Assembly (NCBI RefSeq): GCF_011799805.1
Contig: NZ_WXUB01000001.1
Span: forward strand, 248,001 to 312,000
Direction of reading: 5' to 3'
Length of the DNA: 64,000 nt
Source of the DNA: Maribellus sediminis
GTDB taxonomy: Bacteria > Bacteroidota > Bacteroidia > Bacteroidales > Prolixibacteraceae
Position numbers and translations under genes: made by a program. Under the pieces are notes generated by a model, which did no database searches, was not told the DNA's origin, and saw only the letters and a list, made by a program, of their open reading frames with translations. Shown here in pieces: positions 1 to 64,000 of this stretch (position 1 is the first letter of the stretch; each line of letters opens with the position of its first letter).

Positions 1-822
1 CAGAGCAGGAGAGTGAATTTGAATCTGGCGGCCTGTTACAAAGATTTTTTGTTTCGGAAAACAATCTTTGAGTTGTACAAGGTAGTTTTCGAGCTCTTCT
101 TTTGGAATGGAATTGGTGAATGCGGTAAACGCAAAATCGATGGTTTTCAACTCACTTATTTTTTGAAGATCGTCGAAGGGAACTGACTGACCAAGGTAAA
201 AAATATCGAAACCACGTTTTTTTGCCAGATAAGAATAAAACAAAAGACCCATTTCGTGCAATTCTTCTTCGTGGGTAAAAAAGAGCATGGTAGAGCCTCT
301 TTTTCGATCTACTTTAAGCTGATCGATAGCTGTAATCAGCTTCTGCCGGAACAGGTTGGTAACAAAGTGTTCCTGTGCAGGGAAAATCGAACCCACCTGC
401 CAGTAGGTTCCAACCCGCTCAAAGAGGGCAAAAAAGACGTCGAAAAAAGCTTCCTCGATATCGTTCTTTTGAAGGATCTCATCTATAAGATCTTCAAAAC
501 CCTGGGTGTTCATGTCCACCATGAGCAACATAAAGCGCTCGAGGTAATCCGAATCAGAACTTTTGTCTTCCGATATTTTTAGTACTTTATCTCTTAATTC
601 AGCATCATCCCAGCCGGCAATTTTTGAAATCTTAAAGCCATTTTTTGTCAGCATTGAGATATTAAGCAGGCGTTTCAGGTCGCTGTCGTCGTACCAGCGG
701 ATGTTAGTATCCGTTCGATGCGGATTCAGCAGGCTGTAACGCTTTTCCCAAATGCGTATTGTATGCATTTTTATGCCCGATAGAACCTCAAGGTCTTTTA
801 TTGAATATCCTGACTCTTTCAT
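1..822 (-). CDS. CarH/LitR-like B12-binding MerR regulator (3' end cut by window edge)
   Basis: The reading frame opens at ATG 820-822 and stays open for 274 codons to base 1, so the C-terminus is missing. The N-terminus is a MerR-type winged helix (about residues 5-75), with the segment TIRIWEKRY at 21-29. The middle carries the Wx9EH motif of B12-binding light-sensor regulators (W141, E151, H152). Residues 187-192 read ELHEMG, which fits the ExHxxG motif holding the lower axial histidine of cobalamin (H189). In CarH-family proteins adenosylcobalamin keeps a DNA-binding tetramer together in the dark and light disrupts it; such genes often sit beside carotenoid or photolyase genes. The targets would lie left of the window. 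The SxV and GG parts of the B12 fold are only loosely kept (TAF, TGR). The family call is good; light-sensing is inferred. Confidence 0.85.
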   Translation of the reverse strand, partial: MKESGYSIKDLEVLSGIKMHTIRIWEKRYSLLNPHRTDTNIRWYDDSDLKRLLNISMLTKNGFKISKIAGWDDAELRDKVLKISEDKSSDSDYLERFMLLMVDMNTQGFEDLIDEILQKNDIEEAFFDVFFALFERVGTYWQVGSIFPAQEHFVTNLFRQKLITAIDQLKVDRKRGSTMLFFTHEEELHEMGLLFYSYLAKKRGFDIFYLGQSVPFDDLQKISELKTIDFAFTAFTNSIPKEELENYLVQLKDCFPKQKIFVTGRQIQIHSPAL

Positions 823-974
823 TTGTTTAAACTTATCTGTTTTTAACAGTATATCATAGGTTAGAATACTTAAATGCGGAAATCGATAAATTGTTCAATC
901 ATATTACGTGTAAAATTAAACAGAAATTTATTAAGTGTAACTAATAAATTGATTTAATGAGTGATGTGTAATTG

Positions 975-1004
975 AAAAAAGGATTCTAGGAGGAATCCTT
1001 TTTT
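975..1004 (-). terminator. Rho-independent terminator, symmetrical
   Basis: The stem GGATTC/GAATCC is flanked by A6 on one side and T6 on the other around a 6-nt loop, so it can act in both directions. It lies 25 bp downstream of the fasciclin gene stop and about 150 bp before the MerR gene, and so separates the two minus-strand units. Confidence 0.8.
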
Positions 1005-1029
1005 CTAAAAAAGTCATGACGTGTTTTTA

Positions 1030-1527
1030 TTACTCCGGAATTAATACTTTGTCGATTACATGAATAACTCCGTTCTTTCCCTTAATATCTGCTTTAATTA
1101 CTTCGCTGTCGTTGATGTGAACTCCATTCGACAAATCAATTTTAATTTTCTTCCCGTTTAATGTAGCTACTGAAGTGTTTGTTAAATCACTCGACATTAC
1201 TTCTCCGCTTACCACATGATAGGTTAAAATTGGAGTCAGTTGTTCGGCACTCAAATCTTCAATCCCCTTAACTCCGAGCTGTTTAAATAGCTTGCTGAAT
1301 GCTTCGTTGGTCGGCGCGAAAACCGTGAATGGCCCGTCTGCACTCAATGCACCTGCAAGATCAGCTTTTGTTACAGCCTCAACCAGTGTCGAGAAATCGG
1401 GATTCGAAACAGCAATCTCAACTACAGTTGATGAATTGTTTCCGTCTTTGGCAATACTATGGAGCGAAACTCCGGTTACTAAAATTACTGCCAGCACGGT
1501 GGCTAAAATACTTTTCATTGTTTTCAT
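1030..1527 (-). CDS. Secreted single-fasciclin-domain protein
   Basis: This is a 165-aa protein with an N-terminal signal peptide (hydrophobic stretch about residues 8-24, likely cleavage after SIA). One fasciclin/FAS1 domain fills residues 33-165, with the hallmark FTVFAPTNEAF at the H1 region and the YHV motif at H2, ending in NGVIHVIDKVL. FAS1 domains mediate adhesion at the cell surface; no enzymatic role is expected. No lipobox is visible, so it may be periplasmic or released. The FAS1 domain closely resembles the second domain of the adjacent two-domain lipoprotein, which points to a local duplication. Transcription probably continues from that upstream gene, 89 bp away. A start at codon 4 (1518) is equally possible. 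Confidence 0.85.
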   Translation of the reverse strand: MKTMKSILATVLAVILVTGVSLHSIAKDGNNSSTVVEIAVSNPDFSTLVEAVTKADLAGALSADGPFTVFAPTNEAFSKLFKQLGVKGIEDLSAEQLTPILTYHVVSGEVMSSDLTNTSVATLNGKKIKIDLSNGVHINDSEVIKADIKGKNGVIHVIDKVLIPE

Positions 1528-1574
1528 TGTTCAATTTTTTTATGGATTTATTATTATTTAAAGTGTTTTCCAGA

Positions 1575-1608
1575 AACCACAGCATTACAAATTTGCAATG
1601 CCGTGGTT
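1575..1608 (-). other. Intergenic stem-loop between the two fasciclin genes
   Basis: The arms AACCACAGCATT and AATGCCGTGGTT pair with one mismatch around a central AT-rich loop, 9 bp after the stop of the upstream gene. No T-run follows on the minus strand, so it looks like an mRNA-stabilising or attenuating hairpin and not a full terminator. Confidence 0.5.
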
Positions 1609-1616
1609 GTGCATTA

Positions 1617-2567
1617 TTATTGTGGTAGGAGAACCTTGTCGATTACGTGTATAACTCCGTTTGCTCCCTGTATGTCTGCCGCTATAACATTGCTGTCGTT
1701 AATTTTTACACCTGATGATAAATCAACGGAAACCGTTTTTGATCCGCTAAGTGTACCAACTTCTCCATTTGAAAGATCGGTTGATAATACATTTCCCTGA
1801 ACCACGTGATACAGTAGAATAGGCGTAAGCTGTTCTGCCGTAAGGTCAGCAATTCCGGAAACTCCAAGTTCCTGAAAAAGAGCTTCGAAGGCATCGTTGG
1901 TTGGCGCAAATACAGTAAATGGTCCAGCGGCACTCAGGGCATCAGCCAGACCGGCTTTTACCACAGCACTAACCAAAATGCTGAAGTTCGGATTGTCTAT
2001 GGCTAAATTCACTACCGATGGCGGCAGGATAACATGATCAACCACATGGATCACTCCGTTATCTGCCTCAATGTCTGCAGCGGTTACCATTGTATTGCTG
2101 TTGATGCTTACACCGTTGTTCACACTGACATAAACATCCATTGGGTTGTTACTGAAAGTGGACAAGGTAGGATAGTAACCGGTTTCCAGATCGCCCGACA
2201 TTGCTTTGCTGCCTATAACATGGTAGAGCAAAATGCTCTTTAGTGTTTCTGTTGGAACATCATTCAGCGAACCGGCGCCTAAGTCAGAAAGAAGCGCATT
2301 GAAAGCATCGTTGGTAGGCGCAAAAACAGTCAATTGTGCCCCTTTATCCGAAACCGCACCAACCAGGTTAGCTTTCGTTAGCGCTTCAACCAAAACAGAA
2401 AAGTCGGGATTTGCTATTGCAATATCCGCGATCGTGTTCGTCTCTTCCGGCATCATATCGTCATCATCGTTGTCGCAAGCAGTAAAACCTACCGCCAGTA
2501 CAAGCATCAAAACCGGAATTAGAAATCTCGTTCTCAGGTTCTTATTAAATTCAATTGTTTTCATCAT
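1617..2567 (-). CDS. Lipoprotein with two fasciclin domains
   Basis: This is a 316-aa protein. A long basic N-terminus and hydrophobic segment end in a lipobox (VGFTAC, Cys31) followed by an Asp-rich stretch, the pattern of Bacteroidota lipoproteins sent to the outer membrane or cell surface. Two FAS1 domains follow, about residues 46-182 and 186-316. Each has the TVFAPTNDAF motif, a YHV motif, and a closing GVIHVVDHV or GVIHVIDKV strand. The likely role is adhesion or matrix attachment at the cell surface. It is the first gene of a two-gene minus-strand unit with the single-domain paralog. Its second domain is much closer to that paralog than to its own first domain. Confidence 0.87.
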   Translation of the reverse strand: MMKTIEFNKNLRTRFLIPVLMLVLAVGFTACDNDDDDMMPEETNTIADIAIANPDFSVLVEALTKANLVGAVSDKGAQLTVFAPTNDAFNALLSDLGAGSLNDVPTETLKSILLYHVIGSKAMSGDLETGYYPTLSTFSNNPMDVYVSVNNGVSINSNTMVTAADIEADNGVIHVVDHVILPPSVVNLAIDNPNFSILVSAVVKAGLADALSAAGPFTVFAPTNDAFEALFQELGVSGIADLTAEQLTPILLYHVVQGNVLSTDLSNGEVGTLSGSKTVSVDLSSGVKINDSNVIAADIQGANGVIHVIDKVLLPQ

Positions 2568-2965
2568 TTGTAGCTTTTAATCGTTACTTATTTTAATTGT
2601 TTTGTCTTAAATAATGTTTGACGTTTACTAGAACAAGGCTAAACAAATAATGTTTAAAAAACAATTTAAAAAAGTAAACAAAAAATAATTCATTACCTCA
2701 AAAGCCTATTAAATAAGCACTTTAATTATAAAGTTAAAAAATGTTAATAGAACAAATGGAGCTTCAATTTAGTTAAGATTGAAATACTTTATTGTTTTCA
2801 TTTCTTTCACGGATAATTGCAAGTTGAATCTAATAAGATGCTTATGTTAAGTAGTTGATTATCTGTATTATGTCTTCATTTGGATTGACATTTGTCAAGG
2901 CTAAGGAGTATTTTTGAGCGGATTATATCTCTAAATTTAGAAAATACAACTAATTAAACTAGACT
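2568..2965. other. 398-bp AT-rich divergent intergenic region
   Basis: This gap lies between the divergent fasciclin and cytochrome operons. It is rich in A/T and contains no credible reading frame or hairpin. It should hold the promoters of both units; only the rightward -7 box can be pointed to with any confidence. Confidence 0.5.
2885..2916 (+). promoter_or_regulatory. Candidate Bacteroidota-type promoter of the redox operon
   Basis: TATTTTTG at 2909-2916 matches the Bacteroidota -7 consensus TAnnTTTG. A TTG at 2885-2887 lies 21 bp upstream as a possible -33 element. The first gene starts 49 bp downstream. Confidence 0.45.
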
Positions 2966-3424
2966 ATGCCGGTTCAGTTAAAAACACTGCTCCCCCTTTT
3001 CGCATTGTTTATTCTGCTTTTTTTAATCGCACGTCATTTTCTCATCCCTGAATCTTTTGGAAAGTATGGCCACTATCGTGCCGATTCAATGGATGAGATC
3101 GCAGTTCTTCCCATCCATTATGCCGGGAAAAGCGTGTGTATTGAGTGTCATGATACCGAAGCTGAAATGCTTGAATCGGATCAGCACGCTGGTCTGTCGT
3201 GCGAAATTTGTCACGGTCCCAATGCCAAACATGCCGATGACTACGATGTAAAGGAATTTCTGGTGAAAGATGGCAGCAGAATATTTTGTGGCCGATGCCA
3301 CGCTGTAAATGCTGCACGTAAGCTGGAAAATGTTATTCAGGTTGATGTAGTAGAGCATCATCCTGAAAAGGAAAATTGTACTGATTGTCATAATCCACAT
3401 GCGGTATGGGAGATAAAAGAATGA
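2966..3424 (+). CDS. Membrane-anchored tetraheme cytochrome c
   Basis: This is a 152-aa protein with one N-terminal membrane helix (about residues 6-26) that acts as an uncleaved anchor, followed by a periplasmic domain. It has exactly four CxxCH heme c attachment sites, at residues 58-62, 79-83, 108-112 and 138-142. Additional histidines (H36, H51, H74, H131/132) could serve as distal ligands. It is the first gene of the seven-gene redox operon, and its stop overlaps the start of the ferredoxin gene as ATGA. By analogy to NrfB or DsrJ it should pass electrons between the adjacent ferredoxin/NrfD pair and a periplasmic partner. The partner is not encoded here, and the direction of electron flow cannot be read from sequence. 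Confidence 0.85.
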   Translation: MPVQLKTLLPLFALFILLFLIARHFLIPESFGKYGHYRADSMDEIAVLPIHYAGKSVCIECHDTEAEMLESDQHAGLSCEICHGPNAKHADDYDVKEFLVKDGSRIFCGRCHAVNAARKLENVIQVDVVEHHPEKENCTDCHNPHAVWEIKE

Positions 3425-4176
3425 AAGATTCACGGCGGAATTTTATAAAAAGAACAGCTGCACTTGCCGGAACTATTCTGGCAACATCGGCATTAAAACC
3501 ATTTTCGGCAGTGATTTTTGCTACCGGAAAGCCAGAAGATCCAAGCAAACCCTGGTACGGGATTGGAATTGATATTGAAAAATGCATTGGATGCGGAATG
3601 TGTGCCAAAGCCTGTAAACTGGAAAATGATATTTCACAGGAACCTTTTTATTTCAGGTCGTGGGTGGAACAATACACCATTAGAACCGATGGCACCATTA
3701 AGGTTGAGTCACCCAACGGTGGTATCGATGGTTTTACACAATCAGTGCCTGATGAAGAGATCTATAAGACTTTTTTTGTGCCGAAAATGTGCAATCACTG
3801 CGCAAAATCACCCTGTACACAGGTTTGCCCGGTTGGTGCAACCTATGAAAGTCCGGAAGGAATCGCCCTGGTTGATGAAAAATATTGTATGGGTTGCAGC
3901 TATTGTGTTCAGGCTTGTCCTTACGGTTGCCGGTACTTACATCCCGAGACCAAAACAGCCGATAAATGCACGCTGTGTTATCATCGAATTACCAAGGGAT
4001 TACAGCCGGCATGCATGGAGGTTTGTCCTACACATGCGAGGATTTACGGAGATTTAAACGATACGGAAGGAGAATTGTACAAATTTCTGAAGGAGCATAA
4101 TTGCCAGATTTTAAAACCCCATTTGAATACTGGTTCTAAACTATTTTATAACGGATTAAGTTCGGAGGTGCGATAA
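3421..4176 (+). CDS. Tat-exported four-cluster ferredoxin subunit (NrfC/PsrB/DsrO-like)
   Basis: The start at 3421 overlaps the preceding stop (ATGA) and gives a 251-aa protein that begins directly with a twin-arginine signal (SRRNFIKR). Five more in-frame codons upstream are unlikely to be used. Four cysteine groups for [4Fe-4S] clusters follow the usual DmsB/NrfC order: CIGCGMCAKAC (55-65), CNHCAKSPCTQVCP (124-137), CMGCSYCVQACP (156-167), and CTLC with CMEVCP (183-203). Such subunits move electrons between the NrfD-type quinone-interacting membrane protein and a periplasmic cytochrome or reductase. The next gene, an NrfD homolog, starts 1 bp after the stop, so the two proteins are almost certainly made as a complex on the periplasmic face. 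Confidence 0.9.
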   Translation: MKDSRRNFIKRTAALAGTILATSALKPFSAVIFATGKPEDPSKPWYGIGIDIEKCIGCGMCAKACKLENDISQEPFYFRSWVEQYTIRTDGTIKVESPNGGIDGFTQSVPDEEIYKTFFVPKMCNHCAKSPCTQVCPVGATYESPEGIALVDEKYCMGCSYCVQACPYGCRYLHPETKTADKCTLCYHRITKGLQPACMEVCPTHARIYGDLNDTEGELYKFLKEHNCQILKPHLNTGSKLFYNGLSSEVR

Positions 4177-4177
4177 T

Positions 4178-5356
4178 ATGGAACATTTATATGATATTCT
4201 GAATCAAGTGGATGGGTATATTTATCCGAACGAGATAGCGCTTCAATGGGGAATTCTTATTGTCCTCTATCCTTACATTACAGGTTTGGTTGCAGGTGCA
4301 TTTATCCTGGCCTCACTCGAGCGTGTTTTTAAAGTAAAAGTCCTTCGCCCAACTTATCATCTGGCACTTTTAACGGCTTTGGCATTTTTATTGGTAGCCG
4401 GGTTACCATTGATTTCACACCTGGGGCACCCTTTACGAGCCTACGAGATCCTTATGACGCCGCACTTTTCATCCGCGATGGCCATTTTCGGCTTTGTGTA
4501 TTTGTGGTACCTCATGGCAGTTCTTTTACTGGAAATTTGGTTTGATTATCGCCGCGACCTTGTTATTTGGTCGCAACAATCAACAGGAATTAAACGAAGG
4601 ATATATAAGATACTGACGCTTGGCGTAACCGACATTTCTCCAAAAGCCCTCGAGTGGGATGAAAAACTCGGCTACATCATCACTGTTATCGGAGTTCCTT
4701 CTGCGTTCCTTTTGCACGGATATGTTGGTTTTATATTTGGCTCGATCAAAGCTAATCCATGGTGGTCAACTGTAATGATGCCGGTTATTTTTCTGTTGTC
4801 GGCAATGGTTTCAGGTATTGCGCTGGTTATGTTTATGTATATGGTCATCTCCCGTATTCGAAAAGTAAAGATCGACATGGCCTGTCTCGACGAAATTGGC
4901 AAATTTTTGTTTCTGGTTTTGATTCTTGATTTCACGCTTGAATCGCTCGACCAGGTTCACCGGATTTACGAAGCCGAAGAGTCTTTTGAAATTTTACACT
5001 TACTGGTAACAGGAAAATTAACCTATACACTTTTAATTTTCCAGGGACTAATGGGAACTGTAATCCCATTACTGATACTAGGTTTTTTCAGAATATCCCT
5101 TCCGGAAGAAAAAGTACGGAAACCCCTGTATTTTCTGGCAAGTTCGCTTGTCCTTTTCGGAGTCTTTTTCATGCGGTGGAATGTAGTTATAGGAGGGCAG
5201 CTCTTTTCAAAGAGTTTCCTTGGATTTACCAGCTTTAAATTAGGAATGGTTGGTTTGGAAGGATTTTGGATGGCACTATTCTGGATGATCCTGCCCTTTA
5301 TGATTCTTTCATTATTACTCTGGTTATTACCTCCCTGGAAAAAGCAACTGGGATAA
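4178..5356 (+). CDS. NrfD/PsrC-family polytopic membrane subunit
   Basis: This is a 392-aa, very hydrophobic protein with about ten predicted membrane helices. Recognisable NrfD features include GLVAGAFILASL in the first helices and PLISHLGHPLRAYEIL near residues 86-101. NrfD proteins bind menaquinol or menaquinone and pair with a four-cluster ferredoxin. It starts 1 bp after the ferredoxin stop. With the tetraheme cytochrome it makes a full cytochrome/ferredoxin/NrfD module, the arrangement of NrfBCD or DsrJOP. The family is clear; which quinone reaction it supports is not. Confidence 0.87.
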   Translation: MEHLYDILNQVDGYIYPNEIALQWGILIVLYPYITGLVAGAFILASLERVFKVKVLRPTYHLALLTALAFLLVAGLPLISHLGHPLRAYEILMTPHFSSAMAIFGFVYLWYLMAVLLLEIWFDYRRDLVIWSQQSTGIKRRIYKILTLGVTDISPKALEWDEKLGYIITVIGVPSAFLLHGYVGFIFGSIKANPWWSTVMMPVIFLLSAMVSGIALVMFMYMVISRIRKVKIDMACLDEIGKFLFLVLILDFTLESLDQVHRIYEAEESFEILHLLVTGKLTYTLLIFQGLMGTVIPLLILGFFRISLPEEKVRKPLYFLASSLVLFGVFFMRWNVVIGGQLFSKSFLGFTSFKLGMVGLEGFWMALFWMILPFMILSLLLWLLPPWKKQLG

Positions 5357-5430
5357 AGGCACCGACAAACTGAGTCTACTTTTCCAGTGGTGGTTATTTT
5401 AAATGATGTTGAATTTTAAACAAATGCATC

Positions 5431-7083
5431 ATGAATGAAGAGAAAACAAATTTACCCGAACTGGAAGCCCTCAGGAAAGATTTGGATGCACTGACCGATA
5501 GATTGGCAAAAGTCGAAAGTTTGCTGGTACAATTGAAAGGTCAGCGTGTTGTGCCCGGCAAAAGTGAACTTCCCGAAGAAGAAGCTATCGACATTAAATT
5601 CCCGTTTCAATCCAAAGGGTCCATCGAATATGGCATTGGAGAATATGGAATGGCCTGGATAGGAAATATCGTATTGTTTTTTGGATTAATCTTTCTTGTT
5701 AATTACCTGCAAAATTCAGGAAGTTCATTAACGGCCGCAGCAGTAGGATTTTGTTCCGTTGCCTTGGTTTATGTTTCTTCCTATTACACCCGAAAATCGC
5801 TTTCGGTTCTTTCAAAACTACTGGTATTTAACGGCCATTTTTTATTGTATTTCTTTACGCTTCGACTCCATTTTTTTCAGGAAACTCCGCTTATTCAAAA
5901 TAAAATACTGGGTTTTATTTTGCCGTTAGTTGTTTCGGCGGGAATGCTTTACATCGCTTTCCGAAAAGAATCGCAGTTTACAGCAGTTCTTTCATTACTA
6001 ATGTTGGTTGCAGCATGTGTCTTTTATGACGTTGTGGGTGTTGTATCCGGTGTTGCGGCTATTACGGCAGTACTGGCTGTATTCCTGTATTATCGGTTTG
6101 GATGGATAAAGCTTACTTTTGCCTTCATATTCATCATTTATCTGACCCATTTAACCTGGCTGCTGAACGATCCTTTTATGGGGCATAACCCGGAATTTAT
6201 TGCCTCACCGGGAAGCGGATACGTTTATTTTATTGCCACCGGATTTATTTTTTCAATTCTTGCTCTGATTCCAAAAAGAGAAGAAGTCTCCAACGAATTT
6301 ATTATCTCCTCTATCATTTGGAACGGAATTGGTTTCACCATTCTGCTGGCGGCAATTGTTGTCACCTATTTTGCAGAGAATTACGTACCGATATTTTCAG
6401 CGATTACTGTGCTTTGTATTTTATGGGCAGTCATTCTGAAACTGAGATCCCAAATAAAGATCATCGCATCCATGTACGTCTTGTACGGATTTCTGGCATT
6501 GAGTGTAGCTATTTTCGGCATTTTGGGACTACCAAAATCATACGGACTTTTTGCGCTGCAAAGCTTGCTTGTGGTTTCCTTTGCCCTATGGTTCCGGTCA
6601 CGTTTCATGATTATCATGAATACTATTCTCTTCCTGGTACTATTAATCTTTTTCATTCAGTCGAAGTCGTTTAACGACCTGACCAATTTCGCCTACATGT
6701 TGGTGGCTTTTATATCAGCACGAATAATCAACTGGAAAAAAGAGAGATTGAACATTAAAACTGAATTTGTACGCGATATCTACCTGGTAGCAGGATTTGC
6801 CATGACACTTGTTGCGTTCTACCATGTTTCACCTCCTTCATACATTACCGCCTCGTGGATTTTTGCAGGAATAATGTTCTTTTTAATGAGCCTTCTTATC
6901 AAAAACATCAAATACCGATGGCTGGCTATTGCAACAATGATTGTTTCGGCAATCCGCCTGATTTTTTTCGACATGGCAAGTGTAAATATCGGGTACCGGG
7001 TTCTTGTATTCCTCGGGCTTGCCATTATTTCTATTACAGTTTCAATCATGTATACAAAATACCTGGTAAAGAAAAAGGAATAA
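5431..7083 (+). CDS. DUF2339-like polytopic membrane protein
   Basis: This is a 550-aa protein. Residues 1-45 form a charged coiled-coil-like segment (ELEALRKDLDALTDRLAKVE) followed by an acidic linker. From residue 70 onward there are roughly 14-16 short hydrophobic helices. The coiled-coil start followed by many evenly spaced helices resembles DUF2339 proteins, whose function is not known. It lies inside the redox operon with 74-bp and 57-bp gaps to its neighbours and the same strand, and it separates two cytochrome/ferredoxin/NrfD modules. That position suggests, but does not prove, a helper role in the same membrane complexes. No cofactor-binding motif is visible. Confidence 0.65.
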   Translation: MNEEKTNLPELEALRKDLDALTDRLAKVESLLVQLKGQRVVPGKSELPEEEAIDIKFPFQSKGSIEYGIGEYGMAWIGNIVLFFGLIFLVNYLQNSGSSLTAAAVGFCSVALVYVSSYYTRKSLSVLSKLLVFNGHFLLYFFTLRLHFFQETPLIQNKILGFILPLVVSAGMLYIAFRKESQFTAVLSLLMLVAACVFYDVVGVVSGVAAITAVLAVFLYYRFGWIKLTFAFIFIIYLTHLTWLLNDPFMGHNPEFIASPGSGYVYFIATGFIFSILALIPKREEVSNEFIISSIIWNGIGFTILLAAIVVTYFAENYVPIFSAITVLCILWAVILKLRSQIKIIASMYVLYGFLALSVAIFGILGLPKSYGLFALQSLLVVSFALWFRSRFMIIMNTILFLVLLIFFIQSKSFNDLTNFAYMLVAFISARIINWKKERLNIKTEFVRDIYLVAGFAMTLVAFYHVSPPSYITASWIFAGIMFFLMSLLIKNIKYRWLAIATMIVSAIRLIFFDMASVNIGYRVLVFLGLAIISITVSIMYTKYLVKKKE

Positions 7084-7140
7084 GTTCAATCTGTTTCCCG
7101 GCGCTAACATTTTTAAACGCCGGATCGTAATCGATATAAA

Positions 7141-7764
7141 ATGATGAAAATGTACAGACAAACCGGATATAAATTAATATTCCCTGCGCTCTTGCTTGCT
7201 TTCGTTTTTTGGAGTTGTTCACATACAGCATCCAATACCGGATGGAATCAGTCTGATTCAGTATTGGAAGAAGGAGTTGTTGTTCATAAAAATGGCGATT
7301 TAACAGAGATGGCTGTCGAAGCACCTCCCTTTACCGAAGGAATTTACCCCTGCAACGATTGTCATACTGATATCGAACCTAATCCTAACAGAAGGGAATT
7401 GGTTGATTTTCATGACGACATCAGCGCCATTTTCGATCATGACAGTGAAAACCGTTGGTGCCTCGATTGTCATGATATGAACAATCGGGATTCGTTGAGA
7501 CTGGCCAGCGGAAAACTACTTTCTTTTGAGGAATCCTATAAGCTCTGCGGACAATGCCATGGCGAAAAACTAAGAGACTGGAAAGTTGGGGTACATGGCA
7601 AAAGAACGGGATACTGGAACGGTAAAAAAGAATACCTCCTTTGTGTGCATTGCCATAATCCACACTCTCCCCGATTTAAAGCATTGATGCCGGAACCGCC
7701 TCCTGTCAGGCAAGAGGATATTCATATTTATGAACCGAAAACCGAGGAAGATGGAAAAGAATAA
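7141..7764 (+). CDS. Tetraheme cytochrome c lipoprotein
   Basis: This is a 207-aa protein with a lipoprotein signal (hydrophobic residues 11-23, lipobox-like FWSC, Cys26). It has four CxxCH heme c sites, at residues 71-75, 107-111, 136-140 and 168-172. It is the second tetraheme cytochrome of the operon and differs from the first in being lipid-anchored and about 55 residues longer. Extra histidines (H91, H100, H152) are candidate distal heme ligands. The 3' end overlaps the next ferredoxin gene by 14 bp. A role as electron carrier for the second ferredoxin/NrfD module follows from the context. Confidence 0.83.
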   Translation: MMKMYRQTGYKLIFPALLLAFVFWSCSHTASNTGWNQSDSVLEEGVVVHKNGDLTEMAVEAPPFTEGIYPCNDCHTDIEPNPNRRELVDFHDDISAIFDHDSENRWCLDCHDMNNRDSLRLASGKLLSFEESYKLCGQCHGEKLRDWKVGVHGKRTGYWNGKKEYLLCVHCHNPHSPRFKALMPEPPPVRQEDIHIYEPKTEEDGKE

Positions 7765-8641
7765 ATCAAGGAGGTCCTTCCTTAAAAATATTTCACTGGC
7801 TTCTGCTTCTGCGCTTGCCCTTTCAGGGTGCACACTAAAAGAGTTGGAAAAGTTCTTTCAAAAGAATTTCAGGACTTTGTCTGAAGAAGAAAAAAAGGAG
7901 CTTATTGCAGAACTGGAAGCCGAATACAAAGAAAAGTATCAAAAGGATTTTCATGTTTCTGATAAAGCAGCAATCGATGGAACTTTATTTGGATATGCTC
8001 TGGATGTATCGAGATGTATTGGGTGCAGAAGGTGTGTTTATGCCTGTGTTGAAGAGAACAACCAATCGCGTGAACCACAAATTCACTGGATTCAGGTGCT
8101 GCAAATGGATAAGGAGAGAGGTATCGACTTTGCGCATTCCGATGTTCATTATGATCCGGAAACCGTTCCCGAAGAAGGACATTTCTACCTACCTGTTCAA
8201 TGTCAGCAATGCCGCACACCGCAGTGTACAACCGTCTGTCCGGTAAAAGCAACTTGGCAGGAACCCGACGGGATTGTCGTGGTGGATTACAACTGGTGTA
8301 TCGGTTGCAGGTACTGCATGGCGGCTTGTCCTTACGGGGCACGACATTTCAATTGGGCAAAACCGGAAATCCCGGAAGAGGAAATAAATACAGAAACTCA
8401 CTATCTCGGAAATCGGCCAAGAATGAAAGGTGTGGTGGAAAAGTGTACTTTCTGCATTCAACGAGTGAGAGCAGGAAAATATCCGTCCTGTGTTGAAATC
8501 TGCCCGGTAGGTGCCCGTAAATTCGGGAACCTGCTTGATCCGGACAGCGAAATTAGATATATACTTGATAATAAAAGGGTTCTGGTCCTAAAAGAAGAAT
8601 TGAATACTCAACCCAAATTTTACTATTTCTTCGGAGTGTGA
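7751..8641 (+). CDS. Tat-exported four-cluster ferredoxin subunit, second copy
   Basis: The chosen start at 7751 has a GAGGA purine run just upstream and puts the twin-arginine motif (KSRRSFLK) at the extreme N-terminus, giving 296 aa. A start 21 bp upstream would increase the overlap with the cytochrome gene to 35 bp. The signal ends in ALSGC, a possible lipobox, so this may be a Tat lipoprotein. A helical, Glu/Lys-rich insertion of about 45 residues comes next and is absent from the first copy. Four [4Fe-4S] cysteine groups follow: CIGCRRCVYAC, CQQCRTPQCTTVCP, CIGCRYCMAACP, and CTFC with CVEICP. The partner is the NrfD gene 63 bp downstream. Confidence 0.88.
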   Translation: MEKNKSRRSFLKNISLASASALALSGCTLKELEKFFQKNFRTLSEEEKKELIAELEAEYKEKYQKDFHVSDKAAIDGTLFGYALDVSRCIGCRRCVYACVEENNQSREPQIHWIQVLQMDKERGIDFAHSDVHYDPETVPEEGHFYLPVQCQQCRTPQCTTVCPVKATWQEPDGIVVVDYNWCIGCRYCMAACPYGARHFNWAKPEIPEEEINTETHYLGNRPRMKGVVEKCTFCIQRVRAGKYPSCVEICPVGARKFGNLLDPDSEIRYILDNKRVLVLKEELNTQPKFYYFFGV

Positions 8642-8704
8642 TTTTATATTTCCACGCAGGGATTACGCATTGAGGTCATGTTTTAAAACTAAAAACCGTT
8701 ACCA

Positions 8705-9952
8705 ATGAATTTTATCTATTTTATAAAAGGCAGTATCCGACTGATTTTTAAAGGATCGAAAACATATTATGCGTGGTTACTCTTTTTGCTGATTCTAATT
8801 GTTTGGGGCGGATTAGGTTACGCCAATCAACTTAGGGATGGTCTGATAACCACTCATATGAGGGATTCGGTTTCATGGGCTTTTTATATAGGTAATTTTA
8901 CCTTTCTGGTTGGTGTGGCAGCTGCAGCCATTATGCTGGTGATTCCGGCTTATATTTACAACTGGAAACCCATTAAAGAGATTGTAATATTTGGAGAATT
9001 GCTGGCGGTTTGTGCGGTTATTATGTGTATCGCGTTTATCGTGGTCGATATCGGAAACCCATTGAGATTCTGGCATATGTTACCTGTTTTGGGTACGATG
9101 AATTTTCCTTACTCCATGCTTTCCTGGGACTTCTTTTTTCTCCTGGCCTATTTGATCATCAATTTTGTAGTTGTGTCGCATCTGTTATACTCAATTTTTT
9201 ACAAAAAGGAATACAGGAAAAAGATGGTACTGACCATCGTTTTTATCAGCATACCTATGGCGGTGGGCATTCATACAGTTACAGCTTTTCTTTACAATGC
9301 CTTACCGGCCCGACCATTCTGGAACAGCGCTTTGCTGGCACCTCGTTTTCTGGCATCGGCCTTTTGTTCGGGGCCTGCTATTTTATTGATATTGTTTCAG
9401 ATTCTTAGGAAAATGACTCACTTCGAGATCAAGGACGAAGCAATATGGAGAATCGCTGAACTGATGGTGTATGCAATGTTTATCTATCTGTTTTTTACAA
9501 TTGCTGAACTCTTTAAAGAATTTTATTCCGGCACTCAGCATTTGTTGTACTGGAAGTATTTACTCTTCGGAATTGGCGAGAATAAGGAAATAGTGCCATA
9601 TAGCTGGTTGTCGATCAGTTTGGGTTGTCTTGCATTTATTCTTTTTCTGATACCGAAAACGCGGAAAAATTTTGTAACACTAAACATCGGCGCAGTAGCT
9701 ATTTATGCCAGTGTATATGTTGAAAAGGGTATTGCGCTGATAATCCCCGGATTTACTCCTGATGTTTTGGGCCAAATTTATGTTTATACTCCATCAATGA
9801 CCGAAATCAGGACTGCAGCAATGATCTTTTCGTTGGGATCGTTACTCTTTACCTTTGTGGTAAAAATCGCCATCGCCATTATTTTTGAGAACTATAGCAT
9901 TGATTCAATAAGCTTTCAGAAAAGAGGTATGAACATTCAACCCGAAACGTAA
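8705..9952 (+). CDS. NrfD-family polytopic membrane subunit, second copy
   Basis: This is a 415-aa membrane protein with about ten helices. It belongs to the larger NrfD/ActC/QrcD-type branch: motifs such as RDSVSWAFYIGNFTFLVG near residue 45 and DIGNPLRFWHML near 118 are typical of subunits that interact with the quinone pool. It closes the operon. It shares little obvious identity with the first NrfD copy beyond topology, so the two modules look like separate complexes and not a recent duplication. No clear terminator follows; the next 230 bp contain no other gene. Confidence 0.85.
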   Translation: MNFIYFIKGSIRLIFKGSKTYYAWLLFLLILIVWGGLGYANQLRDGLITTHMRDSVSWAFYIGNFTFLVGVAAAAIMLVIPAYIYNWKPIKEIVIFGELLAVCAVIMCIAFIVVDIGNPLRFWHMLPVLGTMNFPYSMLSWDFFFLLAYLIINFVVVSHLLYSIFYKKEYRKKMVLTIVFISIPMAVGIHTVTAFLYNALPARPFWNSALLAPRFLASAFCSGPAILLILFQILRKMTHFEIKDEAIWRIAELMVYAMFIYLFFTIAELFKEFYSGTQHLLYWKYLLFGIGENKEIVPYSWLSISLGCLAFILFLIPKTRKNFVTLNIGAVAIYASVYVEKGIALIIPGFTPDVLGQIYVYTPSMTEIRTAAMIFSLGSLLFTFVVKIAIAIIFENYSIDSISFQKRGMNIQPET

Positions 9953-10184
9953 AAGAATAAGTTTATTTCTTCGTTCGCAACAAATTTATAGTGGTAAGGA
10001 ATTAAAATGAATTATCAATTTTGTAACTGGGATTCAACAAAAGAATAAAGGATTGAAAGACCCGGTTCTAATTCTCATGGCACGAAAGATTAAGAGAACC
10101 TTAAATTGATTTTCCGGAAACATGATTTTTCTTAACATTTGTCAAAAACAACAGGCTTCCAGGCACTCAATCTGCTAAAAGCCT

Positions 10185-10192
10185 TAATTTTG
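10185..10192 (+). promoter_or_regulatory. -7 box of the methylmalonyl-CoA mutase operon
   Basis: TAATTTTG matches TAnnTTTG exactly and lies 30 bp before the ATG at 10223, which would leave a short leader. No good -33 TTG is seen at the right distance. The rest of the 270-bp gap after the NrfD gene holds nothing I can identify; I looked for a cobalamin riboswitch and saw none. Confidence 0.5.
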
Positions 10193-10222
10193 CGGCACGA
10201 TTTTCAAAAAACAACTTTCAAC

Positions 10223-12085
10223 ATGGCAGAAAAAGATAAAAAGCTTTTCGCTGATTTTAGCCCTGTTTCTACAGAGGAGTGGGAAGCAAAAATTAATGCC
10301 GATTTAAAAGGCAAAGACTACGAGCGCGCACTGGTTTGGAAGACTTACGAAGGATTTAGCGTGCGTCCGTATTACCGTCAGGAAAACCTTGCCGGGAAAG
10401 AGTACCTGGAAAGCTTACCGGGAGAATTTCCATACGTGCGGGGAAACAATAAAACCAGTAACAACTGGTTGATCCGTCAAAACATTTTTGTAACAGATTT
10501 CGAGGCAGCCAATAAAAAGGCGCTCACTATTTTGGGTAAAGGAGCTACTTCGCTCGGTTTCTTGTTTAGCGACTGTTGTGCAGTTACTAAAGAAAACCTG
10601 GCTGTGTTGCTGAAAGACATTTGTCTGGAAGCAGCTGAAGTAAATCTGGTTTGTCCAAGCGATGACTGTAACCTGGCTGAATTGTTTGTCGATCATGTTT
10701 CGGCAGGCAGTTGGGATAACAAAAATGTGGTAGCGTCAACAGCAACTGACCCGATAGGTACTTTTGTACTGCAAGGTATAATTGCCAGTGATGCAGTTAC
10801 AAAACTTAAGGCTGTTGTAGAAAAAGCCAAGGCTGTTCCAAATTTCAGAACCATAGCTGTTCATGGTAAATTCTTTGCCAACAGCGGTGCTTCAATTGTT
10901 CAGGAACTGGCATTTGCGCTGGCACAGGGTGCCGAGTATTTAACAGGTTTGACCGAAGCAGGTGTTTCGATCGACGATGCTGCAAAAGCAATTAAGTTCA
11001 ACATGGGAGTTGGAAACAACTACTTCATGGAAATTGCCAAGTTGCGTGCCGGTCGTTTATTGTGGTCGAAGATTGTGGAAGCTTACGGACCGGAATGCAA
11101 GTGTTCGGCTAAAATGATCGTTCACAGCGAAACCAACCGTTACAACAAGACAATTTACGATCCGTATGTGAACATGCTTCGTACACAAACCGAAGCCATG
11201 TCTGCTGCTTTGGGCGGTGCACACTCGCTGACTGTTCTTCCTTTCAACGCGGTTTACGAAGAAACTACCGAGTTTTCGGAAAGAATCGCTCGCAACCAGC
11301 AAATTCTGTTACAGGAAGAATCGCACCTGAACAAGATTGCAGACCCGTCAGCAGGTTCATACTACATCGAAACACTGACTGAGTCGATTGCTGATGAGGC
11401 ATGGAAACTGTTCCTCGCTGTTCAGGACTTAGGTGGTTTTATTGCTGCTTTCAAAGCAGGATTTGTTCAGTCTGAAATTAAAGCGATGGCCGCCGAACGC
11501 GATAAGCGTGTTGCTCAACGTCGCGACAATATTCTGGGAACAAACCAATTCCCGAATTTCACCGAGAAAATGAAACCGGGTTTCGATGGTTCACTTTTCG
11601 AGCCGATTGATTTGACTGCCGAAGGTGCCGAAGTGGAAACTTTGAAACCTTACCGCGAATCACAGGCTTTCGAAGCACTGCGTTATACAACCGATATGTA
11701 CGCCCAGGAAAACAAACGTCCGCTGGCTTTCATGCTGACCATGGGTAGCCTCGCTTTCCGTAAGGCACGCGCCCAGTTTAGCTGCAACTTCTTTGCCGTA
11801 GCCGGTTTTGATGTTGTAGATAACAACGGATTTGCAACGGTTGAAGAAGGTGTTGCCGCAGCAAAAGCTGCCGGAGCCGACATCGTTGTGGTTTGTAGTT
11901 CTGATGAAGAATATGCTGAAATCGCTCCAAAAGTTGCTGAACAGCTGGATGGAGAAATCCTGGTTGTTGCCGGTGCTCCTGCCTGCATGGACGAGCTGAA
12001 AGAAAAAGGAATTACCAATTTCATTCACGTGAAGAGCAACATTCTGGAAGATTTAAAGTCGTATCAAAGCAAACTTGGAATCTAA
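10223..12085 (+). CDS. mutA: Methylmalonyl-CoA mutase small (beta) subunit
   Basis: This is a 620-aa protein from ATG 10223; an upstream in-frame TTG would add 28 residues with no family match and would precede the -7 box. The N-terminal TIM-barrel part resembles the large subunit (FMEIAKLRAGRLLW, PSAGSYYIETLTESIA). The C-terminal Rossmann-type region lacks the DxHxxG cobalamin motif, as expected for the structural small subunit that does not bind B12. Together with the large subunit it interconverts succinyl-CoA and (R)-methylmalonyl-CoA, the central step of the propionate pathway in Bacteroidota. It is co-directional with mutB, 89 bp apart. Neither the epimerase nor the MeaB chaperone is in the window. 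Confidence 0.95.
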   Translation: MAEKDKKLFADFSPVSTEEWEAKINADLKGKDYERALVWKTYEGFSVRPYYRQENLAGKEYLESLPGEFPYVRGNNKTSNNWLIRQNIFVTDFEAANKKALTILGKGATSLGFLFSDCCAVTKENLAVLLKDICLEAAEVNLVCPSDDCNLAELFVDHVSAGSWDNKNVVASTATDPIGTFVLQGIIASDAVTKLKAVVEKAKAVPNFRTIAVHGKFFANSGASIVQELAFALAQGAEYLTGLTEAGVSIDDAAKAIKFNMGVGNNYFMEIAKLRAGRLLWSKIVEAYGPECKCSAKMIVHSETNRYNKTIYDPYVNMLRTQTEAMSAALGGAHSLTVLPFNAVYEETTEFSERIARNQQILLQEESHLNKIADPSAGSYYIETLTESIADEAWKLFLAVQDLGGFIAAFKAGFVQSEIKAMAAERDKRVAQRRDNILGTNQFPNFTEKMKPGFDGSLFEPIDLTAEGAEVETLKPYRESQAFEALRYTTDMYAQENKRPLAFMLTMGSLAFRKARAQFSCNFFAVAGFDVVDNNGFATVEEGVAAAKAAGADIVVVCSSDEEYAEIAPKVAEQLDGEILVVAGAPACMDELKEKGITNFIHVKSNILEDLKSYQSKLGI

Positions 12086-12092
12086 ATCACAT

Positions 12093-12159
12093 GATCCTGG
12101 ATATTGGATACTGGATTCTCGATCAAGCATCAAATATCTAACATCGAGTATCGAGGATC
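12093..12159. repeat. Long imperfect palindrome built of 7-bp units, mutA-mutB gap
   Basis: The 67-bp element begins GATCCT and ends AGGATC. The left arm reads as successive heptads GGATATT, GGATACT, GGATTCT, CGATCAA; the right arm as ATATCTA, ACATCGA, GTATCGA, which are near reverse complements of the left-arm units. It can fold into a long imperfect hairpin between two genes of one operon. Similar elements lie at 45146-45208 and 58716-58791. Confidence 0.7.
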
Positions 12160-12174
12160 AAAAATCAAGTCAAG

Positions 12175-14331
12175 ATGAAACCGAATTTTAAAGACGTAAA
12201 TATAAAAGCAGCGGCGGCGCAGAAAGATCTGACCGAATGGGCTGCAAAGAACAATATCAAAAAAGACTGGATGACACCGGAACAGATTCCGGTGAAACCG
12301 GTTTACACCAAGGAAGACCTTGAAGGAATGGAGCACCTGAACTACGCAGCAGGTTTGGCACCATACCTTCGCGGACCATATTCTGCCATGTATGCCATGC
12401 AGCCCTGGACTATCCGTCAGTACGCGGGTTTTTCCACTGCTGAAGAATCAAACGCTTTCTACCGTCGTAACCTTGCGGCCGGTCAGAAAGGTTTGTCAGT
12501 GGCATTCGACCTTGCAACTCACCGCGGATACGACTCAGATCACCCACGTGTGATCGGAGACGTTGGTAAAGCCGGTGTGGCAATCGATTCGATTCTGGAT
12601 ATGAAGATCCTCTTCGACCAGATCCCGCTCGATAAAATGTCGGTGTCGATGACCATGAACGGAGCCGTGCTTCCGGTAATGGCATTCTACATTGTAACCG
12701 GTCTGGAACAAGGTGCTACCCTGGAACAGCTTTCAGGAACAATTCAGAACGATATTCTGAAAGAATTCATGGTGCGTAACACTTACATTTACCCGCCGGA
12801 ATTCTCGATGAAGATCATCGCAGATATTTTCGAATTTACTTCGAAGAACATGCCGAAATTCAACTCGATTTCGATTTCGGGTTACCATATGCAGGAAGCC
12901 GGTGCAACTGCCGACATTGAAATGGCGTACACGCTGGCCGACGGTCTGGATTACCTTCGCACCGGAGTGAAAGCAGGTTTGGATATCGATGCGTTTGCAC
13001 CACGTTTGTCGTTCTTCTGGGCAATTGGTATGAACCACTTCATGGAGATCGCAAAAATGCGTGCTGCTCGTATGATCTGGGCGAAACTGGTGAAACAGTT
13101 CAATCCGAAAAACCCAAAATCGATGGCGCTGCGCACACACTCGCAAACTTCAGGATGGTCGCTGACCGAGCAGGATCCGTTCAACAACGTAGGACGTACT
13201 GCAATTGAAGCGATGGCTGCAGCACTGGGACACACCCAGAGTTTGCACACCAACGCACTGGATGAGGCGATTGCATTGCCAACCGATTTCTCGGCGCGTA
13301 TTGCACGTAACACACAGTTATATATTCAGCAGGAAACTGAAATTTGTCGTTCGGCTGACCCGTGGGCAGGTTCGTACTATGTTGAAGCACTGACACACGA
13401 ATTGGCTCAAAAAGCCTGGGCGCTGATCGAAGAAGTGGAAAAACTGGGCGGTATGGCAAAAGCCATCGAAACCGGTGTACCGAAAATGCGTATCGAAGAA
13501 GCTGCAGCACGTGCTCAGGGTAGAATCGACGGTGGTTCACAAACCATCGTAGGTATCAACAAATACCGTCTTGAGAAAGAAGATCCGATTGATATTCTGG
13601 ATATCGACAACACTGCGGTTCGTGCATCACAGATCGAGCGTTTGAATAAACTGCGTGCCGAACGTAACGAAGCTGAAGTTCAGGAAGCGCTGGCAGCCAT
13701 CACCAAAGCCGTTGAAACCGGCTTAGGTAATTTGCTGGAGTTATCGATCGAAGCTGCGAAAAAACGTGCATCTTTGGGTGAAATTTCAGACGCCTGCGAA
13801 AAAATAGTAGGCCGTTATAAAGCAGTAATCAGAACGATTGAAGGCGTGTACAAGTCAGAAGCTAAAGATAAATCAGAGTTTAAAGAAGCTCAGGAACTGG
13901 CCAAACAATTTGCCGAAATGGAAGGTCGCCAGCCTCGTATCATGATCGCAAAAATGGGTCAGGACGGACACGACCGTGGTGCAAAAGTGGTTGCTACCGG
14001 TTACGCCGACCTTGGTTTCGACGTAGACATGGGACCGCTGTTCCAGACTCCGGAAGAAGCTGCCAAGCAAGCCGTTGAAAACGACGTACATGTGGTAGGT
14101 GTTTCTTCGCTGGCTGCAGGACACAAAACGTTGGTTCCTGCGATTATCGAAGAACTGAAAAAACTTGGTCGCGACGACATCATGGTAATTTGCGGTGGTG
14201 TAATTCCGGCACAGGATTACCAGTACTTGTACGACGCAGGTGCGGTTGCCATTTTTGGCCCGGGTACCAGCGTGGCAGGTGCCGGTAAAAAAATCCTCGA
14301 GATTTTAATCGAAGCCTACAAAGAAGACTAA
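12175..14331 (+). CDS. mutB: Methylmalonyl-CoA mutase large (alpha) subunit, B12-dependent
   Basis: This is a 718-aa protein of normal family length. Residues 1-560 form the substrate-binding barrel, with [19 protein letters not shown] around residues 70-88 (substrate-binding YTMRPWTIRQY region) and [16 protein letters not shown] near residue 322. Residues 585-718 are the cobalamin-binding domain with the GQDGHDRG motif, in which H599 is the lower ligand to cobalt, followed by a conserved Ser-Leu segment ([10 protein letters not shown]) and a glycine-rich strand (VICGGVIP). It forms the heterodimer with mutA. Base composition is slightly more G/C-rich than its neighbours, consistent with high expression. 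Transcription ends at the strong hairpin just downstream. Confidence 0.97.
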
Positions 14332-14372
14332 TCTTTAAATGCGAAACTCATAGTAGAAGTCGCTATATACTG

Positions 14373-14404
14373 AAAGCCGGTTCCGTTTGGGACCGGCTTT
14401 TTTT
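14373..14404 (+). terminator. Rho-independent terminator of mutAB
   Basis: AAAGCCGGTTCC pairs with GGGACCGGCTTT across a 5-nt loop and is followed by an uninterrupted T-run. It lies 41 bp after the mutB stop. Confidence 0.9.
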
Positions 14405-14407
14405 ATC

Positions 14408-14618
14408 CAACCCGTACCGGGTTGTTGGCAATGTTTGTCAACATTGCTACTAAAATCGAACGCATACTGCGTTCAGGATTTGGAAAAAGAAAAAATTTGT
14501 ACGAGTTGCATGTTTTGTGTTGGTATGAGAATCTGTCGTTTCCGATAAAAATCCGGTACGGATTTGATTATAATAGCAGCAAACGTATGTTTGATGCGAA
14601 AGAACCCGGTACGGGTTC
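14408..14618. repeat. Palindrome array 1 (downstream of the intact transposase)
   Basis: Six short hairpins occur in about 210 bp. Two have 7-bp arms and a TAC loop (14408-14424, CAACCCG-TAC-CGGGTTG; 14458-14474, GAACGCA-TAC-TGCGTTC). One has 8-bp arms (14428-14447). Two have 7-bp arms and the complementary GTA loop (14549-14565 and 14602-14618). One is a 5-bp stem (14580-14593). The array therefore runs TAC-type then GTA-type, i.e. inverted halves. It resembles array 2 over most of its length. Confidence 0.8.
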
Positions 14619-14639
14619 GATATACCACCGGCCCGCAAA

Positions 14640-15104
14640 TCAATCGAAAAATTCAAATAAGAACCGATCGTCATAATCAACCTCAAACTTTTTAAAAAAA
14701 GCGAGGTATTCTTCCTGAAACGTTGTTTTATAATGGTGTTCTTTTTGATTCTGGATATAATTAACAACAGTATCTACCTGCGATTTACTGTACGAAAAAC
14801 ACGCATAACCATTTTGCCACTGAAACTTTCCGGGAAACCACTTTTTATCATTGATAAAATTGGACGACGCTCGTTTGATCTCTTTAATTGTTTCCGAAGG
14901 AGATTTGGCTGGCGAGAAACTCATAAAAACATGTACATGATCGGGCATGCCGTTTACTTCAAAACTTCTGTGTCCCATCGAATTGATCAACCCGGCTATA
15001 AACGGGAATACTTCCTTTTGTTGTTCGGGCTGTAAAAGTGCTTCTCTGAATTTAACTGCAAATACAAAATGCAGATAGATTTGTGTGAATGTTCCGGGTG
15101 TCAT
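14640..15104 (-). CDS. IS200-like/REP-associated tyrosine transposase (RAYT family)
   Basis: This is a 154-aa protein from ATG 15104; upstream in-frame codons translate the flanking palindrome array and are unlikely to be coding. The HUH motif is MPDHVHVF, with the two histidines that bind metal. The catalytic tyrosine lies in the C-terminal VVNYIQNQKEHH motif typical of Y1 transposases of the IS200/IS605 and TnpA-REP groups. These enzymes nick and join single-stranded DNA at small hairpins, which fits the hairpin arrays on both sides. All family motifs are present and the frame is intact, so it may be active. Its 3' end lies 22 bp from array 1. Confidence 0.88.
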   Translation of the reverse strand: MTPGTFTQIYLHFVFAVKFREALLQPEQQKEVFPFIAGLINSMGHRSFEVNGMPDHVHVFMSFSPAKSPSETIKEIKRASSNFINDKKWFPGKFQWQNGYACFSYSKSQVDTVVNYIQNQKEHHYKTTFQEEYLAFFKKFEVDYDDRFLFEFFD

Positions 15105-15141
15105 TTTTCTTTTAAAGGTAAGAAAAACAGGTGATTTTATC

Positions 15142-15405
15142 CAACCCATACCGGGTTGTGGTTTCCACCGTGAATAATTTATGCTATTAGAAGCCAACCC
15201 GAACCGTGTTGTTGGTAATGCTTGACGACATTGCTACAAAAATCGAACACATACTGCGTTCCGGATTCGGAAAAAGAAAAAAGTTCATACCGGGTTGCAT
15301 GTTTTTGTCTGAAGGCAAATCCGTTGTTCGGAAGAAAATCCGGTACGGATTTGATTATAATAGCAGCAAGCGAAAGCTTGATGCGAAAGAACCCGGTACG
15401 GGTTC
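15142..15405. repeat. Palindrome array 2 (upstream of the intact transposase)
   Basis: This is an imperfect copy of array 1. Hairpins are seen at 15142-15158 (TAC loop, one mismatch), 15195-15211 (degenerate), 15245-15261 (TAC loop, one mismatch), 15336-15352 (GTA loop, perfect), 15368-15381 (5-bp stem) and 15389-15405 (GTA loop, perfect). The segments around the last three are almost identical to array 1. The first TAC-type hairpin is present twice. Confidence 0.78.
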
Positions 15406-15425
15406 GATGTGCCATTGAACTAATT

Positions 15426-15515
15426 TTAGTCAAAGAAATCGAACAAGGAACGTCTTCGTTCTCGATTTCAAAATTTTGAGGAGCAGCCAGGTATTCTTCG
15501 TTGAGAAATATGGTG
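15426..15515 (-). pseudogene. Decayed 3' end of a second RAYT-type transposase
   Basis: On the minus strand one frame reads FLNEEYLA..QNFEIENED, matching FQEEYLAFFKKFEVDYDD of the intact enzyme. A shifted frame then ends RRRSLFDFFD-stop, matching DDRFLFEFFD-stop. About 90 bp remain, with an internal frameshift. It lies 21 bp from array 2, as the intact gene lies 22 bp from array 1. Confidence 0.75.
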
Positions 15516-15644
15516 AAAGAAGGAAAACGATCGATTTGTTACCGGTTCGAAGCCGGTCGTGTAAAATTGACAACAAGATATAGCTGAAAATAAAATTATG
15601 TTACTTTTATGGACGCAAAGAAATCAAACTTTAAATCAACTAAA

Positions 15645-17717
15645 ATGAGGAAAAATCTACTACTTCTTTTACTATTTCTGTTATGTGTTCCCAGCTCGTT
15701 TGCGCAATATACGCCGTTTTACCAATGGACCTTGCTGCCTCCTGCGGTGATGGATGAAATCATTGGTGAATCATCGGGGGAAACAGCCATAAATCATGTG
15801 ATTGAGATGGTGGGTTATCAACGTAACCGCCCTGCAAGTGAATATGGTTCGGCAGATTTTCGCGAAGGAAAATATGTGCTTGACAAGTTAAACGAATATG
15901 GAATCGCAGGAGCCAAAATCGAACGTTTCGAAGGTGGTGAAACATGGGATGGTATTAAAGGAGAATTGTGGGAGATTGAACCGGGAAGAAAAAAACTGGC
16001 CGATTATAAAGACATTGCGCTTTCGCTGGCCGACGGAAGTCAACCAACCGATGTAACCTCCGAATTGATTTGGGTGGAGGAAGGCCGGGAAGAAGACTTT
16101 GAAGGTTTGGATGTTGCAGGCAAAATTGTTGTGACATCAGGAACAGTTGGCAGTGCCCACAGAACAGCAGTGGAAAAAGGTGCTGTTGGTGTTGTTGCTT
16201 TTGGCTCGAGCCGGGAACTTACGGTTCCACTTGCTATTCCTGCCAGCGGAATCAGGGGAGAAAACGCAACGTTTGGTTTTTACCTCACGCCACGCGAAGG
16301 TTACCAATTGCGTGACCGCTTGATTCATGGCGAAAAAATTAAAGTACATGCTGTTGTTGAGTCACAAATGTTGCCGTACGAACTGCAGGTGCCAACTTGT
16401 GTTATTCCGGGCAGCGATCCTGATGCAGGAGAGGTTATTCTTTCAGCTCATATTTTCGAAGGTTATTCAAAACAGGGAGCCAACGATAACGTATCGGGCG
16501 GTGCAGCCATTCTCGAAGTGGCACGCATCATTAATCAATTGGTTGCCGATGGCCGCATAGAACAACCCAAAAGAAGTATCCGTTTTATCTGGGTGCCCGA
16601 ATTCTCGGGAACAATTCCGTGGGTGAGTGCACATAAAGACATCATGGACCAAACACTTTGTAACATCAACCTCGACATGGTGGGGCTTCACCTGAAAAGC
16701 AACAATTCGTTTTTTAGTCTGATGCGTACCACTTTTGGTAATCCGCATTATATAAACGATGTGATGGAAAATTACTTCGTGTACATGGGGGAGGTCAATC
16801 GCGAAATTCTTGCAAACAGGAGCAATAAAAAAATTGCCAATCAGATTATTGCGCCCAGCGGAACCGACGATCCTTTTTATTACCAGGTGGAGCAACATTA
16901 CGGCTCATCGGACCACGAAGTATTTAATAACTGGACCATGCATGTGCCTGGAGTGATGCTGATTACATGGCCCGACATGTACTACCATACCTCACAGGAT
17001 ACTCCTGATAAACTCGATGCCACACAAATGAAACGCGCAGCAGTTATAGCAGCTGCGGGCGCTTATAACATCGCTTCAGCCGATGAAGAAATGGCCGGTT
17101 CGATTGCGGAAACCTCATTTACTTACGGATCGAAAAGAATGGGGATTGAACTGGCCCGTGCATTGGATGAATTGAAATATGCTGATGCAGAGTCGTTTGA
17201 ACCCACCTGTAAAAAAGTAAAAGCTTATTTGGAAACTACTTATAAAAACGAGCTTGCCACTCTTCAATCGGTTGCTGAACTGGCTCCGAACAGTAAAGTA
17301 CTTGGCAAACAGTTGGCAACATTGAGTGCATCGACGAAGCAGCTTTTCGAGGCCAATTCAGTAGTTTTGGATAATCAGATAGAATTGACAGCTACAAAAC
17401 TAGGCTTGAAAGTTCCTTCGTACAAGCTTACAGAATTGGAAAAACAAGCGAGCGAATTCGTTCCTGTTCCCTCGGAAAAATTGTCGACAGGTAAATTTGG
17501 GATTGAACGTGCAGTGTATGCATTGCCCAAAGATATTTTGGAGAAATACCCTTTTAGAAACATGGCAAATGCTACTGAATTTTGTGCTTTAATTAATGGT
17601 AAAAACAGTGCATTGGATATTAAAAAGATGTTGGATACCCAACATAAAAAAGAATCGGATTTGCAAAGTGTTTTAAATTATTGCGAGTTGCTGCGCCTGG
17701 TAGAACTCATAAATTGA
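15645..17717 (+). CDS. Secreted M28-like peptidase with PA domain (DUF4910-like)
   Basis: The start at 15645 gives 690 aa beginning with a clean signal peptide (MRKNLLLLLLF, cleavage after SSFA); an in-frame ATG 36 bp upstream would bury it. A PA-type insert spans about residues 120-240. The M28-like core follows: SAHIFEGYSKQGANDN supplies a candidate first zinc His (269) and bridging Asp (281). WVPEFSG replaces the usual Glu-Glu pair with a single Glu (319). NINLDMVG supplies an Asp (344), and YYHTSQDTPD carries the last His. The remaining 200 residues are helical and unassigned. It most likely trims peptides or amides in the periplasm or outside the cell. The PEF variant is seen in DUF4910-type proteins, so substrate and activity are uncertain. 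Confidence 0.75.
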   Translation: MRKNLLLLLLFLLCVPSSFAQYTPFYQWTLLPPAVMDEIIGESSGETAINHVIEMVGYQRNRPASEYGSADFREGKYVLDKLNEYGIAGAKIERFEGGETWDGIKGELWEIEPGRKKLADYKDIALSLADGSQPTDVTSELIWVEEGREEDFEGLDVAGKIVVTSGTVGSAHRTAVEKGAVGVVAFGSSRELTVPLAIPASGIRGENATFGFYLTPREGYQLRDRLIHGEKIKVHAVVESQMLPYELQVPTCVIPGSDPDAGEVILSAHIFEGYSKQGANDNVSGGAAILEVARIINQLVADGRIEQPKRSIRFIWVPEFSGTIPWVSAHKDIMDQTLCNINLDMVGLHLKSNNSFFSLMRTTFGNPHYINDVMENYFVYMGEVNREILANRSNKKIANQIIAPSGTDDPFYYQVEQHYGSSDHEVFNNWTMHVPGVMLITWPDMYYHTSQDTPDKLDATQMKRAAVIAAAGAYNIASADEEMAGSIAETSFTYGSKRMGIELARALDELKYADAESFEPTCKKVKAYLETTYKNELATLQSVAELAPNSKVLGKQLATLSASTKQLFEANSVVLDNQIELTATKLGLKVPSYKLTELEKQASEFVPVPSEKLSTGKFGIERAVYALPKDILEKYPFRNMANATEFCALINGKNSALDIKKMLDTQHKKESDLQSVLNYCELLRLVELIN

Positions 17718-17770
17718 GTACTCGACATTAATTTATCGAAAAAATGAAACCATAGAATATGAAGAAATGG

Positions 17771-17798
17771 GCCGGTTCCTTTTTGGGGCCGGCTTTTT
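17771..17798 (+). terminator. Rho-independent terminator
   Basis: GCCGGTTCC pairs with GGGGCCGGC over a T5 loop and is followed by T5. It lies between convergent genes and serves the peptidase gene. Confidence 0.85.
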
Positions 17799-17805
17799 CA
17801 TGTAA

Positions 17806-18351
17806 TTAAAGCTTTTCCAGGGCAGCCGCTACTTCTGTTACATCAGACCTGTCGCCGTGGGTTGAGCTAACTTTTGAATAGATAACGGTGCCTTTTTTGT
17901 TGATTACAAAAGTTGATGGATAAGCTGTTTCTTTTGGGGCATCCCACCTGAGACCGTATTTATTTATCATTTTATAATTAGGGTCGAGAGCAAAGAAAAA
18001 TCCATCGGGAAAGGAAAAATCTGAGGCAAATTCAGTAGCTTTTTCCAGTAGAACTTCAGAAGGTCCTGGGTAAACGAACAGCACTCTGGCACCGGATGCT
18101 TTAAACTGGTCTGTTCCGGCAATAAATTCGCCCACCTGCCTGGTACATATCGGACATTGGTACTCGGGCCATCCGCGAAGAACGATCAGGACCACCGGGC
18201 CTTCCTTATACAATTGGCTTAATTTTATACTTTCTCCACCAATCAGATCCAGTTTAAAATTGATGGCTTTATCGCCAGTTTTTACTTTAGCGTTTTGCGC
18301 TAAGGCAATTATTGGAAGACTTATTAAAAGGATTGCGAGTACTTTTTTCAT
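17806..18351 (-). CDS. Exported AhpC/TSA-family redoxin
   Basis: The start at 18351 gives 181 aa beginning with a signal peptide (MKKVLAILLISLPIIALAQ). The remaining 160 residues are a thioredoxin-like redoxin domain: VKTGDKAINFKL opening, then a VLIVLRGWPEYQCPICTRQ segment with a CPIC motif (Cys66, Cys69) at the position of the peroxidatic or thioredoxin CxxC site. FALDPNYKMINKYGLRW and PSTFVINKKGTVIYSK match the usual cis-Pro region. It could reduce peroxides or disulfides in the periplasm; peroxiredoxin-like proteins with CxxC are biochemically mixed, so the exact reaction is open. It is a single minus-strand gene, convergent with the peptidase. Confidence 0.8.
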   Translation of the reverse strand: MKKVLAILLISLPIIALAQNAKVKTGDKAINFKLDLIGGESIKLSQLYKEGPVVLIVLRGWPEYQCPICTRQVGEFIAGTDQFKASGARVLFVYPGPSEVLLEKATEFASDFSFPDGFFFALDPNYKMINKYGLRWDAPKETAYPSTFVINKKGTVIYSKVSSTHGDRSDVTEVAAALEKL

Positions 18352-18428
18352 GACAGAACTATTTTTTAAAGTTTTATAACACAGGATTTCAGTAAAGGTT
18401 GTTAGGTCTGCCACTTTCGGTGAAGCAT

Positions 18429-18459
18429 GAAAAAAGCGAACCCCTAAGAGATTCGCTTT
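18429..18459 (-). terminator. Rho-independent terminator
   Basis: AAAGCGAA and TTCGCTTT pair around an 11-nt loop, followed on the minus strand by a T-run. It lies 20 bp after the stop of the gene at 18480. Confidence 0.85.
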
Positions 18460-18479
18460 CCTAAAAATACTGTTTAACC

Positions 18480-19076
18480 TTAATTCAATTTAAAATCGTA
18501 GTTATACACATTCTTTCCGCTGATAAGAACGGCCATGTAGTTACCTGAATCAAGTTTCGATAAATTGAGTGCCTGCTTAATATCGTACTTCGGAAGTAAG
18601 CTTTCCTGGTATACCCAATATCCGTTATCCTTGTCGTAGAGCAATATTCTGGTATCTTTATCGTCAATATTCGGAAAGGTGAATTCCAGGAATTTGCCAT
18701 CAAGTTTAAAATCAGGAGAAAGCTCCTCTTTTTGCCCTGTAATTTGAACAGTTCCGTTTTTTACTACCAGGTTTTTCAAGCTATTTTCGTTACCTACTTT
18801 AACTATGAAGGTGTAATTCCCGTCGTCGAGGTTCGAAAAATCGTAAATCTTCTTATAGTCAAACGTTGCCGGTTTCTCTTTATCTGAATAGAGAACACTG
18901 CCGTAACCGTCTTCCAATTGAACAACAATCGGAACATTCGGTACCGTATGAACATCAACTTCTGTTTTTTCTTTTTTTACCGGAATAATTTCAACGTCTA
19001 ATATTCCTTTTGCTATTGTGCTGCCTGATGTCGTAACAATTAAGAACAACATCAGTAAAATTCTTAATTTTTTCAT
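18480..19076 (-). CDS. DUF3244-like secreted protein, paralog 1
   Basis: This 198-aa protein has a signal peptide (hydrophobic residues 5-20, cleavage near TIAKG). The rest is two similar beta-rich halves. The first ends in KIYDFSNLDDGNYTFIVKV and the second in ALNLSKLDSGNYMAVLI. This hydrophobic/DGxY pattern resembles the fold of T9SS C-terminal domains and DUF3244, but there is no large cargo domain. It has about 30-45% apparent identity with the two downstream neighbours by eye. It is one of three tandem copies, each followed by its own terminator. Function is unknown; periplasmic or surface location is likely. Confidence 0.7.
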   Translation of the reverse strand: MKKLRILLMLFLIVTTSGSTIAKGILDVEIIPVKKEKTEVDVHTVPNVPIVVQLEDGYGSVLYSDKEKPATFDYKKIYDFSNLDDGNYTFIVKVGNENSLKNLVVKNGTVQITGQKEELSPDFKLDGKFLEFTFPNIDDKDTRILLYDKDNGYWVYQESLLPKYDIKQALNLSKLDSGNYMAVLISGKNVYNYDFKLN

Positions 19077-19118
19077 GACTTAAAATTCGAATTGTTTTTG
19101 CCAGGCTCTTTCGCCGGT

Positions 19119-19152
19119 TAAAAGACGAATCCAAATCGGATCCGTCTTTTAA
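19119..19152 (-). terminator. Rho-independent terminator
   Basis: TTAAAAGACGAATCC pairs with GGATCCGTCTTTTAA with one mismatch around a 4-5-nt loop. It lies 21 bp past the stop of the gene at 19173. Only a short T-run follows. Confidence 0.75.
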
Positions 19153-19172
19153 AACAGTAAACCTGAACTTTA

Positions 19173-19766
19173 TTATAAATGAAACTCATAATTATAGAGC
19201 TGATCGCCTGTTTCCACAACGGCGTTGTAATCTCCGGCTTTCAGTTTCGATAAATCAATTTCCTTGTTAATGGAAAAATCATTTGCCAGATCATTCTCAA
19301 AAACCAACTCGTTTGTGCCGTCGTCGTATAGCTGGAATTTGACATCCTGTTTTTCAAAATTCAGGAAGGTGAGCTCGAGCTCATTCCCGATAAGTTTGAA
19401 ATACGGTTTCAACTCTTCTTTTTGACCTGAGATTTGAACATTTTCATTTTGGATATTCATCGAACTCAAAAGAGTTTCATCTCCAAGAACGACCGATAAA
19501 GTATAGTTTCCATCGTCAAGTTTCGAAAAATCATAGAGCTTCTCATACGAATCTCCGGGGTGTTTTATATGATGTGTATTAACCATCTCGCCATTCGCAT
19601 CGGTGACTTCAACCATACATCTGTCACCATTGTTATCACTAACACTTACCAGCGCTTTTTCATTTTTGCCTGGGATAACACTTACATTTAGTAATCCGGT
19701 TGCCATAACCGAGCCGGATGCTAGAATTGTTACAAGTAGTAACATTGTTTTTTTTAAGTTTTTCAT
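19173..19766 (-). CDS. DUF3244-like secreted protein, paralog 2
   Basis: The ATG at 19766 gives 197 aa (a TTG three codons upstream is less likely). It has a signal peptide MKNLKKTMLLLVTILASGSVMA, then GLLNVSVIPGKNEKALVSV, matching GILDVEIIPVKKEKTEVDV of paralog 1. The two halves carry KLYDFSKLDDGNYTLSV and EIDLSKLKAGDYNAVV. The middle segment ISGQKEELKPYFKL matches ITGQKEELSPDFKL of paralog 1, making these two the closest pair. The final strands end LYNYEFHL without a basic tail. Function is unknown. It is transcribed separately from paralog 1, since a terminator lies between them. Confidence 0.7.
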   Translation of the reverse strand: MKNLKKTMLLLVTILASGSVMATGLLNVSVIPGKNEKALVSVSDNNGDRCMVEVTDANGEMVNTHHIKHPGDSYEKLYDFSKLDDGNYTLSVVLGDETLLSSMNIQNENVQISGQKEELKPYFKLIGNELELTFLNFEKQDVKFQLYDDGTNELVFENDLANDFSINKEIDLSKLKAGDYNAVVETGDQLYNYEFHL

Positions 19767-20030
19767 GACATCCAATTTTAAAGTTAAAACTTATGTTTTC
19801 TTTCAATTCTTACAACATTCTTAGACTCATTCAGTTTTTTAAAGTTTGTAAAGAAAAATTAAATACTGTTAAGTATTTTAATCGATATGGCGTGCAGTAT
19901 TAAACCGTGTTAAATAAGGGTGTGCAGGTGTAAAGTTTGTGAAAAAATGAAACCGGGAATTCGGTATTAAGCAGGCATCCACAGCATAAGTGCTTCCTTT
20001 TGAAGCAACGACACATTCAGGGTATAAAAT

Positions 20031-20059
20031 AAAAAGCGGATCTCAAACGAGATCCGCTT
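20031..20059 (-). terminator. Rho-independent terminator
   Basis: AAGCGGATCTC and GAGATCCGCTT form a perfect 11-bp stem with a 4-nt loop, followed on the minus strand by T5. It lies 27 bp after the stop of the gene at 20086. Confidence 0.9.
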
Positions 20060-20085
20060 ACTACCTTTTCAAACCATTAAAACAA

Positions 20086-20679
20086 TTAATCTACCCTCAA
20101 GCTATGTTGATATACATCGTAATCATTTGCAATCACCAATTCATAGTAACCCGGTCTAAGTTCCGAAAGGTCAAGTCTCTTATGAATGGAGAAGTCATTG
20201 CCAAGTTCAGTTTCTGCCAGAACTGTTCTATTCTTGTCATACACATACAGTTTAACATTTTCCTTTTCGTAGTTCAATAACGACAAATCAACATGTTCGG
20301 CGTTGTGCTGAATGTACGGCTCTACAAATTTGCGTACATCAATTACTTCAATTGCACCATTTTTAATGGATAATTGTTTGGTGACCTTTTCGTTGTCAAT
20401 TTTAACCGTATACCAGTATACTCCATCTTCTAGATTTGAAAAATCGTAACGTTTTTTCAATTCGCTTTTTGGTACCTTTGTTTCCATTTTGTACAATTTG
20501 TCCCCATATTGATCAAAAATGCCAATCTCGTAGTTTACTATTTTCGAATTGGTAATTTCAACAACAGCTGCTTCAGGATTATTTGAAGCCAGGTTTACTT
20601 TCAGATTTCCAGAGCCAAATGCAACAGATACTGATAACATCGCCATAAGTCCTACAAATAGTGTTTTCATTGCTTTCAT
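20086..20679 (-). CDS. DUF3244-like secreted protein, paralog 3
   Basis: This 197-aa protein has a signal peptide (MKAMKTLFVGLMAMLSVSVAFGS). It has the same two-half layout as its neighbours: KKRYDFSNLEDGVYWYTV closes the first half and RLDLSELRPGYYELVI the second, ahead of a short VYQHSLRVD end. The linker VIDVRKFVEPYIQHN replaces the GQKEEL motif of paralogs 1 and 2. It is more diverged from them, closer in style to the fourth copy at 52339. A start at codon 4 is possible. Function is unknown; export to periplasm or surface is likely. Confidence 0.68.
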   Translation of the reverse strand: MKAMKTLFVGLMAMLSVSVAFGSGNLKVNLASNNPEAAVVEITNSKIVNYEIGIFDQYGDKLYKMETKVPKSELKKRYDFSNLEDGVYWYTVKIDNEKVTKQLSIKNGAIEVIDVRKFVEPYIQHNAEHVDLSLLNYEKENVKLYVYDKNRTVLAETELGNDFSIHKRLDLSELRPGYYELVIANDYDVYQHSLRVD

Positions 20680-21059
20680 TGTTTCTAATTTTTAAAAATT
20701 GTTTTTTCATTGTTATATACTGTATAAAGGAATTAGAAAGAATATTGTTTAGGTAACAGGCGTATATAGTAAACAATAATTAGTTTTAATGTTTTGAAAA
20801 GCCTGTGTTTAAAGGGTTTTTAGAAATTAGTTAAAAAAAGTTAAATATATTCGAAAACAACTAATTACTGAATCAAAATTCAACATGGAATATTTCTGGT
20901 ACGAATGACAGGTATATGACTATGCGCTGGCTTTGTTGAGTTACTTTGAAAGGGAAAGCCAAACTTTTAATTGATTGTGTAAACCTTAGTTTTGCTTTAT
21001 GTAAATAAGATGCAAACTACACATGATAGTGATTGTAACGGGAATTTTTTTGATTTCTT
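20680..21059. other. 380-bp AT-rich intergenic region, no gene seen
   Basis: This lies between paralog 3 and the serine hydrolase, both on the minus strand. It is strongly AT-rich. I find no credible coding frame, no strong hairpin and no clean TAnnTTTG box for paralog 3. Confidence 0.5.
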
Positions 21060-22430
21060 TTAGTGCTGTGGTAAAGTAAGAAAAAGCTCTCGTAAAAAAT
21101 CATTAAAACTGAAATTAGTGTGGCCATAACCCATGCGAACTACTACCAGCTTTTTCGAAGGGATGATGTAGATCCGTTGCCCCAAAAATCCGTCGGCAAA
21201 AAATACATCGTCCGGCACATCTGTTAATGCATTTTCCGGTTTCCATTCTTTTAGCCAAAATGTACCTGCATACTGTCCTTCGGAAGCTTCCGCCGGAGTT
21301 TTCATAAAATCAACCCAGTCTTTTGAAAGGATTGTATCTCCGGCAAAAACGCCGTCATTCAGAAACAACATTCCAAATCTTGCCCAATCTCGGGTAGATC
21401 CGTAACTGTATGACGAAGCCACAAACAAGCCGTTGGCATCGGTTTCAACTTTTGTATGCAGCATCCCGGTGGGGTAGAGTAGTTTAGTGTAAATAAAGTT
21501 GTGGTAATCAGTGTCGTTATTTATCTTATTTCTGAGAATGCCCGATAAAAGGTTGGCATCGCCTGATGAATAATTCCAGTAAGTTCCGGGAGCGTATGCC
21601 TGTTCATTGTCGAGTATCGAAGCCAGCATATCGTCTTTTTGCATCAGCATTATTGTGGCATCAGAAATGGTAAAGTAATTCTCGTACCAGTCCAATCCCG
21701 ACGACATTTGAATGATATCTTTAACCGAAATATTTTTACGATTGTCGTTATTCCATTCCTTAAATCCGGCTGGTTCTTCAACGTTTAGTTTTCCCTGGTC
21801 GGCTAAAATTCCTGCCAATGCGCCGGTGATCGATTTTGTCATCGACCAGCCATGAAACATCGTATTTGCATCGTATCCGTCGAGGTATTTTTCGGTAATT
21901 AGTTGATTGTCGTAAACCACTGCAATACCCAATGTTTTTTTGAAGGGTTCGCTGCCCGGTGCATCAAAACAAGTATCGATCAGTTCATTTAACCGGGCGT
22001 AATTTACTCCTTCCGTTTTGTTTTCGGCAAGAAGGTCGCCTTTTGGCCAAAGGATCGTATCCTGCGCGTAATTCGGGGCAGGGATATTTATTGCTGCGTC
22101 CTGCAACTTTTGCTCGTTTTTATTTCTTACCAGAACAGCTCCCAGGCCGTCGCGGTAGATGGCTTTGCGTTTGGCAAGGCCAAAAACAGTGGATGTTACC
22201 GATTTCTCATCGTAATCGATTTTCGACTTTGCCAGACTGATTGGGAAAAAAGACAAGTCTTCGGCTTCAACTCTTTCCGGAGTTTTGTTGGCCAGAAATA
22301 CACTCGAACACATACCCTTGGCTGCAAAAGCTGTAATTATCGGTAGTCGGGGCCAGGCGAACCAGGTCGCTGCAATCAGTACGACGATAAGAAATGAAAC
22401 CAGTATTTTTTTGATGAGTTGTTTTTTCAT
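21060..22430 (-). CDS. Membrane-anchored serine hydrolase (class C beta-lactamase fold)
   Basis: This is a 456-aa protein with a single N-terminal hydrophobic helix (residues 8-27), probably an anchor, and a periplasmic beta-lactamase-like domain. The SxxK motif is SMTK (Ser196 nucleophile, Lys199). The second motif is YSSGDANL near residue 294, where Tyr stands in the usual YxN position with Ser. A late GYGH segment could supply the third motif region. The family covers esterases, D-amino acid amidases and 6-aminohexanoate-dimer hydrolase relatives as well as true beta-lactamases. The overall sequence (FHGWSMTKSITGALAG, WARFGMLFLNDG) looks more like the esterase/amidase type. It is a monocistronic minus-strand gene. 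Confidence 0.82.
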   Translation of the reverse strand: MKKQLIKKILVSFLIVVLIAATWFAWPRLPIITAFAAKGMCSSVFLANKTPERVEAEDLSFFPISLAKSKIDYDEKSVTSTVFGLAKRKAIYRDGLGAVLVRNKNEQKLQDAAINIPAPNYAQDTILWPKGDLLAENKTEGVNYARLNELIDTCFDAPGSEPFKKTLGIAVVYDNQLITEKYLDGYDANTMFHGWSMTKSITGALAGILADQGKLNVEEPAGFKEWNNDNRKNISVKDIIQMSSGLDWYENYFTISDATIMLMQKDDMLASILDNEQAYAPGTYWNYSSGDANLLSGILRNKINNDTDYHNFIYTKLLYPTGMLHTKVETDANGLFVASSYSYGSTRDWARFGMLFLNDGVFAGDTILSKDWVDFMKTPAEASEGQYAGTFWLKEWKPENALTDVPDDVFFADGFLGQRIYIIPSKKLVVVRMGYGHTNFSFNDFLRELFLTLPQH

Positions 22431-22571
22431 GATCCGGTATTTCCAGTTTTTAATTAAACTAAAATTAGAAATAATTTGTCACTGAGGCTTTTTGATGTCG
22501 CACAAAATACGGTGTTTCGCGGAAATTAGCCGAAATACCTTATTTTTATACTTTATTTTATTCTGAATACT

Positions 22572-24212
22572 ATGAAAAACCAAAGCCTGGCAAAAATCTA
22601 TACCGATGCATTTCATAAGAACTGGGATAGTCTTGCTTTTTCTGATTTCGACGGTGGCGATTTTAAATACAAAGATGTAGCCAAGATCATTAAATCGCTA
22701 CACTTGTTTTATCAACTTTCGGGCCTGCAACCCGGCGATAAGATTGCTGTTTTAGGCCGAAATTCTGCCCGGTGGGGAGCTGTTTTTCTTTCAGCAATTT
22801 CTGCGCGCCTGGTAATTGTACCTATTTTGCCCGATTTCAATAAAAACGACACCAACCATATCATCAATCATTCCGAATCGAAACTTTTGATTTGCACCCG
22901 CGGGCAGTTGGAGAAGATCGATATCGATCATTCTGAAAACCTGCAGGCGGTGGTTGTCTTGGATGATTTTAGTTTTCATGGCGGAAAAGATGAGAACCTG
23001 CAATACAAACTCAGCGATGGATTTCAGTATTACGATGAAAACGAATTAACGAAAACCGCATTCAAATTTGAAGAGTGGGATAGCGAAGAATTATGCGTGA
23101 TCTCTTATACATCGGGAACTTCAGGATTTACCAAGGGAGTAATGATCCCGGAAAGAAGCCTGGTGTCGAATATTATTTATGCACAGGAACATATGCCTTT
23201 AAAACCGGGCAACAGAATTGTTTCGTTTTTACCAATGGCGCATGTTTACGGTTTGTTATTCGAATTTTTATTTCCTTTATCAACCGGATGTCACATAACT
23301 TTCCTGAGTAAAATGCCAACCCCGGCAATTATCACAAAAGCTTTCGGACAGATTCAACCTCACTTGATTTTATCGGTACCACTTATCATCGAAAAGATTT
23401 ACAAGAAGCGAATCTTACCTGCGATCGATAAGCCGGTAATGAAAGTCTTGTTGAAGATACCGGTGATTTCGGGAGTTATTCTAAAAAAGATCAAGGCAAA
23501 AATGATCGAAACATTTGGCGGACAGTTTTTCGAGATCGTTATTGGTGGTGCGCCGCTGAGTGCCGATGTAGAAAAATTCTTTAAACGCATTAAATTTCCT
23601 TTCACCATTGGCTACGGAATGACCGAATGCGGCCCGCTGATCAGTTATGAAGCCTGGGATAAAACAATGCCATCATCAGCCGGGACACTGGTCGATCGCA
23701 TGGAGGTTCGGATCGATTCGGAAGATCCGTACAATGTGGTGGGCGAGATTCAGGTAAAAGGCGAAAATGTGATGCTGGGTTATTTCAAAAATGAAAAAGA
23801 TACCGAAGCTGCTTTTACTGAAGATGGCTGGCTCAAAACCGGCGATTTGGGCGTGATCGATAAAAACAACTTCATTTATATTCGAGGGCGTTCAAAAAAT
23901 ATGTTGCTCGGACCATCGGGTCAAAATATTTATCCCGAGGAAATTGAGGCCAAACTTTCGAACCAGAACTATGTTGCCGAATGTGTGGTTGCCGATAGAA
24001 ACGGTAAACTGGTTGCCATGGTTTTTCCCGATAAGGAAGCCATGCAGGCAGATAATATAAGCGACGATCAACTTCCTGATATTATGGAAGCTAATCGGAA
24101 AGCAGTGAATGGTGAACTGCCAAAATACGAACAACTTGCTTCCATTGAACTGGTAGCCGAGGAGTTTGAGAAAACACCAAAGAAGAATATAAAACGGTAT
24201 AAATACGTATAA
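22572..24212 (+). CDS. AMP-forming acyl-CoA synthetase (long-chain type)
   Basis: This is a 546-aa ANL-superfamily enzyme. The P-loop is SYTSGTSGFTKGV (about residues 178-190), the A5 motif GYGMTECGP (about 350), the A7 motif DGWLKTGDLG and A8 IYIRGRSKNMLLGPSGQNIYPEEIE. The near-C-terminal lysine lies in KTPKKNIKRY. These enzymes adenylate a carboxylic acid and transfer it to CoA. The alternating LFEF segment and general look fit a medium- or long-chain fatty acid substrate, but chain length cannot be read. No signal peptide, so cytoplasmic or membrane-associated. It stands alone, convergent with the MscS gene. Confidence 0.9.
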   Translation: MKNQSLAKIYTDAFHKNWDSLAFSDFDGGDFKYKDVAKIIKSLHLFYQLSGLQPGDKIAVLGRNSARWGAVFLSAISARLVIVPILPDFNKNDTNHIINHSESKLLICTRGQLEKIDIDHSENLQAVVVLDDFSFHGGKDENLQYKLSDGFQYYDENELTKTAFKFEEWDSEELCVISYTSGTSGFTKGVMIPERSLVSNIIYAQEHMPLKPGNRIVSFLPMAHVYGLLFEFLFPLSTGCHITFLSKMPTPAIITKAFGQIQPHLILSVPLIIEKIYKKRILPAIDKPVMKVLLKIPVISGVILKKIKAKMIETFGGQFFEIVIGGAPLSADVEKFFKRIKFPFTIGYGMTECGPLISYEAWDKTMPSSAGTLVDRMEVRIDSEDPYNVVGEIQVKGENVMLGYFKNEKDTEAAFTEDGWLKTGDLGVIDKNNFIYIRGRSKNMLLGPSGQNIYPEEIEAKLSNQNYVAECVVADRNGKLVAMVFPDKEAMQADNISDDQLPDIMEANRKAVNGELPKYEQLASIELVAEEFEKTPKKNIKRYKYV

Positions 24213-24213
24213 A

Positions 24214-24243
24214 AAAAGGAGGGCGGTTAAGCTCTCCTTTTTG
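24214..24243 (+). terminator. Bidirectional rho-independent terminator
   Basis: AAAGGAGGGC and GCTCTCCTTT pair with one mismatch around a short loop and have A- and T-runs on either side. It lies between the convergent acyl-CoA synthetase and MscS genes. Confidence 0.85.
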
Positions 24244-24249
24244 TTGTTA

Positions 24250-25074
24250 TTATTTTTCGAGTTTGTTTAAATGTACATCCATTTGCGGGAAAGGAATCTT
24301 AACACCGGCTTTGTCGAGTGCCAGTTTCCCTGCTTCGTAAACATCAAAATATACGGTCCAGTAATCTGATGGCTTGGCATATGGGCGCACAGCCAAATGG
24401 ACAGCACTTTCGCCCAGATCGGAAACTCCAACAAAAGGAGCCGGATCTTTCAGCACATTCGGATGATCAACCATGATTTTCATTAAGGTGTCTTTTGCAT
24501 CTTTTATATTAGAAGCATAAGATATACCAAAGGTCATATCAACACGAATTACACCCTGGGTAGTGTAGTTTACAATGTCGTTGCTCGAAACCGCTGCATT
24601 AGGAAGAATTACTGTTTTATTTTCAGGAGTCAGCATCGTAGTAACAAAAATGTGAATTTCCTTAACCGTTCCTAAATGTCCTTGCGAAACGATCAGGTCG
24701 CCCACTTTAAATGGTTTAAACAACAGGATCATTACTCCTCCGGCAAAGTTGGCGAGTGTGCCCTGTAGTGCCAACCCAACTGCCAGACCCGCAGCACCCA
24801 GCACTGCGATAAACGAGGTGGTTTTCAAACCAACCATTTCTGCAATACTGATAAGAAGTAATACTTTCAGCAGAATGCTTACCAGGCTTCTCATAAATCC
24901 CCTAAGCGAAACATTAACATCGCGTTTTACCATTACACGGTCGGTCGTTTTCACAATCCGTCTAATGATCCACAAACCGATAATAAGAACGATTATTGCG
25001 ATAAGTACTTTCATCCCGTAAACAGCAATAAAATCGTAAGCTTTTTCTAAATAATCATGGAATTGTTCGTTCAT
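24250..25074 (-). CDS. mscS: Small mechanosensitive channel, MscS family
   Basis: The start at 25074 (MNEQFHDYLEKAY) gives 274 aa, close to the 286 aa of the E. coli channel; 18 upstream codons are dropped because they have no family counterpart. There are three membrane helices. TM3 contains the pore-lining glycine/alanine pattern AVLGAAGLAVGLALQGTLANFAGGVMIL (here about residues 105-132), the signature of MscS. The beta domain follows with PFKVGDLIVSQGHLGTVKEI. The channel opens under membrane tension and releases solutes during hypo-osmotic shock. It is a single gene with convergent and divergent neighbours. Confidence 0.95.
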   Translation of the reverse strand: MNEQFHDYLEKAYDFIAVYGMKVLIAIIVLIIGLWIIRRIVKTTDRVMVKRDVNVSLRGFMRSLVSILLKVLLLISIAEMVGLKTTSFIAVLGAAGLAVGLALQGTLANFAGGVMILLFKPFKVGDLIVSQGHLGTVKEIHIFVTTMLTPENKTVILPNAAVSSNDIVNYTTQGVIRVDMTFGISYASNIKDAKDTLMKIMVDHPNVLKDPAPFVGVSDLGESAVHLAVRPYAKPSDYWTVYFDVYEAGKLALDKAGVKIPFPQMDVHLNKLEK

Positions 25075-25203
25075 AATGTTTGGTATTAAAATTTTAAGAA
25101 ATTTACTGAAATAAAATATGTCAAACAACTACCTGAAGAGAATGATCAGAAATTCGAAGACCTTAAAAATATGCTTATTTTTAAAGGACCAACTAAATCT
25201 GAT

Positions 25204-26328
25204 ATGACAACAAATAAAGCAATGACCTCGCCGACAGAGAGATTATTGTCTCTCGACTTTTTCAGGGGATTAACCATGATCTTACTTGTAGCAGAAGGAA
25301 CCAATTTATGGTCTGTGCTAATGCATGAACCCATTTCGGGGAGTTTCCTTGAACCTTTTTTCCTGCAGTTTCATCATCATCCCTGGAATGGATTGCGGTT
25401 CTGGGACCTTATTCAGCCATTTTTTATGTTCATCGTTGGAGTGGCTATGCCATTTTCTTACGAAAAACGGATAAAGAACGGGTCTTCCGGAAATCAAATT
25501 ACAAAGCATATTCTGCAGCGGTCGGTAATTTTGCTGGCTTTGGGTGTCGGCTTACATTGCGGGTATCGCCGGAAACTGGTTTGGGAGCTTTGGAATGTCC
25601 TTTCGCAACTGTCGGTCACAATTTTAATAGCCTACTTTTTGATGCGTTATAAATGGGCCACTCAAATCATAGTGTCAATTGGATTGCTTTTACTGACCGA
25701 ATTATTATACCGGACTTTTCCCATTGAAGGTTATAATCAACCTTTTGTTAAAGATCATAATTTTGGTAGCTGGATGGATATGGTACTCATGGGAAAAATC
25801 AATAATGGCGGAGGCTGGGTAGCTATTAATTGCATTCCAACTGCGGCGCATACTATTTGGGGTGTTGTAGCCGGTCAACTTTTGCGATCGGCAAAACCCA
25901 GCACTGAAAAACTCAGATTTTTATTTATTGGAGGAAGTCTTTTTGTGCTTTCCGGATATCTTTTGGATTGGACCTCGATAACACCCATCATAAAAAGAAT
26001 AAGTACCTCGTCGTTTGTGCTGGCATCGGGCGGCTGGGCTTTGCTTGTTCTTGCATTCAGTTACTGGCTCATCGATGTAAAGAAGCGCAACAACTGGATC
26101 TTTCCATTTGTTGTTGTGGGTATGAATCCGATATTTATTTATCTTTTTTTCAATACGGTTGGCTCACAGTGGTTCAACGGTTTTGTGGCCATTTTTACTA
26201 CCGGATTTCTAAACTGGTTACATACCCCGGAGTTTATTGTCGGGATATTTACCTCGTTAACGATACTGGCATTCGAGTGGTGGATGTGTTATTATCTTTA
26301 CCGGAAAAGAATCTTTTTTAGAATTTAA
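25204..26328 (+). CDS. HGSNAT-like acyltransferase (DUF5009-type membrane protein)
   Basis: The start at 25204 gives 374 aa, beginning MTTNKAMTSPTERLLSLDFFRG. The RLxSLDxFRGxTM motif at residues 13-25 is the signature of bacterial relatives of lysosomal heparan-alpha-glucosaminide N-acetyltransferase. About ten membrane helices follow. Conserved histidines in FHHHPWNGLRFWDLIQPFF fit the family active-site area near the second helix. The family moves acetyl groups from cytoplasmic acetyl-CoA to extracytoplasmic sugars. It is followed 53 bp later, on the same strand, by an isomerase and then, convergently, by a GH38-like glycosidase. This suggests sugar processing, but no substrate can be named. 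Confidence 0.8.
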   Translation: MTTNKAMTSPTERLLSLDFFRGLTMILLVAEGTNLWSVLMHEPISGSFLEPFFLQFHHHPWNGLRFWDLIQPFFMFIVGVAMPFSYEKRIKNGSSGNQITKHILQRSVILLALGVGLHCGYRRKLVWELWNVLSQLSVTILIAYFLMRYKWATQIIVSIGLLLLTELLYRTFPIEGYNQPFVKDHNFGSWMDMVLMGKINNGGGWVAINCIPTAAHTIWGVVAGQLLRSAKPSTEKLRFLFIGGSLFVLSGYLLDWTSITPIIKRISTSSFVLASGGWALLVLAFSYWLIDVKKRNNWIFPFVVVGMNPIFIYLFFNTVGSQWFNGFVAIFTTGFLNWLHTPEFIVGIFTSLTILAFEWWMCYYLYRKRIFFRI

Positions 26329-26381
26329 GTGATATATTAATAAACAGATCAAAAGGAATTTCAACATAAATAATCAATAAA

Positions 26382-27293
26382 ATGAATACAAATCGCAGAA
26401 CTTTTATTCGGACTACAACGGCAGCCGCTGTCGGAACTTTCCTGTTGTCGCCGGCAATGGCAACTGTGGCGGCTAAAAAATCATCCTTTAAAATGTCTCT
26501 GGCAGAATGGTCGTTCCATCGGGCTTTGTTTGCCAACGAAATGAGCAACCTCGATTTTCCAAGAGTTACCCGTGAACTGGGACTCGAGGGCGTGGAATAT
26601 GTGAACCAGTTTTTTAAAGACAAAGCCAAAGACGAGAAGTACCTGGCAGAGTTGAAAAAAATCGCTAAAAACGAAGGCGTTAAAAATGTGCTGATCATGT
26701 GCGATGGTGAAGGAATGGTTGGACATCCTGAGAAAGCAGAGCGCGAGAAGACGGTGGAGAACCACAAAAAGTGGATCGATGCTGCAGCATTTCTGGGCTG
26801 CCATTCAATACGAGTGAATGCCGGTAGCCGTGGAACTTACGAAGAGCAACAAAAACTGGCAGCCGATGGACTACGGATGTTGTGTGAATATGGCGATACC
26901 CAAAAAATAAATATAATTGTTGAAAATCACGGAGGCTTGTCGAGTAACGGAGAATGGCTGTCGGGGGTGATGAAAATGGTAGATCATAAGCGAGTGGGAA
27001 CTTTGCCTGATTTTGGAAACTTTACGATAAACAATCAAACCAGAGAAACTTACGATCGTTATAAGGGTGTTGAATTACTGATGCCTTATGCCAAAGGAGT
27101 AAGCGCAAAATCACATGTTTTTGATAAAAACGGCGATGAAGCAGAAATGGATTATTACCGACTGATGAAGATTGTTGATGAGGCAGGATACAAAGGATTT
27201 GTGGGAATTGAATACGAAGGTTCGGAGCTGCCCGAGAAAGAAGGAGTAATCGCTACTAAAAAATTATTGGAGAAAGTTTTTCTAACCCTATAG
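26382..27293 (+). CDS. Tat-exported sugar isomerase/epimerase-like TIM barrel
   Basis: This 303-aa protein opens with a twin-arginine signal ([20 protein letters not shown], cleavage near AMATVA). The mature part is a xylose-isomerase-like (AP endonuclease 2 type) TIM barrel: [45 protein letters not shown], and GTLPDFGNF with probable metal ligands (Glu in VENHGG, Asp in LPDFGNF, His in AKSHVFD, Glu in GIEYEG). Exported enzymes of this group are common in Bacteroidota and are associated with modified-sugar breakdown. It is likely cotranscribed with the upstream acyltransferase-like gene. Confidence 0.82.
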
Positions 27294-27510
27294 TTTTCAG
27301 CAATAAAATCGTATAAGATTTCAAGTAGGATATTTCAGGTTATCAGTACCTTACAGGTTAAATGATGTTAATTTAATTTTCCAGCGAAACAAAGCCTATT
27401 TGATTGCGTAAATACCACATACAACTTTGCGTAGCAATACGAACTTAAGTGGTTGATTGAAAACATTTAAGACAAAGTTTGAGAGGTCATTAGTTGTTTG
27501 TCTTTCAGAA

Positions 27511-27540
27511 AAGCGGTGATAGCATCACCGCTTTTTTTTT
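27511..27540 (+). terminator. Rho-independent terminator
   Basis: AAGCGGTGAT and ATCACCGCTT form a perfect 10-bp stem with a 3-nt loop, followed by T9. It is shared by convergent genes; the last bases touch the stop codon of the GH38-like gene. Confidence 0.9.
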
Positions 27541-30500
27541 AAAATAATATTCTGAAAAACTTCGACTCAAAAGGTTTTAACGTTACCGAACCATTTTCTA
27601 TATTTTCTCCAAGAACATTAACCTGTTTTAAATAGATTTCTTCCTGAGTGAGCCCATTTATCAAATGGAGTGTTGCATTTTGTCCGTTTATTTCACGCAC
27701 CTGGATTACAACGGAGTTTCCATCTATCGAAGGAATGGAGTTGATGAGTAAAACGTTTTCAGGCCAGCCGCTGATAAAAGTTCCACTGTTTTGATCCTCA
27801 CCTTTACCTCCTCCAGGCAAAACTCTTGTTAAAAAAGGTATCCTGTTACTCCAGCCAAATCTTACTGCGTCCTGTCGGTGATTTTCAGGATTGCTCGAAA
27901 TCGTGTAAGTCCAGGTATGACCGCCGCTCTGCTCGGCATTAAAATTGGTCACCCAGTAGTTGTTCATTGGCCAGCCAAAAATATGCGTAGTTTCCGGAGT
28001 TGCGCCTGCCTGGTACCTACCCGTATTTATTCCTCCAAATTGCATCAGCGGGATTTCTTTCGAACTTAGAATAATTTGCGCATCCTTGTTACTTAAACGG
28101 GCATAGTTTTGCACCGAATTCCAGTCGTTTGATGAACCGGGTATCTGATCAATTCCGGCTCTGATTTCGCCTCCCTGCACATCGAATGCCAGAACACCAT
28201 CGTTCAATTGAAAAGGAAAAGCAATATAAATTCCTTCGGGATCGGTCACTGATTTTTTCTGAATCGAGTAATACAAGTCGATTCGTTTGGTTGTATTGAA
28301 TAGCCTGATCTCAAAAACAAAATCTCCGTCAGCAATGGCAGCCTTTGTATTCCCTTTAAAGCGAATTGTGTTCCAAACAGGGCTTTCTTCATACCCGTCG
28401 AACCAAACTTTCTCAAGAGATTCGCGCGTGAAATTATCCAGGCGATAAGCTTCCATTTGTGACCGGTTATCCAGTAGTTCATAAATAAACTCTCCCAATT
28501 GGTATTTTGCATCCTGATTGACCAACTCCTTGTTCAGTTGCTTATCTACCAAACTTGATATCGTACCTTTTTCGGTGTCAATTTTGATTTTATACCAGGA
28601 GTTTTCCATTGTTTCTTTCACTCCTATGCCAAAGGTTTCAGGCCACAGTTCATTTTCAGGGACCTCAATGAAATATTTTTTATAACCAAAGGCAGGAACA
28701 TCGTTGGCCCAAATTGCCCAGTAAGTTCCATCAGAATGTCGTTCAATTGGTTGCGCATAAGCCTGTTTTCCTGAAGCATCAATTAATTTGAAATTGCGGT
28801 CGCGCGGAATGATCTGATGATCGATGTAAACGGTGAACAAACCACTTCGTTGCCAGTTTAGCGTATTGTATACCAGTAGTGTTGGTTCAGCCGCTCTTTC
28901 CACATGACTTTGCAGCAATCCCAGCGTTTCCTCCCTGATTATTTTTGCACGCCGCCCGGCTTCCCAGGCATACGATTCTTTCAAAGCACGTTGTTCCATG
29001 GTGTTTTTTGAGAAAGGCTCGCGCACGCTTCCATGGTAGCCGACGGTATGTTCGGTGTAAAACAACAACGCACTGTTTGTTTCATCGGTTTTAAAGTCAA
29101 TGTTTTTTGGGAGTTCCGATCCTTGCAGTGCTGCCATCGTTAGTCCGACATTATTAGCTATCAGGTCGGTCAGTGCTTCGCGGGTAGTGGCTACTTCACG
29201 AGCCGAAGCCCCAAATCCATCGGTCCACCAGTCGGGCCAGGCGCCTCGAATTACCCGGAACTCTGAACCGTGTTTCGCTTCCATTTCCTCGAAAAATTCG
29301 GTGGTTGTGGCTGTTTTCAATTTGGGCCAGGTATATTTTTCGTTCCATGTTCTGATCATGTCGGAAGCCAGAGTTGATGGCGGTGAATTATCCGTCAGAA
29401 ATCCGGAATGCTGAATAGAAATAAGATCGTATTCATAGCCTTTGGCTTCCAGATCGGTAAGGTAAGTAAGCAGTTCATTTTCGAATACATTAAAATCTCC
29501 TGCATGAATTTTGAAAACTGTGTTACCGGTCATGTAGTGTTCGGCACGGTACGCCAGCATGCGTTTCCCCGAAGGAGATTCCCACCAGAAAAGTGTGGGT
29601 TTATCGAAAGCTATCAATGCCCGGTGTCCGTGGGTTCCCATGTTCAGGTATTTCACTCCCAGGTCGGAATAGTACTCGTTTAAACACCAGCCAATTCCGT
29701 TCACATCGTTTTGCATGGCGACTTTTACATCCAAACCATTTTCTCTGAAGTTTTTGATGGGTTGCAATGACGCTGCAAGAACCTGTTCATCGGGTAAGCC
29801 ATCAAAATTGAAATACATACCTGTGAGCTCGATCCTGCCTTCTACCACGCGTTTTTTCAGACGTTCAATCTGCGATTGTGGGCGACTGTTTAAATATTCG
29901 TCAACTGGCCAGGTAGCTTCGCAGGTCCAACGGAATTTGGCATTATCGGGGTAGGAGTCGGTATTGTCGCAATAATCAAGAGCATAATCGATGTATCGCA
30001 AATGTTCGGCAAGAATTTCAGTTTGAGGACGTGTGTATCCAATATCGGTGTGTGAGTGCTGAACAAAATTTACCCGCCACTTTTTTACGGGTTTTAAATT
30101 TAGTTGTCCTTCCTCGTTAAAATCACCAACTTCAAGTCGGTAATTTACTGTCTTGTCTTCTTCCACCGTGGGAAGGTTTACTTTCAGATAGTTGTACCCA
30201 AAATTTACATTTTCCTCTTTTACCAGTTTATCCTCGATGAAAATTTTGGCCGGTCCGGGATTGCCGAAATGCAAAACACCGGCCACTCCCAGTTGATATT
30301 CTTTCCCGTCGGTTTCGGCAATAGCCGGAAAGCTCTTGAAGCTTAAGCCGTTTTTTATTTCGAATTTGAAGGTCATGTACCACGAAGTGAGATCGAAATT
30401 TCCACCTGTTACTTTCAAATTCAATGGCTTACCTTTTTCCAGCTGATTCGCAGGAATTTTCAGGTACATAAATCCAAATCGGTCACCGTGCTGGTCAACC

Positions 30501-30904
30501 ATATCCTTTTTGAAGGAGAGGGTCTTTCCATCCGGATTCTCCAGTTTCCATTCATCTTTTCCATCCGCCCAAAATTCAAAAGCCGGCTTTCCATTTATTT
30601 CCAGGCCAAAACTTGCTTTGCCGGGTGACGAACCGAGTCCGGCTAACCAAACGAAAGTTACGTATTCGTCCTCAAGTTTTTCAGGAACGGCTTCTGTTTG
30701 CCACTCCATACTTGAGTTTCCATCGGTTGCCCGAATCAGTAGGCATTCTTTGGCCATAGGAATAGAAGAGTAGTAGCTAAAATCGTCACCTGTAATCTTG
30801 TGGGCAAAACCATTTGTAATTTTTATGTTTTGAAGGTTGGGAATCTGCGCCCACGTATTTGATATGTTGAGGATTAAAATGAAATAGAAAATTAGCTTTT
30901 TCAT
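27539..30904 (-). CDS. Large secreted GH38-like glycoside hydrolase
   Basis: This is an 1121-aa protein with a signal peptide (residues 1-19, ending WAQ). Residues 20-275 are beta-rich accessory domains. The catalytic core starts around 277 with the metal site NFVQHSHTDIGYT (His285, Asp287), typical of the GH38/GH57-like alpha-mannosidase barrel. AMQNDVNGIGW near 396-406 supplies a candidate nucleophile Asp400. FNFDGLPDEQ and IQHSGFLTDNSP complete the site. The C-terminal 500 residues are beta-sandwich domains like those of GH38 enzymes. It presumably removes alpha-linked mannose or a related sugar from glycans in the periplasm. It could instead belong to the DUF5054 relatives of GH38, whose activity is not established. 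Length is large but normal for the group. Confidence 0.8.
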   Translation of the reverse strand: MKKLIFYFILILNISNTWAQIPNLQNIKITNGFAHKITGDDFSYYSSIPMAKECLLIRATDGNSSMEWQTEAVPEKLEDEYVTFVWLAGLGSSPGKASFGLEINGKPAFEFWADGKDEWKLENPDGKTLSFKKDMVDQHGDRFGFMYLKIPANQLEKGKPLNLKVTGGNFDLTSWYMTFKFEIKNGLSFKSFPAIAETDGKEYQLGVAGVLHFGNPGPAKIFIEDKLVKEENVNFGYNYLKVNLPTVEEDKTVNYRLEVGDFNEEGQLNLKPVKKWRVNFVQHSHTDIGYTRPQTEILAEHLRYIDYALDYCDNTDSYPDNAKFRWTCEATWPVDEYLNSRPQSQIERLKKRVVEGRIELTGMYFNFDGLPDEQVLAASLQPIKNFRENGLDVKVAMQNDVNGIGWCLNEYYSDLGVKYLNMGTHGHRALIAFDKPTLFWWESPSGKRMLAYRAEHYMTGNTVFKIHAGDFNVFENELLTYLTDLEAKGYEYDLISIQHSGFLTDNSPPSTLASDMIRTWNEKYTWPKLKTATTTEFFEEMEAKHGSEFRVIRGAWPDWWTDGFGASAREVATTREALTDLIANNVGLTMAALQGSELPKNIDFKTDETNSALLFYTEHTVGYHGSVREPFSKNTMEQRALKESYAWEAGRRAKIIREETLGLLQSHVERAAEPTLLVYNTLNWQRSGLFTVYIDHQIIPRDRNFKLIDASGKQAYAQPIERHSDGTYWAIWANDVPAFGYKKYFIEVPENELWPETFGIGVKETMENSWYKIKIDTEKGTISSLVDKQLNKELVNQDAKYQLGEFIYELLDNRSQMEAYRLDNFTRESLEKVWFDGYEESPVWNTIRFKGNTKAAIADGDFVFEIRLFNTTKRIDLYYSIQKKSVTDPEGIYIAFPFQLNDGVLAFDVQGGEIRAGIDQIPGSSNDWNSVQNYARLSNKDAQIILSSKEIPLMQFGGINTGRYQAGATPETTHIFGWPMNNYWVTNFNAEQSGGHTWTYTISSNPENHRQDAVRFGWSNRIPFLTRVLPGGGKGEDQNSGTFISGWPENVLLINSIPSIDGNSVVIQVREINGQNATLHLINGLTQEEIYLKQVNVLGENIENGSVTLKPFESKFFRILF

Positions 30905-31731
30905 AATACAGTCTTTCTTATTGTTTCCCTTTTGTACGTTTCAAAAACGAATTATATTTTCTGAATCAGATTTCCAGGTTCCTCCCGGAAATACAATGAA
31001 GTGATAACTATAATATAGCGGCCAAATAAGCTTCGTTTTACATGCTTTTGGCAAATTTCTTTTGGCAATTTAAGCATTATAATAGAGTTTTCTGATATCG
31101 CAGTATTAAACGGTTTTCGAATTTTCAATACGAAAACTGGTTATGCAGAACAGGTTGGTTCAAATTGGTCATTCTTTTTCAGGTGGAATGGAAAATTCGA
31201 ATCGGTTTTTTTTCTTCGGCAGTTCTTTTGGGTTCAACTTCGTTTTGGTAAAACACACACTACTGATTTACACGGTGAATTTTCAACAGACAGTGACTTG
31301 TTACACCAGTCATTATATTTTATGGTATCATAGAAGAAAGTTCCGATTTTGAACCGATATTATTTATCCGGAAACTTAAATTATAAAGGAATTTATACTA
31401 AAGAAATTCTTACCACTTTATTCTTAATCATTTATCCTCCTGCATGATTAAGGTTTACAGCGTTACCGATTTTATGACAGGTAATTGTAACTAACTTTTT
31501 TAATAAAATATCGCGTTCGAAGCTTACTTAAATATTTGGTGTAGCTACAATTGCGTCACTATCAACATATTGTATTTTCGATTAATAATCACTAACTTAT
31601 ACTTACTTACCGTAGAACCGTACCGATTTTCAACCCAATCTGCACTTCTTAATTGTTTTCCGATATAATTTCTGGTGATTATTTGGATGGAAAATAAAAA
31701 CTAATAACACTAACTTTTAAATAACAATCAG
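30905..31731. other. 827-bp AT-rich non-coding region
   Basis: This is the longest gene-free stretch in the window, between divergent genes. It is rich in A/T and lacks any reading frame with plausible coding character. I see no strong hairpin and no perfect TAnnTTTG box; TAAATATTTG around 31530 is off by spacing. It may hold long leaders, an unstructured regulatory RNA, or a decayed gene. Confidence 0.5.
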
Positions 31732-32736
31732 ATGAAAAAACTAACACTTGCTTTTATCATTCTTACAGGAATAATCTTTTCCGTTGACGCCAAATCATGG
31801 CGCGTGAACAATACTCCTGGCATTGATGCCGATTTTACTACCTTAACTGCTGCTCAGGATAGTGCCTCTGCAGGTGATACGTTGTACATTGAAGGCTCAG
31901 CTACTTCGTATGGGAACTTTAACATCAATAAGAAACTCATCATAATCGGGCCAGGCTATTTTTTGACTGAAAATGATTCTGCACAGGCACTAAAACAAAC
32001 GGCCATTTTAGGTCAGGTTCAAATTTTTGCTGACGGAACTGTTTTATCAGGGATTTACGCCACGGGATATGTATTAAACAGAGCCAGTAATGTAGTAATT
32101 ACAAGAAATTATGTAACTGAATCCAACAACGGAATTAGTGTAGCCCACGATGTATCCAATATACACGATGTTGTGGTCAGCCAGAATTATTGTGTCAGAA
32201 TCTCCAGGAACAGGGATGTAAGAGATGTGCTCATATTCAACAATATAGTAGAATCTTATATCCTCATGGGAACCGCATCGGATAATTTTACAGGCGTAAT
32301 AAAAAACAATGTTGTTGGCTATTACATCGAAGCTGTTCATGCTGAGATCAAGAACAATATCATTTATTACAGCAGTAATCCATACAATGGCAGTTACATC
32401 GGGTATAAAGTATTACCTGGTAGTACCTATCATTATAATCTGTTTGCAGGCACAACAGTACTTACTGGGATTGGTAATGTGGCAAATGTGGATATGAATG
32501 ACGTTTTCACTGATTTTACCAACAAAAACGTGGATAACGATTTTATGCTGAAAGAAGGTTCGCCGGCATTAGCCGCCGGAGAGAATGGATCCGACTGCGG
32601 TGCTTTTGGTGGCGATCAGCCCTATGTATTATCGGGAATCCCCGGAGTTCCGCATATTTATGAGGCGATCATTCCAACTTCAGCTTCCGGCGACAGTGGA
32701 TTAAAAGTGTTTTTAAAGATTAAAACCAATAACTGA
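31732..32736 (+). CDS. Secreted right-handed beta-helix protein
   Basis: This 334-aa protein starts with a signal peptide (MKKLTLAFIILTGIIFSVDA). The segment DADFTTLTAAQDSASAGDTLYIEG is the usual opening of pectate-lyase-like parallel beta-helix domains. Repeating coils follow, such as ASNVVITRNYVTESNNGISV, VSNIHDVVVSQNYCV, DVRDVLIFNNIV and HAEIKNNIIYY. The end (KEGSPALAAGENGSDCGAFGG) is also typical. No catalytic lyase residues can be recognised. The gene downstream begins 11 bp later and encodes a T9SS cargo, so the two were probably co-selected as surface or secreted proteins. It lacks its own T9SS sorting domain. Confidence 0.78.
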   Translation: MKKLTLAFIILTGIIFSVDAKSWRVNNTPGIDADFTTLTAAQDSASAGDTLYIEGSATSYGNFNINKKLIIIGPGYFLTENDSAQALKQTAILGQVQIFADGTVLSGIYATGYVLNRASNVVITRNYVTESNNGISVAHDVSNIHDVVVSQNYCVRISRNRDVRDVLIFNNIVESYILMGTASDNFTGVIKNNVVGYYIEAVHAEIKNNIIYYSSNPYNGSYIGYKVLPGSTYHYNLFAGTTVLTGIGNVANVDMNDVFTDFTNKNVDNDFMLKEGSPALAAGENGSDCGAFGGDQPYVLSGIPGVPHIYEAIIPTSASGDSGLKVFLKIKTNN

Positions 32737-32747
32737 TTAATAAAAGA

Positions 32748-34121
32748 ATGAAGACAACAAGATTAATACGAATCGGTGGTGTGCTCTTTCTTCTTTTATT
32801 CCTCTTTAATTTTGTCCCGTTTGATGCGGCTGCACGAACAGCTTATACAGAAGAAGCCGGTTTAACGGGATACGAAAACCGGGGAGCAATATCAGGAAAC
32901 GACCATACTATTGATTTTAACATAGTGCAAGAATTATCTTCTCTTTTTAATAATGAAAAGGGGAGTATTCTTAAAATCGAATATTTTTTCGACACCGATC
33001 CGGGTTATGGAAAAGGAATAGCTCTTGACTTTACTACCGGTAGTGAAATTACCATTGATGAAGCCATACCGGTACATGCACTGGACGAGGGAATACATAT
33101 TTTTTATATGCGGGTATGCGATGAGGCCGGACGATGGAGTCAAACACTGAACAGAATATTCCTGAAAACCAGCTTGCAGACCGATAACAGTTACAACATT
33201 ACCAGGGCGGAGTATTTTTTCGATACCGATCCCGGAACAGGAAACGGCTTTTCCGCTGACTTTACCCTTAGCAACAAAATCGCTTTAGACAATAATTGGG
33301 CAGTAAATGCGCTAAGCGATGGTGTTCACATGTTGTATGTAAGGGCAATGGATGAATTTGGACAATGGAGCCAAACTTTTCACCGCTTGTTTTTAAAAAC
33401 GCATCTGCAAAGCGATGTGATGAATATTGAGGAAATCGAATATTTTTTCGATACCGATCCCGGGAATGGCAACGGAACCAAAATGGAAAATCCGGGGGGC
33501 GAACAGCTCACCGTTGAACAGATAATCCCTGTTGAAGATTTGAGTGACGGTCTTCACAGTATCAATATCCGATGCAGGTTCTCCAACAATAACTGGGGAC
33601 AGCTTTTCCACAGGAGCTTTATTAAATATCCGGCATACGATGTAGTAAAAGTGGAGTATTACTTCGACAATGATCCCGGGCGTGGCAATGCGATTGATAT
33701 ACCGGTCACCGCTTCCGAAATGGTTATCATCGACGATGTATTCTCCATTAGTTCGCTTACATCAGGCAACCACACCATTAGTATTCGTGCCTTAAGCGAA
33801 AAAGATAAATGGAGTGAAGTATTTACAGCAACCCTTACCGTTTTTGGAGGAGTTGGTATTGATGAAGCCGGTAAGGACAGAGCTTTTGTGAAAGTTTATC
33901 CAAATCCTACAAACGGATTCCTCATCGTAGAGATAAATAATATAAACCAAGAATTTGAAGTACAACTGATATCTACGAATGGCTCGGTTTTGCTCGACAG
34001 GAAGATTACGGTTAATGGCAATACAACACTGGATCTAAGCTCTTTTTCCAATGGTATTTACATTCTTAAGTTTCTTAATAAGAAGGAAGTTAGAACACAA
34101 AATATAATTTTAAGCCAATAG
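32748..34121 (+). CDS. T9SS-sorted protein with four EYFFDTDPG repeats
   Basis: This is a 457-aa protein with an N-terminal signal peptide (hydrophobic residues 11-24). Four repeats of about 65-75 residues begin at 77, 154, 230 and 302. Each opens with EYFFDTDPGxGNG or a variant (EYYFDNDPG in the fourth) and ends with a W-S/G-x-x-F motif (RWSQTL, QWSQTF, NWGQLF, KWSEVF). The C-terminal 79 residues are a type A T9SS sorting domain: VKVYPNPTNGFLIVEI, then ISTNGSVLLDRKI, LDLSSFSNGIYIL and a short end. It should be exported by the type IX system and anchored or released. The Asp-rich repeat may bind calcium. Function is unknown. It is cotranscribed with the beta-helix gene. Confidence 0.85.
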   Translation: MKTTRLIRIGGVLFLLLFLFNFVPFDAAARTAYTEEAGLTGYENRGAISGNDHTIDFNIVQELSSLFNNEKGSILKIEYFFDTDPGYGKGIALDFTTGSEITIDEAIPVHALDEGIHIFYMRVCDEAGRWSQTLNRIFLKTSLQTDNSYNITRAEYFFDTDPGTGNGFSADFTLSNKIALDNNWAVNALSDGVHMLYVRAMDEFGQWSQTFHRLFLKTHLQSDVMNIEEIEYFFDTDPGNGNGTKMENPGGEQLTVEQIIPVEDLSDGLHSINIRCRFSNNNWGQLFHRSFIKYPAYDVVKVEYYFDNDPGRGNAIDIPVTASEMVIIDDVFSISSLTSGNHTISIRALSEKDKWSEVFTATLTVFGGVGIDEAGKDRAFVKVYPNPTNGFLIVEINNINQEFEVQLISTNGSVLLDRKITVNGNTTLDLSSFSNGIYILKFLNKKEVRTQNIILSQ

Positions 34122-34212
34122 ATTTTTCTACGTGTAATTTTAAAGGGTGAATCGTAGTGCTTATTCTAATTTGTCCTGAAACATTTTTTCGTCATTTAAT
34201 CAGATAGCTTAG

Positions 34213-35133
34213 TTATCTTTTTTTCAGGTAGAAAGGTAGGTTTGGATCGACTTTGCCACCACCGCCTCTTCTTTTGGTTTCAACTTCGATGAGGTACACC
34301 AAACCAACACTAATTTGTGTAGTAAGCGATAAACGCCGATTATACTTCAGCAGATCCTCATCCATATTATAAGTGAAATTCGGAACGCCGTTAATGATAC
34401 CGGAGTTAACAAGTGTAGCCGTTCCGTCTATTTGAAAGGCCAGGTTATCGGTCAGGTCGTAGTTAAAACCAATGCCAAGTCCACCATGAAAAGCCGGCCA
34501 TTTTTTCTGATCAGAGTTGGAAGTACCACGGGCATAAAGTATGTCGGATTCCGGTTCTGTTGTGATATATCCATCCCAGGCAATATTGGTTTCAGGATCG
34601 TATCCACCTGTCATTTGTGTATAAACCGGATGTTCTTTATACGATAGATCGGTCCCCACAAAAGCCACAACACCCGTTAGTTTTACAAAGGGCTGAAAGT
34701 TGGATTCAGGGAAAAAAAAGTACTTATAGTTTACTGCCAGGTTGATCAGGGAAGTTTTGTATTTGATAGCTTCCTGGTAATACTCGTTCTGATAATAACT
34801 AAAGTACGGCGTTAAGTAATAATTGTAATAGGGTGGATTGTCGTTGTAGCCTTTTAAAGTAGAATAATCTACTTCGATGCCAAAAAAGCCGCGTTCGGAG
34901 ATTTGAAACAGTACTTCTCCCTCAAATCCGTATGACAGTTGTGGAGTAAAACGTTCGGTGCTTTGGGCTGGTGTATTTGCAATGGCATCAGGATGCGGCA
35001 CGTCAGAGCTGCCAAATTCGCTGATTAACATTCCCGAGTTGGCTGCAATGCGGAATCCTACCAGCTGAGAATTAGCTATTCCGGGCAATATCGAAAGCAA
35101 AAATAATAAACATATGATCTTTTTGGCATCCAT
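34213..35133 (-). CDS. Outer-membrane beta-barrel protein (porin-like fold)
   Basis: The start at 35133 gives 306 aa with a signal peptide (MDAKKIICLLFLLSILPGIANS). The remainder has alternating hydrophobic strands such as AALSYGFEG-type segments, SYGFEGEVLFQISERGFFGIEVDY, YKTSLINLAVNYKYFF and FHGGLGIGFNYDLTDNLAFQIDG, as in the 8-12-stranded PorT-like barrels of Bacteroidota. It is Tyr-rich in the middle (PPYYNYYLTPYFSYYQNEYY), probably an external loop. The C-terminus is a short basic, Gly-rich tail, which is unusual for a barrel that normally ends in an aromatic residue. Function is unknown. It is a single minus-strand gene, with the U32 gene upstream on the same strand 68 bp away. Confidence 0.72.
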   Translation of the reverse strand: MDAKKIICLLFLLSILPGIANSQLVGFRIAANSGMLISEFGSSDVPHPDAIANTPAQSTERFTPQLSYGFEGEVLFQISERGFFGIEVDYSTLKGYNDNPPYYNYYLTPYFSYYQNEYYQEAIKYKTSLINLAVNYKYFFFPESNFQPFVKLTGVVAFVGTDLSYKEHPVYTQMTGGYDPETNIAWDGYITTEPESDILYARGTSNSDQKKWPAFHGGLGIGFNYDLTDNLAFQIDGTATLVNSGIINGVPNFTYNMDEDLLKYNRRLSLTTQISVGLVYLIEVETKRRGGGGKVDPNLPFYLKKR

Positions 35134-35201
35134 GTGTAGCAGAAATTGCAAGTCATAAGTTAAGCCGTTTTTCTTAAAAACAAAAGAACATCGTTTAATA
35201 A

Positions 35202-36461
35202 CTAGCGGCGTTCTTTTACTTCCTTGGCGTCAACAACTTTAAAAAGTTTATCTGCTCTTCTTAAAATGGTGTCAATTGGCACAGAGATGCGTTGTCCTTT
35301 TAAACCTTCTTCCACCGGATTTAACTCGAAACGAATTTCGGAAACTTCGCCTTGATATACTCCTGTGGTAGGTCCGGTTACAATAATTTCTTCACCAACT
35401 TTCAGGTTGTTGGTTTCGAGTTTAAGTTCGGCCACACCAATTTTTTTGAAGTAGTTGGTTACTTTTCCGATGTATAATTTTCGTTTGCTGGCCCTTGATC
35501 CGTAATTGTGGCTCCATTCGCCCAAACGTTGACCCAGGTAATAGCCGTCCCAGAATCCACGGTTGAATACCGAAGTCAGTCGCTCGTCCCAGTCTTCAAT
35601 TCGTTCGTCGGTGAAGTCTTTTTCAAAATAAGCTTCCACGGCTTCGCGGTAGCATTGTACCACGGTTTTTACGTATTCGGCTGAACGGGCGCGCCCTTCG
35701 ATTTTGAGGACTGAAACGCCGGCATCGAGTATTTTATTCAGAAAATGAATCGTTTTCAGATCCTTGGGCGACATGATGTATTCGTTGTCGATCTCGATCT
35801 CTGCTCCTGTTTCCTTGTCGGTAACGGTATAAGCACGACGGCAGGTTTGCAAACAGGCACCGCGGTTGGCCGATGAGTTCATTTCGTGTAAGCTGAGGTA
35901 ACATTTCCCGCTGGTGGCCATGCAAAGTGCACCGTGCACAAACATCTCAATTTTTATAAGATCACCATTTGGCCCTTTTACATTTTGCTCTTTAATCTGG
36001 TTACTGATTTCCCAAACGCGGCCCAGGTTCATTTCGCGTGCCAGTACCACAACATCGGCAAAATTGGAATAAAACTTTACTGCCTCGATATTTGTGATGT
36101 TTACCTGCGTTGAAATATGAACTTCGAGGTTGACAGAACGGGCGTACTGAATAACAGAAATATCGGCAGCAATAACTGCAGAAACTCCCGCTTCTTTGGC
36201 GGCGTCAATAACCTCATGCATTTTATCCAACTCGCCATCGAAAATTTCCACGTTCATGGTCAGGTAGGTTTTTACCTTGTTTTCGGTGGCAATGCTTACA
36301 ATTTTACGAAGGTCGTCGAGGTTGAAATTATTGGATGAACGCGATCGCATGTTCAGGTTCTCTACACCAAAATATACTGATCCTGCACCTCCCTGAATAG
36401 CCGCCATTAACGATTCGTACGAACCTACCGGCGCCATAATTTCCACTTCTCTTCGTTCCAT
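35202..36461 (-). CDS. U32-family peptidase-like protein (YegQ/TrhP type)
   Basis: This is a 419-aa cytoplasmic protein. The N-terminal TIM-barrel-like region begins EIMAPVGSYESLMAAIQGGAGSVYFG. The U32 signature lies near residues 170-215: EMFVHGALCMATSGKCYLS, then four cysteines including SSANRGACLQTCRRAY. The C-terminal beta domain includes GRARSAEYVKTVVQCYREAV and VGEEIIVTGPTTG. Members once called collagenases are now tied mainly to tRNA or rRNA hydroxylation (TrhP, RlhA). The cysteines could bind an iron-sulfur cluster. I favour the tRNA 5-hydroxyuridine role, but this rests on family resemblance only. A -7 box lies about 20 bp upstream of the start. Confidence 0.85.
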   Translation of the reverse strand: MERREVEIMAPVGSYESLMAAIQGGAGSVYFGVENLNMRSRSSNNFNLDDLRKIVSIATENKVKTYLTMNVEIFDGELDKMHEVIDAAKEAGVSAVIAADISVIQYARSVNLEVHISTQVNITNIEAVKFYSNFADVVVLAREMNLGRVWEISNQIKEQNVKGPNGDLIKIEMFVHGALCMATSGKCYLSLHEMNSSANRGACLQTCRRAYTVTDKETGAEIEIDNEYIMSPKDLKTIHFLNKILDAGVSVLKIEGRARSAEYVKTVVQCYREAVEAYFEKDFTDERIEDWDERLTSVFNRGFWDGYYLGQRLGEWSHNYGSRASKRKLYIGKVTNYFKKIGVAELKLETNNLKVGEEIIVTGPTTGVYQGEVSEIRFELNPVEEGLKGQRISVPIDTILRRADKLFKVVDAKEVKERR

Positions 36462-36480
36462 TCTGATAAATTTTGCGGCG

Positions 36481-36488
36481 CAAAGTTA
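36481..36488 (-). promoter_or_regulatory. -7 box of the U32 gene
   Basis: On the minus strand TAACTTTG matches TAnnTTTG, 20 bp before the ATG. The strong palindrome at 36492-36524 overlaps where the -33 element should be, so repression or transcript-end coupling is possible. Confidence 0.5.
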
Positions 36489-36491
36489 TTG

Positions 36492-36524
36492 AACTTTTCC
36501 AAAGTCCGAAACTTTGGAAAAGTT
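36492..36524 (-). terminator. Perfect 14-bp inverted repeat after the exporter operon
   Basis: AACTTTTCCAAAGT and ACTTTGGAAAAGTT are exact reverse complements with a 5-nt loop. It lies 24 bp beyond the last gene of the exporter operon. The T-run is weak, so termination is plausible but not certain; an operator for the U32 promoter is the alternative. Confidence 0.6.
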
Positions 36525-36548
36525 TATCATTCAGCGAGATGGAAATAC

Positions 36549-37268
36549 TTACACAAACTTCTCACGTTTCTGCAGGTTGAACAATCCGTATAGTATGAAT
36601 ACCAGCATCCCGATTCCAAGGAATATTCGGTTTTTTCGGATGGTGCCTTCCCAGATTACTTCATTCAAATTATTAGGAATCTTGAATGGATTGAGGAATG
36701 GATTCCACTGCGTATTTCGCATAGCATCCTGCAGAATGAGTAAGGCCACACCAATTAAAACCATGGCAACCGCGGTTCCGTTCCCGTTTTTTATCAGGGT
36801 TGAAAACATAAATCCCATCGATCCCAGGAATATGATCGGGAACATGAGCTGCACCGACATTTCGAAAATATTCACTTTATACAAAAGCACGGATGCCAGC
36901 GCTGAAAACAGCACAATGATTATAAAAACCAGTGTGTAGATCATGATCAGGCGAACGAGCCATACTTTGTATCGGTAATTCGGAATTCCGAACAAAATCT
37001 CCAGCATGCGTGAATCATCGTCGTGCTGAATACCAAATACCGAAGGATAAAAGATCAGCAAAACACCCGGAAAGATGAGCAATCCATAAACGGTATCTTC
37101 ACCCATGCCGCGGTTCTCCAAAACCTGCTGAATGGCAAAAAACAGGAAGAATCCGAGTGCCGCAATCAGGAACCAAATGAAACGGTTTGCAAAAATGATC
37201 TTAAGATTGTACCTGATCATTTTCATCAGGATGTACAAGTTGTTTTTCATATTGAGTTTTGCAGCCAT
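36549..37268 (-). CDS. ABC-2 type permease, last gene of the exporter operon
   Basis: The chosen start at 37268 (MAAKLNMKNN) lies 1 bp after the stop of the RND-ABC fusion and gives 239 aa; the next Met (MKNNLYIL) is an alternative, and a longer reading would overlap by 41 bp. Six hydrophobic helices are visible, with the ABC-2 style soluble loop DDDSRMLEILFGIPNYRYKVWLVR after the second. It has no ATPase of its own; the nearest is the C-terminal domain of the fused upstream protein, whose natural partner it probably is. Substrate is unknown. Confidence 0.82.
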   Translation of the reverse strand: MAAKLNMKNNLYILMKMIRYNLKIIFANRFIWFLIAALGFFLFFAIQQVLENRGMGEDTVYGLLIFPGVLLIFYPSVFGIQHDDDSRMLEILFGIPNYRYKVWLVRLIMIYTLVFIIIVLFSALASVLLYKVNIFEMSVQLMFPIIFLGSMGFMFSTLIKNGNGTAVAMVLIGVALLILQDAMRNTQWNPFLNPFKIPNNLNEVIWEGTIRKNRIFLGIGMLVFILYGLFNLQKREKFV

Positions 37269-37269
37269 T

Positions 37270-40200
37270 TTACATAAAGTCTTTAAGTAAGCACAAATAA
37301 GCATCTTCAAGGTGAGGCGACACGTTTACAGCGTCGGGTGTTGGTTGTTCTTTCGCCAGACAGCGTACCTTGATGTTTTCGCCATCGCGCATGTGGTGAA
37401 CGATCATTTGTTTGTTCGCAAAGTTGTCGAATTCCTTAGCTGGCAACGAGAACTGCCAAACAAATTTATTACCCATATTCACCATATCGCTTGGTGTTCC
37501 AAAGTATTTCAGGTTACCCCGGTTAATTACCGCCACCTGGTTACACGAACTCGAAATGTCTTCGATGATGTGGGTCGAGAATATAACGATACGTTCGCGA
37601 CTCAGTTCTACCAGCAGGTTACGGAAACGGATACGTTCGCGTGGGTCGAGACCGGCAGTTGGTTCGTCAACTACCAGTATTCGTGGTAGGTTCAGGAGTA
37701 TTTGCGCAATTCCGATACGTTGTTTCATACCTCCCGAGAAAGAACCGATCTTATCGTTTCGGCGTTCCCACATGTGAACGTTTTTCAACACGTATTCCAG
37801 GCGTTCGTTTCGAATTGTTGTATCCTTGATTCCTTTCAGAATTGCCTGGTAATCGAGGAATTCCCAGGCCGACATATTCTCGTAGGTTCCAAAAGCCTGA
37901 GGCAGATAACCTATCAATCCCTGAAGTTCTTCACGGTATTTCTGCGTGTCCATTCCATTGATCCAGATCTTTCCGTAACTCTGTTCAAGAATACCGGTAA
38001 TGATCCGCATCATGGTTGATTTTCCTGCACCGTTCGGACCTAGTAATCCAAACATTCCGGTTTTAATTTCGAGCGAAACACCATTGAGTGCCCTGAACGG
38101 TTTCTTACGTTTCCCGATAATCGGTATCTGACGAACCATGGTAAAGTAAGCTCTTCGCAATTTGCCAAAGCGTCCTTCAATACGGGCAACGTTCACATTT
38201 TTGTTATGAATGTATTCGCCAGAACTATAAATGATCAGCAGCAAGAACCAGATGATGCCAATAAAAATAACCATACCCAGGTTATCCCAGTTTTTGTAAA
38301 AAACAAACAGGAAAACTGCGGGAATCACCCAGTAAATGATATTGTATATCCATTTTTTCAGCTTCAAATAAAACTGCTTGCCGCTAGCTTCATGCTGGTT
38401 AATAAGCACCTGATTAAACGGTATCCACAAAAGAAAAGTAAAGAAGTACACGCCATGCGACATGATCCACATCCACAGGTTGCTTTCCAGGTAGAAAAAG
38501 GTAAAATACACTACAAAGACAAACAGCGGTAGTTGCCATACGAGGTCGTAAAAGTCGCGAATGTGTTTATAATCGCGGGTTAATCCGGCACGTTCGCGGA
38601 TTTTGATTCCCGATTTCCATTCGCGGACGAAACGTGAATCGCGGTCGTAAATTTTAACCAGTTTCCTTATTTTAATAACGATCGGCTCTTTTTCGTCGAT
38701 CACTTTTTCGCTGGCTTGTCGCAGGCTGGTCATCACAAAAGCGATAATTCCAGGAACCAGTATGAGCAGCAGCATGTAATCGAGCAGCTGCCAAATAAAT
38801 GAATCAACTTCAAGATAGATCAGGATTGAGCCAACCACGTAGGTTACGATTATCCCGGTTTTTAAACCCCAGTGCAGCGATTTTAACCAGTCGAGTGCAT
38901 TTTCCAATCCGGCATAGAGTGTTGGAATGAAAACCAGAGTCAGCAATGTACTCAGTGCCAAACCGCCGATAACGGTAATGGCAAACGGTGCCCCGATAGC
39001 TCCAACATATTCGGCCTGACCCATAGCAAGCGGGAACAAGGCAACAATAGTCGTAATTGCGGTGATCAGGATCGGACGAACACGCGACAGTCCGGCGGTC
39101 ATTAAAGCACGCGATTTACGGAAGCCACGTTTTCGTAAGATATTCGTAAAGTCGATAAGGATGATACCGTTGTTCACCACCACTCCAATCAGGATAATAA
39201 AGCCCATTAGGGTGTTGGCGTTGAACAGGCTGTTTCCTGTAAAAATCAATGCCAGGAACGAGCCAATTGCAGCCAGCGGGATCGAGAACATCAGTACAAA
39301 CGGTGTTGAAACCGATTCGAAAACTGAGGCCAGAATCATCAGAATAAGGATGAATGCAGCAGCAATCAAAAACTTAAATTCCGAATACTGATCTTCTTCG
39401 TGAACGACTTCAACGGCTACACCCGAAGGCAGTTTATGTGAGCCAATAATATCATCGATCTCCAGGCGATACGCCTCGAGGAGGTCTTTTGATTGTTCAG
39501 CTTCATTAACAAAGCTGTAAGTGAGTTCGATCTGTTTTTCCTGGTTCACGCGGGTAATGCTGGCCATACCATCGGCATAAACCAGTTCGGTCAAATCCTG
39601 CAAATCGTAGGTGGCACCCTGGTTATTGCTGATCTGAAGTCGGCGCAAATCATCGATTCCTTTTTCCGAATCTTCCTCTTCAACACCCTCGGGCAGTTTT
39701 TCTTTTACTACAATTTCGTATTCTTCAGTACCCTGTTTAAAGTTTACACCGGCAGTAAATTCACGGGTAAAGGTTCCCAGTTCTGAAGTAATATTGTTGA
39801 GCGAGATGCCATATTCGGTGAGCAGTAGCTGGTTAAAATACATGTGAACCTCAGGCCGATTCCTTGAAACACTGACGTTGGCACGGCGAATCGATTCCAG
39901 GTCTTCGATGTAGTAGAGCAGGTCGTCGGCAACGCCTTTCATCACGGTGAAGTTTTCGCCTTTAATAACAATACGCTCCTGGTTACTGCCGATTCCCATA
40001 AATTGTGCGAAACCCTGGGTGCCGGAACGTCCTCCGCCACCGCCACCGCGGAAACTACCGCTCGATGTTGGGGCTTCCAGACTTATCTCGGCCTGCGAAA
40101 TATTGTTGAAGCGTTTTTCCACATCGCTTTTAATTTCGGCGATGGTCCGGTCGGCAATGTCTTTATAATCATCTTTCAGAATAAAGGTGAGAATGGCTTC

Positions 40201-41991
40201 CTCCTCTTCGATGGTGGCCATCAGATCTTTCTTCTCTTCAATATCGTTCAAACGGCTTTCTACTTCGGTAACAACCTGGTCGGTGGCATCGAGTGTTGAA
40301 CCGGTTGGCATGGTCACATAAATCGAGAACTGTGTTTCTTCTACTTCGCTAAGGTTGTTTACACTGAGTGCCAGAACAATAAAAACTGTAAGGAAGAACA
40401 TCACAATCGCTCCGATTATGGTGCGACCCGGAACCCGCATACTTGCCTTTAGAAGAAGAACATAAATTTGAATGATGCGGTTGTTGGTGGTTACTTTTTC
40501 GTAGAAAATGTTGTGTTGGCGTTTGCCACGCAGTAACAGGTGAGCGCCCATTGGGATCAACAGCAAAGCAACAAATAAGGAAACCATCAGGGTTGAGATG
40601 ATCGAAATACCTACGTGTTTTCCCAATAGTTTGATCATATATTCGGAGGAGAACAGGAAGGGAAGAAATACTGTAACCGTAGTTAATGTGGCGGCTACGA
40701 TTGATCTCCAAACTTCCTGGGTGCCTTGTGTTACAGCTGTCTCAGCATCAAAGCGGTTCCCCGAAAGCCGGTATATATTTTCGAGCACAACAACGCTGTT
40801 ATCGAGAAGCATCCCGATGGCAAGTACAAGTCCAACCAGTGTTAAACTGTTCAGCGAAAGGTTGAAGGCATAAAAAAGATTGAACGCAGTAAAAACCGAT
40901 ATTGGAATGGCCAGTGCGATGAAGGAAACAATGCGCATGTTCTTCAAAAACATCCACAGCACGAAAATGGCCAGCAGCCCGCCAACCATTGCAAGGTTGA
41001 TCATCTGGTCGATGTTGTTTTCCATGGTTTCGGCCGTGTTGGTCTGAACCACAATTTCGACATCTTTTGCTGCCAGTTTTTCATTCAGCCTGGCGATTTG
41101 ATCTTCAACACGGTGCGAAAGTTCAATCAGGTTGGCTTGTGAATCGCTCACCAGCCGCATCGAAACTGCATCGAGACCATTAACACGGCTGATCGAAGTT
41201 TCTTCACTCACGCCAAAAAATACATCAGCTACGTCGCGCAGATAAATTGGACCTTCGGCTACAACAATGTTTTCTATATCTGAAACCTTGTCGTATTCGG
41301 CTGTTACGTGTACAAAATACTGTTTGTTTGCATCGTGCAGGTAACCGGCAAAAGTTCGGTTTTGCGAGTTCCCGGAAATCGCGCTTCTGATCTGCGAAGG
41401 CGTAATTCCGTATGCTTCGCAGGCAGCCGCATCATAGGTTACTTCAATCGATCTTTCACGTCCTCCGTAAACGGCAACCGAAGCCACTCCGTCGATGTTT
41501 TCTATCTCTGAAGTGATTTCCTGGTCAACGATGTTGCGCACACGGTCTACACCGCCGCTTCCCCTGACCTGCAACTCCATAAACTGGTTGGTGAGTTGTT
41601 CGATATCAACTTTGTTTACCACTACCCTAAAATTGTCATCGAGATCGGCCGTAATCAGATCGATCTTTTCCTGCAGTTTAAGGAAGGTGTATTTTACGTT
41701 TACGTTCTGCTTAAAATTTACCTGTATTGACGCCGAGTTGTTGTTGATGAACGACTCCATGCTTTCGATGCCTTCCATGGTACCAATGGCGCCCTCAATC
41801 GGTATCACTGCCTGGTTTTCCATGTAAGTCGGGTCCACCTCGATGCGCGATTGAATTTGCACATAAAGCATGGGGAGTTCGGCATTTGGCATTAATTCCA
41901 CCGGCAGCATCTTATAGGACACAAAACCCAAAAGGGTAAGCCCTATAAAGAGCATGCTGATGAATATTTTTCTATTTATGATGAACTTCAT
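37270..41991 (-). CDS. RND efflux pump fused to extra helices and an ABC ATPase
   Basis: This is a single 1573-aa open frame. Residues 1 to about 1050 are a full RND (HAE1/AcrB-type) pump: TM1, porter domains, and the TM4 motif GMLLDNSVVVLENI with one of the two usual Asp residues kept. A Gly-rich loop (FRGGGGGGRSG) lies in the second porter half, and TM10-11 read IILIGVVVNNGIILIDF. From about 1060 to 1290 come six further hydrophobic helices joined by basic loops. From about 1295 to the end is a complete ABC ATPase: Walker A GPNGAGKST (1318-1326), signature FSGGMKQR (about 1418-1425), Walker B ILVVDEP (about 1438-1444) and H-loop STH (about 1472). It is closely similar to the separate ATPase at 51165. 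An RND pump normally uses the proton gradient only. No stop or frameshift breaks the join. Confidence 0.93.
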   Translation of the reverse strand: MKFIINRKIFISMLFIGLTLLGFVSYKMLPVELMPNAELPMLYVQIQSRIEVDPTYMENQAVIPIEGAIGTMEGIESMESFINNNSASIQVNFKQNVNVKYTFLKLQEKIDLITADLDDNFRVVVNKVDIEQLTNQFMELQVRGSGGVDRVRNIVDQEITSEIENIDGVASVAVYGGRERSIEVTYDAAACEAYGITPSQIRSAISGNSQNRTFAGYLHDANKQYFVHVTAEYDKVSDIENIVVAEGPIYLRDVADVFFGVSEETSISRVNGLDAVSMRLVSDSQANLIELSHRVEDQIARLNEKLAAKDVEIVVQTNTAETMENNIDQMINLAMVGGLLAIFVLWMFLKNMRIVSFIALAIPISVFTAFNLFYAFNLSLNSLTLVGLVLAIGMLLDNSVVVLENIYRLSGNRFDAETAVTQGTQEVWRSIVAATLTTVTVFLPFLFSSEYMIKLLGKHVGISIISTLMVSLFVALLLIPMGAHLLLRGKRQHNIFYEKVTTNNRIIQIYVLLLKASMRVPGRTIIGAIVMFFLTVFIVLALSVNNLSEVEETQFSIYVTMPTGSTLDATDQVVTEVESRLNDIEEKKDLMATIEEEEAILTFILKDDYKDIADRTIAEIKSDVEKRFNNISQAEISLEAPTSSGSFRGGGGGGRSGTQGFAQFMGIGSNQERIVIKGENFTVMKGVADDLLYYIEDLESIRRANVSVSRNRPEVHMYFNQLLLTEYGISLNNITSELGTFTREFTAGVNFKQGTEEYEIVVKEKLPEGVEEEDSEKGIDDLRRLQISNNQGATYDLQDLTELVYADGMASITRVNQEKQIELTYSFVNEAEQSKDLLEAYRLEIDDIIGSHKLPSGVAVEVVHEEDQYSEFKFLIAAAFILILMILASVFESVSTPFVLMFSIPLAAIGSFLALIFTGNSLFNANTLMGFIILIGVVVNNGIILIDFTNILRKRGFRKSRALMTAGLSRVRPILITAITTIVALFPLAMGQAEYVGAIGAPFAITVIGGLALSTLLTLVFIPTLYAGLENALDWLKSLHWGLKTGIIVTYVVGSILIYLEVDSFIWQLLDYMLLLILVPGIIAFVMTSLRQASEKVIDEKEPIVIKIRKLVKIYDRDSRFVREWKSGIKIRERAGLTRDYKHIRDFYDLVWQLPLFVFVVYFTFFYLESNLWMWIMSHGVYFFTFLLWIPFNQVLINQHEASGKQFYLKLKKWIYNIIYWVIPAVFLFVFYKNWDNLGMVIFIGIIWFLLLIIYSSGEYIHNKNVNVARIEGRFGKLRRAYFTMVRQIPIIGKRKKPFRALNGVSLEIKTGMFGLLGPNGAGKSTMMRIITGILEQSYGKIWINGMDTQKYREELQGLIGYLPQAFGTYENMSAWEFLDYQAILKGIKDTTIRNERLEYVLKNVHMWERRNDKIGSFSGGMKQRIGIAQILLNLPRILVVDEPTAGLDPRERIRFRNLLVELSRERIVIFSTHIIEDISSSCNQVAVINRGNLKYFGTPSDMVNMGNKFVWQFSLPAKEFDNFANKQMIVHHMRDGENIKVRCLAKEQPTPDAVNVSPHLEDAYLCLLKDFM

Positions 41992-42020
41992 CCGTTTGTT
42001 TTATTCTTTTCAGGTTTGTG

Positions 42021-45000
42021 TTAGCTGGCTTTTTCTACTGCTTTGTCCGATCTTACAAATAGCAATCTGAATCTGTCGAGCACATCGTAAACACAAGGAA
42101 TAACCACGAGTGTTAACAAGGTTGAGGTGATCAGACCGCCAACAACGGCCAGTGCCATTGGCGAACGAAGCGATGCACTTTCACCAAAACCAAAGGTCAG
42201 TGGCAGCAGTGCTAAAATCGTGGTCAAGCTGGTCATGATGATCGGGCGGATACGTTGCTGACCGGCCTGTAAAATAGCCTGCCGGCGATCCACTCCGTCG
42301 CGAATAAGCTGGTTGATGCGGTCGATCAGAATTATCGAGTCGTTCACCGCAATACCTACCAGCATAATCACACCGATGATGGCCATAATATTAAATGTTT
42401 TACCCATTATGAAAAAGATGAGTATGGTACCAACAACCGCCAGTGGAATCGTAAGCAGAATGGTGAAAGGATGAATCAGCGACTCGAACTGAGAAGCCAG
42501 AACCATGTACACCAGAACGATCGAAAGGATCAGTGCAAATGTAAGGTTGCTCAGTGATTCCTGACGTTTTTCCTCTTCACCGGTCACCATAATGCGGTAA
42601 TCGGGAAGCAGGTCGATGGTGGCTACATGCTCGCGAATGTCTTTGGCAACATGGTCGAGTGCAACACCTTTTTCGAGTTGTGCAGTAACTTTTCCGATCC
42701 GGTTTTGGTTTCTGCGGATAATTTCTTTAGGAGCTACACCGTACGAAATATCTGCGATTTCGTTCAGCCTGAATACCTGTTCGCCCGAGGTGATCAGAAT
42801 TGAGTTAATCTCATCCAATCCTTTTTCGGGAACTTTGATGGTGATGTCCTGCATTTCGCCATTCTTTTCGAGCTGGCCGGCAGTCCTACCTTCAAGCTGT
42901 TCCTGAATTTGAGAAATTACCGTGCTGATATTGAGGTTGTACATTCCTGCACGCATCCGGTCAACATGCACTTCAACTTCGGGTGCACCGTCTTCAATCG
43001 AAGTTTGAACATTGAACAAACCATTCATCCCGAGCATTTTCTCCTTCACCTGGTTCACAATGTTTTCTATCTCATCGAGTTCTTCTCCGCGAACCTCAAC
43101 AACTACCGGTGCTTCATCGGTTCCGAGAATGGACTGAAGGGCACTTTCTTCCTGAGAAAAGGTCAGTTCCAGACCTTCAACATTAGCTGTTAAATTCGAA
43201 AGCGTTTTTACAATACTTTCAGAAGAAACGGTTGTCTCCGGTTTCAGGATCACTGTTATCTGTGCGGTATTCTCGCCTTCGAAAACGGCAGTTTGATCAC
43301 CGGCGATTCCCGAACTCGGGCCGGCCTGCGCATAAATAATATCAAGGTTATCGCCCAGGTAATCCATCAGAATGTCTTCAATATTCCGAACCGTTGATTC
43401 CGTGCGGCTAAGTTTTGTGCCTTCCTGTAATTTTAAATCAATTTTAAGTTCCCGTGTTTCTGTTTTCGGCATGAATTCCGTTCCGATATAAGGAACCAGC
43501 AAAACCGAAGCACCAATAGCTACAGTGGCAACAATAATTACCAGCCATTTAGCATTTAAAACTTTATCGAGAAAACGACCGTATCCTCCAACCTGTATCG
43601 ACTTGGCTTTAACGGGTGACTTTTTGTTTCGGTAGAAACGATGGTACATCATAGGGATAAGGAAAATAGCTACAACCAGCGATGAAAGCAGTGAGAAAGC
43701 CACTGTCCAGGCCTGGTCTTTAAAGAGCTCGCCCGATGCTCCGTGCAAATAAACAATCGGAAGAAATACTATAATCGTAGTAAGTGTTGAAGCGGTGATC
43801 GCTCCCCCCACTTGTGATGTTCCGGTTATGGCTGCCTCGCGCACACTCATGCCGTTTTCGTGGTTTCTGAAAATGTTTTCCATTACCACGATGGCGTTGT
43901 CTACCAGCATACCCGCACCCAGTGCCAATCCTCCCAATGTCATAATGTTTATGGTGAGGTGGTTGAAATACATCAGGTTAAAGGTGGCAATGATAGAGAT
44001 CGGGATAGCAATACTTACAATCAATGTAGTACCAAGCCGGCGTAAAAACAGGAAGAGAACAACAATCGCCAGCAAAATACCCAGTAAGGCGGTATTCTGA
44101 ACTTCTTTTATCGCACTGCTGATAAAACGTCCCTGGTTGGTAACCTTGGTTAGTTTGTAACCCGGCAAAGCTTTTTCGATGTTTACCAGAGCTTCATCGA
44201 TCTGTTCTACCGATTTAACGGTGTTGTATTTTGTTTCCTTGTATATCGACAAGCCTAAACAACGCTCGCCATTGATGTGAACAATGTTATCCGGTTCCTT
44301 ATTTCCTTCGCGAACAAAGGCAACGTCTTTCAGGTAAACAGGAGCCATTTCAACCGATGATCCGGTTTCGGTGGCTGATTGTGTACGAACTGCTTTGTAA
44401 CCAACAATCAGGTTTTCGAAATCTTCGGCGGTTTGCAGCATGGAAACACCTTTAACAATGTACTGGATTCCCATATCGCTGATACGACCTCCGGAAACAT
44501 TGCGGTTAAAGTTTTCGATGCGTGACGAGATTTCGTCCATTGAAAGATCCTGCGATTCAAGGCGATACACATCTGTTTCGATGATGATCTCGCTTTCTTC
44601 CTGACCAGAAAGTTCCACTTCGGCTACACCTTCCAAACGAACCAGTTCGTTGCGGATGTAGTTTTCCGCTACTTTTCTGAGCTCGTTCATATCGGAAATC
44701 TCATTGTGGGTAAGGCCAATGATCATTACCGGCGTTGTATTCGGGTCGTGCTGGGTTATTTTCAGCTCGTCGATTTCAGCGTTCTGGGTTAGTGTATTTA
44801 ATGCTTTCTGCAGGTCGAGAAAGGCTTCGTCCATGTCCTTGTTCCAGGCATATTCTACGGTGACCTGTGCCGATCCCACGCGCGAAACAGAAGTAACCTG
44901 GATAACATCCGACTGGCGAATGGCCAGTGCTTCGATGTTCTCCACAAACTGTTGCTCCATTTCTTCAGGTGGTCGTTCGCCCGAAGTCACTTCCACAAAA

Positions 45001-45137
45001 ATGCGGGGCGAGTTCAGGTCCGGGAACAGGTCAACACCCAATTTATCGTACGAAATGTAGCCGAGGAGTACAACTCCAAGTACCACCATCAGCACGGTAA
45101 CCGGGTAATTGACAGCAAATTGTGTTAATTTCTTCAT
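42021..45137 (-). CDS. RND efflux transporter permease (HAE1 type)
   Basis: This is a 1038-aa protein of normal length with the standard 12-helix RND layout: N-terminal TM1 (residues 11-31), first porter domain, GGLALGAGMLVDNAIVVMENIFR in TM4, TM6 region, second large periplasmic loop, and TM10 motif GIAVNDSIILIDR. It pumps substrates from the periplasm or inner membrane to an outer-membrane channel using the proton gradient. The upstream genes supply the adaptor and TolC channel, so it forms a complete tripartite pump. The fused RND-ABC protein follows 29 bp downstream; having two RND subunits suggests a hetero-oligomer, as in MdtBC, though this is an inference. Confidence 0.95.
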   Translation of the reverse strand: MKKLTQFAVNYPVTVLMVVLGVVLLGYISYDKLGVDLFPDLNSPRIFVEVTSGERPPEEMEQQFVENIEALAIRQSDVIQVTSVSRVGSAQVTVEYAWNKDMDEAFLDLQKALNTLTQNAEIDELKITQHDPNTTPVMIIGLTHNEISDMNELRKVAENYIRNELVRLEGVAEVELSGQEESEIIIETDVYRLESQDLSMDEISSRIENFNRNVSGGRISDMGIQYIVKGVSMLQTAEDFENLIVGYKAVRTQSATETGSSVEMAPVYLKDVAFVREGNKEPDNIVHINGERCLGLSIYKETKYNTVKSVEQIDEALVNIEKALPGYKLTKVTNQGRFISSAIKEVQNTALLGILLAIVVLFLFLRRLGTTLIVSIAIPISIIATFNLMYFNHLTINIMTLGGLALGAGMLVDNAIVVMENIFRNHENGMSVREAAITGTSQVGGAITASTLTTIIVFLPIVYLHGASGELFKDQAWTVAFSLLSSLVVAIFLIPMMYHRFYRNKKSPVKAKSIQVGGYGRFLDKVLNAKWLVIIVATVAIGASVLLVPYIGTEFMPKTETRELKIDLKLQEGTKLSRTESTVRNIEDILMDYLGDNLDIIYAQAGPSSGIAGDQTAVFEGENTAQITVILKPETTVSSESIVKTLSNLTANVEGLELTFSQEESALQSILGTDEAPVVVEVRGEELDEIENIVNQVKEKMLGMNGLFNVQTSIEDGAPEVEVHVDRMRAGMYNLNISTVISQIQEQLEGRTAGQLEKNGEMQDITIKVPEKGLDEINSILITSGEQVFRLNEIADISYGVAPKEIIRRNQNRIGKVTAQLEKGVALDHVAKDIREHVATIDLLPDYRIMVTGEEEKRQESLSNLTFALILSIVLVYMVLASQFESLIHPFTILLTIPLAVVGTILIFFIMGKTFNIMAIIGVIMLVGIAVNDSIILIDRINQLIRDGVDRRQAILQAGQQRIRPIIMTSLTTILALLPLTFGFGESASLRSPMALAVVGGLITSTLLTLVVIPCVYDVLDRFRLLFVRSDKAVEKAS

Positions 45138-45145
45138 AATATAAA

Positions 45146-45208
45146 GTTAGAAGTTGGAAGCATGAAGCTGGAAGTACCGATGACTTCCGGCGTCCGACTT
45201 CCGGCTTT
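45146..45208. repeat. Palindrome of nine 7-bp units, adaptor-RND gap
   Basis: The 63 bp divide exactly into GTTAGAA, GTTGGAA, GCATGAA, GCTGGAA, GTACCGA, TGACTTC, CGGCGTC, CGACTTC, CGGCTTT. The last four are near reverse complements of the first four. It nearly fills the 72-bp gap between the adaptor stop and the RND start. It has the same design as the element at 12093-12159, but a different unit. Confidence 0.75.
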
Positions 45209-45209
45209 A

Positions 45210-46268
45210 TTATAAAATCACTTTAACTTTTGAATTGTCGCGCAGGGTTTCAAATCCTTTAATGATGAGTCGGTCGTTGGCACTCAGGCCTTCTACAACT
45301 TCAACTTCATCCTGGTTCGAAATACCGGTGGTGATTCTGCGGTCTTCCGCCGAGCTGTTACGCCCAACAATAAACACATATTTTCCGCGTGATCCCGATA
45401 GGATAACATCTCTTGGAATGACAATAACACTGTCCTTTTGTGCTGTTACAATATTGGCTTTAATGAACATTCCGGGGCGAAGTTTCAACTCCGGATTTTC
45501 GATTTGCAGCTTGCCGGCAAATGTCCGTGTTTCGGTACTGATTACCGGTGACAGTTCTGTTACATGCCCGATAAGCGTATCTTCTGTGAGTGTGTAGTTG
45601 GTAATTAAGGCTTCCTGTCCGATTTTTATTTCAGAAATGTTTTTTTCCGGAAGGTTGATTTCAACAAACATTTTGTCGTAGCTCATTAGTTTTACCATGC
45701 TTTCGCCGGTGTTTACGCGCACGCCTTCGGTGTAATAGGGCAGTTCCACAATAATTCCCGCAAACGGAGCAGTAACCTGCATTTTTGCCATCTGAATCTG
45801 CGCATTTTCGTAACTGTACTTGGCGTCGATTTTTGAAACCTCAGAGTTACGCAATTCACGCAGGGTAACACCGCCTTTTTCATACAACGACTTTTGTTTG
45901 TCATATTCCTGCTCCGAGATCTCCAGGTTCAGTTTTCTTGATTCCATGGAGAGGCCATTTTCGTACTCTTCGTTTTCGAGTTTAACAATCACCTGGCCTT
46001 TTTCAACGCGATCGCCCAATTTGAATTTACGACCGGTTTTTGGATTGATCTGCAGGAAATATTCTCCTTCAATTTCCGAAGTCAATTCTGTTTCAGAGCC
46101 GGCTTTTGCGGTTCCGGTGGTTGAAATAAACTGCTGAATACTTTTCAGTTTGATGTTCTCAACAGAAACGGGTACCGCCAGGTCCGACGATTCCGAGGAG
46201 GGTTGGTTGTTGCAGGAAGCCATTAATGCCACAGCAACGATCAGGTAAAGTAATTTTATATTCTTCAT
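45210..46268 (-). CDS. RND membrane-fusion (adaptor) lipoprotein
   Basis: The ATG at 46268 gives 352 aa (a TTG two codons upstream is disfavoured). The lipoprotein signal ends VALMASC (Cys about 19). The order of domains is classic: a first lipoyl strand (GTAKAGSETELTSEIEGE), a helical hairpin (about residues 95-140), a second lipoyl half (QMAKMQVTAPFAGIIVELPYYTEG), then a beta-barrel (TNYTLTEDTLIGHVTELSPV) and a membrane-proximal domain (VIPRDVILSGSRGKYVFIVG). It bridges the RND pump and TolC channel. It is part of the long exporter operon, 20 bp after the TolC gene. Confidence 0.93.
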   Translation of the reverse strand: MKNIKLLYLIVAVALMASCNNQPSSESSDLAVPVSVENIKLKSIQQFISTTGTAKAGSETELTSEIEGEYFLQINPKTGRKFKLGDRVEKGQVIVKLENEEYENGLSMESRKLNLEISEQEYDKQKSLYEKGGVTLRELRNSEVSKIDAKYSYENAQIQMAKMQVTAPFAGIIVELPYYTEGVRVNTGESMVKLMSYDKMFVEINLPEKNISEIKIGQEALITNYTLTEDTLIGHVTELSPVISTETRTFAGKLQIENPELKLRPGMFIKANIVTAQKDSVIVIPRDVILSGSRGKYVFIVGRNSSAEDRRITTGISNQDEVEVVEGLSANDRLIIKGFETLRDNSKVKVIL

Positions 46269-46288
46269 GGTCAATTGTTTTTCAGATG

Positions 46289-47800
46289 TTATTTACTTTC
46301 TTCGTTCAGGTAGAGTTCGGTAGGAAGAATTGCTTCTTTCCTTTCGAAATCGTACAAGGATTGTATTTTCAGGTTTAATAATTCAATTTTATAGTTGATG
46401 AGTGCCTGGCTGTATGAAATTTTGTTTTGCGACAACTGGGTTTGGTACAGGTTAAGGTCCATACCGGTCAGGTCGCCGTTTTCGTAACGCTCGAGGTTGA
46501 TCTCGTAAGTAAGCTGTGCGTTTCTTTCGTTTTGCTTGGCAATATCAATTTGTGTCAGCTGGTTTTGCAGGTTGCGATACACCTGTCTGATATCAACAAT
46601 GATCTGCTTTTTTTCTTCCGATAAGCTTAACTCGTTCGATTTAATGGCTGCTTCAGAAGCCGCGATCCTGGCTTTCTTTTCGCCCCAGTCGAAGATTGGG
46701 ATGTTGAATGTTAAACCAACCGAGGGGCTCCGGGTAGGCTGATCGAAAATCTGGTTCAACTTTTTATCGTCACCGGTGATACCTACGCGAAGATTCATTT
46801 CACCCATGAATTCGTTCAATGATTTGGTTTGGATAAGATCGAACTGGCTGTTTTCGATATCGATTTCGCGCTGGCGTATTTCCATTCTAGAATTTAATCC
46901 GTTCTGGATTGCCAGTTCCATATCTACCGGAACAGGATTCGAACTGATATCTGCCAGGATCAAAATGTCTTCGTAGAGGTCCATGCCCAGGTAAAGTTTT
47001 AGCTGGTCTTTGGCATTTTCAAAATTTACCTCATTGTTTTGAACCGTTGATTTGGCTGTTGAAAGGTTAAGTTCGGCCTGGTACAATTCTTCCTTAGCTG
47101 CCAATCCTGCGTTTACTTTGTTAACGATGATGTCGTAACTTTTTTGGGTATTTGCCAGCTCTTCTTTGGCAATGCTCAGGTTCATTTGTGTCATATACAC
47201 ATTGTAAAAGAACTCTGTAACATTTCGTTCGAGATTCAATCGCTGCATTGCGTAACTAATCTTGGCGTTTTCGAGGCTGAGCTCTAATTGCCGAAGTTGC
47301 ACTTTCAGACGGTTGTATGTGAATAAAGGCTGATTGAAATTAAGATAGAGGTTATTATAAAACACCTCACTTTTATTTTCAGGATCTGAACTGTTTAATG
47401 TTGAGTTACTGCTCGACCAGCCAAACTCATTAATTAACGAGATGGTTCCATCTGTCGGGAGAATTGGTTGAGAAATAGTAAACCGGGTGTTCGATTCAAG
47501 GTTCTCGTTGGTATACCACTCCGAAAAACGTGTATCGAAACGTCGTTGGTTACTGTAATTCACCGGAGTTACTTCGAGCGAAAGGCGCGATTTTAATGCT
47601 GCCCGCTGAGCCTCAAGCGATTTTTGATAACGTTCGAGGTTTAGCAACGATTGCTGCAGATCGGGACTTCCGGTTTGCGCAATTGACAGTGCCCGGTCGA
47701 GTGTCAGCGTTACCTGTGCCTGTGCTGTATAAAATGACAGGCCGCTTAGCAGCAAAAGAATTGTGACTGTTTGGAATAGTCGGTGTCGAGATCGTGTCAT
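46289..47800 (-). CDS. TolC-family outer-membrane efflux protein
   Basis: This is a 503-aa protein with a signal peptide (residues 10-28, cleavage after YTAQA). It has two OEP repeats, each with long amphipathic helices (LTLDRALSIAQTGSPDLQQSLLNLERYQKSLEA at the start, and LAKKARIAASEAAIKSNELSLSEEKKQ-type heptads in the second half). The motif VGLTFNIPIFDWGEKKARI is typical of the second repeat. It forms the trimeric channel across the outer membrane and periplasm. Within the operon it lies between an ABC permease gene and the RND adaptor, so it could serve both an ABC-type and an RND-type pump. Confidence 0.93.
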   Translation of the reverse strand: MTRSRHRLFQTVTILLLLSGLSFYTAQAQVTLTLDRALSIAQTGSPDLQQSLLNLERYQKSLEAQRAALKSRLSLEVTPVNYSNQRRFDTRFSEWYTNENLESNTRFTISQPILPTDGTISLINEFGWSSSNSTLNSSDPENKSEVFYNNLYLNFNQPLFTYNRLKVQLRQLELSLENAKISYAMQRLNLERNVTEFFYNVYMTQMNLSIAKEELANTQKSYDIIVNKVNAGLAAKEELYQAELNLSTAKSTVQNNEVNFENAKDQLKLYLGMDLYEDILILADISSNPVPVDMELAIQNGLNSRMEIRQREIDIENSQFDLIQTKSLNEFMGEMNLRVGITGDDKKLNQIFDQPTRSPSVGLTFNIPIFDWGEKKARIAASEAAIKSNELSLSEEKKQIIVDIRQVYRNLQNQLTQIDIAKQNERNAQLTYEINLERYENGDLTGMDLNLYQTQLSQNKISYSQALINYKIELLNLKIQSLYDFERKEAILPTELYLNEESK

Positions 47801-47818
47801 TATCTGTTTTTTTATTGT

Positions 47819-50800
47819 TTACTGTTCAACCAGCTTTACTGCGTCGGCAAATACCATCCGAAGCTGGGTTTTATTTGTTAGTTCAATTAATGCTGTATCG
47901 GGCGAGAAGTAGTAGGTACCCAGATGGTTCCAGCCGGTTTCTGCTCCCGCAATATCGAGTGCTGCTTGTTCCGGTCCATCTTCGCCGTGAATTATAAAAT
48001 TGTAATTACCTTTTTCTTCGTTTCTGTCGCGGCCGCGGGCACGCATTTTATACAGGTGAAAGTACACATCGTAGTAACCGGCCGATTGAATCGGAACGTT
48101 CCAGCGTGCCACCTGGTCGCCTTCGCCCCCCTTTATATAATATCCCGAGCGAACATATTCGCCATAGAAATCTTCGTTGGTTATAGCTGTCCAGCTGGTT
48201 GCCGGCCGCCACCAGTTTACTCCCTGGTACTTGCTGGTCTTTTCTTCTTCCTTCACAATGAGTTTCTCGAGCAAGCTAACGTTTTCGTTTTTGGTTACCG
48301 AGAATTCGTGATCTTCATTATCCACCACAATTTCGTTTGGTAATTTAAACTGAACGGGAGTTTCAACAATACGTTCGCCTTCCACCGGTTTTGCTTTCGG
48401 ATCTTCTTCCACATCTCTGAAAAATTGCATCATTGTTTGAGGAATATTCTTCGAGGTCATCGTATTGAGTACCACCATTCTTGGCGATCCATCAAGCAGG
48501 TAGCTCAATTCTTTGGTTTGGTGTGCTTCCAGGTAGATCAGGTGGTCGATCGATTCATCGCCACCGCCACCGGGGCCGCGTCCAGGGCCTCCTCCTCCCA
48601 TTCGAAATGAGAGTCTTACCAGTCCTTCAACGTCGGAAAAATTGGTTACTTTCAGGCTAACCATTGTTTTCATTGCATCGCCGCTTTTTACTTTAACGGC
48701 TTTTATTGGTGAAATCAGGTAGCCCGGTAACGCCTTTGCTTTAAACCAGTCGTCCATTATCGGTATCAATTCAATACCAAAACGGTCGTAGATCATTTTG
48801 TCGAAATCCTCGAAGGAAATATTCTTGTACCTGTTCTCGGTTAAAACTTGTCGCAAGAAATCTTCGAACTCTTTTTGTCCGGCTTTCCACTGTATCATCG
48901 AGAACAACACGTCGCCTTTAAGTTTGATCACATTGTCGACAATGTCTTTTTGATCGGGATCGGCAAGAATCTGCTCAAAAGTTTCATCCTGCAGAGCAAC
49001 GTTTGCCAGCACATCTTCGCTTTCGCCATTCATATTACTCATAAAAATAGAGCGCATGTCCATGGCCTGTCCTTTCAGGTATGCTTCGAAAATACGGTTG
49101 GTAATCGGCCATTTATCCGACTGAATATTGTTTTGAAAATTGTATAACATCGGGAAGATGAAATAAGGATTTGGTTTTTGCGTCATTTCCATATTCCCTC
49201 TTGAGAAATTTCGGTCTGCCTCATATTCTTCGATGAACTTCCGGATAAAACCTTCCATTACCCGGATTTCCTTATCCATATCGGTCATTTCTCCTTCACC
49301 ACGGCGCCCCCATCTGCCAACATTTTCTTTTTGTTTTTCAAAATCGGCATCGCGCATCATGTATCCTTTTTCAGGAATAAGCACCTGTTGTGGCTGAACA
49401 GCCTCTTGTACCGAAGTCCACATGCGAGCATACGTTTTGAATTGTGCCGGTACTTCAACAATATTGAAGCGTGTTCCGCTATAATCGAGGTTATAGGTGC
49501 GTTTGAAATCTTCGAAACGTTCGCTGATAATGCTGGCCAGTGTATCTTTCGATTCCGGGAATTGTTCCGAGAAATAATCGTGACCATTGATGTACCAAAG
49601 GCCAAAAGTGATGTTATCCTTTTCTATCGATTTTTGTTTGTAATGACCGATTGCCAGCGATACTTCAGTTAACGGATTCTCGTTTTTGAAACTGTATTCA
49701 CCGGCAGTAATTTCGTTAATATTACCTTGTGAAACGGCCTGTAGTCCTTCGCTGGTTTTTACCCGAAGCGAATAATTTACAAATTGAGGATGGTACCAAC
49801 TTACATCTTTTGTGCTGTAGGTAACACCGGTTTTGGGATACCAGTTGGCTTCCTTGGTAAGTAGTACATATTCGGGCGTGATAAAAGCAAAACGTTTATC
49901 TACATTCAATACAAATTTCCCGTATTTCTCCTGACGTGTTTCTTCTTCAATGTCAAGGTAACAATATGTTTCGTCGATACTGCCCGAGTAAGCAAATTCG
50001 ATAATTGCTGAATCGCCAACTGCCAGGTTAATGTTATCGGAAAGAATAATGAGCTGTTTGTCGCGAAGGAAGCGCACATCGTTGCCGTTTAATTTTATAC
50101 CTGAAAGCTCTAAGCCCGCATTCAGACTAAAAATAAGTTTGTTGAGTGGCTGTTTCCGATCGTTCAGAATAGCCATTTTAGAAACTACGTCGATTATATT
50201 TTCGTGATGCACTACTTCCAGATCGTTGGAAAGGATGGTTGGAACCGCTTCACCAACGTATTTATTATTTAGCTCAACTATTTCGGCACGCAGTTTTTCA
50301 TTTTGTTTGAAATTATAAATGTGTTCGAACCCAAGGTAACCGGCACCGGCAATAAAAACAATGGCGAAAATTAGCGAAAACCAGGTCATTGCTTCCGATT
50401 GTGGCAAACGTTTCAGCAGGAAAATGGTCAGGAAGATAAAGCCGGCTCCCAGTCCGAAATACATTCCGCGGTGGATGAGAATGGTTTCGAGGTTACCGAA
50501 TCCTACAATGTCGGAACTCAACATGGGGATGTTGAAGGCCATATAATCGAAAATATAGTAGAACTTGGCTTGTAACAGGAACAATGTGATTCCGATGTAT
50601 CCCAGCACCAAAACAAAGGTGATGGCCTGGTTGCGGATAACACTCATCAGTAAAAATGAAAGCCCCATGATAAAAACCAGCGTTGGAATACTGATGAGCA
50701 ACAGATAAACGCCGTAAGCTGTCCAGTTAATGGCAGTTCCCTGGGCCAGCGAATTGAATATCAGCGCCATGATTACCACTGCGATGTTCAGGATCATGAA

Positions 50801-51154
50801 AACCTGCATGTTTCCAAGGGTTTTTCCAATAACGTACTCACCGTTGGTCATCGAGCGCATATAAATTACTTCGGTGGTGTCCAGCTTTTTATCACGTTTT
50901 AAAAAGTCGGAGGCCAGGAATACGGCTATAATTGCCTGTGCAACGTTCAGAATTAAAAGGTTGAAGTATGGAATGGCGCTTGGAATCGCACGAATTGCCC
51001 AACCTTCGTCGCCACCGCCTTCGATCACCATTCCGAAATTCATTCCGAAAAGGACCAGCAGCGACAGGATACTAAATATCCTGAAGAACCAGCTGCGGAA
51101 CAGTGTTTTGCGCTCGTATTTCGCAATAGAAAATATATTGTGTAATGAAATCAT
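47819..51154 (-). CDS. ABC-2 permease fused to degenerate M1-peptidase-like and golvesin-like domains
   Basis: This is an 1111-aa protein. Residues 1-300 hold about seven helices of ABC-2 permease type. A long periplasmic part, about 310-860, resembles the M1 aminopeptidase domain fused to ABC permeases in other Bacteroidota (FKRTYNLDYSGTRFNIVEVPAQF, QAVQPQQVLIPEKG, YDRFGIELIPIMDDWF). No HExxH zinc motif is present anywhere: the expected site reads YFIFPMLYNF, and the Glu-containing follow-up reads RIFEAYLKG. It is therefore probably a non-catalytic relative. A Gly-rich linker (MGGGGPGRGPGGGG) follows. The last 150 residues match golvesin-type domains (YDVYFHLYKM, GWNHLGTYYF, ALIELTN, VFADAVKLVE). 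The ATPase partner lies 10 bp upstream. Confidence 0.85.
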   Translation of the reverse strand: MISLHNIFSIAKYERKTLFRSWFFRIFSILSLLVLFGMNFGMVIEGGGDEGWAIRAIPSAIPYFNLLILNVAQAIIAVFLASDFLKRDKKLDTTEVIYMRSMTNGEYVIGKTLGNMQVFMILNIAVVIMALIFNSLAQGTAINWTAYGVYLLLISIPTLVFIMGLSFLLMSVIRNQAITFVLVLGYIGITLFLLQAKFYYIFDYMAFNIPMLSSDIVGFGNLETILIHRGMYFGLGAGFIFLTIFLLKRLPQSEAMTWFSLIFAIVFIAGAGYLGFEHIYNFKQNEKLRAEIVELNNKYVGEAVPTILSNDLEVVHHENIIDVVSKMAILNDRKQPLNKLIFSLNAGLELSGIKLNGNDVRFLRDKQLIILSDNINLAVGDSAIIEFAYSGSIDETYCYLDIEEETRQEKYGKFVLNVDKRFAFITPEYVLLTKEANWYPKTGVTYSTKDVSWYHPQFVNYSLRVKTSEGLQAVSQGNINEITAGEYSFKNENPLTEVSLAIGHYKQKSIEKDNITFGLWYINGHDYFSEQFPESKDTLASIISERFEDFKRTYNLDYSGTRFNIVEVPAQFKTYARMWTSVQEAVQPQQVLIPEKGYMMRDADFEKQKENVGRWGRRGEGEMTDMDKEIRVMEGFIRKFIEEYEADRNFSRGNMEMTQKPNPYFIFPMLYNFQNNIQSDKWPITNRIFEAYLKGQAMDMRSIFMSNMNGESEDVLANVALQDETFEQILADPDQKDIVDNVIKLKGDVLFSMIQWKAGQKEFEDFLRQVLTENRYKNISFEDFDKMIYDRFGIELIPIMDDWFKAKALPGYLISPIKAVKVKSGDAMKTMVSLKVTNFSDVEGLVRLSFRMGGGGPGRGPGGGGDESIDHLIYLEAHQTKELSYLLDGSPRMVVLNTMTSKNIPQTMMQFFRDVEEDPKAKPVEGERIVETPVQFKLPNEIVVDNEDHEFSVTKNENVSLLEKLIVKEEEKTSKYQGVNWWRPATSWTAITNEDFYGEYVRSGYYIKGGEGDQVARWNVPIQSAGYYDVYFHLYKMRARGRDRNEEKGNYNFIIHGEDGPEQAALDIAGAETGWNHLGTYYFSPDTALIELTNKTQLRMVFADAVKLVEQ

Positions 51155-51164
51155 GTTTTCAGTT

Positions 51165-52058
51165 TTAGGCGTTTGACCACTGGTTGAGTTTGTTTTCCAT
51201 AAAATGCACGTAGGCGTGCTCGAGGTTCGGCGCTATTTGTTTGCCCTGGTAGCCGTTGATGTTATCGGTAACTACCTGAACTTCCCAACCACCGTCAATA
51301 GGAATGGTGGAAATCACCGGGTATTTTTCATTGATCTCGAGGTATTCTGCTTCGGTGGCTTCAATCTGCCAAACATTTCCTTCGGCTTCTTTAACCAATT
51401 GTTCGGGTGAACCGTTAAATGCCAGTTTACCTCTATTCAGAAGTGCCATGTTATCGCAGGTACTCGAAATGTCGCCAACAATGTGGGTCGAAAGGATGAT
51501 GATCACATCGCGGGTGCTGATGGTTGACAGCAGGTTCCGAAAACGGATACGCTCCTCCGGGTCGAGACCGGTGGTCGGCTCATCCACAATAATCACCTGC
51601 GGATCGTTGATTAGCGCCTGTGCAATTCCAAGGCGGCGTTTCATACCTCCCGAAAGTTTGTTGGCGTTGCGGTCGCGTGCTTCAAACAAACCAACTTCTT
51701 CCAGCATCTGGTCAACTGCAGAACGGCGGACAGCGCTGTTTTTCATACCAGATAAACGGGCAGTATAATCCAGAAATTCATAGGTTTTTAACTTTGAGAA
51801 AAAACTAAAATCCTGGGGCAGATAACCCAGCATCTGACGAATTTCGCGGCGGTTTTTCGATAACTCCATATCGTTGAACCATACTTTCCCGCTTGTTGGC
51901 TTCATAAGCGTTACGAGAATTCGCATGAGGGTTGATTTACCAGCGCCGTTAGGGCCGAGCAAACCAAACATTCCGTTCGGAATTTCAAGGTTCAGGTTAT
52001 TTACTGCATAACTACCGCCCTTGTATACTTTGTTGAGATTTTCAATTTTTATATGCAC
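51165..52058 (-). CDS. ABC transporter ATPase, first gene of the exporter operon
   Basis: This is a 297-aa protein starting at GTG 52058; an in-frame stop six codons upstream rules out a longer form. All ABC motifs are present: Walker A GPNGAGKST (35-43), Q-loop YLPQDF, signature KLSGGMKRR, Walker B VIIVDEP, and H-loop STHIVGD. The family is the CcmA/DrrA/NatA-type exporter ATPase. The C-terminal tail is extended. Sequence is strikingly like the ATPase domain of the RND-ABC fusion (shared ERIRFRNLL, STHI..DISS.C, NRG.L). The partner permease is the gene 10 bp downstream. No clear -7 box exists for the operon; GAATTTTG at 52062-52069 is one base off and would make the mRNA almost leaderless. 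Confidence 0.93.
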   Translation of the reverse strand: MHIKIENLNKVYKGGSYAVNNLNLEIPNGMFGLLGPNGAGKSTLMRILVTLMKPTSGKVWFNDMELSKNRREIRQMLGYLPQDFSFFSKLKTYEFLDYTARLSGMKNSAVRRSAVDQMLEEVGLFEARDRNANKLSGGMKRRLGIAQALINDPQVIIVDEPTTGLDPEERIRFRNLLSTISTRDVIIILSTHIVGDISSTCDNMALLNRGKLAFNGSPEQLVKEAEGNVWQIEATEAEYLEINEKYPVISTIPIDGGWEVQVVTDNINGYQGKQIAPNLEHAYVHFMENKLNQWSNA

Positions 52059-52280
52059 AGTGCAAAATTCAGATTAGACAAAACACTGACTTGGACTAAG
52101 AAAGCGAGCAATCGTTTAAAAGCATCTGTAATTAAAATCAATGAAAATTACAGTTTAAATTTTTGTGACTTGGGTATGGAAAACTTACCGGGAATTATTC
52201 TATAAGAATTTGCGAATAAGTTGTGAAGTTAGCGGCTTGGTATTTAGTGTTTTAGTTTACAGGTTGATGATGATTAAATA

Positions 52281-52320
52281 AAAAGCCCTGTTTGAATTAA
52301 TAATCTCAAACAGGGCTTTT
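52281..52320 (-). terminator. Rho-independent terminator
   Basis: AAAAGCCCTGTTTGA and TCAAACAGGGCTTTT form a perfect 15-bp stem around a 10-nt AT-rich loop, followed on the minus strand by T-rich sequence. It ends the DUF3244-like gene and separates it from the exporter operon. Confidence 0.92.
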
Positions 52321-52338
52321 CAAAAGTTTGCAAAGCTG

Positions 52339-52923
52339 TTATAATTCTGCAAGAAACTTGTGGTCGGTAATGTAATCGGTAACTACCACCTCGTAATCAC
52401 CTGCTTTCAGTTTCGAAAGGTCGAGGCGTTTCTGGATGGCCAGATCTTTGCCGAGTTTAAATCCGTCGATGTGTTTTCCGTCCTGGTAAATGTTTACATA
52501 AACCGGTTTTTGCGGACTGTTAAAAAACGAAATGTTCAGCATTTTTTCTTCCAAACAGAAATAAGGCTCATAACACCGCATGGGCGCGCCAACTGAAATG
52601 CTTTCTCCATCAAGTAGCAGGTTACGTTTTACGCTTCTGTTACCGTAGTTAACACACATGCAGTAGCTTCCGTCTCCCAATTCAGCGAAGTCGAATACCT
52701 GATTGTATTCTGTTTCTTTCTGATTGGTCCGTTTAAAATACAGCACTTCACCGTTACAATCGGTGAGTGTTACTTCGAGCGTTGCAGCTGTTGGGGCCTT
52801 ATAAGCCAACATGGCTTTGTTGGCCTCAACGGGTATTACATTCATCGCGGGGAAGTCTGTGGCATTTCCTACTGATACAATAAAAAATGCCAGGATTGCT
52901 AAAATCCAGGTCTTTGTTTTCAT
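52339..52923 (-). CDS. DUF3244-like secreted protein, paralog 4
   Basis: This 194-aa protein has a signal peptide (MKTKTWILAILAFFIVSVGNA). It keeps the two-half design of the 18-21 kb cluster: QVFDFAELGDGSYCMCV in the first half and RLDLSKLKAGDYEVVV in the second, with NISFFNSPQKPVYVNIYQDG matching the LTFLNFEKQDVKFQLYDDG segment of paralog 2. Five cysteines are present in the mature part, which the others lack. It lies 30 kb from the cluster, between the TetR gene and the exporter operon, and has its own terminator. Its position hints at a link to export, but that is speculative. Confidence 0.68.
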   Translation of the reverse strand: MKTKTWILAILAFFIVSVGNATDFPAMNVIPVEANKAMLAYKAPTAATLEVTLTDCNGEVLYFKRTNQKETEYNQVFDFAELGDGSYCMCVNYGNRSVKRNLLLDGESISVGAPMRCYEPYFCLEEKMLNISFFNSPQKPVYVNIYQDGKHIDGFKLGKDLAIQKRLDLSKLKAGDYEVVVTDYITDHKFLAEL

Positions 52924-53161
52924 GACTGTTTTCTTTTAATTGTTATTAAATGGCTGATTAAAACTACGAATAAGAAACACGTCAGTCAACTTAATTCGGT
53001 TAAGTGTTTGTAAAAAAAGACAAAAGGGTCGATTATGTGGGTGAAATGCACATAACGATCCTTTTCGACGTTCATTAGTCGACGAAATACAATAGTGGTT
53101 GAACGACAGAATTTGCAGTCGAATTACATTTTTGGGAGAATACAAGAAAATGAATGGCTGT

Positions 53162-53764
53162 TTAGCGTTTCATGATGCCGTAGCAAATGATCTTAAGGAT
53201 GGTGTCTACGCTTCGTTCCAGGTTTACATCGCCGTAATAGCCGGCAGTTAATGGCATTTCCAAACCTTTGATAGCGGTAGTAATACCAATGGCAGCCAGG
53301 TTAAAGTCGTAAATCTCGAATTCGTTTTTGCGTACGCCTTCAATTAAAATACGTTTGATCATTCGGATTTCGTCTTGCTCGTATTTCCGTTTTACTTCAT
53401 CGATAAAGCCAACCGCAGTAATGTCATTCTCGATGGCGTGGTAAAAATTGGCCAGGTTTCTGAATGTGGCGAGCTTGGTTAAAATATAATCGCGCAGTTT
53501 ATCAACCGGATCGGTATTACGGTTGATCACGATCTCGAGTTCATAAGCGAGAATTTCAACCTCTTTCATGATCACTGCCTGGAAAAGGTCTTCCTTACTA
53601 TTGAAATAGTAATACAATGAGCTTTTCCCCTTCCTTACGGCATTGGCGATGTCGTCGAGAGTGGTTTTTTTGAAGCCGTATTTACTAAAGATTTCGCGGG
53701 CGATTTTCAGGATGTTTTCGCGGTTTGCATCCTTTTTGTTGCCGTTTTTGCTTAAGTTCTGCAT
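53162..53764 (-). CDS. TetR/AcrR-family transcriptional repressor
   Basis: This 200-aa protein has an N-terminal TetR helix-turn-helix (about residues 14-61): REIFSKYGFKKTTLDDIANAV, then KSSLYYYFNSKEDLF. The C-terminal helical ligand-binding region is divergent, as usual in this family. Such regulators commonly control efflux pumps and are released from DNA by a pump substrate. It lies on the same strand about 1.1 kb upstream of the exporter operon, with one unrelated gene between. It is the only regulator near, so it is a good candidate for control of the exporter, but no operator is proven. Confidence 0.9.
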   Translation of the reverse strand: MQNLSKNGNKKDANRENILKIAREIFSKYGFKKTTLDDIANAVRKGKSSLYYYFNSKEDLFQAVIMKEVEILAYELEIVINRNTDPVDKLRDYILTKLATFRNLANFYHAIENDITAVGFIDEVKRKYEQDEIRMIKRILIEGVRKNEFEIYDFNLAAIGITTAIKGLEMPLTAGYYGDVNLERSVDTILKIICYGIMKR

Positions 53765-53789
53765 GTCAGATTTTAAACGAAAATATGAA

Positions 53790-53822
53790 CAAATATAATT
53801 ATTTATTTTACCCGTGAAACAA
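53790..53822 (-). promoter_or_regulatory. Candidate promoter of the TetR gene
   Basis: On the minus strand the -7 box TATATTTG (53790-53797) fits TAnnTTTG, and a TTG at 53820-53822 lies 22 bp upstream as a possible -33 element. The start codon is 26 bp downstream of the -7 box. Confidence 0.5.
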
Positions 53823-53920
53823 TCTTTAGAATTTTAAACTTTTAGGGACGATAAATGCTTCGTTTCACGGAAATGCCTGTATTTTCTTGATATTTAAAGA
53901 TTTATTATTCGAAAATCCGA

Positions 53921-56083
53921 TTATGCTTCATCTTTTGCCAGCCTGAAATCCAGTTGTTTCCGTTCGAGGTTGGTGCGCCAAACTTTTACCCGGATTGAAT
54001 CGCCTAATTGATAGGTTCGATGCGAATGCCGGCCAACCAGTGCGTAATTGCGTTCGTCGAAAACATAAAAGTCGTCATCCAGCTCGGCAATCGGTATCAT
54101 ACCTTCAATTTTATTTTCCAGTTCAACATAAACGCCCCAGTCAGTTACACCCGAAATTACCCCGGAGTAAATATTACCAATGTGGTCCTGCATAAATTCC
54201 ACCTGCTTGTATTTTATCGACGAGCGTTCGGCATTGGCAGCGCGGCTTTCCATGTCGGAAGAATGTTTGCACAGATCTTCGTATTTCTGTTCGTTTGCCG
54301 AGCGTTCGCCTGCCAGGTATTTCTCGAGCAAGCGGTGCACCATCATATCAGGATAGCGTCGGATGGGCGATGTAAAGTGCGTGTAATATTCAAAGGCAAG
54401 TCCGTAGTGCCCAATGTTTCGGGTTGAATATTCGGCTTTTGCCATTGAGCGGATCGCCAAAGTTTCAACCACGTTTTGTTCGCTTTTGCCTTTTACCTTA
54501 TTTAAAAGATTGTTTAACGAAGTGGCAATGGCTTTTGGTGTTGTTAGCTGAATACCATGTCCGAAGCGCTGAATAAAGGTGTTGAGTGAAACCAGTTTGT
54601 CGGGATCGGGCTTGTCGTGAATTCGGTACACAAAGGTTTTAGGCTTTTTATTACCGCTTACATTTCCCACAAATTCGGCTACCCGCTTATTGGCCAGCAG
54701 CATGAATTCCTCGATCAGTTTATTCGATTCTTTGGCTTCCTTAAAAAATACAGTGAGTGGTTTGCCTTTTTCGTCAATCTCAAACTTCATTTCAATACGG
54801 TCGAAAGCGATGGACCCAGAGCTGAAACGTTTCTCGCGCAATTGAACCGCAAGTTCATTCAGTTTCAGCATTTCGTCTTTAAAATCTCCTTCGCCGGTTT
54901 CAATGATTTCCTGGGCTTCTTCGTATGTAAAACGGCGGTCGGAAAAAATGACTGTTTTACCAAACCACTCTTTTTTGAGCTCAGCTTTGTCGTTCAATTC
55001 GAAAACAGCCGAAAAGCACAGTTTTTCTTCGTTCGGACGCAGGGAGCAAACGCCGTTCGACAGGCGTTCGGGAAGCATCGGTACAACCCGGTCGACCAGG
55101 TAAACCGAAGTTGCACGCTCGCAGGCTTCCGTTTCAATTATCGAATTCGTTTTTACATAATGCGTTACATCGGCAATGTGAACACCAACCTCCCAGTTAC
55201 CGTTATCCAGTTTTTTTAGCGACAATGCATCGTCAAAATCCTTGGCATCAACCGGGTCGATGGTAAAGGTTGTTGTACTGCGGAAATCGCGGCGATTTTT
55301 AATTTCTTCGGCTGAAATTTCCATCGGGATTTTTTCTGCCGCCTTATCCACATTTTCAGGGAATTTGTGAGGCAGGTCGTATTCAGCAAGAATGGCATGC
55401 ATTTCTGCATCGTTATCGCCGGTGTCGCCCAACACTTCTTTAATCACTCCAAAAGGGCTGCGTGCCTTCGAAGGCCAGTCGGTAATTTCGGCAATAGCTT
55501 TCTGCCCGTCTTTAGCACCATTCAAATGTTCTTTCGGAATAAAAATATCGAAACTTACTTTGCCTGCCGGGATCAAAAATGCAAAATTACGCGATACCTG
55601 AACAGTACCCACAAACACCGATTTTGCTCGCTCAAGAATCTCAATCACTTCACCTTCTACATCGTGTTTTTTACGGCGGGCAAACAACCGGATGTGCACT
55701 TTATCACCGTCCATGGCATGGTTCAGGTTGCGCGATGAAATGATTACGGGGCGCTCCAGTTCGTCGCTTACCACATAGGCAAAACCCTGAGCTTGCATTT
55801 CAACCACACCACTTGCGGTTCCTGTTTTGGCCTTCAGTTTATATTTTCCTCTCGATATCCTGTCGAGGTAATCATCATCGGCAAGTTCTTCCAAAACAAC
55901 GTTTACCAGTTTGCGTGTTTCAGGTTCTTTTAATCCAAGTGTTCCCGAAATCTGACGGTAATTCACTGATTTGCCAGGCTCTTCGTAGAGCATTGACAGG
56001 ATGGTGCTTTTAAGTTTCTTTTTATTGAACGTGGTGGTCTTCTTCTGTCTAAAGCCTTTATTTTTTTTCTTTTTCTTAGCCAT
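53921..56083 (-). CDS. rnr: Ribonuclease R
   Basis: This 720-aa protein has a very basic N-terminus (MAKKKKKNKGFRQKK), then a winged-helix domain (LKSTILSMLYEEP...), cold-shock/OB domains with MQAQGFAYVVSDELERPVIIS, the RNB nuclease domain (DFRSTTTFTIDPVDAKDFDDALSL, with the metal-binding Asp residues; TSPIRRYPDMMVHRLL near the end of the domain), and a C-terminal S1 domain (IYSGVISGVTDWGVYVELENKIEGM). It digests structured RNA 3' to 5' and takes part in RNA turnover and quality control. The gene is alone on its strand between the TetR gene and the lipoprotein. Confidence 0.96.
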   Translation of the reverse strand: MAKKKKKNKGFRQKKTTTFNKKKLKSTILSMLYEEPGKSVNYRQISGTLGLKEPETRKLVNVVLEELADDDYLDRISRGKYKLKAKTGTASGVVEMQAQGFAYVVSDELERPVIISSRNLNHAMDGDKVHIRLFARRKKHDVEGEVIEILERAKSVFVGTVQVSRNFAFLIPAGKVSFDIFIPKEHLNGAKDGQKAIAEITDWPSKARSPFGVIKEVLGDTGDNDAEMHAILAEYDLPHKFPENVDKAAEKIPMEISAEEIKNRRDFRSTTTFTIDPVDAKDFDDALSLKKLDNGNWEVGVHIADVTHYVKTNSIIETEACERATSVYLVDRVVPMLPERLSNGVCSLRPNEEKLCFSAVFELNDKAELKKEWFGKTVIFSDRRFTYEEAQEIIETGEGDFKDEMLKLNELAVQLREKRFSSGSIAFDRIEMKFEIDEKGKPLTVFFKEAKESNKLIEEFMLLANKRVAEFVGNVSGNKKPKTFVYRIHDKPDPDKLVSLNTFIQRFGHGIQLTTPKAIATSLNNLLNKVKGKSEQNVVETLAIRSMAKAEYSTRNIGHYGLAFEYYTHFTSPIRRYPDMMVHRLLEKYLAGERSANEQKYEDLCKHSSDMESRAANAERSSIKYKQVEFMQDHIGNIYSGVISGVTDWGVYVELENKIEGMIPIAELDDDFYVFDERNYALVGRHSHRTYQLGDSIRVKVWRTNLERKQLDFRLAKDEA

Positions 56084-56255
56084 TTGCCTTAAAATATATC
56101 AAACCAAGTTAATATAATTCCGAAACAAGGAACCTGATATTTCCAATTACTTTCAAAAAAAAATAAGCCCGGTTAAAGGTTAATCAACCTTTGTTGTGTT
56201 TAGCAGTACTAACTTAATTTAACAAAGCACAAGGCAAAGAGTTAACAGGAATTTG

Positions 56256-56263
56256 TATGTTTG
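56256..56263 (+). promoter_or_regulatory. Candidate -7 box upstream of the Ig-like lipoprotein gene
   Basis: TATGTTTG matches TAnnTTTG. No -33 element is obvious. It would leave a leader of about 130 nt before the ATG at 56403, longer than elsewhere in the window. Confidence 0.35.
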
Positions 56264-56402
56264 TAGACCAATTTTAGAGCATGAAACGAGCATGAATTTA
56301 ACTAGTCGAATTCGCCTAAGTACTTTTTAAGTTAAAACTGGTAGGAGGATGATTCAAGTGCGAGTTACATATGATACCTTTAAAATTAACTATTTTAATC
56401 AT

Positions 56403-58343
56403 ATGAAGTTTAAAGGCAAAATACCTTTTGCAATTGTAGCAGCATTAACCTGGGTGGTCATTATTTCGTCGTGTGCCAATATTGGCATGCCAACAGGCGG
56501 ACCCAGAGACACTATTCCTCCCGTTTTATTAAGCACAGAACCCGATTACCAGGCCCTGAATTACGATAAAAGTGATGTGCGGTTTACATTCAACGAATAT
56601 ATCGCAATTGATGAAATATCGGAGACACTTGTGATTTCGCCACCTTTGAAAAAACGGCCAACTATCCGGACAAAATCCAAAACGCTGATCATTCAGTTTA
56701 ACGAAGATTTGAAAGACAGCACTACCTACTCGCTCGATTTTAAGAATTCGCTGGTGGATAACAACGAAAAGAATCCGATTGAAAATTTGCGTTTTTCTTT
56801 TAGTACCGGTCCTGAACTGGATACACTGCGTCTAGCAGGTCAGGTTGTAAACGCTTTCAATATGGAGCCTATCGAAAAAGGTTTGGTGCTGTTGCAGCGC
56901 AACCTGCACGATTCGGCGGTGTTTAAAGTAATACCCGACTATATTGCCCGGACCGATGAGCATGGCATGTTTTTAATGGATAATATCGCGGCCGGAGAAT
57001 ATCATGTTTTTGCGCTGAACGATATGAACAACGACATGATGTACAACGAAGGAGCAGAAGAAATTGCTTTTGTTAACGATGTGATTGTACCACGCGCCGA
57101 GTTTCACGAAAGTGGCGACACGCTTGTTAGCGGCCTCGATTCGATGCTGATTTTAGGGCACATCCACTTTTACCCTGAGCCGGTTTATCTAAGGTATTTC
57201 ATGGAAGACATTTTTGAACAGTACCTGGAAACTGCCGAGCGTGAAGCCCGAAACAAATGTGTTTTTATTTTTAATGAATCGGTGAAGGACACTTTCAATG
57301 TGCGTTTGATCGATAATGATGCAAAGGACTGGAACATATTGGAGTACAACCAGAATTTGGATTCGATTGTGATGTGGATTGCCGATACAACACTAATGAA
57401 ACAGGATTCGCTTTTTATGGAACTATCGTATATTCAACTTGATTCGATGAGCCAACCTTTTGTATACAAGGACACCATGCTGATGCAATTTTCGGCGCCA
57501 AAACTTGACGACAAACGAAAAAAGCGACGTGAAGAACAGAGCGAAGAGGGCCCAAAACTCATTGAGCAGTTCAATTGGCAAGCCAACATAAAAGGAACGA
57601 TGGAGCTGAATGCTTCCATTCAAATTACATCACCAGAGCCGGTGGCCAGTATCGACAGCACCATGTTTTCGCTTTACCTGGCTGAAGATACGCTCAAAAC
57701 TCCTTTGAATATTAAATTTCGCAAAGCTGAAAAAGCACATCGCAGCTACATCATTTCATACGACTGGGAGCCGCAAACTAAATATGCGCTGAGTATCGAT
57801 TCGGCGGCCTGTTTTAATATTTATGGCATTTCGAGCAAGGCTTTCACAAAGAATTTTGAAACCCGCGAAGAAGATTATTACGGTTCAATCACTTTTGAGT
57901 TTTCAAATGTTACCGGGCCGATGATCGTTCAATTGCTTAAAAATAACGACGACGAAACGGTTATCCGCCAGCAAAGTTTTGATAAGGACGGGAAAATTGA
58001 TTTTCTCCTGCTACCTCCCGAAAAGTACAAAGTGAAAATTATTTACGACGACAATAACAACGGGAAGTGGGATACGGGAAGTTATCAGGATAAATACCAG
58101 CCCGAGCTTGTTTCATACATTCCCGAAGTGATTAAGCTGCGCTCGAACTGGAGTGAAACCCACGCGTGGGATGTAACGCCGGATGTTTCTTTCCAAAAAA
58201 ATATCATCGATAAAGAACTGGAAGAAAAGAAACGCAAGGACGCACTGGAAAAAGCCCGCAAAGAAAAAGAGCAGGAGCAAAAGAACAGCATGTTTAAACC
58301 GGGTTCTTCTTCCGGCCTGACCGGTGGTGGAGGCATCAGATAA
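56403..58343 (+). CDS. Lipoprotein with Big_5/Ig-like domains
   Basis: The ATG at 56403 places the lipoprotein signal at the N-terminus (MKFKGKIPFAIVAALTWVVIISSC, 646 aa in all); an upstream in-frame ATG would bury it. After the lipid Cys comes ANIGMPTGGPRDTIPPVLLSTEP, the usual start of the Bacteroidota lipoprotein group with a Big_5 (SbsA Ig-like) domain: FTFNEYIAIDE and SKTLIIQFNEDLKDSTTYSLDF. A carboxypeptidase-regulatory-like middle (GLVLLQRNLHD, AAGEYHVFALNDMNNDMMYN) and a final PPEKYKVKIIYDDNNNGKWDTG segment follow. The C-terminus is a charged, KEQEQK-type helix. Surface location is likely. Members are conserved in the phylum, but their job is unknown. Confidence 0.82.
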   Translation: MKFKGKIPFAIVAALTWVVIISSCANIGMPTGGPRDTIPPVLLSTEPDYQALNYDKSDVRFTFNEYIAIDEISETLVISPPLKKRPTIRTKSKTLIIQFNEDLKDSTTYSLDFKNSLVDNNEKNPIENLRFSFSTGPELDTLRLAGQVVNAFNMEPIEKGLVLLQRNLHDSAVFKVIPDYIARTDEHGMFLMDNIAAGEYHVFALNDMNNDMMYNEGAEEIAFVNDVIVPRAEFHESGDTLVSGLDSMLILGHIHFYPEPVYLRYFMEDIFEQYLETAEREARNKCVFIFNESVKDTFNVRLIDNDAKDWNILEYNQNLDSIVMWIADTTLMKQDSLFMELSYIQLDSMSQPFVYKDTMLMQFSAPKLDDKRKKRREEQSEEGPKLIEQFNWQANIKGTMELNASIQITSPEPVASIDSTMFSLYLAEDTLKTPLNIKFRKAEKAHRSYIISYDWEPQTKYALSIDSAACFNIYGISSKAFTKNFETREEDYYGSITFEFSNVTGPMIVQLLKNNDDETVIRQQSFDKDGKIDFLLLPPEKYKVKIIYDDNNNGKWDTGSYQDKYQPELVSYIPEVIKLRSNWSETHAWDVTPDVSFQKNIIDKELEEKKRKDALEKARKEKEQEQKNSMFKPGSSSGLTGGGGIR

Positions 58344-58408
58344 TCTGAACGCTCAGGTATTTATTTCCGTTAAATTTCGTAAGTTTAATCAACTTTAAAA
58401 CAAAAAAG

Positions 58409-58705
58409 ATGGCAAGCATCAGAAACCTAAAGAAAGACATCGATCTGATAATGTCGCTTACCTTAAGCGATTGTTTTTATGTACTGGAATACAATTCAAA
58501 AGTAGATCAGGAAGCGGTGTATAAAATAGCCGGAGAAGTAGTTACAGCTCACCGTGAATTACGATTGAGAGCCATCCATCCTGATGGGAAAGACAATCCG
58601 AAACTGGTAAAAGAATACTATAAAAGTCTGGTAACAGATATGCTGAAGGCTGCCGATGCCGCACTCGAAAAGCTTTCGCAGGAAGTAAAGAAAGCAGCTA
58701 AGTAG
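58409..58705 (+). CDS. Small conserved alpha-helical protein
   Basis: This 98-aa protein has no signal peptide or membrane helix and is predicted all-helical: MASIRNLKKDIDLIMSLTLSDCFYVLEYN, then EAVYKIAGEVVTAHRELRLR, and YYKSLVTDMLKAADAALEKLSQEVKKAAK. I recognise it as a type of short protein often found in Bacteroidota, but I know no function. It follows the lipoprotein gene by 65 bp on the same strand and may be cotranscribed. Clear codon usage and a conserved look argue against a chance ORF. Confidence 0.65.
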   Translation: MASIRNLKKDIDLIMSLTLSDCFYVLEYNSKVDQEAVYKIAGEVVTAHRELRLRAIHPDGKDNPKLVKEYYKSLVTDMLKAADAALEKLSQEVKKAAK

Positions 58706-58715
58706 TATGAGTATT

Positions 58716-58791
58716 GATTGAATTAGATTGATTGCAGATTGGTAGAATCATCAACAATCTACTTCAATCTTTTATCCATCTCCAACAATCC
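58716..58791. repeat. Long imperfect palindrome of GATTG/CAATC units
   Basis: GATTG-type motifs begin at spacings of 10, 4 and 7 bp in the left arm. The right arm shows ATC-type motifs at the mirrored spacings (10, 4, 7, 10 read from its 3' end). Folded, the two arms match at most positions over about 33 bp. It fills the gap between convergent genes and could act as a terminator for both, though no T-run is present. Confidence 0.6.
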
Positions 58792-58798
58792 TTACTTC

Positions 58799-59182
58799 TT
58801 ATTTCAGGTTGAATATTTTATGTGCCACAACCTCACCTTTGTAGTAGGTTGTAATTTCCCACTTGCCTAGTTTGTCTTCAAGTGGTTCCCAAATACAGTC
58901 GCCCAGGTAAAATTTATAATCGTTTGTGCGAATAAATTGTTCGCCCGTAAATGGTGGCCGGATGTTTCCTTCTTCATCCGTAAACGGCGGGTGATCAATT
59001 CTGAATTCCAGTGTTTCGCCCTTTCCGTTTTTAATGTGTAATACATAACCAAATTCAGTTCCGATACTGGCCTTAATATCGGTGCTGAAATCCAGAATCT
59101 TTGGAATTTCAGAGCTGTTGCGATCCCAACCGGAGTATTCGCCATAGCTGTACATTTTAAAGACAGGCCTGCGTTTTCCCAT
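58799..59182 (-). CDS. DUF3859-like protein
   Basis: The start at 59182 (MGKRRPVFKMYSYGEYSGW) gives 127 aa; the frame could open at 59200, but that lies upstream of the transcription start implied by the -7 box. It is a beta-rich, soluble protein. Segments such as YGEYSGWDRNSSEIPKILDF, FGYVLHIKNGKGETLEFRIDHPPF and WEPLEDKLGKWEITTYYKGEVVAHKIFNL match the DUF3859 family as I remember it. No signal peptide. Its function is not known. It is divergent from the His-rich exported protein and shares its control region. Confidence 0.75.
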   Translation of the reverse strand: MGKRRPVFKMYSYGEYSGWDRNSSEIPKILDFSTDIKASIGTEFGYVLHIKNGKGETLEFRIDHPPFTDEEGNIRPPFTGEQFIRTNDYKFYLGDCIWEPLEDKLGKWEITTYYKGEVVAHKIFNLK

Positions 59183-59197
59183 CGTTAATTTTTTCTG

Positions 59198-59205
59198 CAA
59201 AAATA
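59198..59205 (-). promoter_or_regulatory. -7 box of the DUF3859 gene
   Basis: On the minus strand TATTTTTG is a perfect TAnnTTTG match, 16 bp before the ATG at 59182. It faces away from the box at 59239. Confidence 0.6.
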
Positions 59206-59207
59206 GA

Positions 59208-59225
59208 TAATCTCTATTTAGATTA
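59208..59225. promoter_or_regulatory. Candidate operator TAATCT-N6-AGATTA
   Basis: This perfect 6-bp inverted repeat with a 6-bp spacer lies between two divergent -7 boxes, overlapping or adjoining the expected -33 region of both. The layout fits a regulator, for example a metal-responsive repressor, that controls both genes at once. The regulator is not encoded in the window. Confidence 0.5.
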
Positions 59226-59238
59226 AATAAAATCTATA

Positions 59239-59246
59239 TATTTTTG
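59239..59246 (+). promoter_or_regulatory. -7 box of the His-rich protein/TonB receptor unit
   Basis: TATTTTTG is a perfect TAnnTTTG match, identical to the divergent box. The GTG start is 22 bp downstream. The inverted repeat at 59208-59225 ends 13 bp upstream. Confidence 0.6.
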
Positions 59247-59267
59247 CGCATCTAATTTCAAGGGGAA

Positions 59268-59639
59268 GTGGTATACATTCGAAAACATAGTGCATTATTA
59301 GCGGTAACTGTTCTGCTGGCCTATTTTTTCATTGCCCAGACTTCGATCCAAAATAAGCATACCCACTTTTATCCCAATGGAGTTATAATTACCCACTCAC
59401 ATCCCGTAAATCATAACAACAACGAGCCCATACAGAATCACGGGCATACAAAAACCGAGATTTGTTTTTTCAACAATGTACATTTCGATTTTTACAACAT
59501 TGCTGAACCCCCGAGTTGTTATGCAATTTTAAATGAACGTCCTGTCGTATTTTATATTCCAAAAAGCCAGGTCGTAAATTCTAAATTTTTCCAAAAATCC
59601 GATCCCCGCGGACCACCTTCGGTTGATGTAATAGCTTAA
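59268..59639 (+). CDS. Small exported His-rich protein
   Basis: This 123-aa protein starts at GTG 59268, the only in-frame start (the protein has no internal Met), with a purine-rich AAGGGGA just upstream. One N-terminal hydrophobic helix (residues 9-24) could be a signal or an anchor. The mature part is rich in histidine: NKHTHFYPNGVIITHSHPVNHNNNEPIQNHGHTKTE holds eight His in about 35 residues, fit for binding zinc, copper or nickel. The C-terminus is not repetitive. I know no named family. It stands just before a TonB receptor gene (49 bp), so a role in metal capture or sensing for that uptake system is likely. Confidence 0.7.
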   Translation: MVYIRKHSALLAVTVLLAYFFIAQTSIQNKHTHFYPNGVIITHSHPVNHNNNEPIQNHGHTKTEICFFNNVHFDFYNIAEPPSCYAILNERPVVFYIPKSQVVNSKFFQKSDPRGPPSVDVIA

Positions 59640-59688
59640 TTAAGACCAAAGATTAATACATCATTTTTAACCGAATACTTTTTACATT

Positions 59689-62061
59689 ATGATAAAATCA
59701 GTGACCGCACTTTTGGTGCTGTTATTCTCTTTTCAGTTGGTGGGAGCAACTGGGGATGATGATGACAAAAAACCAAAAACAGACGCCATGCTTTTTGGCG
59801 ACGTAAAATCGGGCGGAGAACATATTCCTTTTGCTTCAATACGAATAAAAGGAACAACAATTGGAGCAGCGGCCGATGCAACCGGCCATTTTAAAATGAC
59901 CAACCTTCCTGTGGGAGATCAAACTGTAGTTGTTTCAGCCATTGGATATATTCCTTTAGAAAGGAAAGTCACGCTGGAATCGAAGAAAAGTGTAACGATA
60001 CTTTTTGAGTTGGATGCTGATATGATCGGCATCGAACAGGTTGTTGTTTCAGCCGACCGGAATGCTAAAAGCCGGAAAGAAACTCCGTCGATCGTAAACA
60101 GTTTGAATGCCGAGTTATTCGAACGCACACAAAGTGTTACACTTAGCGAAGGACTGGTGTTTTCGCCCGGACTACGTCTGGAGAATAATTGCCAGAACTG
60201 TGGTTTTTCGCAGGTACGAATGAACGGTCTGGAAGGGCCTTATTCGCAGATCCTGATCAATTCGCGGCCGGTGTTCAGCGGACTGGCCGGTGTGTACGGA
60301 CTTGAGCTGATTCCGGCTAACATGATTGAACGTGTTGAGGTGGTTCGCGGAGGTGGATCGTCGATGTACGGTAGTAACGCCATTGCCGGAACTGTAAACC
60401 TGATCACAAAAGACCCGATAGCCAATACCTTTGAGGCAGCTGTTACCGATGCTGTTTTTGGAGTGAATAACGATATGGATGCGGCCAACGATCTCAGCTT
60501 AAATATGAATGGTTCGTTTGTAAGCGACGATTATCAGACCGGGTTCAGTATTTTCGGATTTCATCGCGACCGCGATTACCTCGATGCCAATGGTGACGGT
60601 TATTCCGAAATGTCAACCATAAAGAATACTACTGTTGGAGGACGTTTGTTCCAGCGTGTTGGAGACCGAGGCAAATTTACCCTCGATTATTTTCATATTG
60701 ATGAATCGCGACGAGGTGGAAACAAATTCGACTTGCCCGAGCACGAGGCTGATATTGCCGAAAGTATTGATCATGCCATTAATTCAGGTTCGCTATACTT
60801 TGATGTGCTGATGCGTGAAGACGATAAATTCTCAGCTTTCCTGTCGATGCAGGCTGTCGACCGCGGAACATATTATGGTGCAAATAAAGATCTTTCGGCT
60901 TACGGACAAACCAACGACCTGACGTATTCTGCCGGAGTACAGTATACACGGTCGATCAATTACCTGCTTTTTTCACCTGCAACAATAACCTCGGGTATCG
61001 AATCGAACGGCAGCGACCTCACGGATAAAAAATTAGGATACTGGGATCCTGATGAAGATGTGCATTACGGAAATACGCTGGTGGCCGATCAGACCGCCAG
61101 AACCCAGGCTGCATTCCTGCAATCGGAATGGAAAGGAGAAAAAATTGTGTTCAGCGCCGGACTTCGATACGATCATTATAATATCAGCGGACATGGTGAA
61201 GAGAACGATGATGTAACAGGCGATGTATTAAGCCCGAGAGTGAATTTTCTGTATGATATTTCGGAGCATGTTCAGGCAAGGGCGGGTTATGCACGAGGAT
61301 TTCGCGCCCCACAAATTTTCGACGAAGATCTGCATATCGAAACTTCAGGCTCGCGAAAAGTAATTCACAATAACGATCCAAATCTGAAGCAGGAGTCATC
61401 AAACAGCTTTACGGCTTCCATCGATTTATCGGATCATTCGGGGCAGTGGCAATACCAGTTTTTAGCCGAAGGTTTTTACACCCAGCTGATCAATCCTTTT
61501 GCCAGCGAATATGGAGATGTTGATGAAAACGGCACAGTGGTTTATACCCGTGTAAATGCTGAAGACGGTGCAAGCGTAGCAGGTGTTAACCTGGAACTGA
61601 ATGTTTCGCCGTCGAATAAACTTCAGTTACAATCGGGATTTACGGTGCAGTCGAGCAAATTTGAAAAGCCACAGGAATTCAATGAAAAGCGTTTTTTCAG
61701 AACGCCGAATTACTATGGTTATCTAAGTATGAATTACAATCCGATTCCGGTTTTTAACATTGCGCTAACCGGGAACTATACCGGATCGATGTTAATCCCG
61801 TATTTCGGAAATACGATAGCCGATCCTGAAGCCGGCGAATTGCGCGAAAGCGATCCTTTCTTCGATCTGGGATTGAAACTGAGTTATGATTTCAGGGTAA
61901 CGGATTATATCCAACTTCAATTAAACGGAGGGGTTAAAAATATCTTCAACAGCTATCAGAATGATTTCGATAGCGGTATTGATCGCGATCCGGGTTATAT
62001 CTACGGGCCACTTAATCCGCGAACCATTTATTTCGGATTAAGTATCAGAACACTTCGATAG
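59689..62061 (+). CDS. TonB-dependent receptor with CxxC plug motif
   Basis: This 790-aa protein has a signal peptide (MIKSVTALLVLLFSFQLVGA), a CarboxypepD_reg-like domain (LFGDVKSGGEHIPFASIRIKG; about residues 34-115), a plug domain (GIEQVVVSADRNAKSRKETP; MNGLEGPYSQILINSRP; IERVEVVRGGGSSMYGSNAIAG) and a 22-stranded barrel, ending in the aromatic-rich IYFGLSIRTLR. In the plug, LENNCQNCGFSQVRM gives two Cys four residues apart, possibly a disulfide or metal site. The pattern suggests uptake of metal complexes or a cofactor. It is cotranscribed with the His-rich gene. Confidence 0.92.
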   Translation: MIKSVTALLVLLFSFQLVGATGDDDDKKPKTDAMLFGDVKSGGEHIPFASIRIKGTTIGAAADATGHFKMTNLPVGDQTVVVSAIGYIPLERKVTLESKKSVTILFELDADMIGIEQVVVSADRNAKSRKETPSIVNSLNAELFERTQSVTLSEGLVFSPGLRLENNCQNCGFSQVRMNGLEGPYSQILINSRPVFSGLAGVYGLELIPANMIERVEVVRGGGSSMYGSNAIAGTVNLITKDPIANTFEAAVTDAVFGVNNDMDAANDLSLNMNGSFVSDDYQTGFSIFGFHRDRDYLDANGDGYSEMSTIKNTTVGGRLFQRVGDRGKFTLDYFHIDESRRGGNKFDLPEHEADIAESIDHAINSGSLYFDVLMREDDKFSAFLSMQAVDRGTYYGANKDLSAYGQTNDLTYSAGVQYTRSINYLLFSPATITSGIESNGSDLTDKKLGYWDPDEDVHYGNTLVADQTARTQAAFLQSEWKGEKIVFSAGLRYDHYNISGHGEENDDVTGDVLSPRVNFLYDISEHVQARAGYARGFRAPQIFDEDLHIETSGSRKVIHNNDPNLKQESSNSFTASIDLSDHSGQWQYQFLAEGFYTQLINPFASEYGDVDENGTVVYTRVNAEDGASVAGVNLELNVSPSNKLQLQSGFTVQSSKFEKPQEFNEKRFFRTPNYYGYLSMNYNPIPVFNIALTGNYTGSMLIPYFGNTIADPEAGELRESDPFFDLGLKLSYDFRVTDYIQLQLNGGVKNIFNSYQNDFDSGIDRDPGYIYGPLNPRTIYFGLSIRTLR

Positions 62062-62092
62062 AACTTAATTGATTAAAAACGATTGGTGATAG

Positions 62093-62124
62093 AGCCGTTC
62101 AGCAAATGTTGAACGGCTTATTTG
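62093..62124. terminator. Terminator between the two convergent TonB receptor genes
   Basis: AGCCGTTCA and TGAACGGCT form a perfect 9-bp stem with an 8-nt loop, followed by TATTTGTTTT on the plus strand. It probably ends the first receptor gene and may also serve the second. Confidence 0.8.
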
Positions 62125-62133
62125 TTTTCTGGT

Positions 62134-64000
62134 TTAGTTAAACAGTTTGATTCCAAAAAACAGGGTTCTCGGTTTTGCAGGGCCATAAATATAACCGCTG
62201 TCGCGGTTTTTACCCGAATCAAAATCATTCTGATAGGCGTCGAATAAATTGCTTACACCACCAAAAATCTCAATCGAAGAATCGATTCGTTTCAACGAAA
62301 CAGTGTAGGCCAGTTTAATATTGGTTTCCATGAATGAAGGAGAATTAAAGAGTTCGTCCATTTCAGGAGTTCCCGTATCCCCAGCCAGACCATAGTGCGG
62401 AACCAGCATACGCCCCGTGTAAACGCCCGATAATGCTGCACTAAATCGTTGATTTGGAGTCCAGCTAAAAGTATAATAGCCATAAGTTTCCGGTGTGCGC
62501 AGGTAATTCTTTTCTCCAGGCAATTCTTCTGACCAGGTAACTGCTTCATCGTATACGCTTTTTTGTAAAGTAAGGCCTCCTTCAATTTGAAGCTTGCGGT
62601 TGAAATTTGCCCGTGCTTCGAAAGTCGCTCCATAAACGGTGCTTTTCCCTCCGTTTCGTTTTTCCATCAGGGAATTACCTGCATCGTTTGTACCAATTTC
62701 TTCCAGTATGAAAGCATCTTTTAACTGCGTATAGAATCCTTCGAGTGTAAATCCGATAATGTGTTTTTCAGTTGGTTGGTCCCAGTTGAAAGAGGTGCTC
62801 CAGCTTTGAGATTTTTCTTCGGAAAGCTCATTCGCCAGCTGAACAGTTTGAATGCCTCCTCCGGCAAATGCGATGTGCATATCAGCATCAAAAGCTTGTG
62901 GCGCTCTGAATCCTGTTGACCAGGACACTCGAAGCTGGGAATTCAGATTTGGTTTTAATAGCAGCGAAACCCTTGGATTAAGGATCAATTTGTCAACAAA
63001 ATTATGTTTGTCGGCCCTGATTCCGGCGAGCACAGTTGCTTTTCGTGTAACTGACCAGTCGCTTTGTACAAAAGCTCCCAGGTTTTTTGTATTCTGGTCA
63101 ATCAGGTAATCGTATGCTTCAATCTGATCGTAAACATCATCCACTACGTATTCCAGTCCGAAAGTAAAGATGTTCGTCCCTGAACCCGCAAAATCATTTA
63201 TGGCATGGTTCAGCTGCGAACCAAACTGGTAGGTATAATTTTTTGAATGACCGTAAGGCGGGGCATTGTTGTAAGCTTGCAATTCTTCACCGCCGTCTGG
63301 CGCAATACCGGTAAAATGTTTTCTTTTGGTGTACTGTCCGGCAGTGTATAAAACCAGGCTGGTGCGTGTACTAAAATTGTTTTCATAGTCAGCGCCGCCC
63401 ATAATAATATCGTGTGTGCGTTCTTCCGATTGTTTCGCTAAATATGCGGGACCTTCAATCATTTCGCCTCCGTATCGGTATTCATTTGTCGCCGAAAAAT
63501 TGGCTTCAATTTTCTGGTCTTCGTCGATTTTAAAAAATGAATTTAGCCCGAACGAGTTGTTGGTTATCTCAGGTAGTTCCGAATAATTATCAGCGTTGTG
63601 ATCATACGCTTCACGTTCCCGATGAAAGGCGTAAAGCGCCATTCCGGCATTTCTTTTTTGCGAAAGTGCAGTTAAAGTTCCGTTTACGTTGTAATCGAGC
63701 GCCTCGCCTCCTATTATCTGGTTATTCGATGTTACTTCGTATGAATTGCGTTGAGGCAGTTTGGTGATAATGTTTACGGTTCCGCCAATTGCACTTGAAC
63801 CATAGAGCGCCGATGCACCACCACGAACCACCTCAATCCGTTCAACCAGTGCGGTAGGTAATTGCTCCAATCCGTACAATCCGGTTAGCGGGCTAAAAAC
63901 CGACCGGCTGTTAATTAGTATTTGACTGTAAGCGCCACCAAGCCCGTTCATTCGAAGTTGGGTGTAGTTGCAGGTCTGGCAGTCGGTTTCCATTCTTAAG
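62134..64000 (-). CDS. TonB-dependent receptor, second copy (5' end cut by window edge)
   Basis: The frame is open to the right window edge, where residues LRMETDCQTCNY align with LRLENNCQNCGF of the facing receptor, so the true start lies beyond the window and the internal Met at 63993 is not the start. About 620 residues are seen: most of the plug (MNGLGGAYSQILINSRSVFSPLTGLYGLEQ, IERIEVVRGGASALYGSSAIGG) and the whole barrel to a terminal FFGIKLFN. It keeps the CxxC pair. Both receptors share SGYIYGPxxPRTLFFGI-type ends and are clear paralogs. Confidence 0.92.
   Translation of the reverse strand, partial: LRMETDCQTCNYTQLRMNGLGGAYSQILINSRSVFSPLTGLYGLEQLPTALVERIEVVRGGASALYGSSAIGGTVNIITKLPQRNSYEVTSNNQIIGGEALDYNVNGTLTALSQKRNAGMALYAFHREREAYDHNADNYSELPEITNNSFGLNSFFKIDEDQKIEANFSATNEYRYGGEMIEGPAYLAKQSEERTHDIIMGGADYENNFSTRTSLVLYTAGQYTKRKHFTGIAPDGGEELQAYNNAPPYGHSKNYTYQFGSQLNHAINDFAGSGTNIFTFGLEYVVDDVYDQIEAYDYLIDQNTKNLGAFVQSDWSVTRKATVLAGIRADKHNFVDKLILNPRVSLLLKPNLNSQLRVSWSTGFRAPQAFDADMHIAFAGGGIQTVQLANELSEEKSQSWSTSFNWDQPTEKHIIGFTLEGFYTQLKDAFILEEIGTNDAGNSLMEKRNGGKSTVYGATFEARANFNRKLQIEGGLTLQKSVYDEAVTWSEELPGEKNYLRTPETYGYYTFSWTPNQRFSAALSGVYTGRMLVPHYGLAGDTGTPEMDELFNSPSFMETNIKLAYTVSLKRIDSSIEIFGGVSNLFDAYQNDFDSGKNRDSGYIYGPAKPRTLFFGIKLFN

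Follow-up and report, generated by a model that had tools for sequence, protein, structure and literature searches.

RND pumps and ABC exporters are usually placed in different classes, each with an energy source of its own. Among tripartite RND pumps, those of the MdtABC type have two adjacent RND permease genes and an adaptor, with MdtB and MdtC forming a mixed RND trimer, and a survey of Bacteroides fragilis reportedly counted 16 RND homologues. ABC ATPases of the DrrA, GldA and ABCA-like kinds, which are found with ABC-2 permeases, are to our knowledge neither split by membrane helices nor joined to RND pumps. MacAB-TolC combines an ATP-driven inner-membrane part with an adaptor and TolC, MacB being described as an ATPase fused to its own permease (PMC8277102). 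The same source presents SecA/SecYEG with SecDF as a case in which an ATP motor and a proton-driven factor of the RND superfamily serve one cargo (PMC8277102).

The locus described here lies in a window of 64,000 nucleotides (the whole stretch of DNA that was analysed) from the genome of Maribellus sediminis. Like the MdtABC type it has two adjacent RND permease genes and an adaptor; unlike in MdtABC, an ABC ATPase and six additional helices are attached to one of the two RND permeases, and the gene set extends to ABC exporter genes. With MacAB-TolC it shares the combination of an ATP-driven inner-membrane part with an adaptor and TolC, whereas its ATPase is joined to an RND permease, and no match to the MacB permease domain was found at E values up to 0.001 in a Pfam scan of six operon proteins. 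The fused ATPase resembles the DrrA/GldA/ABCA-like ATPases. Unlike the parts of the fusion, SecA/SecYEG and SecDF are separate proteins, engaged in protein translocation and operating without TolC. In line with the original remark that no described transporter of this architecture was known, a literature search with TCDB and preprints outside its scope returned no account of an RND-ABC fusion, and an earlier notice of a long member of the family is possible. With both motors in one conserved protein, it becomes possible to ask directly whether a single envelope-spanning exporter can run on ATP as well as on proton flow.

The single frame of 1573 codons noted at first, holding an RND pump, six additional helices and an ABC ATPase, was borne out by open reading frame, Pfam and hydropathy analyses (Table 1). 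The Pfam model ACR_tran is matched over its full length (fusion residues 2-1027 against model positions 1-1021, E 2.2e-166) and ABC_tran at residues 1302-1446 (E 4e-28). Between these domains, hydropathy indicates six helices beyond the RND set at residues 1047-1065, 1069-1087, 1150-1168, 1172-1190, 1214-1232 and 1238-1256, the fourth of which was detected at a lower hydropathy cut-off only. The M. sediminis genome has one copy of the fusion. Domain-based annotation would label such a protein a plain RND permease, which may be how it came to be overlooked.

Table 1. Features of the fusion gene and its neighbours; positions are those of the window.
Feature	Residues	Positions	Strand	Description
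RND-ABC fusion (FUS)		37270..41991	(-)	1573 aa, one unbroken ORF
RND permease module of fusion	1-1027	38911..41991	(-)	Pfam ACR_tran; neighbouring RND gene is the closest in its own genome
Extra helices 13 and 14 of fusion (predicted)	1047-1087	38731..38853	(-)	Hydropathy and AF2 model
First ABC ATPase strand with A-loop Tyr1115 (predicted)	1104-1116	38644..38682	(-)	Tyr in 71/71 rows; AF2 strand; structural matches start here
Membrane insert, helices 15-18, within ABC ATPase (predicted)	1117-1297	38101..38643	(-)	Hydropathy, AF2 model
Remaining ABC ATPase and C-terminal domain	1298-1573	37270..38100	(-)	ABC_tran; 42% identity to neighbouring ATPase ABCup
perm253, small 6-helix permease		36549..37310	(-)	Weakly ABC-2-like; start codon uncertain; overlaps fusion end
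RND2, second RND permease		42021..45137	(-)	1038 aa; ACR_tran
Periplasmic adaptor (MFP)		45210..46274	(-)	RND_mfp TIGR01730 above cut-off
TolC-like outer-membrane channel		46289..47800	(-)	OEP
M1perm, ABC-2-like permease		47819..51154	(-)	1111 aa; degenerate M1-peptidase-like and Golvesin_C domains
ABCup, separate ABC ATPase		51165..52058	(-)	Within the genome, the ATPase closest to the fused one
TetR-type regulator		53162..53764	(-)	TetR_N; upstream of operon

A search with the join (residues 1030-1300) gave matches in 34 of the 37 genomes from the genus, the M. sediminis genome itself included, and in 4 of 24 further genomes from the order. When the order was sampled evenly, matches appeared in 41 of 295 genomes, 40 of them firm; the remaining genome (G308) was left out of the count on account of a weak match in a 447-aa frame that phmmer did not confirm. 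Frames of 1515-1640 codons are present in 32 of these 40 genomes, and the other eight have shorter ones, all at contig ends. In one genome, G124, the frame on one contig stops at amino acid 931, with 148 bases left to the contig edge. Across the phylum sample, 7 of 395 genomes match, six of them firmly (two of the six outside the class), with a 51-residue match containing stops (G397) not counted. A scan of a species-level genome collection with one sequence pattern confirmed 202 fusion loci, 80 of which form the basis of all counts of named loci given below. A single whole frame of 1544-1606 aa is found in 70 of the 80, seven are cut at contig ends, and three are broken copies in MAGs, two of them (L096 and L098) interrupted away from the join and one (L139) at the join as well as elsewhere. 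The hosts comprise environmental Bacteroidales as well as human gut Bacteroides and Parabacteroides: according to their records they include Maribellus, Draconibacterium, Mariniphaga, Sunxiuqinia and Marinifilum, together with Bacteroides faecis, B. faecichinchillae, B. bouchesdurhonensis, Parabacteroides gordonii and P. faecis, and two fusion-bearing MAGs are labelled Chlorobiota and Cytophagales. A viral collection contained no relative of the fusion, and a library of defence systems returned general ATPase matches only. One genome (G036, contigs C6 and C7) carries the fusion twice, each time as one frame.

The join is under purifying selection. In all eight comparisons with close relatives, residues 1028-1300 gave a pS of 0.72-0.82 against a pN of 0.13-0.17, values quoted in this form because dS of the join was saturated in seven of the eight; the join nevertheless evolves faster than the ATPase, for which pN is 0.03-0.07. 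An unfused version was sought in these samples by way of genomes that have perm253 or M1perm and lack the fusion, and none turned up. Five genomes with M1perm and no fusion join (G050, G172, G217, G222 and G311) are all cut by contig ends, the contig end in G050 falling inside the fusion at amino acid 1013, and perm253 without the fusion is represented by four weak matches only (G046, G145, G244 and G327; E 8e-5 to 4e-4). The weak matches of G145, G244 and G327 lie in 1033-codon frames. Two refutations had been named beforehand. Assembly error fails, as the long frame recurs in many independent genomes spread over many families, and so does a lone lost stop, there being no unfused version in these samples and the five candidates being truncated. 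The idea that mis-assembly or a lost stop fused two ordinary genes in M. sediminis has nothing in its favour for the copy in the window, its one point of contact being the relative broken at the join (L139); set against the whole frames in the order sample, where every other copy is cut by a contig end, the whole frames in the named loci and the selection across the join, it can be regarded as practically dismissed. The evidence supports the fusion as a real, conserved one-piece RND-ABC protein.

The ATPase portion of the fusion was originally taken to be a full ABC domain, and all of its catalytic motifs are indeed there, but the domain appears to be interrupted, its first strand preceding the last four helices. 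By sequence comparison, residues 1104-1116 show the strand and A-loop features typical of ABC ATPases, as seen at the start of ABCup, and similarity to ABCup picks up again at residue 1301. Residues 1026-1573 were modelled with AF2 (52 sequences, pLDDT 83.9, pTM 0.68); in the model a strand at 1106-1115 (model residues 81-90) is followed by an amphipathic helix, then by four long helices and one more helix, and the ATPase body starts at about residue 1299. When this model was compared with solved structures, 49 of the 50 listed alignments began within model residues 70-80, matching these to the N-terminal strand of the solved ABC ATPases, and one began at residue 12; the alignment ranges give first and last aligned residues only, so that they support the placement of the strand and are by themselves no proof of strand pairing. 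A second model covering residues 866-1573 (pLDDT 78.8, pTM 0.51) leaves the order of elements unchanged and is too weak to position the helices relative to the RND core. Motifs and predicted model together thus point to a nucleotide-binding domain that is not contiguous, its A-loop strand being cut off from the body by a four-helix membrane insert of 109-225 residues, and the split is seen in all aligned rows. Such an ATPase, with its A-loop strand severed by helices, would test how nucleotide binding reaches the membrane.

Insert length is 170-181 residues in all 71 rows of one alignment set and 165-225 residues in 30 of the 32 rows of the other, where L059 and L061 have just 109 residues and are read as missing about two helices; part of the insert therefore appears dispensable. 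Basic stretches flanking the insert agree with a cytosolic location of the ATPase and with an even helix count. The suggestion that the six extra helices form an ABC permease core was not upheld. They have no Pfam permease match, the predicted strand and A-loop of the ATPase sit between the second and third of them, the insert is far shorter in the two relatives just mentioned, and a separate small permease gene, exactly co-distributed with the fusion, follows it.

Motif conservation was assessed in an alignment of 71 rows, comprising the copy in the window and 70 named relatives. The A-loop, Walker A, Q-loop, SGG signature, Walker B with its Glu, D-loop Asp and H-loop are intact in every row, from which ATP hydrolysis is expected, and the ATPase motifs of ABCup are likewise intact in 21 of 21 rows. 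In the RND half, with relay positions placed by alignment with an RND chain, Asp397, Arg972 and Asp947 are invariant (71/71). We take Asp397 to be the proton-relay aspartate of helix 4 and Arg972 the arginine of helix 11, and their invariance suggests that the RND motor is not dead. The position of the second helix-4 aspartate is occupied by Asn in 70 of 71 rows, and that of the helix-10 lysine by Asn in 60, Arg in nine and Gly and Lys in one each; with these two residues of the textbook relay substituted, proton drive becomes less certain. The relay of the fusion thus seems to be present, but departs from the AcrB pattern. Other RND pumps too deviate at the second helix-4 aspartate or the helix-10 lysine.

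Within this genome, the best matches of both halves of the fusion lie in the same gene set. The fused ATPase and ABCup each find the other first (242 and 243 bits, with the next matches at 143 and 144), and a search from the fused RND half returns RND2 first, at 322 bits, the next being 223. In a tree of 43 ATPases, 16 fused sequences occupy one branch (100/97) that is joined to ABCup (98/93), and six of nine other ATPases fall apart from this combined branch; the remaining three sit among the ABCup sequences on a long branch, in a tree that has long branches. Among solved structures, the best match of the fused RND half is MdtB and the fused ATPase resembles ABCA-type ATPases; the fused ATPase also matches the GldA and DrrA models at scores under their cut-offs.

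The fusion belongs to a set of seven linked genes on one strand, in the transcription order ABCup, M1perm, TolC, adaptor, RND2, fusion and perm253. The last five, which include the complete tripartite complement, are grouped in 66 of the 80 named loci, and 13 of the 14 loci without the whole group were judged from locus length to be cut by contig ends. The one exception is L141, a Prevotellaceae MAG, where the fusion and perm253 adjoin apart from the other genes, and relatives of RND2 (60% identity) and M1perm (37%) are on other contigs. ABCup, M1perm and TolC are grouped upstream of the fusion in all 19 loci for which that DNA was read. In the order sample of 295 genomes, strong matches to perm253 occur in exactly the 40 fusion genomes, and those to M1perm in 42, five of which are without the fusion join; M1perm is absent from the fusion genomes G047, G297 and G317.

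For both permeases, assignment to the ABC-2 type is tentative. Against ABC2_membrane_3, perm253 has an E value of 0.0021, under the Pfam cut-off, and M1perm matches ABC2_membrane_2 at E 3.8e-5 with bits under the cut-off; no homology was detectable between their membrane parts (HHalign probability 0.3%, from shallow alignments). The HExxH zinc site is absent from M1perm in the window and in 19 of 19 relatives. The pseudo-M1 domain is probably periplasmic, because seven helices precede it. Other genomes carry additional M1perm-family copies outside such operons (L180-L183).

An RND permease and an ABC ATPase are thus combined in one protein encoded within a conserved export gene set. We give an even chance to the proposal that this set specifies a dual-energised exporter, in which paired ATPases power an ABC exporter linked to a heteromeric RND-adaptor-TolC channel. 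With its RND half, the fusion would join RND2 in a mixed trimer, as in MdtBC, docking the adaptor and TolC; this is the simplest use of two RND genes, one adaptor and one TolC. The fused ATPase would pair with ABCup, and the pair would drive an ABC exporter with M1perm and perm253 as its membrane halves; a heterodimeric exporter is proposed because it makes the simplest use of both ATPases and both ABC-2-like permease genes. ATP hydrolysis would take an amphiphilic substrate out of the cytosol or the inner membrane and bring it to the entrance of the RND trimer, after which the proton-driven RND cycle would export it from the cell via the adaptor and TolC. The pseudo-M1 domain of M1perm may hold a peptide-like or lipid-like substrate, nucleotide binding would be linked through the membrane insert with the helices that lie next to the RND module, and one fusion per trimer would tie one ABC exporter to one channel. 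In favour of the proposal are the intact ATPase motifs, the invariant Asp397 and Arg972 of the RND half, the closeness of the fused ATPase to ABCup and of the RND half to RND2, and the linkage and shared distribution of the genes. Counting against it are the substituted relay residues, the undetected homology between the membrane parts of M1perm and perm253, the Pfam match of perm253 under the cut-off, the shortened insert of two relatives, the broken MAG copies, the G124 frame and the three other ATPases within the ABCup group. Going further, we tentatively put forward a new exporter class, in which an RND trimer has a helix-threaded ABC ATPase in one subunit, the binding of ATP has a mechanical link to the RND cycle, and a single heterodimeric ABC exporter supplies a single RND-TolC channel; we hold this version to be possible, if somewhat doubtful.

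Two other readings accept the fusion and assign it a different role. The two modules might be joined only for a fixed ratio and proximity, an RND pump and an ABC exporter with a common substrate each running its own cycle with no mechanical coupling. The retention of its own active sites by each module is consistent with this, as are the marked linker variability in the short-insert relatives and the faster evolution of the join compared with the ATPase. A mere connection, however, has no need of a membrane insert between the A-loop strand and the ATPase body, yet the split recurs in every aligned row, and no unfused version came to light in the samples searched; we consider the reading unlikely. 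The ATPase might instead be regulatory, nucleotide binding and hydrolysis by the fused domain gating or assembling the RND-adaptor-TolC complex without moving substrate. The layout in the predicted model would suit gating, with the A-loop strand and the body flanking helices by the last RND helix, and the RND motor residues are in part non-standard. Against it stand the full ABC permease genes and the second ATPase that accompany the fusion, which point to a working ABC exporter, and the fused site, which is degenerate in none of the 71 rows, making a purely regulatory role quite improbable.

The TetR gene upstream of the operon in M. sediminis is not conserved at that position in relatives and is likely a local regulator outside the conserved unit; its presence beside the operon suggests an induced efflux system in M. 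sediminis. Also upstream of the operon, at 52339-52923, is a gene for a short secreted protein with a Por_Secre_tail-like match, relatives of which were seen next to the operon only in L149 and L151. Farther along the window, two ORFs at 59689-62061 and 62134-63993 face each other and, judging from their translations, resemble related TonB-dependent outer-membrane receptors.
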